From NCBI GenBank assembly GCA_944472135.2, contig OX235270.1, positions 86,809,168-86,873,167 on the forward strand: DNA of 64,000 bases, in the 5' to 3' direction. This document shows positions 1 through 64,000 of this stretch, piece after piece. How positions within the stretch are numbered: the first letter of the stretch is position 1; every line of letters starts with the position of its first letter. The position numbers were made by a program, and so were the translations under genes. The DNA comes from Trichobilharzia regenti. Taxonomy: Eukaryota; Platyhelminthes; Trematoda; Strigeidida; Schistosomatidae. The notes under the pieces are model-generated. The model did no database searches. It saw only the letters and a list, made by a program, of their open reading frames with translations, and had not been told where the DNA came from.

Positions 1-2585
1 CTCACACTTTTAACGGCCGAGTGTCTCAGTTGTAAAGAGAGATGAATCAAACTACCATGTAGTACATGCACATGTGCTTTGATTGATAGTTAGATATCAT
101 GTCCACGCTACACAAGCCTTTTGTATAATTGTTCAGATTCTGGGGGCAATCACTCAGTTGGGGCTGATACAACTAAGCGAAGTGGTTAACACTTTCCACC
201 ACTTTACCCCCTAACTTTAAATTATCAGTCGATGAAGACCAGTCCTGCAGCATCATCATGCATTTGACAAAGATGTATCACATGCAAAATACACCAAGAT
301 TTCTACTCGAGTTGTTCAGAATACTCTGTATTTTGTCAGCGTCTTCACTTAGAAGAATGTTATTATCTACTTAGTCTAAATCAGCAAAACTGCTCCTTGG
401 TAATAAGTCGATCTCTAAGTCCCTAAAGTCGACTAGAGTCATACCTGTCAGTACATCTATGATGAATTTAAACAACGATGAGCACAGTGAGTATCCATAA
501 CGGAAATTACTGGTTGCTATAACTTCAGATGACAAATCTCCGGAAGCTGTTACTTGGCTAAATGAGTTTAAATAAAGCGATTGCCTTGATTAGTGTAATA
601 TGCCTTCTCGGTACCCGTTCACACCTTGACCTTACCGCATCACTTTTCTGTCGTCTCAGTCGAATGCCACCTTGAATTGAAATATAGCAAGTGTTAAATG
701 CCACTAAGTTTTTCTATTTTCCATAATTCATCGGAGAGTGAATACGTAACCAATTCCGGCTCTCCGTAGCCTAAAGTATCCATAGTTTCCACCAGTTTGG
801 TACGTTTAGCCTCCACATCTTTATTGAAGCAAAAATTTTAACTAATTTTTTAGTCAGTCTTACTGTTCTCTGATTATCACAGTAAGACATATCTTCCTTC
901 TTATAAACTGAGATAACCAATTACTTATATCAGTCTAACGGAACTACCACTTATTTCCAGACATTACCTAATACCAACTGTTAGGTGCTTGGTAAATTTA
1001 TCTTGGTTGTAGGCATGTTGGACTGCCCTTCAATGTGTTCCCATCAAAGTCTCAGTCTTGAGAGATTATTAAAGTGTCATCCTCTTAGAAAATTATTTCG
1101 CTTTTAAAGTACATTTCCCTGAGGACTTTAAACAGTTATCTGGTGTTGACTTCTATCGATACGATTTCCGTTCCGTTGTTCTTTGTCTCCCATTACTGTT
1201 CACGGTCATTGATGAGACCTTTGCTCAGGTTGCATTTGAGCAGTTTTCGTACTTCGTCATGTTTGGAGCCCACCAGAATCGTTAGTATTGTGTCTTTCAG
1301 TTCAAATGAAGCGGCAGAAACCCACTGGCATCTGTTTATCTCTCCCTTCAGGCTATCAACAGCCTTTTTTACTGTCTCTATAGCTAGATATGTATTTTTT
1401 TCAGGCTTCCTCAAGATGTCTCACTGTCGGCTATTTATTGTCTAAAAATAAAGTCTCCCTGTTCTTGTCAAGAGGTAGCGGGTGCAAAGATTTTACATCT
1501 ACCTGCTTTTTATGTCCATTCAATCTTATTCTTATACGTGCACTGGCTGTTGGGTAATAGGAGCCCTTTTAGGTGTTCCAGAAGGAGCAGCAATCAACAA
1601 CTCATAGTTGTGTGATCCATTTGAGCCCATCGTTGATTTCATAATGAAAGTGGCCAGATGAGGCGATGTCTGCTTTTATGTTTGAAATAATTTCTGACGA
1701 GAAAAAAAGAATTATCAGAACAGCATTGTAGAAGACAACAACCATTATATTTCCCCTAAATATACTTTTCCGATAGACACAGCTTCTCTACTTGGGCACT
1801 GAAACCACTTGCTAAAATCACTTTATCTGAAAACGTTGCTTACGATGTAGGTGATTGGAGAGAGAAATAGAGTGGAGATTATGAAAAGACATAAATCAAT
1901 ATCACAATCTTCCCTTTTTCTCACGGATATGTTCATTTGGACAACACTCATTCCAATGTTTTCTTTTTTTTTTGATTACAGCTTGATTCCACACTGTGAT
2001 CTAGTCAAACGGCGATCTCTCTGCCCCAGCACTCAGTGCTATTCCTATACCTGCTAAAGGATCTCCTTACATCTGTAGGGTGAATTTAGCATATAAACCC
2101 TATTGTCCAGGTGGGATTAAGTGAATTGCCACCCTTGGGTCTGATATATGTGTTTCCAAAATACAACATGCATCCATAGTTCTAGATACCATAGTTATGG
2201 TTAGTAAAGCCCATTGTCCATTTTGGCAAACGGTCCTGATGTTGAATATACCAATATAAAGTTGGTAGTATGAAGAAAATCACCAGTGTTTTCCTGTTCT
2301 GATCATTATCAGCAGAGATAGGAGAAGGTGAAGAATTCGCTTTGGAATACTAGTAACAATGACAAGAAAGCGAGCAGATGACGACTGGTAAAGCTTGATG
2401 TATTTGTGTAGTTGCGTGGGTGGTTGTTATTTTCAAGCTGTCCAAACCGCGAAAGTTTATCTTTAATCGGAATACCTGAAACACAAAGAGTAGTAGTGTT
2501 GCGTAACCTAGTAGACCGGCAGACAACTGCTTGCAGCTGGCTATATACTGCCTGTTTACACTGGTCACTAAAGTTGTGTCCATAC
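1..2585 (-). mobile_element. RTE-like non-LTR retrotransposon, decayed, 3' part outside window
   Basis: Read on the minus strand, stop-riddled and frameshifted pieces follow the order of an APE endonuclease then a reverse transcriptase. The endonuclease start (LYIGIFNIRT) is near 2270, SETHISDP near 2130, QRWAQMDHTT near 1630, the linker ending INDREQ near 1195, and the RT piece FKFIIDVL near 460. Each piece has a clear counterpart in the plus-strand element at 22570-25985, including the 5' leader motif KQLSAGLLGYAT (KQLSPGLCGHAT there). Order and content are those of the RTE clade, to which schistosome SR2 belongs; the exact family name is inferred. It is not functional. Short reading frames in this interval are fragments of it, not host genes. 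Confidence 0.75.
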
Positions 2586-5500
2586 TAATATCTCACTTCC
2601 AGCTACGGACTGGGATGTACAATTTACTGACTTAACCTTTTTTAACACCTCTTTCCAAAGTGGAGGGGCAACATAACTGTATATGTAGCCTGAATGTTGC
2701 GAATGCTCAAACAATATCTTTTGCATGTTCGAGGTCAGTAAGTCTGTCTTCAGGCAACAGATGTAGACTAGCACCCCATAAGTTCTTCAGAACTCTATCC
2801 CAGATGTCATCAATGGCAAAAATAAGTAAAATTTTGAGACTAGGTGACTATGTTTAACCTCACTTGCAGCTGAAAACAACGGTACTGGTTGGTTACTCGC
2901 TTTCAAACTACCTGAAGTGTTATTGTATAGAGCTTTTAGAAAGTTAACAGACTTCTACAAAACAGACAATTCTAAACAACATTTTGGTCCAAGGAACCAA
3001 CTCATCCCTCATCTTAAGAAACGCGGTGACTGATAGTTTGCAGTAAGTGTGATGGTGTTTTACCGACTGACGAATGGTGAACACATGATCAGTGCATTCA
3101 CGACATAAAAGCAACAAGCCCGAGTCTTGCAAAAGTTTCTCATACGCTTTACACAGTGTGTGGGGCAAAACAGCAGCCGATATTTCAGACACGACTGGTA
3201 AACGACTAATACCCTGATGATTATCACATGAATTATGCAAATCGTTTTTGAGGATAAGCACAATAACACACACTGCCGGGACATTCTCAGTCTAACATAT
3301 TTTCCTAAACAACACAACTAGTTCCCTGACTAGAGTGTCACCAACACTTAACAACAGTCAGCTCCAAGCTGTTTTGTTCCGGTGCCCTGTGGCATCTGAT
3401 AACTCAGAGTTCATTTTGGGTATCTGCCTCGTTAAGTGAATTGATATTATTCAACCACGGGTAGTGGGATTAAATACTGGTGTAGTGGACATGACAGACG
3501 GTTTGTCAAAGACCCTGCTGCGAGAAACCCGTGCAAACCCAATAATCTTTAGCCGGACGTTCTTTCAGGTCACGAGCGACTTTCCCGGCTTATGTTCACC
3601 TATTCTATCTGGGTGGTTAGTAGCTATCCTTGAGTAGAAAATAGGTAGATACCAATAGGACATTCATATTATTTGTCCTAACTGCTTTAGAGGATAGAAA
3701 CTTAAACTTCACTGATCGATGTTTATTTTCTGACTAACATTTTTAGTTTAGACAGAAATATCAACGTATACAGTGGCTACAGTAAAATACAACCTGATTA
3801 TTAAAAATGGAGGTCAAAATATGTTGCAACTTGAGAAGTGGTAATTCAAAGCAAAATGCCCTAAGCTGTAAATAGGCATATAAATATATCAGATATGCGA
3901 CAGATGATTTCACTTAAGACAGAAAAATAGAGTTTATTGTACGTATATATGAGTATTTCAATGGCTTTCATTCTTCCAGGATCGCTAATCTTCTCCAGTA
4001 TATGAAGTGGTTAACTCATATAATTAGTCCATCTTCTTTTTTCAAAGCCTAGGTGGTCGTAAAACAACTGTGTATAAATATTGGATAATTGCAAGTGAGA
4101 ATAGAACTTTGAATGTTCGGCATTCTTGGATAACTATTTATTTTTATCCAATATTACCTACAATTAGCTTATCACGGAGTAATTTAATTTAGTTGTGGTA
4201 CCTTCGAGTAGAAAATAAATTCATATTTAGATTGGAAAATTATGTTTTATTCGTAGAAACATATTTTAGAAGAAATTAAAAGGAAAAAAGGTAATATCAA
4301 TGCTCAGTGAACACCATTTGATGGATCCATTTCAAATTGTTATGCGATAGAACAGTGTTCTTTAGTGATATTATACATTTGTTAAGAATTCTTAGCACTG
4401 AAAGTCTTCGTAGCGAAACCTCTTTTATTCGTACAGAAAAATGGCTGACTTCACCTAGTGGTTAAAAAAAGTGTTATACAATCTTAAGCTACTTGAAGCT
4501 TCGAATGACACTCTTAAGAACTCGACATTCGATCAGCTTTTCCATCTACCCTTTGTTATAACTATGTTCAGGGTGATTCTGGTCCTACAGACCTAGGAGC
4601 GATGCTAGCAATCACCTATAAAGGATATAAAAGTCAAAACCTAAGATACTCACGGAGAATAGCTGGATAAATATCTAGAATCTATTGAAGAAATAATTTG
4701 TTGATTATTAGCTTAAGACCAAAAACAGACGTACTGCAGTACTAGTGTCAATGAACTCTTTGAAAAAACTGTTCGATGTGTAGCTGAGTATTGATTATCT
4801 GAAGTGTTCTTCAAACAGTCCATTTCTTCGGTCATCTCCTAGAGGAAGTACTTCCCCACACTATTTTGTAGTAGAAGTACTTATTATTATCACGAGTTGG
4901 TTTAAAATACTTTGATAAACAGATACAACAAAGGACTAAAACTTAGTGTAGGATGTACTGGAGACTTCCTCAAGATTAACTGCTGGAAACACCATTTATA
5001 TGTTACATGAGTTTTCAAAATTTTATCGTGACTAAAGATACGTCAATTAACTTCAATTGGAGTAAATAATCACAGGATTACTTCCAATTTCTGATGTAAA
5101 CATCATTTAAACTTGATATCATTTTGTTCATTATAATAGGTCACCACTCAAAAGCTTGTCGCTGACATATTTTACAACGTAAATCAATATAATGACATTC
5201 ATTTCTTAACTGACTTGTTTTTAACACTATGTCACCTTAGATTATTTCTAAGCTGTCATACTTTAAAGAGAAAGGAAACCAATAATCGGAATCTCAGGAA
5301 ATAAAACATTGATGAAGAAAGTAGTTGATAGCTGTCGGGGCAAAACTGTTGAGCAGATATGTGCAAAAAGTGTCGGGAAGAATTTAGAAATTAGGAGAGA
5401 TATGCAGTGAGAAAACATCTGAAACTTCCTACGCATAGTTATAAAACAAGATTTTATTACCTTAGGTTTAAATAGTGCTTTTCTAACTTACTATCGTATT

Positions 5501-6439
5501 TACAAAATCCTGTTCATTCCACTTCATTATATTCATTATTATTATTTGATAATCATTCACCAATAGTACATTTAATTTAATTTTACACCATATCATCGTT
5601 ATTATTTTACAATCATTCTTATTGTTGTTATTTTCAACCTTGAACTTAAGTCTAGACCGCCCCATTCGTTGGTTTATTTTCATATTGCCTCACACACCCT
5701 GATTACACTCACCCTTGAAACCTGTATTTTCTGTCAACTATATTTATATATATACACACATCATTAAATTATTTCATCTCATTCTGTCCCATGTTGTTAT
5801 TGACCATGCATATTAAAAAACTATATGACTATATGACTATTGTTTCATCCCATCTTATACTTGTTCCACAATACACTTTCTGATATGATTCTAATTCGCC
5901 TTTACTGGCTATTGTATGCTTACATTAATGGATTTATAATTGTAGAGCCTGAAGAAGAATTTATTGAAAACAATTGTTCGCTCTAAATATTTGTTCTGAA
6001 TAAATTATGGGAATATTTAATTTACTGAAAACAAGAAACACTAGCAAACTACAAACTAGTCTTTTGTATTCACTTGTAGATCCTACCAACAGGTATATGC
6101 TAACTGCCGAACTATATACACAATATTATCAGTATAGTAGAAGGCATAGTTCTTTTTACAAATTATATGCGATAAGGATTTTGTTGATGTTTTATGGTAC
6201 AGTTTAAAGACTACTACAAAAATCATGTAATGTTTAATGTTTACTTACAAATCATATAAGTAGTACAAGCAGATGACCACATTTTATAGAAAAGTAGGGG
6301 ACAAATGAAATAATAAAATTCCCTAATCCAAGGTTAAAATAACTACAAAACCGTTCTGAAAGCAGTTTCACACTCTTCATTAAGAAAAGAAGTTATCGAA
6401 TGCTAGTTTCAACGTTATCTCAGTTGATGGTTAAAATAT
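2586..6439. other. No gene recognised; probable IFT81 intron or 3' flank
   Basis: Both strands show only short reading frames without family signatures or convincing splice frames. About 5690-6000 is low in complexity and T/A-rich and ends in a GCCTGAAGAAGAA stretch that resembles retroelement 3' ends, but I cannot assign it. If the missing IFT81 exons lie left of the window, this is part of an IFT81 intron. Confidence 0.3.
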
Positions 6440-6879
6440 CTGACTTCCTTTTAGAAGATGGGAACCTGACAACTCGATTTTAAACTAAAAAATACTTTTA
6501 CTCCATCCAGTAGTGAACAGAATTCAGAAGCTACTAAGGTTATTCTCAACAGGTGTCACCACACAATCCAGTCCATGTTACAGGAGGAGTTTGATTCAAA
6601 AGTATCCTTTCTGGTTGTTCAACTCACAAGACGGACAATGGGGCACTGAAAAGATTCGTCCACAGAAAGTAGACACGGAGTGGACAACTCACAGACTTCT
6701 ACAGTTATATGCCTTCACATACAGAGCGAAGCATAGATCCACTCAATTAAGCACAGAATCCATTACATTTGCAGCCCGTGTACTATTTAAGAGGAAGTGA
6801 ACACTCTAAAAGGGTTCTCATTGTTGAAAGCTGATACCCTGAATGTTTCATTTCAAAATCTATGAAACCTACACCACCC

Positions 6880-7830
6880 AGATCACACACACTTCTCCCC
6901 AAAATGTTCCCTGGCTGAATCTGCAAAAAACCACTTGGCCGGTTCATTGGGGAAAACCTCCTTTGCAGCCGACCTTCGACTTACTTTCTCTTCGAAACCA
7001 GTGATTCATATAAACATGAAGGACATTCTACCTCATCTAGCCTGATCATTGTCTGTCTGTCATTTCTCCTGTTCCTGGGGAGCAAGATATGTTCGCCGTA
7101 CTCAGCGTTTGCTGTGCAAGTATATCATCGGACATTTACCGTCATGGTTTTATGAAGCAGAAAAAAGACCCCTCCGCAGCACTATTATGGAACACCTGAT
7201 CGGCTCTGGATATCGACAGAACTCGTGAAACAACTTAAGTCATCTAAAGAATACTTGGAAATCTTGCCAAAGAAGTACGAATCACACTTATTAAAACCGC
7301 CAAGGCTATGGCGATCCACATGTTAAATCCTCAACTTTACATAGAGAAGTTTATTCAGTCGCTGAACCCACATTTGACTTAATTTGTCTTTTCACTTGAT
7401 GCATACTTTTGTTAATCCTAATGTTTTAAGGTTTTTTAATTTTATCGGTTTTCTTCCCTGATACCAGTACATTTCTTCTCCTTACAACAGTGATCTTAAC
7501 TTGACTTTTCTTCTATTTTAGCTGGGCTGTACTCAGTTTTTCAATTGTATTACGTTACACAATTTACATATTTTATTTTATCTTATTTTAGTTCCTACCT
7601 GATTAATGCCCTCTGTAATGCCTAACTTACAAGTTTAATGATACGTCTTTGGAAACATTCCTTTTTGTTTCCATGAAAGATCAGTACATACATGAGACTG
7701 TACAACTTGAGAATGATATGGTTGGAAAGAGTAACTCATCGCTGTATGTCTGTTTCTTCATATAAAATATAATCACATGTCTGATGAGTCTTGTATAAAT
7801 AAAAACAGAGTATTACTGCGGTTATTATGT
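6880..7830 (+). mobile_element. Penelope-like element remnant, GIY-YIG end and 3' tail
   Basis: Around 7085-7225 a broken frame reads YVRRTQRLL, then GHLPSWFYEAEKRP, then IMEHLIGSGY. This resembles the GIY-YIG endonuclease end of Penelope-like elements (compare EYVGRTMRRLEKRAREH in the element at 62038-63078). It is followed by KAMAIHMLNPQLYIEKFIQS near 7300-7375. The same block with the same downstream tail (text like acaacttgagaatgatatgg) recurs at 52810-53480, so it is a dispersed family. Several frameshifts make it a dead copy. The 5' boundary is uncertain, and an open frame at 6513-6800 may belong to it. Confidence 0.55.
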
Positions 7831-8368
7831 GTTAAGTTACCTTAGCACATGATAGTTTGTAAGCCAATTTAATTAATTCTCTAGTTTTTAAACAAAACAA
7901 TGTTAGGAAATATCTGAATTTATCCTAAACGACTGTGTTTACTAAGGCCGTGCAGACATATGATTTCACTGGAGCAAACTTTGTTTGTCTGAAAATTTTC
8001 ATAATAAGTAATTTATATCACTAGACGAAAACTTTGAAATGTGGGCTGATATTCTGACGTTTTCAAATTGAAAGTTAGATATTACGTAAAGTATATTTCA
8101 TTTTTATAGGTAGAGAACTGTGGAATGAGCTCGGTTCATTCTAATGAAAACATATTATTTTGCGCCGCAAATTAAATACTTGTGGTAATCTGTTTGAAGA
8201 ATAAGGGATTCCAAAGTAATTCATGATACTTAAAGTCATTGACGCATAAAGTCCTAATATTAGGTATGCCCATTGAAAGTGCATCACAGGAAAAACATAC
8301 TGATTCAGAACTTCACTGTTCAGTTATTTACCAGTGCAACAACTTACCATAAAAATGATTGTCTGAAG

Positions 8369-8416
8369 TTTTCTATGGTTTGGTTTGTAAGTGTTAGTGA
8401 TGTTTTTACGAGTTGG
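8369..8416. repeat. 48-bp direct repeat, left copy, flanking a SINE
   Basis: This segment matches 8768-8815 at 45 of 48 positions. The two copies bracket the minus-strand SINE exactly, so they look like a very long target-site duplication or a local duplication around the insertion. Confidence 0.75.
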
Positions 8417-8767
8417 TCACAGATTGATATCAGTTAGAGACCCATTGAAAGCCAGGGAGTACTGGAAAGCTGCTGTTTCATCCTGGTTTGGGAATCATCG
8501 AGAGTACGCACCCACTCGGATTCGAACCCAGGACCTTCCGGTTACAAGGCAAGCTCGTATACCATTCAGCCACCGGGACCCGATTCAATGGCCAGCTCAT
8601 GAATCCTAACTTCTACCAATTTGTGATTTAGCGCGACCCCGACCATTGTCGTTGGTGGGACATCCATCCACACACGAGACATCTAGTTGGACCTCACTGG
8701 TCACGACTTCTTACTAGAACTCAGGAAACTCCAACCTGTAGCAAGTCACTAGCGAGCATAAGATTAA
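8417..8767 (-). mobile_element. Sm-alpha-like tRNA-derived SINE with decayed hammerhead
   Basis: On the minus strand this 351-bp element matches most of the 400-bp unit of the array at 56310-61638. It begins near 8765 with atgctcgctagtgact, carries an A box (TGGCTGAATGG) and a perfect RNA polymerase III B box (GGTTCGAATCC, near 8520), then the hammerhead region (8453-8505), and ends in ctctaactgatatcaatc. The hammerhead core is broken: the CTGANGA box reads CTCGATGA and helix II is imperfect, so self-cleavage is not expected. The body is several percent diverged from the array units, so it is an older dispersed copy. It lacks the roughly 50-60 bp tail that separates units in the array. Confidence 0.85.
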
Positions 8768-8815
8768 TTTTCTATAGTTTGGTTTGTAAGGGTTAGTTAT
8801 GTTTTTACGAGTTGG
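8768..8815. repeat. 48-bp direct repeat, right copy, flanking a SINE
   Basis: Partner of 8369-8416, with three mismatches; it abuts the 5' end of the minus-strand SINE. Confidence 0.75.
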
Positions 8816-8899
8816 GAAAAATATCCTGGTGTTTTGAGTTTGTAAGAATTTTCAATTAGTCTCGGTGTAGATACAGTCACGAACCAACATCAGCTAAAT

Positions 8900-9120
8900 A
8901 AACATTGTGCACCGAAGAGGCGTTTCGCCCTAGTATTCGGTGATTCAACAGTGTGCGACAGAATTCATTCCTTATGTGATGAAAATTCAAAATCCACGAG
9001 TCACTAGATTTCTGTGTGGTGGTTGAATGACTAACCAGCTTGCCTCATAATCTCACAGTCCTGGTGGGTCGTTTGTGCACACTGAAGAGGATTCCCAGAC
9101 TGAGACAAAACACACGTCCA
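8900..9120 (-). repeat. Possible ancient hammerhead-SINE relative
   Basis: The minus strand near 8910-8960 reads CTGTTGA, a short hairpin-like stretch, then GGGCGAAACGCC and TTCGGTG. The order resembles a hammerhead core plus helix III, but the first box has A changed to T. A tRNA-like stretch lies about 100 bp further 5' on that strand (near 9040-9080). It may be an old relative of the SINE at 8417-8767; homology is weak. Confidence 0.3.
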
Positions 9121-9487
9121 AGGCCACATTGTTTTCAGTTATTTTCTAATTAGTATCACCTCGTGAAGAAATCTGGTATAAGAAAAATAGCTTAAAACTG
9201 TCGTCAAATGCAAGTGATCGTCCTGAATGACTGTAACATACGCTTCTAAATTCAAATGAACTACAAATATATTAAACTGAGGATCAGGGAAAAAACAGAC
9301 AGAAAATAAACGCACATTATATGATTGAATAAATTCTCTGTGAAATAACTGGCTCAATGCAGTGCCTCCTAGGACTTAAAAACTGTATATGAGGTTTTAA
9401 AGAAGTGCAGCTAGTCCGGAAATATAGTGTCGAATTCGTTGAGGGCATTAGAAGTGTAATATGTTGTCAGTAAGACAACTCTTGGCC

Positions 9488-9513
9488 TATATATATATAT
9501 ATATATATATATT
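9488..9513. repeat. (AT)n microsatellite
   Basis: A short perfect AT dinucleotide run in non-coding sequence downstream of the last detected IFT81 exon. Confidence 0.9.
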
Positions 9514-9996
9514 CTCGAATTCAGACGATTCAGGGATTGAATTATTTGTTAGGTGCAAATATTGAGAAAATAAAAAGGTTACTTCAACTAACTGTGCCTA
9601 TAAAGTTTCTAGAACTCATATAATTTTCTTCAAAACACTTGGGCATACTTCCAAAAGTTTGGGTGTGTACTCGAAATACGTTTGGTCAAAGGTATTTTTC
9701 ACTTTAATATCTACTGTAATGTAGTAAATTAATTCGAGTTGGTTTAATTGGCGCTCAATAAATACATTCTTTTTCGGCTGAGAAATAAACTCATAGAGCA
9801 TAGCGTATCTCCAAGATTAAACTCATGAGTAATTAGCTAGCGAACATATGCGAGAGTATTTCAATCTTCGTGGACTTTCATCATCCTTTTGCCAAACAAC
9901 TTTGAAAATATGCAGTGTTTAACAAAATTTAGACGAAAACGTGTGTTACCTTTGATACATTTCAACACATTTCGAAAAATCTTGAGAAAAACTTAC

Positions 9997-10107
9997 CAGA
10001 GACTTCTGTTCTTTCATCTGTCTAGATATTTTTGACTCCTTTTCTCTTTCCAAACGTAGCTTTTTTGCCATTTCAAGCATTTTGTTACTAGTAGGAAAGC
10101 CTTCCAA
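9997..10107 (-). CDS. IFT81: IFT81 coding exon 5
   Basis: Thirty-seven codons from LEGFPTS to KEQKSL, phase 0, acceptor AG at 10109-10108 and donor GTAAGT at 9996. It aligns without a gap to the family segment after the KKR/KKK position ([15 protein letters not shown] here). Confidence 0.88.
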
Positions 10108-12688
10108 CTGTATGTGGTAAAATATTTAAGAAAAGTGTTTATCTTAAAAATCGAAAAGAAACCATTACCACAGCAAATAAAAGGTATTTGAAAAGAGTAT
10201 TTCACTTATTGGGCATTTCAAAAATAAGGGTCAGAATAGCAGAAAACCGGTCAGCACGGCAGCTCAATCCATCAGCATTCCTACAACTGCACAAATTATA
10301 CTAACTACATGATGGAAATATCAAAATTCATCTGCTTTCTTTAATCCCTAATAGTTAAAAGTAAATTATCTTTCATGATTTAGAAGGAAAGTATCAGTTA
10401 CATCACCTTGACTGCTGATAAAACCAAACACTATAGTCCGGAATACGAAATGATAGTTTATATTTAAAAAAGTTATTATTTATCACTAGATTTAAAGCAA
10501 TTACCTCAAAATCCTCTACAATATTTTTAGCTACTTATTCATAAATTGAGGAGTTCATTAATCCGAAAATTTAAAAGAGGTGCTGAAGAACTTAAAATGA
10601 CGTATTCTTCCAGTTAGTTTTGTGATGCATTGTTGAACACCACACTTCGATTATGTAAGAATACATAGTGTGCGGTGGATAAATGTTTGACTCTGAATAT
10701 TATTCGTGATACAAACTGTCCCTCCTGCTCAAGTTACCCTTTAGTAACTTAAATTTCACATTTTTGTTGATGGGTTGAAGTTGTGTATGTCGTTAGACAG
10801 TTACAAATTTTAATAAGGATTTATAAATCAGTGAAAGTGGATACAATAAGTGTCTTAATTTCGGCATAAAAAACTGGAAACTAGGCAGCAAAACTCCACA
10901 CTATACTATTAATAAGGATAATGGTAAGTGAACCCTGACGTATTATGGAGATATGCTTTAATCTATTTCAAAAGCTATTCGCGTTCTTTTACTTCTATAA
11001 CCTCAGTAAAGTAACTAACTCCTTCATCGAGCTTGAGCCAGCAATTTCCGGTCTAATTTAAAAAATATTCTATCTTCTTATAGACATTATTGAATTCCTT
11101 GTGAACTGGTTCTACCCAGATATCGCTGAGTGCCAAGAGAAGTGACACCTTGAAAAGTGAAACTTTTTCACTGGTAGGTTAACAACATAATGACAGTGCT
11201 TATTCGTCTGGGTTCAGACTAAACCTTTAAGCCTGTAAGACATGAAACTTATGTGGTAAACCAACTTGTTGCCTGTTTGTTGGTATTATATTTACGTTTT
11301 TAATTCCTATTTGCACTACTATGTTTTTTCATTCGAACTTTCCGTCTATTTTGTTATTAGTACATATTACTCGCTGATTGCATAAAAAATTTGATCTTCT
11401 CAGTAACTATAGTCCTACTGTTTTTTATTCAGTCCTTCTATTTTAATCTCTATTTGCAGTTTTATTAATTTGACCCTTGACCCACTTATTATAAAAGCAC
11501 GAATGCCTAGTTGATGACTTTGTCGTAGAGAAAATCTCAGCAATCACGTTTTTAGTTACATAGGTTTTATATTGCAAGTGTTGTTGTGCAGTTTACTAGA
11601 CTCCTGTGGTACTTTGAATGCTGCAAAAATATGAGCTGAACACATTATTTAAGATGCATAAGGAATTTTTTGGATAATAACACGAATGTAGGCAATATTT
11701 TTCGCCAACTAAGGTCTATTTCGGCTTAAAATTAGGAATATTTGTCACCTAAAAGAAACACTAAGTAGTGAAAGTATTGTCTTCAAATCAAATAGTATCA
11801 ACTGAAAATTCTGTGCTATCATAAATTCCTACATTTGTAAGATCTATCACCACAGCGGCTTGTACCACATTTAAATACAGACCAAATAGACTCAAAAGAT
11901 TTTTATTGGCTCATAATAATATGATCGGTGATACACATCAAAACGGCCGTCTAAAAATTAATTCGGAGCTGCTTTACTTTCGAAAACTTACCTTTTTCTT
12001 CATCCTTTCTACTCGTCTAGAAAGCTGCTCTTTTTCTTCTTGCATAGCTGTTATATCTTTTTTCACCTCTGCGGTCGTCAAACCACCACCTTTCATGCTG
12101 TCAAGTTTCTTATGAGTCTCCTTGAAGTTTTCAATAATGCTTTCATACTATGATCAAAATAAACATGACCGAAGGTTTTTACCTGTTTATACAGACATGA
12201 TATCTCATCATCTTGCATAAATTCTGACGGTATAGATACCTTCACGAGAAATCTAGCTAAGTATGCACGCTTCTTCAGTTCCGGTATTCTGTTCAGAAGC
12301 CATTCTAGGAGAGGGTAAATGACCATTTTGTCTCCAGTCACTAGACCCTGACGAAATGAGCTCCTTTCATGGTTAATTTGACTATAAATATTTTTTGGTC
12401 TTACAGGCCTTCTGCATCATTTGGCAATTTATATCTGAAAAGCCTCATTGCCTCGAACAATCTAATAGCTGTTTGATCTATAGATTCTTCTCGGATATCA
12501 ACTTTATGCTTAGGAAGAGGTTTGAGAAAATGATGACACATTACTTTAGAGTCGATCTCAGCAATAACATCACTGACCAACTGGAGTAGATGAACAGGCT
12601 CAAGTGAATCAAACGAAATTAAGTTGAAGTTTCTATTGAATGGCTCACTATTGAGCTTCTGAGTTATAAATCTTAGTGTTTCACTCAT
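9997..12688 (-). CDS. IFT81: IFT81, intraflagellar transport protein 81, N-terminal part
   Basis: IFT81 is a core subunit of the IFT-B train that carries tubulin and other cargo along cilia; in a trematode it would serve flame cells, sensory endings, sperm and the ciliated larva. The start at 12688 gives MSETLRF, matching the start of animal IFT81. The calponin-homology-like domain follows, with [12 protein letters not shown], then [24 protein letters not shown] and [13 protein letters not shown], which are hallmark IFT81 blocks. The coiled coil begins with [14 protein letters not shown] and continues with [15 protein letters not shown]. Exons are 12688-12545, 12508-12405, 12363-12183, 12147-11992 and 10107-9997. 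The first three introns are micro-introns of 36, 41 and 35 bp and the fourth is 1.9 kb. The exons give 232 codons; animal IFT81 is about 670 residues. The rest was not found down to position 1 and probably lies outside the window. Confidence 0.93.
10108..11991 (-). other. IFT81 intron 4
   Basis: A 1.9-kb AT-rich intron between exons 4 and 5. I see no coding segment or recognisable transposon in it. Confidence 0.8.
11992..12147 (-). CDS. IFT81: IFT81 coding exon 4
   Basis: Fifty-two codons from YESIIENF to VERMKKK, phase 0 at both ends, with a canonical GTAAGT donor. It carries the KKDI...MQEEKEQL segment that opens the IFT81 coiled coil. Confidence 0.92.
12183..12363 (-). CDS. IFT81: IFT81 coding exon 3
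   Basis: Completes a Leu codon, then [12 protein letters not shown] and [10 protein letters not shown] up to LYKQ. It ends in phase 0, before a 35-bp intron at 12182-12148. Confidence 0.92.
12405..12508 (-). CDS. IFT81: IFT81 coding exon 2
   Basis: Begins HKVDIREE and ends after PNDAEG plus two bases of the next codon (phase 2). It is followed by a 41-bp GTAAG...AG intron at 12404-12364. Confidence 0.9.
12545..12688 (-). CDS. IFT81: IFT81 coding exon 1
   Basis: Forty-eight codons from the ATG at 12688 to EIDSK. The following GT opens a 36-bp intron (12544-12509) ending in a pyrimidine-rich AG. The frame stays open through this intron, but removing it restores the family spacing between EIDxK and the DIREE block. 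Confidence 0.9.
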
Positions 12689-12787
12689 TGTAGCGGTAAC
12701 TATGGTCAACGCTACAATTTCAAATGTGCTAGTTGTCTGTCGACCCGCTTTAGTGAAGACAAACAAACTGACAGCCATTATTAAAAT
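12689..12787. promoter_or_regulatory. Possible bidirectional promoter between IFT81 and a small candidate gene
   Basis: Only 99 bp separate the IFT81 start codon (minus, 12688) from the plus-strand ATG at 12788. If both starts are right, the two genes share one short promoter region or have overlapping 5' ends. No TATA-like or other defined motif is evident, so this is inferred from gene spacing alone. Confidence 0.35.
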
Positions 12788-13222
12788 ATGCAGCAGAAGA
12801 AACGACAAAGGTTATCTTTGCCAAGAATCAGCTGTTGCCGTATATTTACTTCGAAGCGCTTGCCAAGTATTTCTGGGGCTGTCACTCGAGGCTGCCTTGT
12901 TACGTCTTTTGATTCCAATGGCCAATATCGTTTTTACAAGCTAGTACGAACCAAAGTGATTTCTTCGTGCTCATTTCTTGGTTTCAAAGTAAAGGTTCCT
13001 GATCCTCGGTAAAATCCCCTCAATTCATTTCTCCACTTTACTGTAATAGATTTGGTTAACGTACTCAGAGAGAAGATGAATTTTTGAAATAAATGTGTTT
13101 ATAAGCATAAATATATATACATATATGTGTAACAACGATATCAGTGAATAAATAGGTAGAGCTATCGGAAGAGGGGGATTGGCAGTAATAAAAGGACGCG
13201 TACAGGTACACACCCATTATTC

Positions 13223-13296
<74 letters not shown>

Positions 13297-13686
13297 GAGT
13301 GTCGAGGGGATAGGCAGTTTGGAAGCAGTCTTTGTGTTACTGTATGATTAGCCAGTTTCCACTTAGAGCAGTAGCCACACCTGCTGACGAGAAGTTCCAA
13401 GGGCATCGAAATTGAGGTGAGAAGAAATTGGAGCACACTCAGGATTATCCGTCCGGTACACTATCCTACCTGGATTATCACGAGAAAGCCCGTTCGAAAT
13501 TACTGGAAGAATATCTTTGTTCGGGAATTCGGTTAATTTGTAATCTCAAGGCGGAAATTAAGTCACTTCTGAGGCGGCAGTGGCGAAGTGTGAAAATACC
13601 TGTTAATCTTATGTTTTATTTCGCAGGCCGGTCACCAGTTTTGTCTCTTTTTTGTTCTCTTTCCAAATGATCAGTATCCCTTCTGA
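12788..13686 (+). CDS. Candidate small gene with a presequence-like N terminus, function unknown
   Basis: I do not recognise this protein. The ATG at 12788 opens a frame to 13012 whose first 43 residues have many Arg, Lys and Ser and no acidic residue (MQQKKRQRLSLPRISCCRIF), like a mitochondrial presequence. A donor at 12989 would keep phase 0. A second coding-like block at 13443-13589 (DYPSGTLSYLDYHEKARSK ... LLRRQWRS) ends at a 37-bp GT...tttcgcAG intron (13590-13626). A short last exon follows with its stop at 13684-13686. The micro-intron and the position opposite IFT81 favour a real schistosome gene of about 135 residues. The join between the first two blocks is a guess, and the intron would contain an (AT)n run. 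It could instead hold the 5' exon of PARL, which is missing its own start. Confidence 0.35.
13224..13296. repeat. (AT)n microsatellite with one interruption
   Basis: About 73 bp of alternating TA broken once by ACAT. Reading frames crossing it (YIYIYI type) are artefacts. Confidence 0.95.
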
Positions 13687-13799
13687 GCAACGCAATGAGG
13701 GTGTGGTAGTAGCGGTCACTTCAAGGTGTGGTCTTGAGTATGTTCTGTATAACCTTTAAAGAAGATTAGTAGTGAGCACACCTCGTTTTTTAAGCATAA

Positions 13800-15830
13800 T
13801 GTACGACGGCACTTGCCCTCGCTATATCACTCGTGTTGTTCACGCTGATGTCCCCTTTTTTACTTTAGAACTGGACGTAAATTGCTTTTTGATGTTTCGC
13901 AGACAGTAACCTACATTCTCGGGTTCAAATGAGTGCAGCTACACTACTTAACATTTTTTCAGTCTGAAAGTCATACCACTAACCAATGCCAAGTCTTCCA
14001 GAATTGTTAGTTATATCTGCAGCTTGATCTTTCTCAGTACTCTGCAGCTCTTCAAAGCCTTACGTCGTCACAATTAAGAAGGTCCGAGCATTCTAGACGG
14101 CATAGCCAGCCACTGAACCATTGTGATACTCCTGACGTCCTTCTGATCCGGTATGATTGGACACGACGGATCTTGGAGCAGAATTCTTTTTCGTTTAAGT
14201 AGTCCTCCAATAATGAAGGATGCTGGTTACCAACAATCACCTGGCCCATTTGTGAACTAAACTGTGTCGAATTCTTTCGCGAGGAGAGAACGGCCCACTT
14301 TCACTCCACTGGCATTTTCTCTGAATCCACTGAGTGTTGGAACATGCAAATTAGGGGCCTTCACAGAGCTCCTACACACTGCTGCAGAACTGACGGCCAA
14401 ATATAATCACAGTTCAGAGACTTTCCTTACTAGAGACTCCCTTACTAGAATTTTGAAGTTTTTATAGGGTATGCCCGTGCAATATTTCTGTCTTTGGCGA
14501 TGACACTCATAGCGCTATTAAGCTATATGTCAAGGACCAAAATAAATTTTCCAGCCTTCTTTAAACTAGTGGGATATTGACCACCTGGGCGTCTCAAGCT
14601 GTATGCCCCTTAGTTAGTAGGTTTTATTTCTGATATGAGTTCACACAAGCTTTAGAGGTTTTTTGGGAGTTTTCTGAGATTGGCCTGAAATGACTTCGCG
14701 TCACTACTAACCTTTTTGTTGTACCGGTTCCTGAATTTCAGGTTAGCCTCATGGTCACTGTGACTCCCAATGAGTCGCTATGTAAACCAAGCTTTTCGCT
14801 TTGCTCGCAGAATGCGTTGTGTCCCTTCCTAGCTATGAGGATCGCCTGTTAGGTTATAGTGTGTTTAGAGGGACAGTGTCTGAGATTGCTTTGTGAATGG
14901 TCCCTATGAACATTTCTCAATTTTCTTCTACTAATAAACCAGCCCGGTCTACAGACTATTCTGCGTCAGGAGCAATCTTCGCATTTCGAAGTAGTCAGTT
15001 TCACCATTGCAAAATGTTGTGTAGCATTCCAGAGTAAGTGCTAGCAGAGAATCGGACAGAACAACATGACCGATATCATCACTGCTACGTGGATATATCG
15101 TGATTTGGACGTTTTAGACTGGTAACTGGTCACTAGCTAGGATATAATCCAGTTTTGATGACTTTCGACCAGGGCCTCACTTGGCTTCGTCCTCAACGTT
15201 CTCACTCAATCCTGCATTTCCAATAATATGTGGCAGATCTTGACCAAATTTTCCATGAGCATACCCTGACTTAGTATCAAGGGCTGGAGCATTGAAGTCT
15301 CTAACTGTAGTGATTTGGCCATGGCTGAAATCCTTGTGGAGGCTCTGAGCAGCAGGGTTTTTACCTGCTCCACAGGAGGATGATCGATAGATTCCACCCA
15401 GTAAATCCTTTATTTTATTTTTTAATTTTTGATTACAGCTTTATTCTACACTGTATTTTTGGTACATGTATGTAATTTTCAGCATGGATATCGGTAGCCC
15501 AAATTTTACAGGCCGACCATAGATATCAGATGTGCATCGGCTTGCGGTTGCAATATCCACGGTATGGTAGTTCGGTAAGTGATAGGTCCGTTGTTCGAAC
15601 GTATTTAAGCTACCTCTCCACGTATACGTAAACTGTGAACTTTCGGTTGTTATATCTGTCTCATCTGACCACAGCCATATCACTTATACTGATTTCACTG
15701 TGAGCCATAGTAGGAGTTGGTCGCGTTTCTATCAGGATTATTATTTTAAGGGATAGGTATGATCGAAAATTTCTGAGTTCACCCATTTCTCCACTCAACC
15801 CTCTTACATTATATAGGCAGTCGGCGGTGA
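13800..15830 (-). mobile_element. CR1-like non-LTR retrotransposon, degenerate
   Basis: On the minus strand, broken frames follow CR1-clade order. An APE endonuclease start lies near 15800 (YNVRGLSGEMGEL, then LIETRPTPTM...SEISI). VRDFNAPALD (the GDFN box) and LDYILASDQLP lie near 15100-15320. A pre-RT linker follows near 14700-14830 (YIATHWES, FRNRYNKK, FQANLRKLPKN, in shifting frames). RT-like debris runs to about 13800. Multiple stops and frameshifts make it non-functional. Assignment to CR1 rather than RTE rests on the endonuclease and linker wording and is an inference. Confidence 0.55.
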
Positions 15831-18800
15831 GTCTCATCGCCTTACTGTGATGTGGGGTGGTTAGCGCTACCGACTCTGCTTATGATATTCTTCTTGGTGG
15901 TCCCTTTCACATTTCTCCCGCATCCCTGGCACCATATGCCGGCTATGCTGTCCATCTAAACATATTACACCGCAGATGTTTTGGTCAGGACTCGTTGGGC
16001 CAACTCAGATCACTTTCAAATCTGAGTGACAACTGCAGTCATATGAATTCAGTTATGCTAAGATTAGCAGCGGTATAGTGGAATTGAGGTGATGCAATAG
16101 GTGATGACTTATTACCAAATCTAGGAAATATACTATAAGCTTGAACAAATACAGTTATCAAGTGGTTGCAAAGCTAGCCGAGATGTGGCTAGAGTGCCTG
16201 GTGAATTAAAAATCACCATGGAGGACGAGTCACTGTGGAATGAATTTTTGGGCCAATGTGATTTGTTGCTGGTTTTTGACTAACCTGTATGTCTGAAGCT
16301 CTTTTGTGCAGATGCAGAATTACCATTTGTGAGCTATTGTGACCAAGTTCGTAATAAATTAGGACGGAAGCAGGCTGTCTGCTCGACAGGAAATGGGTGT
16401 GATTGGATATGCTGTGCAACAGCTATAGGATTTCGGATTGTTAAACCAGGGACGACTGAAGCGTATTCCATGACTTACTCGATTCACTGTCTTACATCAG
16501 TTTCAGATACCTAGTGCGTAAAGTGCAAGCAGGGAAACTGAAAACTAGAGTTGAAAGTGAATAATTAGTTGTAGAAGCAGAAAGATTACAGGTTCCCATA
16601 GATAGGGCTCCACTGATAGCCCATGGAAATAGACTTTGTCGGAGTTTAGTAATGGGCTTCCGACGTCGGTACTCCAGAAGTCACATTTCAAAGGGTTTAC
16701 CCGTGTTTCAGTTTGCAAAAATGATACTGGGTATCTTCATGGGAGCTCTGAACGTCATACACACAGTTCAAGTGCTATAAGAAGTGTTCGAGATCCTGTA
16801 TTATACAAACACAAGCTCTCGTCATAGTATTGTCATCAGGCAAAAGATTCCAGTTTCAGCAAGGCTGGCACATTAAAACAAAAGGAGTCTGGGCCATTAA
16901 AACGAATGAAAATGCCTTTTTATTTTATAAAAAGTATTTTTAAGGGCTAAACCTTCTTCCTGTTACATTTTTTCATCAATGGCATCGGTATTAACTTACT
17001 CAATTCCTTTGAACACGATCTCCTTTTTCCTCCCTACCCGTAAAATGCCTATTTTGTGAATTATCCGATGGGACACGTGATGTTCCTAGCCGGCGAGTCT
17101 AATTCAACCACCACTTCCGCAATTAATCTGGTGGTAATCCCAAACGTCTCAAATGCTGCCAAAGCTCCAGGCACTACTTCTGTGCCAGCACCTTCCCCAC
17201 TCGATCAGATAAAGACTTGCTGGTCTGCTGCTATGAGGCCAAATGATCTGAAAGTCATAGGCAAAGTTGAAGACCTTTTACTCATGCTTTTCAGTCTTTT
17301 TCTATCGTTTTGTTGGACAGATATTATGTTGCTATTTCCTTTATTCTTATTTAGTCATAATAGTAATTGGCAGTGCGACAGTCGAGTCTGCCTATGAGAA
17401 GAGCACCGTCACGCCATATTTTGTAGTCGCAAGGGCTTTAGCAATTACAGGAAGTAATCCGGCGGAAAAAACGCCATTTTGCATACCGGTTTTTAAGACC
17501 CTTTCTGATGACATGAATACGTCAGTGATGAATGCTATGGCAAATAATTTTGGGAATATCCAATCGCTACTTTCTCGTTAACTATCCAGCATGTAATTTG
17601 AGATGTAATTTCAGTCCAAAGCAGAAGAAAGGATCTTCTACAATGTCAAACAAATTGATGAGATATCCGTATGATTTCTAAACTGACTTTCATTGAATGT
17701 TGTACGTTGTTCAGCGCCAGTGGCCTTGACTTGTCCACAGATGATTACCTTGTGTTCCAGATCGTATCAGAGGTTTCGTCTGATATACCAGAGTACGTGG
17801 TCATGTAAATTATTTTGATAAGTAGTGGTTAAGTGATTTATAAAAGGACACGTCAAGATTTAATAATTTGTATCTTTTCGAAAGGAGATGAGAATTCATT
17901 CGGCCAAATACTTTGGTGTATGTGGAATTCTATCCCTAATTCGCAGTATCAATCTGTTTAGTGCTAAATGGTTAGGGAGTACCTACCTTAGCTGGAAGTT
18001 TAGGACGAGGCTGTCGATGGTAGATAAGGTTATCCTGCATATTCAGGTACTTTAGGCTTTCAGACTTCGATTAAAGTTAGCATAGTTCTTCAGATATTTC
18101 TGATTCCCTTGTTGCGTCAAATTGATTTTTGACGTGTGTGAATCATTTCATGTGAATCTCAATTTGTCCCAGGCCTCTGTACCATCGTTTTCTTGTTTAA
18201 GTGACAAGAAATGTGAAACATTAATCAGTTCCCCTTCTCCCCTATTATACTTTTCTATCGTAAGCCAACCAAACTACTAATCATAATTATGACCGATTTT
18301 TGTAATATTTTTAACATGTTTGTGATCATTCACGAACACGCCATTTGCATGATATCTTTCGGTCCATATTTTTTCAGTTATCCTACTGCTTATGATTTTG
18401 TTTCTTCTGAACCACTTAACTGCGAATGAACGATAATACATGGCCATTTTCAGTCGCAGCTGTCCCCAACTCTTGGGTTTTTGTGCATCTGAATTTACGA
18501 CAGTTTTTCCTCTAGCTCATCCAGTGTGCATGTGTGTTTAGTCTATATTGGTGGGCGTCAGTTATTCTAAAAATGACATCAGTGTAGAACTTTGGACTAA
18601 AGTACACCACTTTAGATTATCACACTTCAGAAAAGCACACAAAAGTAGGAAAGACATGTACAGAATAGTAGACGGAAAATATATAAGGGAAGAACAACAG
18701 GATAAATATTATTTAGAGTTTTAAGAATCTCGAATATTAAATTCTGCACACTTACGAGCTGTCATAGAATTTACGGCTATTGAGTTTTATCATTGCGAAG

Positions 18801-18879
18801 ACACCAGAGAAGAAATGTACGCCTCCACAGGTAGCTCTAAGCGTAGTTTCCTGTGATCACTCGCAGTTTTATTTTAGGC
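15831..18879. other. No gene recognised; several unexplained open segments
   Basis: Open stretches occur at 15857-16078, 16636-16827, 17056-17397 and 17267-17581 on the plus strand. None matches a family I know, and they overlap or break without good splice sites. Because the neighbouring DNA is old transposon, they may be the 5' region of an element or decayed insertions. Confidence 0.3.
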
Positions 18880-19240
18880 AATGTAGAAGAAGGTCGTATA
18901 GCACATCCTAGCTGTTTCAAGCTATGGAGCTTCACAACCATATTGGTTTTCTTCCTCTATGTAATGCTATGCTTAACCTGATGATGTCTTTCCACATGAG
19001 AGTCACTCATGCTCCAAATGCTAACTTTTCATATACATCTTCAGTGGCTCCTGCTTCACATCTGTAAAGTAGTACGAAGCTAACTGTTACACAATGTTGG
19101 TGTCCTTTGATGGGTTATCAGATGTCATTCCATTGCCTGATATGGTTCAAGTTGGCAATTGCCCAATCAACTTTTTGTATCCGTTCTGAGAATTTGTCAA
19201 CAGTCACTGTATTCAGGCTCATGCGAACCTCTTAAACAAA
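18880..19240 (-). mobile_element. RTE-like retrotransposon fragment (post-RT region)
   Basis: The minus strand carries, in shifting frames, pieces such as FSERIQKVDWAIANLNHIR and SFVLLYRCEAGATED. These correspond to the ISARIQKA...ANLRHLWRRRDI and SVLLYGCETWPLRVED region of schistosome RTE-like elements. It is short and heavily mutated. Confidence 0.5.
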
Positions 19241-19692
19241 GTGAACAACACACAACTTTTGTGTGGACGTTTTAAATAAGGCTCTAGAGTAGGAAAGCTT
19301 CGTGAAGGTGTAGTTTTCTCCGCTTCATGTTAGTTATTATTAGTGCAATGTAACTACCTTTTTAGTCTCTAAAGCTATTTTCTCCAACAAGTGACCTCAA
19401 AAGGTCGTTGAGTTGCATACAGGTAAGTGCATTATTTCTGTTTGTTTGAAAAGTCAGTCGTTTAAAGACATTAAAGGTCTTACTGCACTTTTCTGGTTGG
19501 TATTTCACGCAAAAGTGTCTCTTTATAAATGTGATTATATGGTTTATCTATTTCCTTTTAGATTTAGAATGACACTGCCGTTTTGCTATTTGTAATTCAA
19601 GTTATGTGTCGTGCTGCATATAAAGCCATTTGTTTAACGTTGCATAATTAGCTGTGATTTTATGCTTTATTTTGTCATTTATTTTTTTACAG

Positions 19693-19937
19693 ACTGTAGA
19701 CCCTATGCATTTGGTAGGACAGGCTTTTCACGGAAAAAAGCCTCTATACAAACACCTGTACACAGTAATGGGCAATTCTCACCTGCATCGAAACTGGGAT
19801 TGGTTGTTAAATGTGGAGCTTTTACAGTTATATCTACAAATGCAATTTTTGTGGGATCGCTGATTTTAGGTTTCGAAGCGTGGCGATCTCGACGTGCAAA
19901 ATCAAAGTACAGAGAAAACAAGAGTTTCGTTTCTAGG
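19693..19937 (+). CDS. PARL: PARL exon a
   Basis: Preceded by a T-rich tract and CAG. It encodes CRPYAFGRTGFSRKK and a hydrophobic helix, ending in FVSR in phase 0. The frame runs into a stop (19947-19949) inside the following 36-bp intron (19938-19973), which is what exposes that intron. Confidence 0.85.
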
Positions 19938-22900
19938 GTATTTCGATAAATTTCAAACGAAATTATATTAAAGGTGTGTGAATATCTTGAAGGTATTTTG
20001 GGTAGACCTCTGAGAGCCTCTGATATGTATTGGGGTACGTTCATACTGCTACACTAATCTTTTTGGTTATTCCAGCTCTCTTGGCATGTAATGTTCTGAT
20101 ATACCTTGGTCTTAACAGCGCGTTTTCGTCTACCCTTCTTCGTTATTTCTGTAGCAGTCCATACGGGCGTGAGTAACTCTGATTTTAAAAGAATGTCTTT
20201 TTGCGTGTTATTTTTGATTTGAATGCAATATTTATTACTGCTTTTTGGTATACACATTGCAGTTTCGTTGACATATATTTACACACTCATGAAACTGAGT
20301 TCTACGAAATATTGTCGGTGTCGTAAAGTGGTACTGAATATATAGTATGTGCTTAAAAAAAGGGATTCTGCATTTTTTGGTTGCTACTACCTTTTCTATG
20401 CAGTGTAACTTGTGTTAGAAATTTGACTTCTAATCAGTCGGCTTTGAATTGAGTTTCAGTCACGTAGTTCCACATGACCTCATGTATCAAAGTCGAAGCA
20501 AGATAAACGTGATTTAAGTTTAAAACGGTATCGTTTTGTTTCACAGATTCTCATCAGCTTCATACTCTCTATGGTTGCGTTGGTTGTAAAGTCAGAAAGG
20601 GGAAACGAAACATTTCACGTGTCAAACCAATATCCCAAGTGTTGTAAATGAGGGAGTTCGGAATACGAAGTGATCAAATAGTTAACATTGTGAATTCTAG
20701 CTTAAGCAATTGTCGACTTTTATGTACAAAAATAAGTGTGATTATCTCTTCACCCCTTTAGTAAATGTATTTTGATTTCGTTTGGGTTTAATTGTGTATA
20801 CCTTTGTTTGACTCGCCAGCTGATATAGTTTAGTAATTTAGCATATTTGCCACATCATTTTTCGATTAAATTTGCGGTAGTTAACAGTATAAAGTTTCTA
20901 TGTGCAGCGAATTGTTATATTATTACTAATAATGTCAAAAGTAGTGGGAACAATCCACATTAAAAGAAAATCAAATAGTCTGCTTCACTTCGGCATATGA
21001 AAGCATAGGTTGACAGCTTGCTGTTGTAACTTCACAGTATGTCTGAGACGCACAGACCACAAATATTAAATTTCTGCTGATGGGCGTTCGCACAAACGAA
21101 ATGTTGATTCAAGGTTTTTCGCCTATTACTTTCCTCTAGAGTATTGCTTGGTTTTAGTGTGATCAATTATTTCACCCAGGTAGTTCAGATGCCATATTGG
21201 TTCGTGCCCTACACTCCGAGTTTCACATTTTGTTGAAACAAGCGATGGTTTTCTGGCAACTTGAATTGTCGCACTTATTTTTAAGTTCAGAGTTAGTCTG
21301 TGAGTCAGTGGCTAGAGCTGTGACATGCCGATTATTAGCTGAGTATCTGGATCGATAATCTGCGGTTTCATGAAGTAGTCTCTCCAGGTGTGGGTAGAAA
21401 AATTTAAGTTAATAAAAATCTGGATAACAAGATACTGTCAATGATTTCAAATGGTTTTGTCAATATTTTGTGTTGCACTTTGAGTGTGTGCAGTATTATT
21501 TTTCACATCATCTGAAAGTTGTTTCTGATTGATTCTTTTGTACCCTATAGATATTCTTATCAATAAATGTTTTATTCTGTAGCTACTCCTGTATTATCAA
21601 TGATACTAAGTGTGTTTTCGCACCGAAGTTTTTTCCATTTGGCTATTAATATGTATGTTCTACACAGTTTTGCACCATCCATAATTTCTCTAATTGGCGT
21701 TGAGGATTTTTTCAGTCTCTTCATTGCTGGTGGTAAGTTCAATCGACTACTATATTACTTTTAATGTATGTCTTTTTTGCGGGAAGCATTCACGCTTTTT
21801 TAATATTTTTTTTCCTTCACGTTCCCAAGTGGAACATAGAGTTCCAAGCTATTGGCTTGAAGTTTCTGTAGACTGTTGCTAGACTCATGCCCAACCTTTC
21901 CTCTTTACCAGAATTATTTCTAGCTTAGCGAGGTAAAGGCGTGCGTCGGGCGGAGATCGAACCCCGGACCATGTGCATGGTCGGCGAGCGTCCTAACCGC
22001 TATGCCACCGACGCATTCATGTAGTTATTCCATTATGCATATGCCATATCCAATCACTCTAGGTCTAGATGAAAAGGGTTAGAATGACTTGTGAATGTAT
22101 GATATGGAGACAACTTTGTATTTTAAAACAGTTTTGTGAGTATTTGTGGAAGTATGACACTAGGTTTCTGATCATGTATCGGTAGTCAGATGTTTATAAC
22201 ACTGGGTCATAGCTGGCACCGTTATAACGTTAGTATGGTATCAGACAAGTGAATTTAAAGTGGTTGGAAGATTTCATCATGAGCTGACATCAGTTAGAGA
22301 ACCATTGGAAAACCCGAAAGTACTGGGCAGCCGTTTCGTCCTAGTTTGGGACTTTTCAGCAATGGTTGCAAAGCTGCTACCTTGATGTGGTGGTCGGGCT
22401 TAAACACTGCAATGACCCAACAAGCTATACTGGCTGAGACTTATGTCTCTTGAGGTCTGCCATGCCAGAAAGGTTGTTTGGATAGTGGTTAGACAAAAAG
22501 CAGCTACCCAATCCGATACTATGATTAAAACAAATTCACAAAATATCATGCCGGATCGGTCGGGGCTCGGAATTAACAACAACCGCGCTTCCTGCTACCG
22601 TTTCACATGGCAGAAGTGATAAATATGCTATTGAGACACACTAAACAGAAAAGAACAAACAAAAACAGGCCGCGTGTGACCGGCCTCAAGCAGTTGTCCC
22701 CTGGGCTCTGCGGTCACGCAACCAACTTCCACGGTGTGGCCAGCCGGGAAGTAACAATCGCCCACACACTTCCGAAAGCACATGAAGCCTTCCTGAGCAT
22801 CATCCCCCTTCACTCACATCACCTTTCTCATCTTGCTTCTCTTCTACAGTTAGCACTATTCCGCAGGCTAATGAGTCATTTTCACTTCACTCTGTGACCA

Positions 22901-25900
22901 TGAACAACGGTGAGAGCCATAGAAACACCCCAGACAGCCTTTTAAAGCCACGTCACCAACTTCATATAGGAGCATTTAACGTCAGGACCCCTGCCAAATC
23001 GGACAATAAACATAACTAGCAAGAACTCTGGCAATTCGAGCCATGGATGTATGTTGTGTTTCGGAGACACACATACAAGACCCGAGTGTGGTCATTCATT
23101 TAACCTCATCAGGTCAACAAGGAGAACCTACAAAATTCACTTTAAGGGTGTCGGGAGACCCCTCAGCTAGCTCGCTTGGACTCGCAGGTGTAGGGATAAC
23201 GCCGAGTGTTAGGGCGGAAAAATCACTTTTTGACTGGATCCCAGTAGATAGTCGTATGTGTGCGGTCCGTCTAAATGGGTCCGTTAGAAGAAGGAAAGAC
23301 GGCGCTACTCATCGTTGGCTCTTCGTAGTCTCCGCTTACGCCCTAACAGACTGCACTTCGGATGAACTAAAGGATGACTTCTACCTGAAACTGTCTAATT
23401 TACTGTAAAAAGCAAAACGTTCAGATATAGTTGTTTTAGCAGGCGACTTCAATGCCCAAGTAGGGGAGTTGTGCCAGACTGAGAAGTATGTAGGTGGTAC
23501 GTATGAAGTGCCCCGCCGACAAACCGATAACGGTAATCGTCTTCTACAGTTTTGCTCAGATAATCATCTGTTCCTAGTCAGCACTAACTTTAGGCACAAA
23601 GAGAGACATTGTGTAACCTGACGACCTCCATCACCAAATCAACGCTGGACTCAGATAGACCACACAGCGGTAGGGTATCGTTGGAGAGGATCAGTAGGAG
23701 ACTGCCACTCCTTTTGGAACACGTGCGTAGACTCTGATCACGACCTGGCCCACACACGTTTGTGCTTACGACTAAACGGACATAAGAAATTGTTGGCAGC
23801 GAAGCAGTTGCGTTCCAAACTAGATCGAGACACTGAGTATCTATTTAAGGTGGGAAAAGCGAAACGTGTATCTGAGGTCGTCAACAGGACTCCTCTTGAG
23901 GTAGCCTTGCACAACATACATTTAGATGTAGATACAGCTGTAAAAGCTGTTAATAACCTAAAACCAAAAGTTAGTAAGACCCATTCGAACTGACTGACGT
24001 AAGAAGACTGATTCCAGCGAGCTCCGATTATGATGAGGAGCGATGGTTACTCAAATGCAAACTAACAAGAAGCCTTCGTAACGACCGTGAACAGTGGTGG
24101 GTGACAAAAGCGAAAGAGATAGAAAAGGCATCGGCGATTGGTAACACCAGACAAATATTTAGGCTTATCAGGGAAACAGGTGGTAAAAGGCAAATGATAG
24201 GTGAAACAATCTCGGAGAAAAATGGTACCATAATTAGCTCCCAGAATAGACGACTGGAACGCTGGAAAGAGCACTATGAAGAGTAGGTTAATTGACCTAC
24301 AGACACGCTTAAACTGCCGAACATCCAACACCTCCCTGAATGGGATATAGACACAGGTCCTCCGTCCCGAACTGAGGTTACTAAGTCTGTCACTATTTTG
24401 AAACGAGGCAAAGCAGTGGGGCCCGATGGAATGACTCCAGAGATATTTAAGTACGGTGGAGACAATTCACTGTCTGCGTTGACTAACGTATTAGACAACG
24501 TCTGAGAACCAGAAGAAGTCCCTTCGGGTTGGTTTAAGTCATTGATTATCCAGATATACAAGAAGGAAGACAAGTCTTCCTTAATCCTGCAATCACAGAG
24601 GGATTAGCTTGACTTATATAGTATCTAAAGTCTTAGGCTCAATAATATTGCGTACACTACTAAGTGGTGCGGGTGGGGGGGAACAAACACGAGAGCCAGA
24701 CAGGCTTTAGACCAGGAAGAGGATGTATTGATCATATCTTCACCCTCCGACAGATTCTAGAACATAGGAATTCCTACCGGCGTCCAAAAATCATTATATT
24801 TCTTGACCTAAAAGCGGAATTCGATTCTGTCGACCGAGAGGTTCTGTGGCGATGCTGTAAAGGGAATGGTGAGAAAATACATTGCATTGATTAAGACACT
24901 CTACTCGTACTCATGCAGCCTGGTGAGGGCTCACGGCGAGTTGTCATCTGAAGTGGTGATAACTAGTGGTGTCCGTCAGGGATGCCCATTATCCCCATTT
25001 CTATTCAATTTCATCATAGATGTACTAATGGACTTAACCCTAACTCACTTCAGAGATTCAGGGATTGACTTGTTACCATCAGGAAATAATCTCGTTGACT
25101 TAGAATATGCAAATGATATAGTCCTCCTAGGTGAGGATGCTGACATAATGCACAGTCTTCTGAACACCTTGAGCTGCAATCTTCGAATGTTTGGCATGCG
25201 GTTCGCTCCCGTCAAATGTCAGATGATACTACAGGACTGGACTACACTGACTCCTAGCTTCGAAACAGAGGGTGAAGTGGTAGAGCACGTCGGCCGCTTC
25301 ACTTATTTGGGAAGTTACATTAGCCAATGCCGACGGGTTGACCGCTGACCAAATCTCAGCATGGATACAGAAAACTAGTTTCGTATATGACAGTTTACGC
25401 CGTCTCTGGCATAGACGAGATATCCAGTTATTAACCGATGACGTGTGTACTGCTCAGCAGTTCGCTCCGTCCTCCTTTATGGCTGTGAGCGAAACCTGGC
25501 CATTGAGAGTGGAAGACATGAAGAAGCTGGCTAGCTGTCTTTGATAATAGGTGACTGCGTTCTATCTCCCGTGTGAAGTGGACAGGCATCGAGTGCTAGG
25601 TAAGGTGGGGAAATCAATCGACGAGGCTGTGAAGCTACATGGATTGAGATGTTTAGGACATGTTTTACACATGCCTAGCCATCGCCTTCCTCAACGGGCA
25701 ATGTTAGCGGACATAAGGTCGGGATGAAAAAGAGCTAGTGGTGGTCATACCAAAACGTAGCACCAGTCAATTAGATCCACAACAGTTAGTCTAAGCCACG
25801 TAGGGAGGTGTAGACTTACTGGTTGGGGTCCTCGAGACGGTAAAAAAAACCAGTGGTTGGAAACAATTGGTGACATGGCTCAAAATCATTCTCAATGGCG

Positions 25901-28900
25901 CAGATGCATCCACTCCTTGAGACTTATGATTTCCAATGAAACTGTTTTGTTCTTCGTTATTATTATTTCTTTGGCTCACACCCGTGTTTACTGTCTAGTA
26001 TGAATTTCTTCTACTTTCTCCTCTTTCTTTGTGTGTGCTACAAGGAGGGAGTGTGGCGACTTGAACTGCCGCACATATGTGCAAAGTTCTATGTCGAAAA
26101 CAGACAGACAGACAGCAATGGTTGTCTAACTGATGTAGCTCATGATGAGATCCTACAACAAATCAAACAAAATCCCTACAATAACCAATACTTGAAAATA
26201 AGTTAAAAATAATCTACATTAATGGAGAACATACTTTCTATAACACCTAACAGTATTTGATTTTTAACCTCTGTAGGGTTACCTTGACCAAACGTCAGTG
26301 GAGATACAAAAGGTCGTTTTTCACTCACTAACTTGCTCCACAAAGCTTGATAGCTGACTGTCTATCAAAAGGCGTGTATACTGTGCAACAGCTCCCTCTA
26401 CTAGATATTATAATGGTCGAAGGCAAGGTAATGGAATCTTTATTTTGAGTTTGATACCTCCATATAGACAATGAATGGCTCTCAACAGATACTTGGAAGC
26501 TTGAAGAACAGATGAGGATTTAAAGAGATGACTTAATGCAACGATGGGCAACGGAAGGAGAAGCTAAGTTCATTGTACACTGCACTGAATAAAGAAGTGA
26601 AGAAGAGTGCTAGGAAAGACAAAAGACAATTATACGACACTGTCGGCTGAGGCAGAACATTTTATAGGATAACCAGATATCTATCCAGGTGGAGATCACC
26701 ACAGGTAATGAAAACAATAAATGATGTTCAAGTGAGCCTGATTACGAAAGAGGAGAAAGAAATAAAACAGTAGGCTGATCACTTCAAAGGACTCTTGAAT
26801 CGACCATCACCTGCAACTTGCCCAGAGATACCATCACTACCAACATTACACACACAACTGCCTGACAGTGTACACCAATCCTCCAACAAAAGCAGAAATC
26901 TTGAATGCGATCAAGCTACTGAAGTCCAGGAGGGAAGGCAGCAAGACCGGACGGAATCTCTCCCGAAGCACTGAAAACGGACCCAGAGGCTGTGGTAGAT
27001 GTGCTCACACCATTATTACAAAAGGTTTGGAAGGAAGGAAAGGTGCCAATGGATTGGAAGAAAGACTGGCTACCTCGTCAAGCTGCCAAAGAAGGGCGAC
27101 GTAGTTAGGTGTGTGCAAGAACTGGCGTGGAATAATGCGTTCGAAGTGAATAGAGGAGTAAGACAAGCTGACTGTCTATGATCACCGAGGATATTCTTAA
27201 TTGTGGTGTACTGACTGGATTATGCGTCAGACTGTGCTTGGGAGTCAGGAAACGGGAATACGCTATACTACAGATAGTAAGATTCTAGAAGATCTGGATT
27301 TCACAGATTATTTATGTTTAATTTCACACAAAATCGAAGACTTGCAGGCAAATATCAACAAACTAGCTGGAGAGGTTGACAGCGAACACGGGACTCCAGG
27401 TGGACATAGAGAAGATGCAAGTGATAACCAACCACCACCACCACCACCAACAGCAACAACAACCAGAATCAATCATCATCAACGAGAGAGATTTGACAGA
27501 GTTTACTTCCTGCCTTCTCTCATTTGGCCAGGAAGCACCATTTCAACAACAGGCAGTCAGAACTGATGAAGATGTCAACGCCAGCCAAAATCGGAAAGGC
27601 AAGATACGCATTCATCAAGCTAAAACCAGTTGAGAAATCTGCCCTCCGCCTCAGCATAAAGAACAAGATTCGGATTTTCAACACGTGTAAAGTCAGTCAG
27701 TTAGCGCTTCTATACGGGTGAGAAACTTGCACTGCGTGTCAGCCCCTTCCACTGGCCCCATATTAAAGATCAAATGGCCAGAAAGAATTAGCAACAAGAA
27801 ACTCATCAGTGGAACAAACCAACAGGCAAGAGCCGATAGCTCAACAAATATGTAGGAGAAAATGGAGATGGATCGGGCATACGTTGAAGAGGCTGTCGAA
27901 TGACATCGAGCGCCGGGCCTTCGAGTAGAACCCGAATGGGAAGCGATGAGTGGGTCGTCGGTGCGATGGTGACATGGGGGAGATCGTGTTGCGAGGAAGA
28001 GGAGATGAGAGATTGTGGGCAATCGTGGACCCAGATGAAGGGGACAGCAGAGAATAGAACAAAATGGAGATGTGTTGTTGAGGCCGTATGTTCCATTCAG
28101 AACCCAAGGGAATAATAATAATACTATATATACCTTATCTTGAAATCGTCATTTGCACAGATCTTCTGTGTTGTGCTACTTCTGCCCCTTTGTATTGTGT
28201 TTCTTTGTCTTCTTTTAGTGTCTCTCGCGTTTCTCCGTAACACTGGTTCATTTACTCTCCTTGATGCCAAGTCTATCACTCTGCCATTTGATATTTTTGT
28301 GCTGATGAATGTTTCTTTATATACGAATGATAAATCTTGTTAGCAGCACACGCCACAAAATCAGTCATCACTGAAAGTGGGAGAAAGAAAGAAATTAAAT
28401 ATTTCTGACCATAAGTGCTTTCGTTAATTTGTTATTTTTAGATGGAGCAAAGTGATGAATAATGACGAAGATAAAGAGCGAAAACTAATGGACACTGTGC
28501 AGTTCTATCTGTCTGGTTTGTTAAAGAGCGCTTTACGCAACCCAAGTGACTGCCATCCTCGACAAGCAACGGTAGTTGCAGTAGAACAATATTGAAAAAG
28601 AATCGGGGGTACTTATAACAACGTGTTGTTTATACGACTGCTTAAGAATCAGTGTTTGAAGACTCTTGGTGACATGGTTCATCATCAGTCACTCGCACTG
28701 GTATAGTCACTACTGCTACTATATGTCTACTAATCTCCACTTAATTTTCCTCTTTCCCGTACATTCATGTTCGTCGTAGTTTCATCACAGTTCATCTCTC
28801 CACTTTTATCTGTGCTTTTCTGGCATGTTGCAATATGCGGTGACTCACTTTCTGCTAAATTCCAGGTTGTTAAGTCTGTCAGTAGGATTTCTCTCACCCA

Positions 28901-31900
28901 AAGGTGATGCCATAACTAACGTTTATGCATAGTAGTTGGCTTCTAACAAGTGAAGTCATTCAAGAACACTGACTCTAATGGCTTGATTGTGTTGAATATT
29001 CCATTTCATGGGATTTAATATGACATATGAGTCTAAAAGCGGTTTGAAGAAGTAGTGGATTGGTCTACTTTATTATGTCGCGTCATAGATATTTGTGTTG
29101 AATACACTTTTTTTGGTGTGTTACAATTCTCTAAAGCGGCAGAGGTTACACTTCAATAACTCCAGACGTTATCAGATGTAATTAATCTCAAAGATTCATA
29201 TAAGAAGTTCTCTTTTCCATCTACCTCAGATGTAGTGAGTGAAAATACTTTCGTATGCATTCTTAGCTATTTTTAACTTCTGATGTAAAGTCATATTATT
29301 TCGTGTGTTGCATTTCTACCTACAAAATACGAGTGATTTTTTATTAGATACCAAGATACACAAAGTTTTAGTTACTGTTTATAATCGGTATTATCACTGT
29401 GTTTCGCTGTATTTCTTTTCTGACTCTTCCTGCTAGGAATTTTCTCGAATTATGTCAGTCTGATTAACAAAGTGCTTCAAAAATCAACATTTCCATCCCT
29501 TGGTGCAAGTGGAGGAATATGTGCTATAATCGGTGCATTTTCTATGCTCCAGCCAAACGCTAGATTATGTATACCATTTGTTGTAGATATAATCCCTCAT
29601 TCATTTCAAGCGAGCAATGCTATTTGGGTCATGCTATGCATTGAAACACTTGGCATTTTATTCTTTACCCGTCGAAGTGCACTGGATCATGCGGCACATG
29701 CTGGTGGTTTACTTTTTGGAATGTATGTTTTATATTGAATTAATTAATTCTATGAATTATTAATTTGACATTAAGTACTACGTATCCTTTACTTCTGAAC
29801 TTATTTTGTTGTTTGCAGTATGAAGTTGCTTTAAGTGTATTCGGCACTCAGATACTAGAAATGAGTTGTGGTTACTGAATGTCAAGTAACTATAGGAGCC
29901 TGAAAACACAGTGGTATTATTATTATTTCCTTTAATTCCTGCCCACATGCTTTCATCTCTTCACGTGACCTCCTCCAAGTCACCCTCGGACGACCGACTC
30001 GCCACTTCCCATTCGGGTTCCACTCGAGGGCTTGTCTAGTAATGTCACTTGATGGTTTCCTCGGAGTATGGCCAGTCCACATCCATTTCTTCGTGCTTAT
30101 TTGTTGCACAATCTGTTCCTGATTGGTTTGCTCCCAGAGATCCCTCACTATTGCTGATCTTGAGTATTGAGCGAAGATAGCTGTAGATGAAGGTCTGTAG
30201 TTTGTTTGAGGTGCTCTTTATGACGCACCAAGTCTCTGATGCATATAGTGAGTAACACTGGCTTCACATTGGAGTTGAAAATCCGGATCTTATTTTTAAT
30301 GCTGAGTGCTGTTGACCTCCACACAGACTTAAGGGTAATGAACTCTTGTCTTGCTTTTCCGATTCTTGCTTTGATATCCTCGTCGGTTTCGCCTGTAGTT
30401 GAAACGATACTTCCCAGGTAGGTAAGGGAGGTTATTTCTTTCAGGTTGCTCCATTTATGCTGATTGTTGTCTGTGGTTGTTGTTGGTGGTGTTGCCCAGG
30501 AATCTTCATCACCTCTGTTTTCTCTATGTTCATCTGAAGTCCTATCTTCTCTGGATGCTTCTTCTACCAGCTTGTTGCTTTTCACTTTCATATCTTCCAG
30601 TTTGTGGGAAATCAGACGTATGTAATCGGCGAAGTCCATATCCTCCAAGTTTTTTTGTGTGAGTCCATTTTATGCCTGTTTCTTCATTGCCCGTTGTCTG
30701 TCGCATTATCCAACCAACTGCAATCAGGAAAATCATTGGCGATAGTAGGCAGCCAGCTTGTCTTACTTCCGTCTTTACTTGGAAGGATTCCGTAAGTTTA
30801 TGATAATGAGTAGTAAATTGTGTTAGGAAGAGGCAAACACATGCAATTATCAGGTCATTATCATGTCTCAGTCAAGTTATTATCGCGTTATTAACAAGTC
30901 GTTGACATGCAATTGTTCCTGCTTCTGATTGGACGCTTGCACAATTCCAACTCTCAACCGGATTGGTTGATTTCCAGTTTACCTTATTTTCTGTGTAAAT
31001 ACAGTCACTTTTGTCATAATAAATGAACCTGGTTTTACCGCTGATTCTCGCGTGTTCTGCTTTACCAGTTAAGTGGGCACTGGTCAGTAGTTAAGCAGTG
31101 ACCTCGTGACAAAGATCTAGCATCATAACAATTGGCGACGGGGTTTCGAATCCATTGCAGTTCAATACAGTCAAATAAAACCCAGATCATCCAGTGTACA
31201 TCCAGCCTGTCTTCCAAATGACAATTTCATTTGAACAAATGCAACTTCTCCTTCATCAACAACAGCAACAGTTTGAAGCTTGCCAGCTCAGCTTGATTGA
31301 AAAACTTACAAAGCAGTTTTCAATTCAAAATCTCGGCAGTTCCAACTCAGAGAAAACCGAATCTATTGGGAGTTCAATTGTAGAGTTCAATTTCGAACCT
31401 TCAACAGGCGTGACGTTTGAAGCTTGGTTTCGACGTTATGAAGATCTGTTCCGGGTTGAATGCGCTCACCTAGATGATTCGGCCAAAGTGAGACTACTCC
31501 TTCGGAAACTTGGTCCAGCCGAACATAACAAATATGTCAATCATATTCTACCAAAGAACTCCAGAGAACTCAACTTTGAAGAAACCGTTCAAACGTTAAC
31601 CAATATTTTCGGTGAACAGTTATCTCTCTTCAGTATCCGTTACAATTGTTTCAAGATATCCAAAGATCCAGGAGATGATATTCTCACCTATGCTGGTAAG
31701 GTGAATCGTGAATGCGAGCGATCGAAAATTCGATCACTTACGGATGACCAGTTTAAATGCCTGATCTTTGTCTGCGGTCTCAAATCTTCAGTTGACAGTG
31801 ATATTCGTACCCGAATCCTTGCAGAGATTGAACGCAAACCGGACATGACTTTACAGGAGGTAACTGCTGAGTGCCAGCGAATCATCAATCTAAAGCATGA

Positions 31901-34900
31901 CACGAAGTTGATTGAGGACGGTCAAGTTCATGAATTTACTTCTGTTCAGGCTGTCAAGTCAAACAATTCTCTGCAAGTCAAACACAAGCCTCCCACAAAT
32001 TGTTGGTTTTGTGGATCGTGGCATTTTGGTAAATTTTGCCCGTATAAAAGACATAAATGCAGTATCTGTAACAAGTATGGTCACAAGGAAGGATTTTGTC
32101 CCCCAGTGAAACCTAGATCAATCCGATCTCACAATACGATGGCACAGTCACGAAAGTTTCGATCTCGGTCGACGAAACCTCAAATCAGCAGTATGTTCGC
32201 TACCTTCAAAGTTGACTTCGAGTCAAAAAGAAAGTTTGTCACACTTTCTATCAACCAGAAGCCAGTTCGACTACAGTTAGATACTGCTTCTGATATCACA
32301 ATCATATCTCCCCAGACGTGGCGGGCACCTTAACCTTAAAAAAATCAGAGAACGGAGCATACTGCAAGAAACGCGTCGGGTGACGTAATGAAATTATCTG
32401 GCCAGATTGAATGCGACGTAACTTTCCGGTCGACCTCGTTCCAAGGAACATGCTACATCACCAATCGTCATGATTTGAACTTGCTTGGTATTGACTGGAT
32501 CGAAAAGATGAAACTCTGGGATGTCCCACTGAACTCAGTTTGTTCCAATGTACAGTGCTCAGATAGTCCTACCAACATGTTGATGCATCCGAACTCGACC
32601 GCAAAGTTCATCAGTCATCTTCGCACCAAACACGCTGCCGTTTTTCAAGAGTCTTTGGGTTGCTGTACCGTACAAAAAGCCAGACTATACCTCAAACCTG
32701 ATGCCAAACCAGTTTTTAGACCAAAACGCCCAGTACCGTATGCCGCATTATCGTCCCTTGATGCAGAGCTGGATCGTTTAGAAAAGTTGAACGTAATCAA
32801 GCCAGTCGATTACTCATCCTGGGCAGCCCCCATAGTGGTTGTCAAGAAAGCAAACGGTACCATCAGACTTTGTGCTGATTTCTCAACAGGACTCAATAAT
32901 GCCCTTGAAGATCAACCGTATCCACTACCAGTACCGCAAGATCTATTTGTCAAACTGAATGGCGGTAAATACTTCAGTAAACTTGATCTAGCTGAGGCAT
33001 ACCTACAGATCGAGGTCGAAGATGATTCTAAAGAGCTTCTGACAATCAACACTCACAAAGGACTGTATCAGTTCCAGCGACTTCCATATGGTGTTAAACC
33101 TGCTCCTGCTATATTCCAACAGATAATGGATGCAATATTAGCTGGTGTATCGGGAGTGGCCGTTTACCTCGATGATATCATAGTCACAGGAGAAACTCAA
33201 TTCGAACTCTTCAATCGGTTGGATAAAGTCCTGACAATACTCAGTGATTCCAGTTTCCATTTACGTCCGGATAAGTGCAATTTTTTGATGACTTCAGTGA
33301 AGTACATGGGATTCATTTTTGACAAAGATGGTGGCAAACCCGACCCCTCCAGTGTGTCAGCAATTTAACAGATGACTGCCCCTAATAATCTCAGAACGTT
33401 GCAGTGCTTCCTGGGGATGATCAGTTACTATAGTGCGTTCCTGCCAGATTTACATCGTCTCAGAGCCCCAATGAATCAGTTGCTCATGAAGAATGCTAAA
33501 TGGAACTGGTCAGAAGAATGCCAACAAGCTTTCATCAAGGTCAAGAAATTACTCCAGTCTGACCTGCTGTTAACACATTACAATCCAAAGCTGGATATAA
33601 CATTAGCTGCAGATGCGTCCAACTATGGTATTGGCGCTGTCATTTCACATGTGTTTCCAGACGGTGTTGAAAAGCCAATAGCATATGCATCGCGAACCTT
33701 GACAAAGGTAGAGCAGAATTACAGTCAGGTCGAAAAGGAAGGATTAGCGCTCGTGTTTGGGATTCAAAAGTTCCACAAAATGCTGCTTGGCCGAAAGTTC
33801 ACACTTTTTACTGATCACAAACCACTATTATCGATTTTTGGCTCCAAGAAAGGTATTCCAGTCTATACAGCCAATCGACTCCAACGATGGGCGACTATGC
33901 TACTAGGATACGACTTTCAGATCAAGTACAAATCTACAAAAGATTTCGGGAATGCAGATGTCCTCTCGCGTTTACTCAGCTATAACAAGCCCGCAAAGGA
34001 GGACGCTGTGATCGCCGGCGTTTCTGTCGATGAAGACGTGTGCCACGTATTGATGACGGCAATAAACACTTTACCTGTCTCAGCCGACATGGTTCAACGA
34101 GAGACGCAGCGTGACCCGACATTACAGTCAGTTCAACAGTATCTGCGTTGTGGCTGGCCCTCGCGTATTGATTGTCCAGATTTAAAACAGTTCTATCAAC
34201 GACGACATTCGTTATCCCTGGTCAATGACTGCATTATGTTTGGCGAACGTGTGGTCGTGCCTCGAAGTCTCCAACAAAAAGTCATGAGTCAACTACATTT
34301 TACGCATCCTGGTATTGGCCGTATGAAATCGTTGGCACGCTGTTACGTCTACTGGCCAAATATCGATCGTGAATTAGAAGTGATGGTTCGCTCATGTTCT
34401 CGCTGTGCTCAGGCTTTGAAAATGCCTATCAAGACAGACCTACAGCCGTGGCCCAACCCAGGAAAACCGTGGTCAAGAATCCACATAGATTTTGCCGGCC
34501 CAATCAATGGCAAACAGTTTCTCGTGGTAATCGACGCGTATTCCAAGTGGCCGGAGGTTTTCATTATGCAAAATACCACAGTGACGATAACATTAAATAA
34601 GTTGGTTCAGCTTTTCAGCAGATTTGGTGTTCCAGAGATCATCGTTTCCGATAACGGACCTCAGTTTACAGCTGAACAATTCAAACAGTTTTGTGAGCGG
34701 CTAGGTGTTCAGCATATTCGCAGCCCGCCTTACCATCCTCAGTCAAATGGACAAGCAGAGCGTTTTGTTGATACACTCAAGCGCGCACTTCAGAAGTCAA
34801 ACGGGGAGGGATCGATAGAGGATGTATTGCACAATTTCCTCTTCATTTATCGAACCACAACCAACCCATCATGCCCAAATCAAACATCTCCCGCAGAAGT

Positions 34901-36505
34901 TATGTTTGGAAGAAGATTACGTACTACTTTGGATACAATTATCCCGATCCCATCAAGACGGAGCAAATGTGGTCGAAATAGTGAATTTTGGTTCAATAGA
35001 CGTCATGGCACCAAGCAAAGAAGTTTCATGGTTGGTCAGTCGGTACTGGTTCGTGATTACATACGGAGAGATCGCCCATGGGTTTCTGGAGTGATCGTTG
35101 GAAGAAAAGGCCAAGTCATTTACAAGGTCAAGGTTGGAGACCTTATTTGGGTCAGGCATGCCAATCAAATAAGAAATAGACTAGTTGGTAAACAGTTGAA
35201 CGATTCCAAGTCCGCCGACGTACAATTTGAGCTATTGATAGATACGACGGATCCGAAAACGTCACATGGCCAAAATAGTCGAAACAAAGGCAAAGTGTCC
35301 CAGCAGCCAAGGAGATCACAACGACAACCAAGACCGCCAAAGTACCTACAAGTGATTCCGCGATACAAAAGCTACCGGTAGCCCTATCTTAAAAGGGGAG
35401 GTGTTAGGAAGAGGCAAAACACATGCAATTATCAGGTCATTATCATGTCTCAGTCAAGTTATTATCGCGTTATTAACAAGTCGTTGACATGCAATTGTTC
35501 CTGCTTTCTGATTGGACGCTTGCACAATTCCAACTCTCAACCGGATTGGTTGATTTCCAGTCTACCTTATTTTTGTATAAATACAGTCACTTTTGTCATA
35601 ATAAATGAACCTGGTTTTACCGCTGATTCTCGCGTGTTCTGCTTTACCAGTTAAGTGGGCACTGGTAAGTAGTTAAGCAGTGACCTCGTGACAAAAGATC
35701 TAGCATCATAACAAATTGTACAAGAAGCATCATCGGTAAGTTGTGCTGTGTCATGTGTACTATGTGAACTTCAGAAAATGCTACTCCTCAATCTACACAC
35801 CCCATTCATCGTGCACATAAAACCAGTTGGCATATGTTATTCCAGAGAGTGGCACTCATTACCATGAACACCCATCGTATGCCTTGTTGTATCCTGATTT
35901 TTTTTGAGATTTTCTTCACTATATTGGTGTTGATATTTGAGGCTGACATATTTTCTAGTCAAATATCCGTAAAGTATCCCACGCATAGCTGTTCTATTTT
36001 AACTCACTTGTATTCAAAATCTGTATTTATGCTTGCTTGTTCACTACTCATGAAATGATTCTAGCTGCTACCTAATATTCAGTGTATCATGTACTTGGCC
36101 TAAAAATAGAATTCACAGTGAATTTTGTGTAGGATGATATTAATCGTATCTGTTGTGTAATGCTAATGTTAATATTCGCAGGTGAAAACAGAAACAGATT
36201 CAGTGACATTTAGAAATGTGACACGAAAGTTGTACGGGATTCTGAATGTATAGATTATTAACTGTTACATTGTGCTGTACATCGTATGGTGTTGTCATTT
36301 TATTAGAGCAATAACTGAGTTAATATTTCTAGAAGATGATTCATTAAAATTAATACATTTCTACGTAAATGATGCTTTGTATTAATGATCATATGTTTAA
36401 TTTTTGTTGAAAACTAGGGTGTATGGTATGAATGGATCTGAATTCCTCTGTGAACGACGTCGTGCTGTTTTATCCTGGTGGAGAAGCATTCGTGATTCAA
36501 AATGA
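19693..36505 (+). CDS. PARL: PARL-type mitochondrial rhomboid protease, 5' end unresolved
   Basis: PARL is an intramembrane serine protease of the inner mitochondrial membrane that cleaves substrates such as PINK1 and PGAM5 in animals. Exons 19693-19937, 19974-20034, 20076-20168, 21583-21732, 29437-29722 and 36418-36505 join in frame with GT-AG borders, giving 306 codons (human PARL has 379 residues). The first exon holds the N-terminal helix (KLGLVVKCGAFTVIS). Later exons give ACNVLIYLGL, then HRSFFHLAINMYVL, the nucleophile motif GASGG (Ser codon 29508-29510) and the catalytic-His motif DHAAHAGG (His codon 29697-29699). The last exon ends in WWRSIRDSK. Both catalytic residues are present. 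The first two introns are only 36 and 41 bp, while the last two are 7.7 and 6.7 kb and full of transposons. The start codon and presequence exon are missing: the 19693 exon needs one preceding base, or translation begins at an ATG at 19662 inside the putative intron. Confidence 0.93.
19974..20034 (+). CDS. PARL: PARL exon b
   Basis: Sixty-one bases encoding VCEYLEGILGRPLRASDMYW plus one base. It sits between two micro-introns (36 bp and 41 bp). Confidence 0.8.
20076..20168 (+). CDS. PARL: PARL exon c
   Basis: Encodes LLACNVLIYLGLNSAF ... LLRYFCSSPYG, equivalent to the first rhomboid-core helix of PARL. The donor is GTGAGT at 20169, phase 1. Confidence 0.88.
21583..21732 (+). CDS. PARL: PARL exon d
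   Basis: Encodes TPVLSMILSVFSH and HLAINMYVLHSFAPS up to IAG. This is the conserved FSH...FH.A.NMYVLWSF region of the rhomboid fold. The donor is GTAAGT, phase 1. Confidence 0.93.
21793..22012 (-). mobile_element. tRNA-derived SINE, family 2
   Basis: On the minus strand a tRNA-like head (22012 to about 21940) has a GGCATAGCGG A-box region and GGTTCGATCTCC as B box. Its first and last seven bases (TGCGTCG, CGACGCA) could pair like an acceptor stem. The body then contains aggaaaggttgggcatgag and ends in an A-rich tail. The 7-bp word gcattca flanks it (21786-21792 and 22013-22019), a possible target duplication. It lies in a PARL intron. Confidence 0.8.
22275..22376 (-). mobile_element. Truncated hammerhead-SINE copy
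   Basis: The minus strand matches the 3' half of the array unit from the hammerhead to ctaactgatgtcagctcatgat. Helix II and the GAAAC box are intact, but the first core box reads CTGAAAA instead of CTGANGA, losing the essential G. The tRNA-like part is absent. Confidence 0.75.
22570..25985 (+). mobile_element. RTE-like non-LTR retrotransposon, nearly full length, inactive
   Basis: After a 5' leader (22600-22900), frame pieces give an APE endonuclease: LHIGAFNVRT near 22960, SETHIQDP near 23060, VVLAGDFNAQVG near 23430, QRWTQIDH near 23640 and DSDHDL near 23740. A reverse transcriptase follows: QTGFRPGRGCIDHIFTLRQI at 24690-24750, FLDLKAEFDSVDRE, GVRQGCPLSPFLFNF near 24980, and the catalytic box LEYANDIVLLGED near 25110. 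After the RT, LRCLGHVLHMPSHRLPQRAM lies near 25650 and the copy ends by WRRCIHSL near 25915. Several stops and frameshifts break it, and the YADD box reads YAND, so an essential Asp is lost. The clade (RTE, SR2-like) is inferred. It lies in a PARL intron in the same orientation as the gene. Confidence 0.8.
25990..26110 (+). repeat. Dispersed repeat segment, also at 54440-54590
   Basis: The stretch containing gtgtggcgacttgaactgcc and gcaaagttctatgt is closely matched on the minus strand near 54460-54590. It lies just after the RTE-like element and may be its 3' UTR or an unrelated repeat. Confidence 0.45.
26125..26205 (+). repeat. Fragment of the array unit tail
   Basis: Matches the SINE end (gatgtagctcatgatgag) followed by aatcaaacaaaatccctac and caatacttgaaaat, the linker that joins units in the 56310-61638 array. 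So that linker also occurs outside the array. Confidence 0.7.
26500..28122 (+). mobile_element. Second non-LTR family, decayed copy with (AAT)n tail
   Basis: Frame pieces run in order: an RT entry block near 26870-27080 (LKSRREG, EALKTDPEAV, KVPMDWKKDWL), IMRQTVLGSQETGIRYT at 27220, the catalytic region FTDYLCLISHK near 27310, KIGKARYAFIKLKPV near 27590 and [11 protein letters not shown] near 27660. The tail region near 27840-28090 ends in an (AAT) run at 28108-28122, as RTE-type elements do. The catalytic FADD box reads FTDY and the frame is broken many times. About 300 bp present in the sister copies is missing between 27180 and 27720. Confidence 0.7.
28123..29436 (+). other. PARL intron sequence, nothing further recognised
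   Basis: AT-rich intron DNA up to the acceptor AG at 29435-29436. No coding block or named repeat is seen. Confidence 0.6.
29437..29722 (+). CDS. PARL: PARL exon e with both catalytic residues
   Basis: Starts GIFSNYVSLINK, then SLGASGG with the nucleophilic Ser, then PNARLCIPFVVDIIP. It ends in the DHAAHAGGLLFG helix bearing the catalytic His. Phase 2 at its end. Confidence 0.95.
29911..30820 (-). mobile_element. Second non-LTR family, copy interrupted by a Ty3/gypsy element
   Basis: Minus-strand pieces: [15 protein letters not shown] near 30700, MDFADYIRLISHK near 30630 (catalytic FADD changed to FADY), [11 protein letters not shown] near 30400, [18 protein letters not shown] near 30290, then [20 protein letters not shown] and the tail. 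An (ATT) run lies at 29917-29930. Reading upstream, the frame resembling the [13 protein letters not shown] region is cut at 30820 by an LTR and resumes beyond 35713. Between 30142 and 30180 the copy lacks material present in the copy at 43.4-44.4 kb. Confidence 0.75.
30816..30820. repeat. Target-site duplication, left (aattg)
   Basis: Five-base aattg immediately before the 5' LTR, repeated immediately after the 3' LTR at 35714-35718. This is the length expected for Ty3/gypsy integration. Confidence 0.85.
30821..31130 (+). repeat. 5' LTR
   Basis: 310 bp, TG...CA ends. It differs from the 3' LTR by a few one- to three-base changes. Where the 3' LTR has a TATAAATA box, this copy reads TGTAAATA, so its promoter may be weaker. 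Confidence 0.92.
31132..31152 (+). promoter_or_regulatory. tRNA primer-binding site of the LTR element
   Basis: Begins TGGCGACGGGGTTTCGAA one base after the LTR. Its complement ends in CGCCA and contains a TTCGAA T-loop-like core, as expected for a tRNA 3' end. I cannot name the tRNA. Confidence 0.7.
31218..32333 (+). CDS. Gag and protease region of the Ty3/gypsy element
   Basis: The ATG at 31218 opens a 371-codon frame. A Gln-rich start is followed by a capsid-like helical region (FEAWFRRYEDLF, then VRLLLRKLGP). Two CCHC-type zinc knuckles that bind RNA start near residues 262 (CWFC...H....C, with three residues before His instead of the usual four) and 281 (CSIC....H....C). An aspartic protease active-site motif LQLDTAS has its Asp at residue 355. 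A TAA at 32331-32333 stops translation shortly after the protease motif; the next 40-50 bases are out of register with the downstream frame. Gag and Pol share a frame, so an intact relative would make one polyprotein or use readthrough. Confidence 0.88.
   Translation: MTISFEQMQLLLHQQQQQFEACQLSLIEKLTKQFSIQNLGSSNSEKTESIGSSIVEFNFEPSTGVTFEAWFRRYEDLFRVECAHLDDSAKVRLLLRKLGPAEHNKYVNHILPKNSRELNFEETVQTLTNIFGEQLSLFSIRYNCFKISKDPGDDILTYAGKVNRECERSKIRSLTDDQFKCLIFVCGLKSSVDSDIRTRILAEIERKPDMTLQEVTAECQRIINLKHDTKLIEDGQVHEFTSVQAVKSNNSLQVKHKPPTNCWFCGSWHFGKFCPYKRHKCSICNKYGHKEGFCPPVKPRSIRSHNTMAQSRKFRSRSTKPQISSMFATFKVDFESKRKFVTLSINQKPVRLQLDTASDITIISPQTWRAP
32334..33368 (+). pseudogene. Pol, reverse transcriptase segment of the Ty3/gypsy element
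   Basis: The frame reopens by about 32370 in the same register as Gag. It encodes the end of the protease domain and the RT, with LDAELDRLEKLNVIKPV, FSKLDLAEAYLQI, LPYGVKPAPAIFQ and the catalytic box YLDD at 33165-33176, all intact. A single TAA at 33366-33368 separates it from the thumb/RNase H part, and the frame continues directly afterwards. One nonsense change is therefore the main break in an otherwise well-preserved Pol. Confidence 0.88.
33369..35381 (+). pseudogene. Pol, RNase H and integrase segment of the Ty3/gypsy element
   Basis: About 670 codons in the same frame. The RT connection (FLGMISYYSAFLPDL) comes first, then RNase H (ADASNYGIGAVI, YSQVEKEGLAL, FTDHKPL). The integrase HHCC zinc domain (H..HPGIGRM ... 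C..C) follows, and the catalytic core has IDFAGP, VSDNGPQF and SNGQAERF, giving the D, D and E of the DDE triad. A basic C-terminal tail ends at the TAG at 35379-35381. No internal stop occurs, but the segment is cut off from its start by the upstream TAA. Confidence 0.9.
35391..35401 (+). promoter_or_regulatory. Polypurine tract
   Basis: AAAAGGGGAGG directly before the 3' LTR; the usual plus-strand priming site. Confidence 0.85.
35402..35713 (+). repeat. 3' LTR
   Basis: 312 bp. It contains TATAAATA at 35576-35583 and AATAAA at 35600-35605, a promoter and polyadenylation pair as in R-region organisation. Confidence 0.92.
35714..35718. repeat. Target-site duplication, right (aattg)
   Basis: Matches 30816-30820. 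The sequence just beyond it reads, on the minus strand, as the continuation of the interrupted non-LTR RT (DASCTI...), so the element landed inside that copy. Confidence 0.85.
35719..36417 (+). other. End of the last PARL intron
   Basis: The first few dozen bases continue the interrupted non-LTR element on the minus strand. The rest is AT-rich intron without recognisable content, up to the acceptor AG at 36416-36417. Confidence 0.55.
36418..36505 (+). CDS. PARL: PARL last exon
   Basis: Completes a Met codon and encodes VYGMNGSEFLCERRRAVLSW and a short basic tail to the TGA at 36503-36505. It matches the Y..YG.E..W..RE..V..W..IR ending of PARL. Confidence 0.9.
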
Positions 36506-36643
36506 AAGTGTCACACTTTGTGGCATATTTTTGGAATCTTTTTTTTCACGAGTACTATAAAACACTCCTGTAAATATTCAAACATTATGATCACAAATTT
36601 TTAACTTATCAGAATCTTGTACAGTAAATACAGTCGCTTGTAA

Positions 36644-36649
36644 AATAAA
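36644..36649 (+). terminator. PARL polyadenylation signal
   Basis: Canonical AATAAA 139 bp after the PARL stop codon. Confidence 0.65.
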
Positions 36650-37240
36650 GTATGTTCAGTTATTTTGACCGTTACTTTTGTTATTGTTTATTTGAGTTCA
36701 TTGTGGTTCAGTTCTATAGGAGATTGTTCTATTCATAAAAGTTATGGGAAAAACCAACCATTGAGTTGGGAGAATACCAACTTCCGTTACGCTATCATCT
36801 ATCTGTAATATCTCTATTTCAGGTTTATGTCCAGTCCCCCGCCCCCCAAATACATTCTTATCATTTCTTTGTATTAACAGGACATGAAAGAATTTTCTGT
36901 ATTTTGAAGACATAAATTACTTTTATAACTGACAGAGTAGTAGTAACATTGTGCAGTCAGGTAGACGGATCAGTATAGTAAACTACCCGAAGACCATCAT
37001 TTCAATTTACCACATTTCACAACAGCACGTGTGTAAAGTCAGTGAATGAAACGAGAATGATGCTACATTACTAGGAAAGGTCATGAAATAATATAAACCA
37101 AAAAGTTTAATAAAAGAATAGTGAGCAAATCAGTTTTCACTTGTGTCACATTTTCACCCACTGATTCAATCTATGTAGCGAAAAAAGGTCAATTAAAATA
37201 AACCAAATAACAACGGATTTAAGAGTAAATAATAATATAC
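36650..37240. other. Intergenic, nothing recognised
   Basis: Follows the PARL polyadenylation signal; no coding or repeat signature seen. Confidence 0.5.
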
Positions 37241-37481
37241 ATGTGTGCGTCGATGTTTATTGGTAGAATGCTCGCCAACCACGCACGTGGCCCAAGGCTT
37301 GGTTCCCCACCGACACATTCTGAAACCTCGCCCAGCTGGCAGTGATTCTGGCAAATGAGAAAGGGGCGTGCGACTAATAACCCCATCCCGTAAAAACACC
37401 ACAAGCGTTACTGAAACTTCAAAGTTAAAAATGCCTGAAGTCTTACATCCCACTTAGAACGCAAAGAAAGGAAAGAAAAAG
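37241..37481 (+). mobile_element. tRNA-derived SINE, family 2, diverged
   Basis: Starts GTGTGCGTCGATG, with an A-box-like TTGGTAGAATGC and a degraded B box (GCTTGGTTCCCC). The shared body (gaaaggggcgtgcgactaataacc, cccgtaaaaacacc, tgaaacttcaaa) and an A-rich tail follow. It is older than the copies at 21.8 and 47.8 kb. Confidence 0.65.
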
Positions 37482-37959
37482 AATAGTAAATGACATTTTC
37501 CAAAGTCTCAGCTTATAATACTCTAACTCGATCATGATTTTTCCGTATGATGTAGTCCTGGGCTGTTGAGTAAAGATAACAGACCTGAGCAGATTGCTGG
37601 ATTTCGATAAGTCGACTTATCGAAAATATGTATCCACGTAATGAAAAATGCTTTTCCCATGTGTTGATTTCCGGGAGGAGGGTGGGGGTGGGTCTCAGGT
37701 CAAATTTTGTATAAATCTGTCATTCGTATTCTGAACTGATCTAAATTCTTGACGTAGGACTGACCATAAAGTGCAACAGTTCAAGTTGTTACACTTCCTA
37801 AACCACGCAAAGATAGAGAAAAGAAACTATGATAAACGGAAATATACAGGAGAAAGAATAATTACGTGGAGATTTAATGGATCTAGAATATTGCATAGAG
37901 TGCATGCACCTATGGGATCGTGTCAACAACTCTTCAACAATTTGGCGATTCTATTCTAG

Positions 37960-38130
37960 CACTTTGAACCTCCCTACGTGACTTAAATCAGCTTCATGAG
38001 TTGATGCCATTTACTAGTTTGACTACCTCTAAATCTTTTTCAACAAAATTGTGTCAGTCAACATTGCTCGACGAGGAAGGCGACGACTTGACATGCGTCA
38101 TAGCCATCTCAATCGATGCAGGTTTACAAC
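37960..38130 (-). mobile_element. RTE-like retrotransposon 3' fragment
   Basis: The minus strand reads VVNLHRLRWL near 38110, RRLPRRAMLTD near 38070 and SHVGRF near 37990. These are the post-RT blocks seen at 25600-25810. Confidence 0.6.
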
Positions 38131-38139
38131 CTCAGCGAT

Positions 38140-38445
38140 TGACATTATTCCTAGCCTAATTATACTAACTATATTGCACCAATTAACACAGGAGGTGGAA
38201 TTCAATCACATTCGACTCAAGGATTTACTATGTTCCGTTGGATTTCTTGTTGGTCAAATAGAAGGTGTTTGGTATTCATTCTTCTTAAATTCTCGATAAG
38301 TTTGACCACTGTATGTTGCATCACAGTCTGAGCATTTTAGGCATGGTAGTGTAGTTACTAGAACGACTTTACAGCAACTCGAAGAACATACATTGGTCGA
38401 TATTAAGCGATTTGACGATTCAGTTGACAAAATATATAAACCCAT
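38140..38445 (-). mobile_element. Penelope-like GIY-YIG fragment
   Basis: The minus strand reads CLKCSDCDATYSGQTYREFK near 38280-38340, the Cys-rich turn and YxGQT motif of a Penelope-like GIY-YIG endonuclease. Only this fragment is present, joined to an RTE-like fragment. Confidence 0.5.
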
Positions 38446-39021
38446 AATTTTAAGAAACGACTTATCCGTTTTAAGGATCTGGATCGAAGTACGTTTCAGT
38501 TCACTTGCTCTGATACACTCTAAGATTAAATCTGCATATAGTTATCCAGTTTTCATCTACTAATATTTTGTGTTGACAGTTTTGAAGAGGTGCAGCAGTA
38601 TACTAACTCAAGGAATCCAGTATCTTATTTAAAGGTTCTGAAAAATTATGCAAGACAACACCGCTCATGTGAACACATACACTAACGCTTTGAATTTTTA
38701 GTATGTGATGAATCACCTATTTGTTCCATTGATTTATTTTACTACTGAAAAAAGCTGTGCATTGAAATCAAATACTGATTACTATTTCGTCGCTAATCTG
38801 TAAGCATAATTCTATAATTCAAAGGTATGACAGAAGTTTGTATGTTAGTTTGGTAGTGAGACTTCCATGATATGAGTTTGATTCATGCGATCGTGGATTA
38901 CTTAATTTAAAAACAAAACAAAACAAGAAAAGGGTTCTGGAGTTTATTATCGATTACTCTGAGAAATAGTAGAAATACATATTTTGAAATAGATTGTTCA
39001 CATCTCATATTCTTAACTCAG

Positions 39022-39131
<110 letters not shown>

Positions 39132-39185
39132 TGATAATTGTTACAGTAATTACTGTTTAAGTAATATTATGTACATGTATATATA

Positions 39186-39191
39186 TTTATT
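39186..39191 (-). terminator. Polyadenylation signal of the unknown gene
   Basis: AATAAA on the minus strand 17 bp after the stop codon at 39208. Confidence 0.45.
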
Positions 39192-39207
39192 ATATTTCTC
39201 GTCTCAC

Positions 39208-39525
39208 TTACAAATCTGTCTCAATATCAAATTTATATGATTTTAATTCTGGTCTATTCCATAAATTTGGGTTACTACTACTAGTTTGTTTGATTTTACT
39301 ATCTATGAGACCCAACATTGTTTTCCTGTTCGCATTATTACTGTTCTTCTGGATTGATTCAGTTGGTTGAGCTGATATCGTTGCAGTAGTGGTGGTGATG
39401 GGAATGGCGTCATTAGTTTCTTGTCTTCTTATATCCACCGCATTCAACTGACCAGTTCGAAGCTTACGATTCTCCTCCAGCAAATTTGCACAAATATTAG
39501 CGAGATAATAACGGCGCGATTGTTC
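39208..39525 (-). CDS. Unknown gene, last coding exon
   Basis: Starts [20 protein letters not shown], continues the helix, then a polar tail with [10 protein letters not shown], stop at 39208-39210. Confidence 0.75.
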
Positions 39526-42500
39526 CTAATCAATGAAAAGATACTGTTATTGTTAGTAGTATTGGAACATATATATATATATATTGAAGAGGCTTCCTAG
39601 GGTATACTGAGTACTTAAATATGAACATCTATCTTGTTGCGGTTCAGACTCTTTAGGGGTCTGTGTCTGCAACTCCATAAAGCATCAAGCATCACAGTAA
39701 GCCTGTCGCTGTTCAATCACCACGTTAGCGTGCTTTGAAATATCAACCCCGACTTTCATTGTTTTTCAGTGTGATGTGACCTGCATGCAGTGTTGTGAGA
39801 AGGTAGCTATCCTGTGCAATTAACTTAGTGTCATTTAATAAGAAGAGTGAAATGATGCTTGTTTACCGCGTGTACACAAGAAATCTAAGTTGTACACAGG
39901 CTGGACAGGTATATATGTTTGTTTCCTTTAACTCTATTCAACAGCAAAGGACTAGGATTTGATTTGAACGTAATGGCAGAATCATGTTATTGTTGTTGTA
40001 GCCATAAAAAGTTTTCTAATATGTTTATGCGACTTTAATCAGTATTTCAATATAATAACGGTTTTTGTATTTACCAATAAATGTAAAACAAAACGATATT
40101 GTTTTCAACCATTGGGAAATACAAAAACCTTCATTATAGTGAATATCATATACCCGATGCCCAAATTTTTCCAAACTGTTAAAAGTGAACTTGGTTTGGA
40201 CATCAATAAGTATTTCACTAGTTGATAACCAATATTTGGTCCTAATTTAAATAAAATTACTATTTCAAAACAAACAGACTATGTTACTGAATACACTGGC
40301 GTTTTCGTGCCTATGTTATACGTTTGAAAATCATATGTGTATTATTTTGCTACCAGTCGTGTCTTATATGAACTGTTGGAGGTGTGACGAGTGAGATCTC
40401 TAACTGCATAGTCAAAACCAGGGCACAATGACGGCGTTATTCTGGCTGTCGAATGTCGTGTTTATAGTGCTTCGATATGCAAACTTTTGCTCTATTTCTG
40501 TGAAAGCTGGTCTCTCTGAGCTGATGATGCGCATCGACTCTGAATCCGTAAAATTACTTTGTCCAATGAAATTTTCACGCAAGTAATTCTGACGTCTACC
40601 AGCTTGTGTCTGGACACAATGGCATCATCTTATGTTGAGTGTTATTGTCTTGAAATGCCAGCTTCGGTGGCTGGGACATGTACTATGAATACCATCCCAT
40701 AGACTCCCATACCTCTTGTTGTAAACTAACTGAGGTTGAATAGAAAAAGGGGCGTCTATGACGTGACGGTGTGAAATGAAGAATATTTGTGTTCCTTTAG
40801 CGTTCGTTGGTGCATCACGACTACCTGAGTAGGACCTGGAAGATAATGCGAATCGGCAGTGCGAGATGTTAGAATTTATGACTAGGCGGACATTTTGCAA
40901 TCTTCTCCTTTCCAACCTTTTGGAAAGTAAAATAAAGTAGCGGATGATGAATGATCTTAACAAGCATGGTTACCTGCTTTCCGGACGAGCTACCTCATTT
41001 ATTCTATGCCTATTTTCCTCATATATTGTAGTCTAATTAATTTCGTGTGCCGAATCTCCTGGTACCCATAGTGTACCAAGTTTATGTTGTTTTACTACTA
41101 ATAACAATCATTTGCATGATACATTCTACTGTAAAATTGTTCTTCATTGGTGTAGACTTTCAAGTTTCAACTAGCAGTTCATGGGATGAGAATTTCTCAA
41201 CATACTTATCAATATGCAAATGACAGTTTTACTTCACAAAGCATTACTGAAATTTAAATCTACACTTACTGAGTTTTGTTTATACTTTAAGATTAAACAC
41301 TTAAATGAAACAGCATCGAATTAAAAGATCATAATTAGACTATAAAAAGTAAGCTTACAACATGTAGTTCTTTGCTTATTCGTTGTAGACGATTTCTCAG
41401 TTCATTTTCACTTAATTGTGTTACATCAGACAAGTGATGGGTGACATTATATTTAGTACTGTCGGGTTTCCATATATCTTCAGGTTGTATGAACGTTTGT
41501 TTAGTTATTGTTAACCTGCTTTTCTGTTTTGTTGGTGGTATGTAGTCTACAGATGGAGTTGTATACTTAATGTCATTATTACTGTTCGCTTTTAATTTGT
41601 TTGACCTTGGGTAGAAAAAAAACGATGATAGCTAATAGCATTAACGGTGATATAATTGAAGGTCAGAGAATTAATTATAAAATACATTTTGTGGGGAAAA
41701 TAATCTGGTTTCTTCTTTTCGAGAATCAATCAATCAATCACTTTTACCATAATAAAAGTAGTAGCCATACATGTAGTTGCTTTTTAATATCAAGAATAAT
41801 ATATCAAATGTGTTGTTTAAGATCTAGATGCTTTAAATTTATCCTGTGGAGAAAACTTTAAACTTAACAGTCAATGAACTATATCCCCCTTACTTTTGTT
41901 ATGCAGGTTTTGGTAGAAAACAAAGTAGGGATAACTTTGTTCTGGTCACTTTCGCTATCTTTTTTTGCTGTTGTTGGTTTATTCGATGAAGTGGATTAAA
42001 CTTTGACGTTTAGCAGGCTTTTTTGCTAGAGTCGACTGATAAAATTATTCCTTACGAGTGGCTGGTTAAGGTAACTGATAAACACTGAAAACACTTTCCG
42101 GTCATTTCAGTTATTCGCAATTTGTTCGACACCTTTTGACGTGTTGACAGAGTTAACTCGAGAGACAATAATCTACTTGAGTCACTCAAACATACAACCT
42201 TGAACACACAAGGGGTGGCCATTGCGATTCTATCAACGGCATCGAAGGCGCTTATGAAGTAGGAATCGTTCACTTCCTGGATAATGACAGTAAGATTCAA
42301 CTCACAGGGAAGGGAAGCTATCATTAACCAATACTACACTCCTGCTAAGCACAGAATAAGGGAGGAAGGATGACTTCTACAGATAAATGCAAAGCCTGAT
42401 GGGCAAGACACCATTTGAAAGCAATAAAATCCTAATAGGTGATATAGATGAGAAACTGGGAGCAAAGAACATAGGATGAAAAATTATAATAGATCGAGAA

Positions 42501-45500
42501 GCTTTCACAGAAATCAATGACAACGGAGATATCTTCGCAGAATTCTGTGCGTTCAATGAAATGGTGACTGGAGACAGGGTGTACAACGACAAATATATAA
42601 ACAAGGCCTCACGGACACACAAAAATTCATAGAGACTTCATGTCAATTTCAAGAAAGTGAAGACGCAGCCTACTGGATACATAGTCTAAAAGAGGAGTAG
42701 GTGTGGCCTCAGACCATTATCTAGTGCAAGGAACTTTCAAGTTCAAGTTGAAAGCTTTCAAAGCAGCTGGGGTTATAACACAATCAAGTTCAATTCTCAG
42801 AAACTAGAGGATAAAACTATAACCATCAGAGCAAAGCTGGATACACTATGCAGCATCATCTAGGAAACCTGTGGGGAAGAATAATGGAACTGCCTGTAAA
42901 CGGCGTGAAACAAAATGTGGATAGCTATCTTAGTCAAGAAGAAGAGACAAGACAACGAATGGATCTCTACGGTCATTACGAAGATGACAGAGGAAAGAAG
43001 GATGATGAAGCAATAGATGAACTAATGTGGAGTTGAACAACTAAAGGAGGGGCTAAGTCCAATCTATAACGCACTGCATACGGAAGTAAAGAAGAGTGCT
43101 ACGAAAGACAAAAGACCATTCTACGATGCATTGGAAACTGAAGCAGAAAAGGCAGCAGTTAAAAGAGACCTCAGAACGTTATAACAAAACTAGCTAGCTG
43201 TTGAGAATACACTAAGAAAGATTAGACCAGTGAAAGATAATGAAGGGAACCTAAATGCCTTAGAGGAAAAAAAGGAAACAGAGAGCGGATAATTTCATAG
43301 GACGCTTGAACCGATCACCACTTAACACTCGTCCAGAAATACCACCAAGAGCATGCACAGAACTGCCAGTGGACAATCCGATAGCAACGAAAGAATCATT
43401 AAAGTTTCTGAAAGTCAGCTGGGAAGTACGCAGATTATTATTATTATTGTATCCTTTAGTTCCTAGAGGAACATAGGGCTTCAGCTGCGCACCTCCATTG
43501 ACTTCGGTTTTCTGACATTTTTTTCACCCTGCTCCAGGTCTGTCCACATGCTTTCATCTCCTCCTCGCATGACCTCCTCCAAGTCACCCTTGGACGACCA
43601 ACTCGCCGCCTCCCTTTCGGGTTCCACTCGAGGGCTTGTCTAGTGATGTCACTTGATGGTTTCCTCAGCGTATGGCCAATCCATCTCCATTTCTTTCTGC
43701 CTATTTGTTTCACAATCGGTTCCTGATTGGTTCGCTCCCAGAGATCCCTGTTGCTGATCTTTTCTGGCCATCTGATCTTGAGTATTGAGCGGAGACAGTT
43801 GTTAATGAAGGTTTGAAGTTTGTTTGAGATGCTCTTTATGACTCGCCAAGTCTCTGATCCGTATAGTAGCACTGACTTCACATTGGAGTTGAAAATCCGG
43901 ATCTTATTTTTGATGCTGATTGCTGTTGACCTCCACACAGATTTGAGAGTAATGAAAGCTTGTCTTGCTTTTCCGATTCTGGCTTTGATGTCCTCGTCAG
44001 TTCCGCTGGCCTGTAGTTGAGACGATGCTTCCCAGGTAGGTGAAGGAGGTTGTTTCTTTCAGGTTCTTCCCATTTATGCTTATTGTGGTCTGTTGGTGTT
44101 GTTGATGTTGGCTAGGAATCTTCATTATCTCTGTTTTATCTATGTTCACGTGAAGTCCTATCTTTGATGCTTCTTCTGCCAACTTGTTACTTTTCACTTG
44201 CATATCTTCCAGTTTATGGGAAATCAGACATATATCATCGGCGAAATCCAGATCCTCCAAGTCTTTTGTGTCAGTCCATTTTATGCCTGTTTCCTCATTG
44301 TCCGGTGTCTGTCTCATTATCTAATCTACTGCAATCAGGAAGATCATTGGTGATAGTAGACAGCCTTGCCTCACTCCCGTCCTCACTTCGAAGGCAGAAC
44401 CAGGCGTAATTCCTCCTAATGTGCTTAAAATGGATCCCAAGATAAAAATCGACACGCTTATGCCACTATTGCGAAAGGTTTGGAAAGAAGGAAAGGTACC
44501 TACTAGTTGGAAGATAGGCTACCTTATCAAATTACCAAAGAAGAGCGACTAAGTTAGGCCTCCATTCACGTCGCAAATGCATAGAACATATGTTAACCAT
44601 TCATCATGTGAAAGAACACCGTTATACTCAATACAGGTCATCAGTCGATACATTTTTTGACATCTAGGGCTGCCTCCGATTCTTCAGATGAAACCGTTCC
44701 TTGGAATTGTCTGCTCCGAAGAACACTGTTAACATTCTGAACCACCGAAGGTAGAGTGAAAGTAGATGACAGCTATCACCACTGCTCACAACCAACAGGG
44801 GAGCTTAACCGAGTTGTACAACCTCACCATTTCTCTTTAGGCTTGCTATTGATAACATTCTGGAGACAGCTTTGAGAGACTTTGTGGTGGTGGTGTAGAT
44901 CTGCTTCCTGGAGAAAAACTTTCCGACCCTCAGTATTCAGACGCTATCGTCTTACCGTACGATAACACACGCTACCTAAATAGCGATTGAAAAGTTGGCG
45001 ATATGTGTCCTCCAGCATGGTATGTACGTCGAGTTGTCTGAGTGCAAAGTACTGCTGCACGATTAGCACGACCCTGTACCCGTGTTCACACTCACAGGCG
45101 AACTGCATATTCTTGTCGACAAGTTCGTGGAGACTGTCATTCCATGAATGTTGTAATCTTGGAACACTGGCTTCACTGACTTGTACATATCCTACGGGTG
45201 CTGTCACAGTAGCTGCAATGTTTCCCACTGTTTTCTAGCCCTGGAACTGGGCGAGAAAAGCAGAGGGGTCGCCCTATCACGTTGTGTCATCGGTTGAAGG
45301 ATAGTTATGTTGGGGTAGCATCTGTCGGCACATCATCACTCTTTCGATGGTTATCAGAAAATTATTTAAATTCGTGGATTTAGGTATTATCTGATATACA
45401 TGAGAATGGTAATTATTATGGAAAGGCTGAAATTTGCCCCTTTCTTTCTTTCTGAAAATGATATGAAGTAATGAACCATACTGTGAATTTTCTGCATAAT

Positions 45501-48500
45501 TATGCTCACCCGATTTCTTGGTCCTCTCCCTTATATATTTCAATAACACTGTTCCATTGTTGTATTATTGTTTTGTGCGCAGCATCTCTTGATGTATTTT
45601 GAAGTGGTTGTCAGGTATCTATAATGACCTCGTATAGGAGTTAGACGTGAGTGGAAAGCATGAGGAGTGGTGTGTTTAAGTTAATGGGAAAACAATGTTA
45701 AGCACCATCACGTTTGTACATTCACAGATTATGCGAATACTTTTCTCATTTGTAAAGATAATTTTATATGCAGTCTAAATAAATTGGTGCGTCGGTGGTT
45801 TGGCGGTAGGATGCTCATCAATCATGAACGTGATCTGGTGTTTGATTTCTTACCGGCGCATATCTGTACTTCTCCTAGTTGACAGTAAGCCCTAGAAAGA
45901 GGGAAGCTCAGGCGTGAGGCTAACAACCCCACCCCATAAAAAGCACCACTGCTACTGAATCTTCGGAGCTGACGCTTAAAAAGCCCTATGTTCCACTGGG
46001 AACACAGCGGAATAAAATAGAAAAATTAATATTGTAGAAATCTTGTAACTATTCAAAGTTGATTTACACGTTTTTTCTTAGATGAAATGAGGCATCGGTA
46101 TCTACAGGATGATTTATCCTAGCTTGCAGCCTTCTAAGTGGTTTAACTTCCAGCCGGTTCGTACGAGATTTGAATCCCATTCCATCGACTAAGATTCGAT
46201 CGGCAACTTAATATCATCAAACCAACACATCATCAGCATAATTCACAGCAAAATATAGTGAGATGTAAGTGACCATCTAGTAGCACTTTATTTTATTTTG
46301 CAGCATAGGTTAATTCAGGCTTTATCTTCTTTCTAAATAAGCACATAGTAAAGATATTTTGTGTCTATTTTGAAAGTTCTGAATTACTAGTAATTATTAG
46401 CTCATCTTCAGAGAAGGATGACAGTGAATAGCTATAAGGGGAAAGAGTTAATCCGCTTTGACGTTATATACCGAAACTGTAACTTTACACAGAAACGTGC
46501 AGACTACAGAGAAATTTCTTCAAATCATCCATTGGTCAATTCTTCTTTTACTGGTCTTCAGTTTATTCATATTTAGAAGTTCCTATACCGTTTCAAAACT
46601 TTCCAGGTTATCCATTTACTATTCATAAACATAATTTTTGCATTCCATTCACTACCCTAAAAATTATATTTCTTTAAAGTAGTATACATCAGCGTCTTAC
46701 TCATATTCAATACAAACGATAGTTAAGATAAATTTCAGTTAGAAAAAAATAAAACATACCGATGTTCGACTTTATGAGTTCTGTTTAGTGTAGGATGTGT
46801 ATTTTTTGTATGCCATGCATTTGTTCCGGTTGCTTCTAATCGACGAACTGTAACGATCTTAGCATCTGTACAATGTTGTGGATTAGATTTTTCTGTTTTA
46901 GCCCGCCTCCATTTGACAGGGATGTGTGTCACACTGAAGTCTAAAGTTGACGAGCTATCAATTGAGAGGTCGGTAGCATATCTTGGTGAATCTGTGTTAA
47001 TGGTGCACAAAGATGCTCCACTCATTTTACTCATACGTGCTGGTGATGTAGGAGTCTGTTGTCAAGTTCAGTATTGGAGACACGTTTTTCGATAGAAAAA
47101 AATAGAACAAAAAGTAAGATGATTCACACACACAATTAAGTTGGACATTATATATATATATATGCTTAACTTCGTGTAGAACGACTTTCTATGTGAAGTA
47201 CTTTCATTTCCCTTGTTATCCGTCAGCTTTTAAATTTAAATCTCATGTTGTCATTGGTGAACTCTGTTCATTTTTCGATGTTTGCATAAACTTTGATTTA
47301 GTAATTTGAATGATTTAACGTATTTCGTTCTCAAGCATATTTTATTACTCACTAACACTGATTTTTGATGTCTGTCAGCATTTTATGTGGCAGTTCTTTA
47401 TCACTACTAAGTTATGTATGTTTAACAAGAAGTGAGAAATCGTTACTCCTTCCTGAAAAGTGTCTTTGTTTACAAATATTCCATGAAATATACTTGGCGC
47501 CAGGTATGGTTTGCTAAGACTGTAAGACCTGTCTGAACGAGTATTCCAACAATGTTTCTATAGAGTGATAGAGCAGTGAGAATGGTAAGTCGATTCGGAG
47601 AAAAATAAGTGGGAAGGTGTTTGTAAATCTCAGACTATCTCCCTTCTTCAATGAGACAGAAAAGAATAGGATTTACTCGGAGACTGCCTTATTGTACATA
47701 TCTAATAGGAGAAAGCTAATTAATTAAAATCATGGTGTCAAACAAAGTTTATGATTTAATGAAATTTTTCTGTCTTTGCCGGCAATAGAAGAAACTGTCG
47801 TCTGTGCAAGTTCTCCGCTTTCCCTATTGTACTATTTTTTTATTCCTTCATGTTCCCAGTGGGACATAGGACTCCAAGATAGTGGCTTGAAGTTTCTGTA
47901 GCAGTGTTTAATTTTTACAGGATGGGGTTGCTAGCCTCATGCCCAACCTTTCCTCTTTACCAGAATTATTTCTGGCTTAGCAAGGTAAAGGAGTGCGTTG
48001 GCCGGGGATCGAACCCCGGACCATGTGCATGATCGGCGAGCGTCCTAACCACTGTGCCACCCTATTGTACCGCTTATTATTATTTTTTATTGTTAACTGC
48101 TCCATTAGTAATGATATTTTTATCTCTGTTTCTGTCACATAATTCCTACCTTTGTTGTCGTGCACAGTGATTAGCTGCACGATTTAGTTTGGTCTAGTTA
48201 TTTAATAATAATCTTAATTTGACCTTAAAGGCAAACGGATACAAAAAATTAAATGAATACCATTTTAGCTTCATCTTTTCCTCTCTTTGTTCATGTCATT
48301 TGTGCTGATAAAATATTGTTTATTTATTCTTTTATATGAGTCTCCGAAGTGTATATATGTGTATATACTGGACATCCTACCTGAAGCGCCATACGTATTT
48401 TTTTATGTGACACTTCAGTGACTACTTATTAGTAATTAATTTGTTTTGGCTGAAAAATTCCGCCTGTGCGACTGGTGAACTTTCTATTATTGAATGTCGA

Positions 48501-51500
48501 AACTAAAGAAAACAAACAGCTTGTAGTTCATCTGCTTAACTCGCGATACATAAAATTTTTTAAGATGCAACTTAATAATTTTTTCTTTCTGAAGAGAAAA
48601 CTTCCAGTATGACTGGACCATGTCATAAGGGGAGGCCATAATGCTCACTTCACATGGAGTAACATTTAGCAGTTTTTTACAAACATTTTCACTTTGTAAC
48701 AATAGATTTCACGGTTTCGTGTCAGATGATCAGCCATACCTACTAGATGTTGGAGGTAACTTCATCTGATTGGTTGCACACAGGTGAACAGAGTGACCAA
48801 CAGGTCGGAGGTTGGATACTCAGCTAGATAAACTGTGAATACATGCTTCATCAACAAATTTGCCTAGTTCACATCTACATGACTAACTTTCAGTGTTTTC
48901 ATGACTGTTTGATGATCAACCAGGTGCATTAGAATGGCAATCACATTCAGAATAATTGCGTTCTAACTAAGTGAGTTTGCATACTCCCCTTTTCTTGATC
49001 ACGATGTTTACTCTGTTCAGAATTTTTGAAACAAAAATACTAGTACTAGTGTTATACGAAGACAGCCCACTTCGATTTCTCACAATAAATAAGAGTAGTC
49101 AAGCGACCGCGTTAAAAAGATCTAGCCAGTTAGAACAAGTTCTGTGTCAATGTATCTACGTGTCTTCTAAATTAAAAGTAAAGTAAGCATGAAAAGGTCA
49201 TATCATTTCAAAACTAAATGAAGAATATTCGGCTTATGAAATCTGTGAAGAGTTAGTGAAACTTCACTAAGTCGACTGATTGATATACCACTGAAACAAA
49301 CAACCGCTATTCATACCTTTCTTTTCTTAACATACGTTTACGGGTTCCAATCTCAGAAGGGACATGAGTTCCTTCAAGGTTGCAGATATGCCTAGCTGAC
49401 GAGTGCCAACTAGCACGAAACCTAGGTCCAAGACTTCCTGCCAATCGCCTCCAACTGTCTAACATCATACGTATATTCAATTGAAGGTAACTGCAAGACG
49501 CAGGTTTTGTATGTAGTAAAACAAGGGGTATTACATCTAATAAGAAACTATACAGTCCTGGGTTTGAATGTACATTTAGTATTGAATACCAAGGACTCTG
49601 TAACTATCCAATGTCTTTTAGTTCTTAAAAGTTCTTTAACTGATAAAAGTCTGTTAGAAAGGACACAGCTGATGTGCAATGACCACTTAATATAATAAAT
49701 ATAAAGAGATAATTCATTTCAAAACATTCATGTACCTTATTATTCGTGTTTCTTCTAAACTGGTTAAAATGATCACGTATTTCACTTATGGGCGTTTCTT
49801 TATCTGATAACAGAAAAGGAAAGAAAGAGACAGTTATTAGAATGCTGGTCAACACATAAGTGTTAAATTCAGGAGGATTTTCTTTTTGAATTAGTGGAAA
49901 TGAAAGTGTGATACTTCACAGTTTTAACATAAGTATCAGAAATGTGGAATTTTTAATTTTTTTTAATAGCCTATCTGATTCGTACTGGTTGTACATCATG
50001 AAGGGGAATAATTAATAATCTCTAGGTCGTGAGGTAATGTTAAAACATCACTGAAAATGATTCCATGATAAACGCAACTAAGTTATGAAATCTTTTATTT
50101 AAAGTGAATGGCTTGGATAATTGTGAACTCCCAACTCTAAGTATCAGATTTGTCAGTATTTCAGATTATTAAAAGAATTTATGAATTTTTTCTCAAAATG
50201 TTATCATTTACAACTCAGAAAAACTGTTGGTCCACTCTATCGACACCGCTAATATATCCACTATTCATCAATACTAAATGGAGAGCGTCTACAATCCATA
50301 TGCAGCTTTTTCCTATTCCCTTACGTTCTCAATGGAACATAAGGCTTCAAGCTAGAGATTTGAAGTTTTGGGTAGCAGTGGTTTTTATTTTTACGGGAAG
50401 CGGTCGCTAGCCTCATGCTCAACCTTCCTTCTCTGCCAGTCTTAATACTACTAGCTTAGCAAGGTAAAGGAGTGCGTTTGCCGGGAATCGAACCCTGAAA
50501 AACATGCTTGGTTGGTAAGAATTCTACTGCGCACTTGTATGCAGCCTACATAGACCTAATTGTACTACAAGTGACCAATTCTTGATAGTTGTAAACAATC
50601 ATTTTAGCCGTTTTAGTGATATTTCGTAGATGAGGTTAGTGTTCATTCTTATTTCTAGCTGAGTGAGTTCTGCACCGGCGCGAAATATTACACACAATCA
50701 CTTTTCTGGTTACCAGAAGTTATAATTCAGCTGGCGTATTGATGAGTGATAAGAGTGCGTAGACAAGAAGCAAATGTAAGGGCTAAATAAGAGTATTACT
50801 TTATTAAATTCAGATAGAAAATCTTAAGTCACTGCAGCTCACACTTTGCATCATACAGTGCAAAGTGATATTGTTATCTATATATAAATAATAACTCGAC
50901 AGACTTTTAAAATTGATCATGAGTGCTGAGTTGCGTCTTCACTTACCTCCAACTACGCCAAACGCGTTCACAAACAAAATTACGAATGAAAATAAGACGG
51001 ACAAAAATTTCCCGAAGAATTTTAATTTTTACAAAAATAGTTAACACAGTCTTCCTGATAAGGATGTTAATGAAGGTATCTAGATTGATAGTGTAACTTC
51101 TGCGATTAAATATAAAAACCCAAAGGTGGTCCAAAAAAATCATAACTTCTTTCCGTGTTTTGCTATGGAGAATTAACAGATATTCAGTCTGACGTGTGTC
51201 TCAGTGTTTGATTGAAGATTATGTTAAGAAATGTTAAAATGCATGAAGTATTGTAATTTTAGAAGACCAATTTCTATTTCACTTGGAAATAAATATCAGT
51301 AAAACAAAACTTCTACAATGCTGTCTCTGGGCTAGCGCCTAAAATAAGCATAAACGCTTACGTGGTCCAAGTGGCTACTTGAACATCTTTATCATTCAAA
51401 TGGCTTGTCAAAATCTTATTGAATATTTTTTGCATAACTCAGTGGATTAAAAATAAATTGGTATTCTAGTTCCAGTTACAGGAAAACATCATGTATTGTG

Positions 51501-52436
51501 AGTAGATGGTGTTGCCTTCATCTCTCCAAAAACTACAGCCCGAGTTTCAACTGTTACATCCTTTCTGTGCATTCATAAATAATTGAATGGGTTACCTAAC
51601 TTTTTGATCTTGTGTAGACATTTCCTGTATTCCTATCAAAAATTACTGCATACCAATTCTTATGACAACCAAATAGGAATATTAATTAATCCTTTTTTTA
51701 CTGGCGAATACTTTCAGTATAATTGGAACAGATTACATTTCGACGTACACATAGAAGTTAGTTCATTCAAATTACTAAATATATAAAAACCAATCGAAAA
51801 TGCACTTTGATCCTGATTTTCATGACTTCAAGCAATAGCCAACAAGGTGTGTCTGCAATTTTGGGCAGGTCGATTTCGAATCAATGACTAAAACATTTTT
51901 TATTTAACACTGAAGTTTCGAAACCACCAGGACTACGTATATTAATGCTTTGATTATTGGTTGCCATCTAATACTGCTTTTAAAACACAAGTAATGAAAA
52001 TGACGTAAATTAAACAAATGAGTTCATTTAGGATATTATCTTGTGCGGTAGAGTGCTTTCCAACCATGCATATGGTCCCGGTCAGCGCACATCTTTACCT
52101 TCTTTAGCCAGTTATAATCCTGAAAAGAGGGAAGGTTGGGCGTGAGGCTAGCAATCCGACCCCGTAAGAAACATCAGTTCCTGAAACTTCAATGCTAAGA
52201 ATTGAAGCTGTATGTTCCTAAGATGTCAGCTACTCCCTATTATGGAGCGGCCTTCAGCTTATAGGTTGTAGACACCATTGTCAAAGTGTATTGTTCACCT
52301 CTTAGTAGAATAAAGTTTTCTATATAAGAAATTTACCTGATTTAATTTCATTGTTCTCCTGAGTTACTTTCACTTTGGTCTCACCGTCAAAATCTGCATC
52401 TCTCTTACTAGAGAGATTACCATTTGACAGATCCAT
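39208..52436 (-). CDS. Unrecognised five-exon gene, 342-residue protein with C-terminal coiled coil
   Basis: I do not recognise the family. Five segments with GT-AG borders join in one frame: 52436-52337, 49803-49736, 47055-46760, 41605-41359 and 39525-39208. Phases match at every junction (1, 0, 2, 0), which is strong support. The protein starts [13 protein letters not shown]. It is rich in Ser, Thr, Asn and Lys and looks largely disordered. It has one heptad-like helix across the exon 4/5 join ([17 protein letters not shown], then [14 protein letters not shown]), followed by a Thr/Ser/Asn-rich tail ending FDIETDL. No signal peptide, membrane segment or enzyme motif is seen. It might be a scaffold or cytoskeletal adaptor, but that is a guess. 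It faces PARL tail to tail. Its introns hold several non-LTR and SINE insertions. Further 5' non-coding exons are possible, since an AG directly precedes the ATG. Confidence 0.72.
40380..40960 (+). mobile_element. RTE-like retrotransposon 3' fragment
   Basis: Plus-strand pieces [12 protein letters not shown] near 40405 and QLRWLGHVL near 40660 with IPSHRLPY follow the post-RT order of RTE-like elements. It lies in intron 4 of the unknown gene. Confidence 0.5.
41359..41605 (-). CDS. Unknown gene, coding exon 4
   Basis: Acceptor with eight T then CTACCCAAG. Encodes [14 protein letters not shown] through [19 protein letters not shown] to HV, phase 0, donor GTAAGC. Start of the predicted coiled coil. 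Confidence 0.72.
41606..42300 (-). other. Intron of the unknown gene, nothing recognised
   Basis: AT-rich; a plus-strand frame at 41601-41861 lacks any coding signature. Confidence 0.5.
42310..43434 (+). mobile_element. Second non-LTR family, 5' half, split by an inverted insertion
   Basis: Frame pieces read [16 protein letters not shown] near 42425 (the GDFN-type endonuclease box) and [17 protein letters not shown] near 42520. A later block KEECYERQK near 43090 and NFIGRLEP near 43290 follow. The reading stops at 43434 and its logical continuation ([20 protein letters not shown]) reappears at 44410-44560. The intervening DNA is a minus-strand insertion. Heavily mutated. Confidence 0.65.
43435..44397 (-). 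mobile_element. Second non-LTR family, 5'-truncated insertion, best-preserved copy
   Basis: The minus strand reads [20 protein letters not shown] near 44380, [16 protein letters not shown] near 44250 with an intact FADD catalytic box, [12 protein letters not shown] near 44060, and then a 160-codon open stretch (43938-43456). That stretch holds [40 protein letters not shown] and [13 protein letters not shown]. An (ATT)5 tail at 43435-43450 marks the 3' end. The 5' truncation, simple-repeat tail and a repeated gcag at both edges are typical of target-primed reverse transcription. Only the C-terminal half of the protein is present. Confidence 0.8.
44398..44560 (+). mobile_element. Continuation of the interrupted plus-strand non-LTR copy
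   Basis: Reads [20 protein letters not shown] then [20 protein letters not shown] on the plus strand, the RT entry region that should follow the text ending at 43434. Confidence 0.7.
44561..45780. other. No gene recognised; one unexplained minus-strand frame
   Basis: A 94-codon minus-strand frame at 45228-44944 (with [19 protein letters not shown]) has a protein-like mix of residues but no family I can name and no clear splice context. It may be a remnant of another element. Confidence 0.3.
45785..46025 (+). mobile_element. tRNA-derived SINE, family 2, diverged
   Basis: Starts GGTGCGTCGGTGG, with A-box-like TTTGGCGGTAGG and degraded B box (GTTTGATTTC). Body includes gagggaagctcaggcgtgagg and ccatgttccac-like text near the end. 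It lies in an intron of the unknown gene, antisense to it. Confidence 0.7.
46030..46759 (-). other. Intron of the unknown gene, nothing recognised
   Basis: No coding or repeat signature beyond general AT richness. Confidence 0.5.
46760..47055 (-). CDS. Unknown gene, coding exon 3
   Basis: The longest Ser/Thr-rich exon, from [10 protein letters not shown] to KVEH plus two bases, donor GTATGT. It contains the basic run [10 protein letters not shown]. Confidence 0.72.
47822..47832. repeat. Target-site duplication, left (11 bp)
   Basis: ccctattgtac, repeated exactly at 48060-48070 on the other side of the SINE. Confidence 0.85.
47833..48059 (-). mobile_element. tRNA-derived SINE, family 2, with clear target duplication
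   Basis: The minus strand begins with a tRNA-like head (GGCACAGTGGTTAGGACGC, B box GGGGTTCGATCCCC). The body (ctttaccttgctaagccag, ggttgggcatgaggctagc) and an A-rich 3' end follow. It is bounded by an exact 11-bp duplication. This is the best-preserved member of the family in the window. Confidence 0.88.
48060..48070. repeat. Target-site duplication, right (11 bp)
   Basis: Partner of 47822-47832. Confidence 0.85.
48071..49735 (-). other. Intron of the unknown gene, nothing firmly recognised
   Basis: AT-rich. About 49330-49480 is less AT-rich than its surroundings (minus strand includes ggcaggaagtcttggacc) and looks like a dispersed repeat, but I have no second copy in the window to prove it. 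Confidence 0.35.
49736..49803 (-). CDS. Unknown gene, coding exon 2
   Basis: A 68-base exon, [16 protein letters not shown] then RRNTNNK, acceptor TTATCAG, donor GTACAT, phase 0 at its end. Confidence 0.65.
50307..50537 (-). mobile_element. tRNA-derived SINE, family 2
   Basis: The minus strand has the family head (degraded first part, B box GGGTTCGATTCCC), the body (ctttaccttgctaagctag, gttgagcatgaggctagc) and the tail. An 8-bp word tatgcagc flanks it (50299-50306, 50538-50545), a likely target duplication. Confidence 0.8.
50546..52040 (-). other. Intron of the unknown gene, nothing firmly recognised
   Basis: A minus-strand segment near 51056-50947 is open and flanked by AG and GTAAGT. It was not needed for the gene model and no homology is seen; it could be an alternative exon. 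Confidence 0.3.
52045..52240 (+). mobile_element. tRNA-derived SINE, family 2, 5'-eroded
   Basis: Contains GCGGTAGAGTGC, a damaged B-box region, then the body words gagggaaggttgggcgtgag and ccccgtaagaaacatcag, and ctgtatgttcc. Diverged copy. Confidence 0.6.
52337..52436 (-). CDS. Unknown gene, coding exon 1
   Basis: The ATG at 52436 directly follows a TTATAACAG acceptor-like sequence, suggesting a 5' UTR exon or trans-splice site just upstream. Ends NNEIKS plus one base, donor GTAAAT. Confidence 0.65.
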
Positions 52437-52809
52437 CTGTTATAAGGATGAATGATAAAGAAATTACTGATTAGGTAATGCGTAGATAAGAATACTTGGT
52501 AAGTACTTTGTATTGCAAAGTAAATGGAATAAAAAATAAAGGTGATTCCCTTGTTACAGAAGCAAAATATATTCTCTGAGGGATAAACATGGAATGTTTC
52601 AATGCATTAAGTTTGATAAATTAGTCACAAATTCTGTACAACAGTTCCGACTGACTCAGACTTGATTGAAATATGTGAAAAAAACTACTCAGCACTTTTC
52701 TTTTTGTGTACAAATCAAGATAATATAATTGCCCACCATAATCATCAGATTGGTCAATAGATCTTAACCCCTCTGTCTGTTTGTGTCAGTAATTGGTGTC
52801 AATCAATTT

Positions 52810-53480
52810 ATCAAAATGGAACACTTACCCTCATAGTTTTATAAAAGAGAAAAAAGAGATCCTTCTGTAGCTCTGTGCTGGAACACCTAATTGAATCTAG
52901 ACACCAAGCTAGCCCACAAAAAAAACTTCAAAGTTATCTACAAAATACGTGGGGATCTCGCTAAATTAGTACGAATCAAACTTCTTCAAACCTCAGAAGC
53001 AATGGCAATTCAAATGTTAAATCCTGAACTCTGTCTACAAAAGTAGTTTGTTCAGTCATTAAATCTACAATGGACCTGATCTATCTTAACACTACGTAAT
53101 TTTTGTTTTTTGTTTCTTAATTGCATCATTTTCTTGCCCCACTCCCTATTAAATCTCTACTCATTATTACCACTGTTGTTAACCTGACTCTCGTTCAAAT
53201 CGTGGTTAAATTCTACTGAGCCCTGTCAGTTATACTACATCACTCAACTTACTTATTTAGTTTTATTCTAGTTTCTACCTGATTAACGATTTCTACGTTA
53301 CGTAGTTTATTATCGAAAGATTTACAATTCTGCTGACACATTTTTGGAAATATCCCTTTTGTAGCCAAGATAATTTACTACACATATACGATTGTACGGC
53401 TTGAGAATGACATCGCCGAAAAGAGTAACTCTTTGCTGAACGTCTTTTTTTGTATCTAGTAAACTGCGGGTTATCCACAA
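52810..53480 (+). mobile_element. Penelope-like element remnant, second copy of the 6.9-7.8 kb family
   Basis: Pieces FYKREKRDPS and EAMAIQMLNPELCLQK near 52840-53045 match FYEAEKRP and KAMAIHMLNPQLYIEK at 7150-7350. The tail near 53380-53430 (gtacggcttgagaatgacat) matches 7700-7720. Many stops; it is dead. Confidence 0.6.
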
Positions 53481-56309
53481 GCGGCAACATTCATGCTGTC
53501 GGACATCTTAGTTTTTATGCATTCATTGACACTCTCATTCCGTGAGCATGCATTCTCTTTTGAAAAATATGAAGAATTGTCACATTGTGTGTTGCTACAA
53601 CTGATGTTACCATACAGGTTGAAGAGTAGTCCTTATCTTCGTGTGACCATGGAAGGTAAAGTTTTTTCTTCTGCATCATGCGAATTGGTATGAACAATGA
53701 TCAAAATCAAATTTGTACGAAATCCCTTGATTTCTACACACTAACTGGCTCCTTAATTAATTCGGTCAGTATTTATCTGACACTTCTGGAGTCAAACTTT
53801 AAAACTATGTTGCTTTGTCTCATTTTAAAGTGAATACTGCTTTCGCAAAACAAGTTGGAACGACTGCTAATTACATCTGATTTCATTCCGAATAAGGTTG
53901 AATGGCGAGCGAATTCAGTGCATCCGAACTGCATATTAATGCATATTGTCCTCGGGTCCAGAAGTTTCTGTGGTGAAGACACTGAATCTCCATCCCCCCT
54001 AAACGACAGACAGTTACTGCTCACGCCATTTTCTATTTATTTAACGGTTGTTTCGAAGAATTTTTCATTTAGCTTGCTATTTCCTCTACTTTTGAGATGT
54101 ACCGATCTTTTCCGAATGAAGCCACGGAAATCTGTTGGATTTTACTGCCCTCTGGCCAAAGATTATCGACCAGTTCCACCTCTGTTTATGCATCAAACTG
54201 GATAAGATGCTAATCTTCTGAGGAAAGAATATTGGTATCATGCTTAGTATTTGGTTATCTCCTCACCAAATACAAACTCAGTCTTTTCATAAATAAGGTA
54301 GGGGTTAAAAGACTTCATAACTCTATTTTATGGTTTATTTGCTTGCGGACAAACGTGTAGAAATTGGTGTGCAGGTGTTCCAGAAGTATCAGTAGGCTTG
54401 AGGGTTCATTTGTACACATCTGGGTGGTCACCAAATAAGTGAATGACTGGTTTCAAATAGAACTTTGCACCGATGTGGAGCAATTCAAGTCGCCACACTT
54501 CACTCACCACACGAAGCCAGATAAGCAACACAAAATTGAGACAGTAAACAGAGGTATGAGGCAAAAAGTAATATTGAAGAGCAATATATATATAGTCACA
54601 ATGAGGCCACGACCTCACATTTCAGAAGCAGGCGATTACTTGGATAACATTGTAGGAGGTGATCACTGCTGTTGGTTCGCTGGCTTGCAACTTCACAAAT
54701 ATTTAGGTTTACTACCCGAAAGTTAAATACCATACTCATTTTACATTCTATCTCCCAGCAGTAGGAAGTGAATTTCACTCCTCTGTCACATTGTAGACAA
54801 TCTTCACTATTATGACAACTGCTTTTAGCACAATGATTATTTGTCCACTTTTTCTGGCATAAAAGGACTTGTAGGAACAATTTTCTTAACCAGCATAGCT
54901 TGCTGGATTATTGTGAAGTGCAAACCTATCTAATTATTAGTCTTGATTTTAAAGGACTACTCATAGAAGAACAAATTAAAGGCCTGAAATCGATTCTAAT
55001 CCTCTTGATTAGTTTTTCGCTGTAGATTGATTCTCACCTGAAGTACTTTCAGTAATTCTAGCTTTTAGCAATATGTTTATATAATATCAAATTTACAGGT
55101 TTAAAAAAGTCTGCTATACGCATATAGACATCTCATAAGTGCTGGTTTGGTAAAGATGAAGTCAGTATTTCTCTGGTAAGTTAAAAAAAGACCATTTTAC
55201 ATAATGCTTTCCATATATGTTTCTCTTATTCAAGAGGTCCTTATTATCAATGAATGATCTATTATTCCAATCACAAACAAGTAAGAGAAAGTAAGAATAT
55301 TTCTGTACTTTATTTAACCCCTTAATTTCGTTTACTCAATTGTATTTTAATTCCTTCTTTTATGTATATTGATACTTTATAGCAGTCAAAACGCATATGT
55401 CCATTCTTAAGTTCAATATAATAATAATAATAATTTACAACTGAGTTATGTCTTATTTCAAGGTTATACATCTCACTCATTTTGAGTAGAGTATTGTTCA
55501 ACTTGAAGACATGAAAAATAAGAAAAATTTCACTTTTTTGTTCAATTGTTTATTTTCATAGTTTGTACAGAATTGTAAACTATTGTACTTCACTTTTGTT
55601 ATATATGCCTACTAGATTCCTTTCACTGAGATCATAAAAGGAAGCCTACAAAAATGTAGTCAAAGAGCATAACTGATGAGTTGTGTAAGTGTTCATCCTA
55701 TTTGATGAAATACTACCAAGACCAGCGTAGGTAATAAAGCTAAAAGATGGCCGACACAGGTGTGTATAAACAGCGCAGCATTTTATTTGTTAAAATTTAT
55801 CTTGATAATTATTTTTATTTATTCTTTGTTTATTTCCTCAACAATTTATCCTTTTTGTTTTTTTTGACTCTCCTACTTGCTTTTTGTTTACTCTCGTCTG
55901 TTTTGTCTTCTTGTTTTATTACCAAATGATAAATTGATATAATAGTCAGAAATTAGGTCAGTGAAAGCTTAAATTAAACAATAAATTGACGAAGTTGAGC
56001 TTGTCACTTTTTGTGAAAAAAAACAGTCTCTCTGATAATGTACATTAGAATAGTGCCAAAATAAAGCGATTGTGAAACTAAATTATTTTATTTTTCAAAG
56101 AAGAGTTTACAAATGAATTATTAAGAAGACAATTGCAGTGAAGAAAATTTTCTTTTCGACGAAGTCATCATCTAGGCTGTAAATTCGTGTATTTATATCA
56201 AATGGATGGGAAAGTTCCAGAATAATTTCCGGATAAGGGTCAAATTAATAAAAATTAAAATTAGGAATTAGAATACCATAATAAACAGGGAGATGGATAA
56301 AACAATGGT
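53481..56309. other. Intergenic; no gene recognised
   Basis: Plus-strand frames at 53855-54205 and 55747-55929 show no family signature. A segment near 54440-54590 (minus) repeats 25990-26110. About 56220-56309 resembles the DNA right of the array (see 61700-61890). Confidence 0.4.
54440..54590 (-). repeat. Dispersed repeat segment, also at 25990-26110
   Basis: The minus strand reads gtgtggcgacttgaattgct and gcaaagttctatttgaaa, closely like the plus strand near 26050-26100. Confidence 0.45.
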
Positions 56310-56328
56310 TTCGAATCCCGGTGGGTGC

Positions 56329-56374
56329 GTACTGCTGAGGAGTCCCAAACTAGGACGAAACGGCTGTCCAGTAC
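56329..56374 (+). ncRNA. Type I hammerhead ribozyme with minimal helix III (14 copies in array)
   Basis: Helix I is GTACTG (56329-56334) paired with CAGTAC (56369-56374). The core box CTGAGGA (56335-56341) fits CUGANGA. Helix II is GTCC/GGAC (56342-56345, 56353-56356) with a 7-nt loop. GAA plus A (56357-56360) follows. Helix III is only two pairs, AC/GT, with loop GGCT (56362-56365). Cleavage is predicted after C56368 in the triplet GTC. Every residue of the conserved core is present. Further GGG/CCC pairing outside helix I is possible. Identical copies recur every 400 bp (56729, 57129 and so on to 61129) and at 61528. Short helix III hammerheads are known in schistosome and Penelope-related retroelements. 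Confidence 0.93.
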
Positions 56375-56654
56375 TCCCAGGTTTTCCAGTGGTTCTCTAA
56401 CTGATGTCAGCTCATGATTAAACCCTCCATGCAATCAAACAAAATCCCTACAAAAACCAATACTTGAAAATTCATCTGATGCTCACTAGTGACTGGCCCT
56501 ATTCAGGCAGTTAACCTGGGGTTCTAGTGGGAAGCCGTGACCAGTAGGGTACAGCAGGTCGAAGATGAGGCAGTAACTCATCGAAGAAGACATTGCGAAG
56601 TGGTCTCGCTATGTCGTGAACTGGCAGAAGTTAGAATTCAAGGACCATTGGATC

Positions 56655-56728
56655 GGGTCCCAGTGGCTCAATGGTCTACGAGCTCGCCTTGTAACCAGAA
56701 GGTCCTGGGTTCGAATCCCGGTGGGTGC
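56655..56728 (+). promoter_or_regulatory. tRNA-like RNA polymerase III internal promoter of the unit (13 full copies)
   Basis: A box TGGCTCAATGG at 56664-56674 and perfect B box GGTTCGAATCC at 56708-56718 have tRNA-like spacing. An anticodon-loop-like CTTGTAAC lies between them. The segment recurs every 400 bp, so each unit could start its own transcript just upstream of its hammerhead. One unit (near 59864) has a G to T change in the A box. Confidence 0.85.
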
Positions 56729-59700
56729 GTACTGCTGAGGAGTCCCAAACTAGGACGAAACGGCTGTCCAGTACTCCCAGGTTTTCCAGTGGTTCTCTAA
56801 CTGATGTCAGCTCATGATTAAACCCTCCATGCAATCAAACAAAATCCCTACAAAAACCAATACTTGAAAATTCATCTGATGCTCACTAGTGACTGGCCCT
56901 ATTCAGGCAGTTAACCTGGGGTTCTAGTGGGAAGCTGTGACCAGTAGGGTACAGCAGGTCGAAGATGAGGCAGTAACTCATCGAAGAAGACATTGCGAAG
57001 TGGTCTCGCTATGTCGTGAACTGGCAGAAGTTAGAATTCAAGGACCATTGGATCGGGTCCCAGTGGCTCAATGGTCTACGAGCTCGCCTTGTAACCAGAA
57101 GGTCCTGGGTTCGAATCCCGGTGGGTGCGTACTGCTGAGGAGTCCCAAACTAGGACGAAACGGCTGTCCAGTACTCCCAGGTTTTCCAGTGGTTCTCTAA
57201 CTGATGTCAGCTCATGATTAAACCCTCCATGCAATCAAACAAAATCCCTACAAAAACCAATACTTGAAAATTCATCTGATGCTCACTAGTGACTGGCCCT
57301 ATTCAGGCAGTTAACCTGGGGTTCTAGTGGGAAGCCGTGACCAGTAGGGTACAGCAGGTCGAAGATGAGGCAGTAACTCATCGAAGAAGACATTGCGAAG
57401 TGGTCTCGCTATGTCGTGAACTGGCAGAAGTTAGAATTCAAGGACCATTGGATCGGGTCCCAGTGGCTCAATGGTCTACGAGCTCGCCTTGTAACCAGAA
57501 GGTCCTGGGTTCGAATCCCGGTGGGTGCGTACTGCTGAGGAGTCCCAAACTAGGACGAAACGGCTGTCCAGTACTCCCAGGTTTTCCAGTGGTTCTCTAA
57601 CTGATGTCAGCTCATGATTAAACCCTCCATGCAATCAAACAAAATCCCTACAAAAACCAATACTTGAAAATTCATCTGATGCTCACTAGTGACTGGCCCT
57701 ATTCAGGCAGTTAACCTGGGGTTCTAGTGGGAAGCCGTGACCAGTAGGGTACAGCAGGTCGAAGATGAGGCAGTAACTCATCGAAGAAGACATTGCGAAG
57801 TGGTCTCGCTATGTCGTGAACTGGCAGAAGTTAGAATTCAAGGACCATTGGATCGGGTCCCAGTGGCTCAATGGTCTACGAGCTCGCCTTGTAACCAGAA
57901 GGTCCTGGGTTCGAATCCCGGTGGGTGCGTACTGCTGAGGAGTCCCAAACTAGGACGAAACGGCTGTCCAGTACTCCCAGGTTTTCCAGTGGTTCTCTAA
58001 CTGATGTCAGCTCATGATTAAACCCTCCATGCAATCAAACAAAATCCCTACAAAAACCAATACTTGAAAATTCATCTGATGCTCACTAGTGACTGGCCCT
58101 ATTCAGGCAGTTAACCTGGGGTTCTAGTGGGAAGCCGTGACCAGTAGGGTACAGCAGGTCAAAGATGAGGCAGTAACTCATCGAAGAAGACATTGCGAAG
58201 TGGTCTCGCTATGTCGTGAACTGGCAGAAGTTAGAATTCAAGGACCATTGGATCGGGTCCCAGTGGCTCAATGGTCTACGAGCTCGCCTTGTAACCAGAA
58301 GGTCCTGGGTTCGAATCCCGGTGGGTGCGTACTGCTGAGGAGTCCCAAACTAGGACGAAACGGCTGTCCAGTACTCCCAGGTTTTCCAGTGGTTCTCTAA
58401 CTGATGTCAGCTCATGATTAAACCCTCCATGCAATCAAACAAAATCCCTACAAAAACCAATACTTGAAAATTCATCTGATGCTCACTAGTGACTGGCCCT
58501 ATTCAGGCAGTTAACCTGGGGTTCTAGTGGGAAGCCGTGACCAGTAGGGTACAGCAGGTCGAAGATGAGGCAGTAACTCATCGAAGAAGACATTGCGAAG
58601 TGGTCTCGCTATGTCGTGAACTGGCAGAAGTTAGAATTCAAGGACCATTGGATCGGGTCCCAGTGGCTCAATGGTCTACGAGCTCGCCTTGTAACCAGAA
58701 GGTCCTGGGTTCGAATCCCGGTGGGTGCGTACTGCTGAGGAGTCCCAAACTAGGACGAAACGGCTGTCCAGTACTCCCAGGTTTTCCAGTGGTTCTCTAA
58801 CTGATGTCAGCTCATGATTAAACCCTCCATGCAATCAAACAAAATCCCTACAAAAACCAATACTTGAAAATTCATCTGATGCTCACTAGTGACTGGCCCT
58901 ATTCAGGCAGTTAACCTGGGGTTCTAGTGGGAAGCCGTGACCAGTAGGGTACAGCAGGTCGAAGATGAGGCAGTAACTCATCGAAGAAGACATTGCGAAG
59001 TGGTCTCGCTATGTCGTGAACTGGCAGAAGTTAGAATTCAAGGACCATTGGATCGGGTCCCAGTGGCTCAATGGTCTACGAGCTCGCCTTGTAACCAGAA
59101 GGTCCTGGGTTCGAATCCCGGTGGGTGCGTACTGCTGAGGAGTCCCAAACTAGGACGAAACGGCTGTCCAGTACTCCCAGGTTTTCCAGTGGTTCTCTAA
59201 CTGATGTCAGCTCATGATTAAACCCTCCATGCAATCAAACAAAATCCCTACAAAAACCAATACTTGAAAATTCATCTGATGCTCACTAGTGACTGGCCCT
59301 ATTCAGGCAGTTAACCTGGGGTTCTAGTGGGAAGCCGTGACCAGTAGGGTACAGCAGGTCGAAGATGAGGCAGTAACTCATCGAAGAAGACATTGCGAAG
59401 TGGTCTCGCTATGTCGTGAACTGGCAGAAGTTAGAATTCAAGGACCATTGGATCGGGTCCCAGTGGCTCAATGGTCTACGAGCTCGCCTTGTAACCAGAA
59501 GGTCCTGGGTTCGAATCCCGGTGGGTGCGTACTGCTGAGGAGTCCCAAACTAGGACGAAACGGCTGTCCAGTACTCCCAGGTTTTCCAGTGGTTCTCTAA
59601 CTGATGTCAGCTCATGATTAAACCCTCCATGCAATCAAACAAAATCCCTACAAAAACCAATACTTGAAAATTCATCTGATGCTCACTAGTGACTGGCCCT

Positions 59701-61699
59701 ATTCAGGCAGTTAACCTGGGGTTCTAGTGGGAAGCCGTGACCAGTAGGGTACAGCAGGTCGAAGATGAGGCAGTAACTCATCGAAGAAGACATTGCGAAG
59801 TGGTCTCGCTATGTCGTGAACTGGCAGAAGTTAGAATTCAAGGACCATTGGATCGGGTCCCAGTGTCTCAATGGTCTACGAGCTCGCCTTGTAACCAGAA
59901 GGTCCTGGGTTCGAATCCCGGTGGGTGCGTACTGCTGAGGAGTCCCAAACTAGGACGAAACGGCTGTCCAGTACTCCCAGGTTTTCCAGTGGTTCTCTAA
60001 CTGATGTCAGCTCATGATTAAACCCTCCATGCAATCAAACAAAATCCCTACAAAAACCAATACTTGAAAATTCATCTGATGCTCACTAGTGACTGGCCCT
60101 ATTCAGGCAGTTAACCTGGGGTTCTAGTGGGAAGCCGTGACCAGTAGGGTACAGCAGGTCGAAGATGAGGCAGTAACTCATCGAAGAAGACATTGCGAAG
60201 TGGTCTCGCTATGTCGTGAACTGGCAGAAGTTAGAATTCAAGGACCATTGGATCGGGTCCCAGTGGCTCAATGGTCTACGAGCTCGCCTTGTAACCAGAA
60301 GGTCCTGGGTTCGAATCCCGGTGGGTGCGTACTGCTGAGGAGTCCCAAACTAGGACGAAACGGCTGTCCAGTACTCCCAGGTTTTCCAGTGGTTCTCTAA
60401 CTGATGTCAGCTCATGATTAAACCCTCCATGCAATCAAACAAAATCCCTACAAAAACCAATACTTGAAAATTCATCTGATGCTCACTAGTGACTGGCCCT
60501 ATTCAGGCAGTTAACCTGGGGTTCTAGTGGGAAGCCGTGACCAGTAGGGTACAGCAGGTCGAAGATGAGGCAGTAACTCATCGAAGAAGACATTGCGAAG
60601 TGGTCTCGCTATGTCGTGAACTGGCAGAAGTTAGAATTCAAGGACCATTGGATCGGGTCCCAGTGGCTCAATGGTCTACGAGCTCGCCTTGTAACCAGAA
60701 GGTCCTGGGTTCGAATCCCGGTGGGTGCGTACTGCTGAGGAGTCCCAAACTAGGACGAAACGGCTGTCCAGTACTCCCAGGTTTTCCAGTGGTTCTCTAA
60801 CTGATGTCAGCTCATGATTAAACCCTCCATGCAATCAAACAAAATCCCTACAAAAACCAATACTTGAAAATTCATCTGATGCTCACTAGTGACTGGCCCT
60901 ATTCAGGCAGTTAACCTGGGGTTCTAGTGGGAAGCCGTGACCAGTAGGGTACAGCAGGTCGAAGATGAGGCAGTAACTCATCGAAGAAGACATTGCGAAG
61001 TGGTCTCGCTATGTCGTGAACTGGCAGAAGTTAGAATTCAAGGACCATTGGATCGGGTCCCAGTGGCTCAATGGTCTACGAGCTCGCCTTGTAACCAGAA
61101 GGTCCTGGGTTCGAATCCCGGTGGGTGCGTACTGCTGAGGAGTCCCAAACTAGGACGAAACGGCTGTCCAGTACTCCCAGGTTTTCCAGTGGTTCTCTAA
61201 CTGATGTCAGCTCATGATTAAACCCTCCATGCAATCAAACAAAATCCCTACAAAAACCAATACTTGAAAATTCATCTGATGCTCACTAGTGACTGGCCCT
61301 ATTCAGGCAGTTAACCTGGGTTCTAGTGGGAAGCCGTGACCAGTAGGGTACAGCAGGTCGAAGATGAGGCAGTAACTCATCGAAGAAGACATTGCGAAGT
61401 GGTCTCGCTATGTCGTGAACTGGCAGAAGTTAGAATTCAAGGACCATTGGATCGGGTCCCAGTGGCTCAATGGTCTACGAGCTCGCCTTGTAACCAGAAG
61501 GTCCTGGGTTCGAATCCCGGTGGGTGCGTACTGCTGAGGAGTCCCAAACTAGGACGAAACGGCTGTCCAGTACTCCCAGGTTTTCCAGTGGTTCTCTAAC
61601 TGATGTCAGCTCATGATTAAACCCTCCATGCAATCAAATAAAGTAGCATCATAATAATTAAGAAGATTGACATTGTGCAATTAGGGGTTAGAAATGTAG

Positions 61700-61890
61700 A
61701 AATAACAAAATAGGCAGGATGTTTGGATAAAAACTAATGTGATGAATAATTGTTTATGCAATCATGGATTAAATATGTAGAAATAGTAAAATGACAAAAT
61801 AAACACGAAGTTTTGGTATGAAAATATGGTAGTGTAAACAGGGATTAAGAAAAACTTAAAATAACATGAATAAACAGGAAGTTTAGATAA
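61700..61890. repeat. Degenerate 70-80 bp repeats flanking the array
   Basis: Phrases like gtagaaatagtaaaatgac, aaataaacaggaagtttag and gataaa recur loosely two or three times here. A similar phrase (ataataaacagggagatgga) lies just left of the array at 56280-56300. The array may have expanded inside an older low-complexity repeat. Confidence 0.45.
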
Positions 61891-62037
61891 GAAAGGAGAT
61901 GGGATGGTCATCACTAAAAATTACCTGTTTATGATGGCCATGGCAAGGACAGGGGTTGTACGTATTTCTTTTGTATGCAAAGCGTGGGTTTGAGCTTTTG
62001 TATAGCTAGTGTCTCGGCTATGCCCAGATGTCTTGAT

Positions 62038-63078
62038 TTAACTTCCTTTTATATTAATTAATTTGAAGGATTTTTCGAAAGGCACTGAATGTCCTGAATT
62101 GACCAGATATTCTGTCACTGAACTGTATACACGCTTTTGGTCTCCTTTTACTAACCAGGCTGGGTAGTGTTCACGAGCGCGTTTTTCAAGTCGGCGCATG
62201 GTACGCCCAACGTACTCAGCTCCACAAGAGCAAGTAAACTGGTATATGCACGTTGAGGTCGCCCAATGCAACAGCTTGTCTTTCGCGTACTGGCTGAACA
62301 GTTTCTTGCAGGCAAACGTCAGTCGTAGGCTCGCGGCGAAGTATGTTTTCCTCAGGGATTTGGAGAGGCGTTTCCGAAGGATTTCTGCTTCAATATTACC
62401 TTTGAATTCTAGATTAAGCAGAAGTATTTTCTTTGGGACGGATTGAACTTGTTCGGGAGTCTTCTTAGATTTGAAATTTTTGTCTATGAACCTGGGCGAG
62501 AAACCGTTTTCCACTAGGGTTTTTCGATGATTATGGAGTTCTTCTTCAACCACTTCCTCGCTGCATATCTTGCAAATCCTTGAGGATAGAGAGTATATCA
62601 GGTTCCTCTTTCTGCTCAGCGGCACGAAGCTTTGAAAGTTGATGAATTGTCGATTCCATGTAGGCTTATTGTATATGGACCTTTTCAGAGTGTTGTTGGC
62701 GTTTCTTGTCAGATGGACGTCGAGGAAGTGGAACATTCCGTCGGATTCAGTCTCAAGTGTAAAGTCGATGTTTAGGCGGGCGTTATTGAAGATTTGAAGT
62801 AGGTTTTTTAAATCACAATTCTCATCACAAATAATGAAAGTATAATCGATGTATCTACTGTAGAGATGGAAGTCGTTGATAGTTGGTGATAAGGCGTTGT
62901 ACTCTAAGCTAGTCGTAAAGCAGTCGGCTAGGAAGGGTCCTAAGGGAGAACCCATTGCTACCCCATCTACTTGCATGTATATTTCCTTGTTGAAACTTAA
63001 GTATAAGTTGGAGGTGCATCGAAGTAACAGTTCTTTTAGGTAATGGATCGGTATACCGACATCGATGCCAGTGGATTA
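62038..63078 (-). mobile_element. Penelope-like element, 5'-truncated RT plus GIY-YIG endonuclease
   Basis: One open minus-strand frame of about 345 codons runs from near 63078 (no start, truncated) to 62038. It opens with TGIDVGIPIHYLKELLL, then QVDGVAMGSPLGPFLAD (RT fingers/palm) and the catalytic region RYIDYTFIICDE. The typical motif is YxDD, so the second Asp is replaced by Tyr and polymerase activity is probably lost. FHFLDVHLTR and a basic linker follow, then the GIY-YIG nuclease with the Cys-rich IYQFTCSCGAEYVGRT and EKRAREHYP. The long uninterrupted frame despite truncation suggests a recent insertion. It lies about 400 bp right of the hammerhead array. Confidence 0.88.
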
Positions 63079-63524
63079 TTAAAACTTTTTTTTAAATTAA
63101 TAATAAATGTGTTTTGTTGATGAAATATGCCCATATCAAAGGGAGACATACAAAAGTGACAGTTATATATCACAGTGAGCAGAATAACTACCAGGCTAGC
63201 GATAATTCAATCCCACTGCACTCAGTTAACAGATTTTATCACAGTTAAATAAGGCAGGTTCAGTGAAGGTAAGATTGGAACTGACTGATAGCGTAGGCGA
63301 ACAAGTGTTAGTGAATTTGATTGAATCACATATATCAAATTTCAGAGATACTAAATACCACTTGGTAATACTGAATAACGAATTTATCATATTTCATTAA
63401 AAATTTGATATAGTGATTAGAAACTAGGACAAATTATATGTTAAATCAATGTCCTTTGTTTAATTTCAATCAATGAAGTAAATGTTCCGAAAAATCTTTG
63501 TTCATGTATATTTTGTACTGTTTT

Positions 63525-63526
<2 letters not shown>
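63079..63526. other. Intergenic, nothing recognised
   Basis: AT-rich sequence between the truncated Penelope-like element and a microsatellite. Confidence 0.5.

Positions 63527-63618
<92 letters not shown>
63527..63618. repeat. (AT)n microsatellite, about 92 bp
   Basis: Uninterrupted AT dinucleotides; Tyr-Ile reading frames across it are artefacts. Confidence 0.97.
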
Positions 63619-63622
<4 letters not shown>

Positions 63623-64000
63623 CAGTAGTTACATGCGTGTTGTTTGCAACCGAACTGGTGAGCGATTTCGACGACCTGATCCAACTCAAAACTTTAAACT
63701 GTCCTTGTTTCAAGGAATTTCTTTAGGTATTTAAACTTAAAGGGAATATAAGCACTTGATTTGATGCAACTACGTTACACAAGAATGTATTCAGGTTCGT
63801 GACTCTCTGGAAAAGAGTCGAGTGGACACGATGCTAAAATACCTAAGTTGTTGTAGAGCTGTCAAGCAGTCAGATGTGCTCAATGAAATATGCAGACTAT
63901 GAGAACAGCTTTAATAATTTTAGAAACCGACTAACCCTTTGAAGTCTAAAATCTATTTTTTTCATTAAAATATATGCAATATATTTTAGAGTGAGCTTTC
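63619..64000. other. Intergenic, nothing recognised
   Basis: No coding or repeat signature seen to the window end. Confidence 0.4.

What the first reader, a model, noticed from the sequence alone, without database searches (positions are those of the whole stretch)
56310..61638. Near-identical 400-bp tandem array in which every full unit carries a tRNA-like promoter and an apparently functional hammerhead ribozyme
Fourteen ribozyme cores and thirteen complete tRNA-like promoters are read directly in the sequence. A multimeric transcript would cut itself into 400-nt monomers, and each monomer could also be initiated by its own polymerase III promoter. Hammerhead-bearing SINE satellites are established for schistosomes (Sm-alpha), so the class is known. 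The 400-bp unit with its 55-bp linker and the extreme homogeneity at this locus are the parts worth checking as new. The layout would suit a self-processing RNA, possibly circularised, that reseeds itself through reverse transcription or extrachromosomal DNA.
Basis: partly seen in the sequence, partly recalled or inferred. Interest (0 to 1): 0.85.

Follow-up and report, generated by a model that had tools for sequence, protein, structure and literature searches.

The report
Ribozyme satellite inserted by Penelope-type copying
A 400-letter repeat that carries an RNA-cutting ribozyme sits in this flatworm-like genome as arrays whose ends bear the marks of a Penelope-type copying machine, which suggests that a whole satellite array can be made in one event from a small RNA circle.

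Summary
The array is real: window 56306-61634 (right edge ambiguous to about 61643), 13.3 units of 400 bp, 3 substitutions and 1 deletion, 14 Rfam type I hammerheads. The class is known: Sm-alpha-like elements and animal non-LTR retrozymes; hammerhead satellites of 399-403 bp are in print for S. mansoni (W26.2, W27.2). In the 39 best-scoring loci of the same genome, 3' ends fall at two sites of the unit, about 67 and 103, 36 nt apart (55 of 62 arms). Of 25 two-armed (head-to-head) loci, 20 have one arm ending at each site and none has both arms at one site. 30 of 38 loci have target-site duplications; targets are AT-rich. This is the 'tail' signature of Penelope-like elements (PLEs), and a resident PLE shows two end clusters about 37 nt apart. 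Arms run through the ribozyme cut site. In one double array all 34 covering units, on both arms, share two private variants. I conclude that arrays enter whole, by PLE-type target-primed reverse transcription of continuous, probably circular, hammerhead RNA. The driving PLE family is not identified; no RNA or enzyme was tested.

The parts
56306..61634 (+). Array of 13.3 units of 400 bp, one-armed insertion; 5' end at unit about 336, 3' end at unit 67 (right edge ambiguous to about 61643)
56369..56768 (+). Reference unit: position 1 is the base after the predicted ribozyme cut; unit position = window position minus 56368
56329..56374 (+). First of 14 type I hammerheads (others at 56729, 57129 ... 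61129, 61528); predicted cut after C56368
56664..56674 (+). A-box-like sequence of the first full unit (unit 296); 12 exact plus 1 mutated in the array
   Evidence: motif recalled
56708..56718 (+). B-box-like sequence of the first full unit (unit 340); 13 exact in the array
   Evidence: motif recalled
56382..56385 (+). TTTT, possible polymerase III stop, 14-17 nt past the cut site; 14 in the array
56436..56471 (+). Tail: the 36 nt (29 of 36 A or C) between the two 3' end sites, unit 67 and unit 103
56110..56305 (-). Left flank: pseudo-LTR region of a PLE copy, PLE unit 469..274
61632..63077 (-). Right flank: same PLE copy, PLE unit 279..1733, with the reading-frame piece 62038-63075; its first bases overlap the ambiguous array edge
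49390..49434 (+). Diverged solo hammerhead, 45.3 bits
8425..8794 (-). Old, nearly full-length relative of the unit, 74% identical
22265..22361 (-). Fragment of the unit, 90%, 3' end at unit 61 by one alignment
26116..26199 (+). Fragment of the unit, 87%, 3' end at unit 103

Best explanation
The array is a non-autonomous hammerhead retroelement (Sm-alpha-like; an animal retrozyme) that entered as a ready-made multimer. Proposed cycle: transcripts are cut by the hammerhead and closed into 400-nt circles (inferred). A PLE-type endonuclease/reverse transcriptase makes a staggered cut in AT-rich DNA (seen as target-site duplications and AT bias). The exposed DNA ends prime copying at two internal sites of the RNA, about 67 and 103 nt after the cut site (seen as element ends). 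The enzyme runs through the cut site and round the template many times (crossing and variant pattern seen; the circle inferred). When both DNA strands prime, two outward-pointing arms are joined head to head, one using each site. The window array is a one-armed case inside the pseudo-LTR of a PLE copy.
For: 39 loci of the own genome, 38 independent. 3' ends near 67 (60-77) or 103 (94-107): 33 of 38 plus arms and 22 of 24 minus arms, in windows that cover 32 of 400 positions. Two-armed loci: 19 of 24 use one site each, 0 of 24 the same site twice, 5 of 24 have at least one arm elsewhere. The one then unread arm (L022, minus) was fetched afterwards and ends at 103, as the rule says: 20 of 25. 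Target-site duplications in 30 of 38 loci at p <= 0.05 against 200 random placements each. First 10 flank bases 80% AT against 62% background, 36 loci, 0 of 2000 resamples as high. Minus arms: 23 of 25 cross the cut site, 0 of 25 end within 2 nt of it. L022: variants at 196 and 272, in no other locus read, are in 23 of 23 and 11 of 11 covering units of its two opposite arms, with no partly shared variant. The window array has a private variant at 55 in all covering units. Arms of 5 or more units: 0.09-0.32% between units, against 1.13% between loci. Resident PLE: 12 of 14 ends of 11 copies at 454-461 or 491-497, and both two-armed copies with both ends in view use one each. Published PLE biochemistry and genomics match: two internal start sites, both strands cut, 30-40 nt tail, head-to-head pLTRs, 8-10 bp duplications (PMC11167929, parts 1-2 of 4 read; PMC3846280, passages).
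Against: No similarity between unit 18-110 and the resident PLE's end region (score 9.5 against shuffle mean 9.95, p 0.58), so the driver is unknown. In a second sample of that PLE only 10 of 18 readable ends lie at 457-465 or 489-493 (8 of 18 in the windows set in the script, 450-463 and 486-500); 8 lie elsewhere. The PLE frame itself has a Pfam RT hit but no GIY-YIG hit; the endonuclease is read from alignment with a relative that has one. Five of 25 two-armed loci do not fit the two-site rule; L026's arms are 594 bp apart. 8 of 38 loci have no significant duplication, the window array among them (3-bp overlap only). L042's plus-arm variants at 394 and 73 are absent from its minus arm, and only 8 of 25 two-armed loci share rare variants uniquely between arms, so two RNAs are often possible. 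Four two-unit arms differ between units by 1.25-2.47%. L021 and L043 carry a C3 change in both ribozymes. Older copies: 11 of 25 ends in the (slightly wider) windows. Loci were chosen by score, not at random.
Confidence: 0.66

Rival explanations
1. The template is an uncut linear multimer transcript of an existing array, not a circle; PLE-type insertion otherwise the same.
For: Arms cross the cut site. L021 and L043 have a C3 change in both ribozymes. Four two-unit arms are heterogeneous at 1.25-2.47%. For the Anolis PLE, ribozyme mutants did not change insertion in vitro (PMC11167929).
Against: A 23-unit arm would need a transcript of 9.3 kb or more left uncut at 23 ribozymes; all 34 covering units on both arms of L022 share two private variants. 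A homogeneous source array could still mimic this.
Confidence: 0.2
2. Single units inserted and then grew into arrays by unequal crossing-over or gene conversion, as in ordinary satellite DNA.
For: Tandem arrays of very similar units are typical of satellites. L039 and L042 each have one variant shared by only some units (4 of 13 and 4 of 17).
Against: Opposite arms of L022 share private variants; partly shared variants are nearly absent in the long arrays read; insertions of 1.2-16.5 units share the same end sites.
Confidence: 0.07
3. An ordinary tRNA-derived SINE moved by a LINE, with L1-like twin priming behind the inverted arms.
For: A and B boxes, SINE label for Sm-alpha in print, duplications at insertion sites (PMC2770079).
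Against: Two 3' ends 36 nt apart without a poly-A or short-repeat tail at the ends read; both arms of a pair end outward at a 3' site, one at each, whereas twin priming (recalled) leaves an inner breakpoint at the outer end of the inverted part.
Confidence: 0.04
4. Assembly artefact: arrays and inverted pairs are misassembled.
For: Inverted and tandem repeats are hard to assemble; no reads were available here.
Against: Duplications flank the composites and one arm ends at each site in 20 of 25; misassembly has no reason to make either.
Confidence: 0.03

Closest known systems
Sm-alpha and the hammerhead W-element families W36.2, W25.2, W26.2, W27.2 of Schistosoma mansoni (PMC8490949 sections 11-12 and passages; PMC2770079 and PMC2576457 passages)
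   Same: tRNA-like A and B boxes followed by a type I hammerhead; tandem arrays; unit length of W26.2 (399-402, 400) and W27.2 (403); dispersed full and partial copies.
   Different: W36.2 (Sm-alpha) is 333-335 bp. Sequence identity to W26.2/W27.2 could not be tested. In the passages read, that paper reports one case of direct repeats/TSD and leaves the mobilisation mechanism open.
Animal non-LTR retrozymes (PMC7229834, PMC7761336, passages)
   Same: Non-coding tandem repeats of 150-450 bp with a canonical type I hammerhead, duplications longer than 4 bp, proposed circular RNA template, PLEs named as strong candidate movers.
   Different: There PLE mobilisation is argued from co-occurrence, shared type I hammerheads and tandem copies; here the ends, paired arms and tail are read in the genome. 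No RNA was tested here.
Penelope-like elements: Anolis PAc, Adineta Pen2a (PMC11167929 parts 1-2 of 4; PMC3846280 passages) and the resident 2916-bp PLE (L060)
   Same: Two start sites 30-40 nt apart giving an optional tail, head-to-head copies with the tail on one, short duplications, AT-rich targets, tandem copies.
   Different: The unit encodes no enzyme, has a tRNA-like promoter and a full Sm-alpha-type ribozyme, and shows no sequence similarity to the resident PLE's end region.

Membership tests
Animal non-LTR retrozyme | Canonical type I hammerhead in a 150-450 bp tandem repeat | tested here: met
Animal non-LTR retrozyme | No protein-coding region; G+C under 50% | tested here: met
   Longest open stretch in the unit 90 aa, no coding evidence; G+C 49.5%
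Animal non-LTR retrozyme | Target-site duplications longer than 4 bp, when present | tested here: met
   30 of 38 loci, matches of 7 bp or more; two are AT repeats. The window array itself has 3 bp
Animal non-LTR retrozyme | Expressed as linear and circular RNA | not testable with these tools
   No RNA data
Sm-alpha (W36.2) | A and B boxes upstream of a type I hammerhead | tested here: met
Sm-alpha (W36.2) | Unit of 333-335 bp | tested here: not met
   400 bp
W26.2 / W27.2 hammerhead W elements | Sequence identity over the 399-403 bp unit | not testable with these tools
   Sequences not in the text held; unit strings not found in the paper library
Element moved by a PLE | Two 3' ends 30-40 nt apart (tail) | tested here: met
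   55 of 62 arms at about 67 or 103
Element moved by a PLE | Head-to-head arms with the tail on only one | tested here: met
   20 of 25, none with the same site twice
Element moved by a PLE | AT-rich targets and short duplications | tested here: met
Element moved by a PLE | Shared end sequence with an autonomous PLE of the genome | tested here: not met
   One PLE family tested, p 0.58; other families could not be searched
LINE-moved tRNA SINE | One 3' end with a poly-A or short-repeat tail | tested here: not met
Penelope-like element (resident L060) | RT plus GIY-YIG endonuclease | tested here: inconclusive
   RT hit 44 bits; no GIY-YIG hit of its own; a 40% identical relative (P0103) has RT and GIY-YIG above cut-off in columns where L060 keeps the Y, G, T, R, R, H residues

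The most novel reading that the evidence does not exclude
A satellite array can be born in one transposition event: a PLE-type enzyme primes from both strands of one staggered cut at two neighbouring sites of a self-cut, re-closed 400-nt RNA circle and runs round it dozens of times, leaving arrays of up to 34 units (13.7 kb in L022) that look like slowly grown satellite DNA.
Probability: 0.5. Interest if true: 0.85.

Novelty: new variant of a known kind. Interest (0 to 1): 0.62.

Why it matters
What moves hammerhead satellites in animals has been open, with PLEs proposed mainly from co-occurrence. The paired insertion ends seen here turn that proposal into something that can be tested in any long-read genome. 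They also offer a simple reason why some satellites appear as homogeneous arrays and as inverted pairs: the array may be the direct product of one copying event.

Tried and rejected
Local satellite growth: rejected as main cause because array ends fall at fixed sites, mostly with duplications outside. Linear cut monomer as template: rejected, 0 of 25 minus arms stop at the cut site. Origin of the unit's end from the resident PLE: not supported. Rfam hammerhead in the resident PLE: no hit up to E 10 in L060; I saw a loose hammerhead-like stretch there by eye and do not claim it. Substitutions at the junction nucleotide as a mark of an odd ligation bond: seen in one locus only (L039). Both arms always from one RNA: not supported (8 of 25; L042). 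Phage, plasmid and viral-contig searches with the unit or its core: no match. Species: a protein search with an IFT81 exon gave one unnamed hit. The PLE frame's named relatives among the 120 listed are mostly flatworms (Dicrocoelium, Schistosoma, Trichobilharzia, Paragonimus, Sparganum/Spirometra), none over 58% identical. A blood fluke is my inference from the Sm-alpha-like element and eight large contigs (911 of 954 Mb). Older hammerhead subfamilies and a second PLE family could not be searched because the genome search stopped answering.
Full report
What is there. The window holds one array of 400-bp units at 56306-61634, with 14 type I hammerheads. Unit position 1 is the base after the predicted cut (56369 in the window). 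A-box-like sequence at 296, B-box-like at 340, ribozyme core 367-400, a TTTT run at 14. The array is inserted, antisense, into the pseudo-LTR of a Penelope-like element: the left flank matches PLE unit 469..274 and the right flank 279..1733. Read against the PLE, the empty site gives a 3-bp overlap (CAA), and the right edge is ambiguous over about 10 bases shared by unit and target. Related copies lie elsewhere in the window: 8425-8794, 22265-22361, 26116-26199 and a weak one at 9019-9171.

The same element across the genome. The window lies on C8 of a 954-Mb assembly of 548 contigs. A search with the unit had 819 first-look candidates, of which 39 were scored, with 177 matches, not all of them listed. 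I fetched the 39 loci; one is the window array (L047), and L024 has the same arms as L023, so 38 count as independent. Insertions have variable 5' ends but 3' ends at two places: unit about 67 (..CCATGCAAT) and about 103 (..ACTTGAAAAT). By class, 18 and 15 of 38 plus arms and 7 and 15 of 24 minus arms; others 5 (34, 35, 32, 47, 237) and 2 (365, 387). The two windows cover 32 of 400 positions.

Head-to-head pairs. 25 loci have a minus arm before a plus arm, both ending outward. Of the 24 readable at first, 19 used one site on each arm, 0 used the same site twice, and 5 had at least one arm elsewhere. In L026 the arms are 594 bp apart rather than abutting. Two more fetches found that arm ending at 103 after 23.2 units, as the rule says: 20 of 25. 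The whole L022 insertion is 9273 + 4455 bp.

Target sites. 30 of 38 loci have a flanking duplication at p <= 0.05 against 200 random placements each; matches may include chance bases, and L013 and L045 are AT repeats. The 8 without are L019, L022 (left end not in that fetch), L025, L026, L027, L031, L039 and L047. By eye the L022 flanks share a 7-bp repeat. The first 10 bases outside the 3' end are 80% AT against 62% further away, in 36 loci (L022, L024 and L026 left out).

The template. Plus arms were mostly the ones found by the search, so I use the minus arms, of which L010's is itself the one found. 23 of 25 cross the cut site and none of 25 ends within 2 nt of it; among all 63 arms one does, L031. 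The template was therefore continuous across the site. In L022 two variants found in no other locus read are in every covering unit of both arms, 23 of 23 and 11 of 11, and no variant is shared by only some units. The window array has a private variant at 55 in every covering unit; its other fixed variant, at 238, also occurs in L009 and L010. L039 and L042 have three and four fixed variants and one partly shared variant each. Within arms of 5 or more units, units differ by 0.09-0.32%, against 1.13% between loci (2037 arm pairs, L024 included). One small circle copied round and round fits this best. Against a strict reading: L042's minus arm lacks the variants at 394 and 73 that its plus arm has; four two-unit arms (L017 minus, L023, L026, L029) are heterogeneous at 1.25-2.47%; L021 and L043 carry a C3 change in both ribozymes. 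146 of 158 units with a complete core are intact.

The machine. A resident PLE of 2916 bp occurs in tandem copies; the first look listed 99,272 candidate places, of which 117 were scored. Of 14 ends read in 11 copies, 6 lie at 454-461 and 6 at 491-497; the other two are in L058. The window copy L048, three extra pieces in L055 and the pieces running off L057 and L059 are left out. In a second sample of 20 copies, 18 ends were readable: 7 at 457-465, 3 at 489-493, 8 elsewhere; the script's preset windows, 450-463 and 486-500, held 5 and 3. The two two-armed PLEs with both ends in view (L052, L054) use one site each. The frame has an RT domain; its relatives are flatworm proteins and metagenome proteins, one of which carries a GIY-YIG domain over the same columns. 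PMC11167929 (parts 1-2 of 4 read) shows for an Anolis PLE that copying starts at two adjacent internal sites in an AC-rich stem loop, that both DNA strands are cut and extended, and that the stretch between the sites is the genomic tail. PMC3846280 (passages) describes head-to-head pLTRs with a 31-bp tail and duplications of 8-10 bp. The unit's 36 bases between its sites are 29 of 36 A or C. The unit does not resemble the resident PLE in sequence there, so the driving family is unknown.

What is known. Hammerhead satellites of 399-403 bp, with ribozymes tested in the sister families W25.2 and W36.2, are in print for S. mansoni (PMC8490949, sections 11-12 and passages). Retrozyme papers propose circular RNA and name PLEs as candidates (PMC7229834, PMC7761336, passages). 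Searches that join retrozymes or hammerheads with Penelope listed 20, 14 and 20 papers; by titles and abstract starts none reports these insertion ends. I opened five of them (PMC11167929, PMC3846280, PMC7229834, PMC7761336, PMC8490949). The library lacks most subscription journals.

Limits. No reads, no RNA, no named species. The loci are the best-scoring ones, hence young and long. Older copies blur: 11 of 25 ends lie in slightly wider windows (58-77, 94-108).

Noticed in passing
window 31179-35381 (+): LTR-type retrotransposon: gag-like frame (DUF7083), RT, RNase H and integrase domains in three consecutive frames separated by stops.
   Followed up: no
window 12401-12811 (-) and 29424-29738 (+): Host gene exons: an IFT81 calponin-homology domain and a rhomboid domain.
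   Followed up: partly
window 38254-38541 (-), 6542-7213 (+), 52819-53073 (+): Pieces of other PLE-like reading frames: the last two are 31-39% identical to the resident PLE; the first looks like the end of a PLE endonuclease by eye only, with no Pfam hit.
   Followed up: partly
L039 (G000:C1:21397600-21407000): The base just 5' of the predicted cut (unit 400) is T instead of C in 4 of 13 units, scattered; possibly copying errors at a ligation junction, or chance.
   Followed up: partly
L009, L012, L027, L032, L043: Other hammerhead insertions also lie in or near PLE-like reading frames; no test against PLE abundance was made.
   Followed up: no
G000:C1:40962047-40974727, C3:12272182-12281946, C5:50709107-50715955: Whole PLE copies in head-to-tail series with a 2916-bp period.
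   Followed up: partly
plus arms of L029, L030, L032: A possible third 3' end at unit 32-35 (3 of 38 plus arms).
   Followed up: no
L055 3680-3763 (+): Near-threshold Rfam match to mir-3492 (43 bits, gathering 44) beside a PLE; a weak one also in L060.
   Followed up: no
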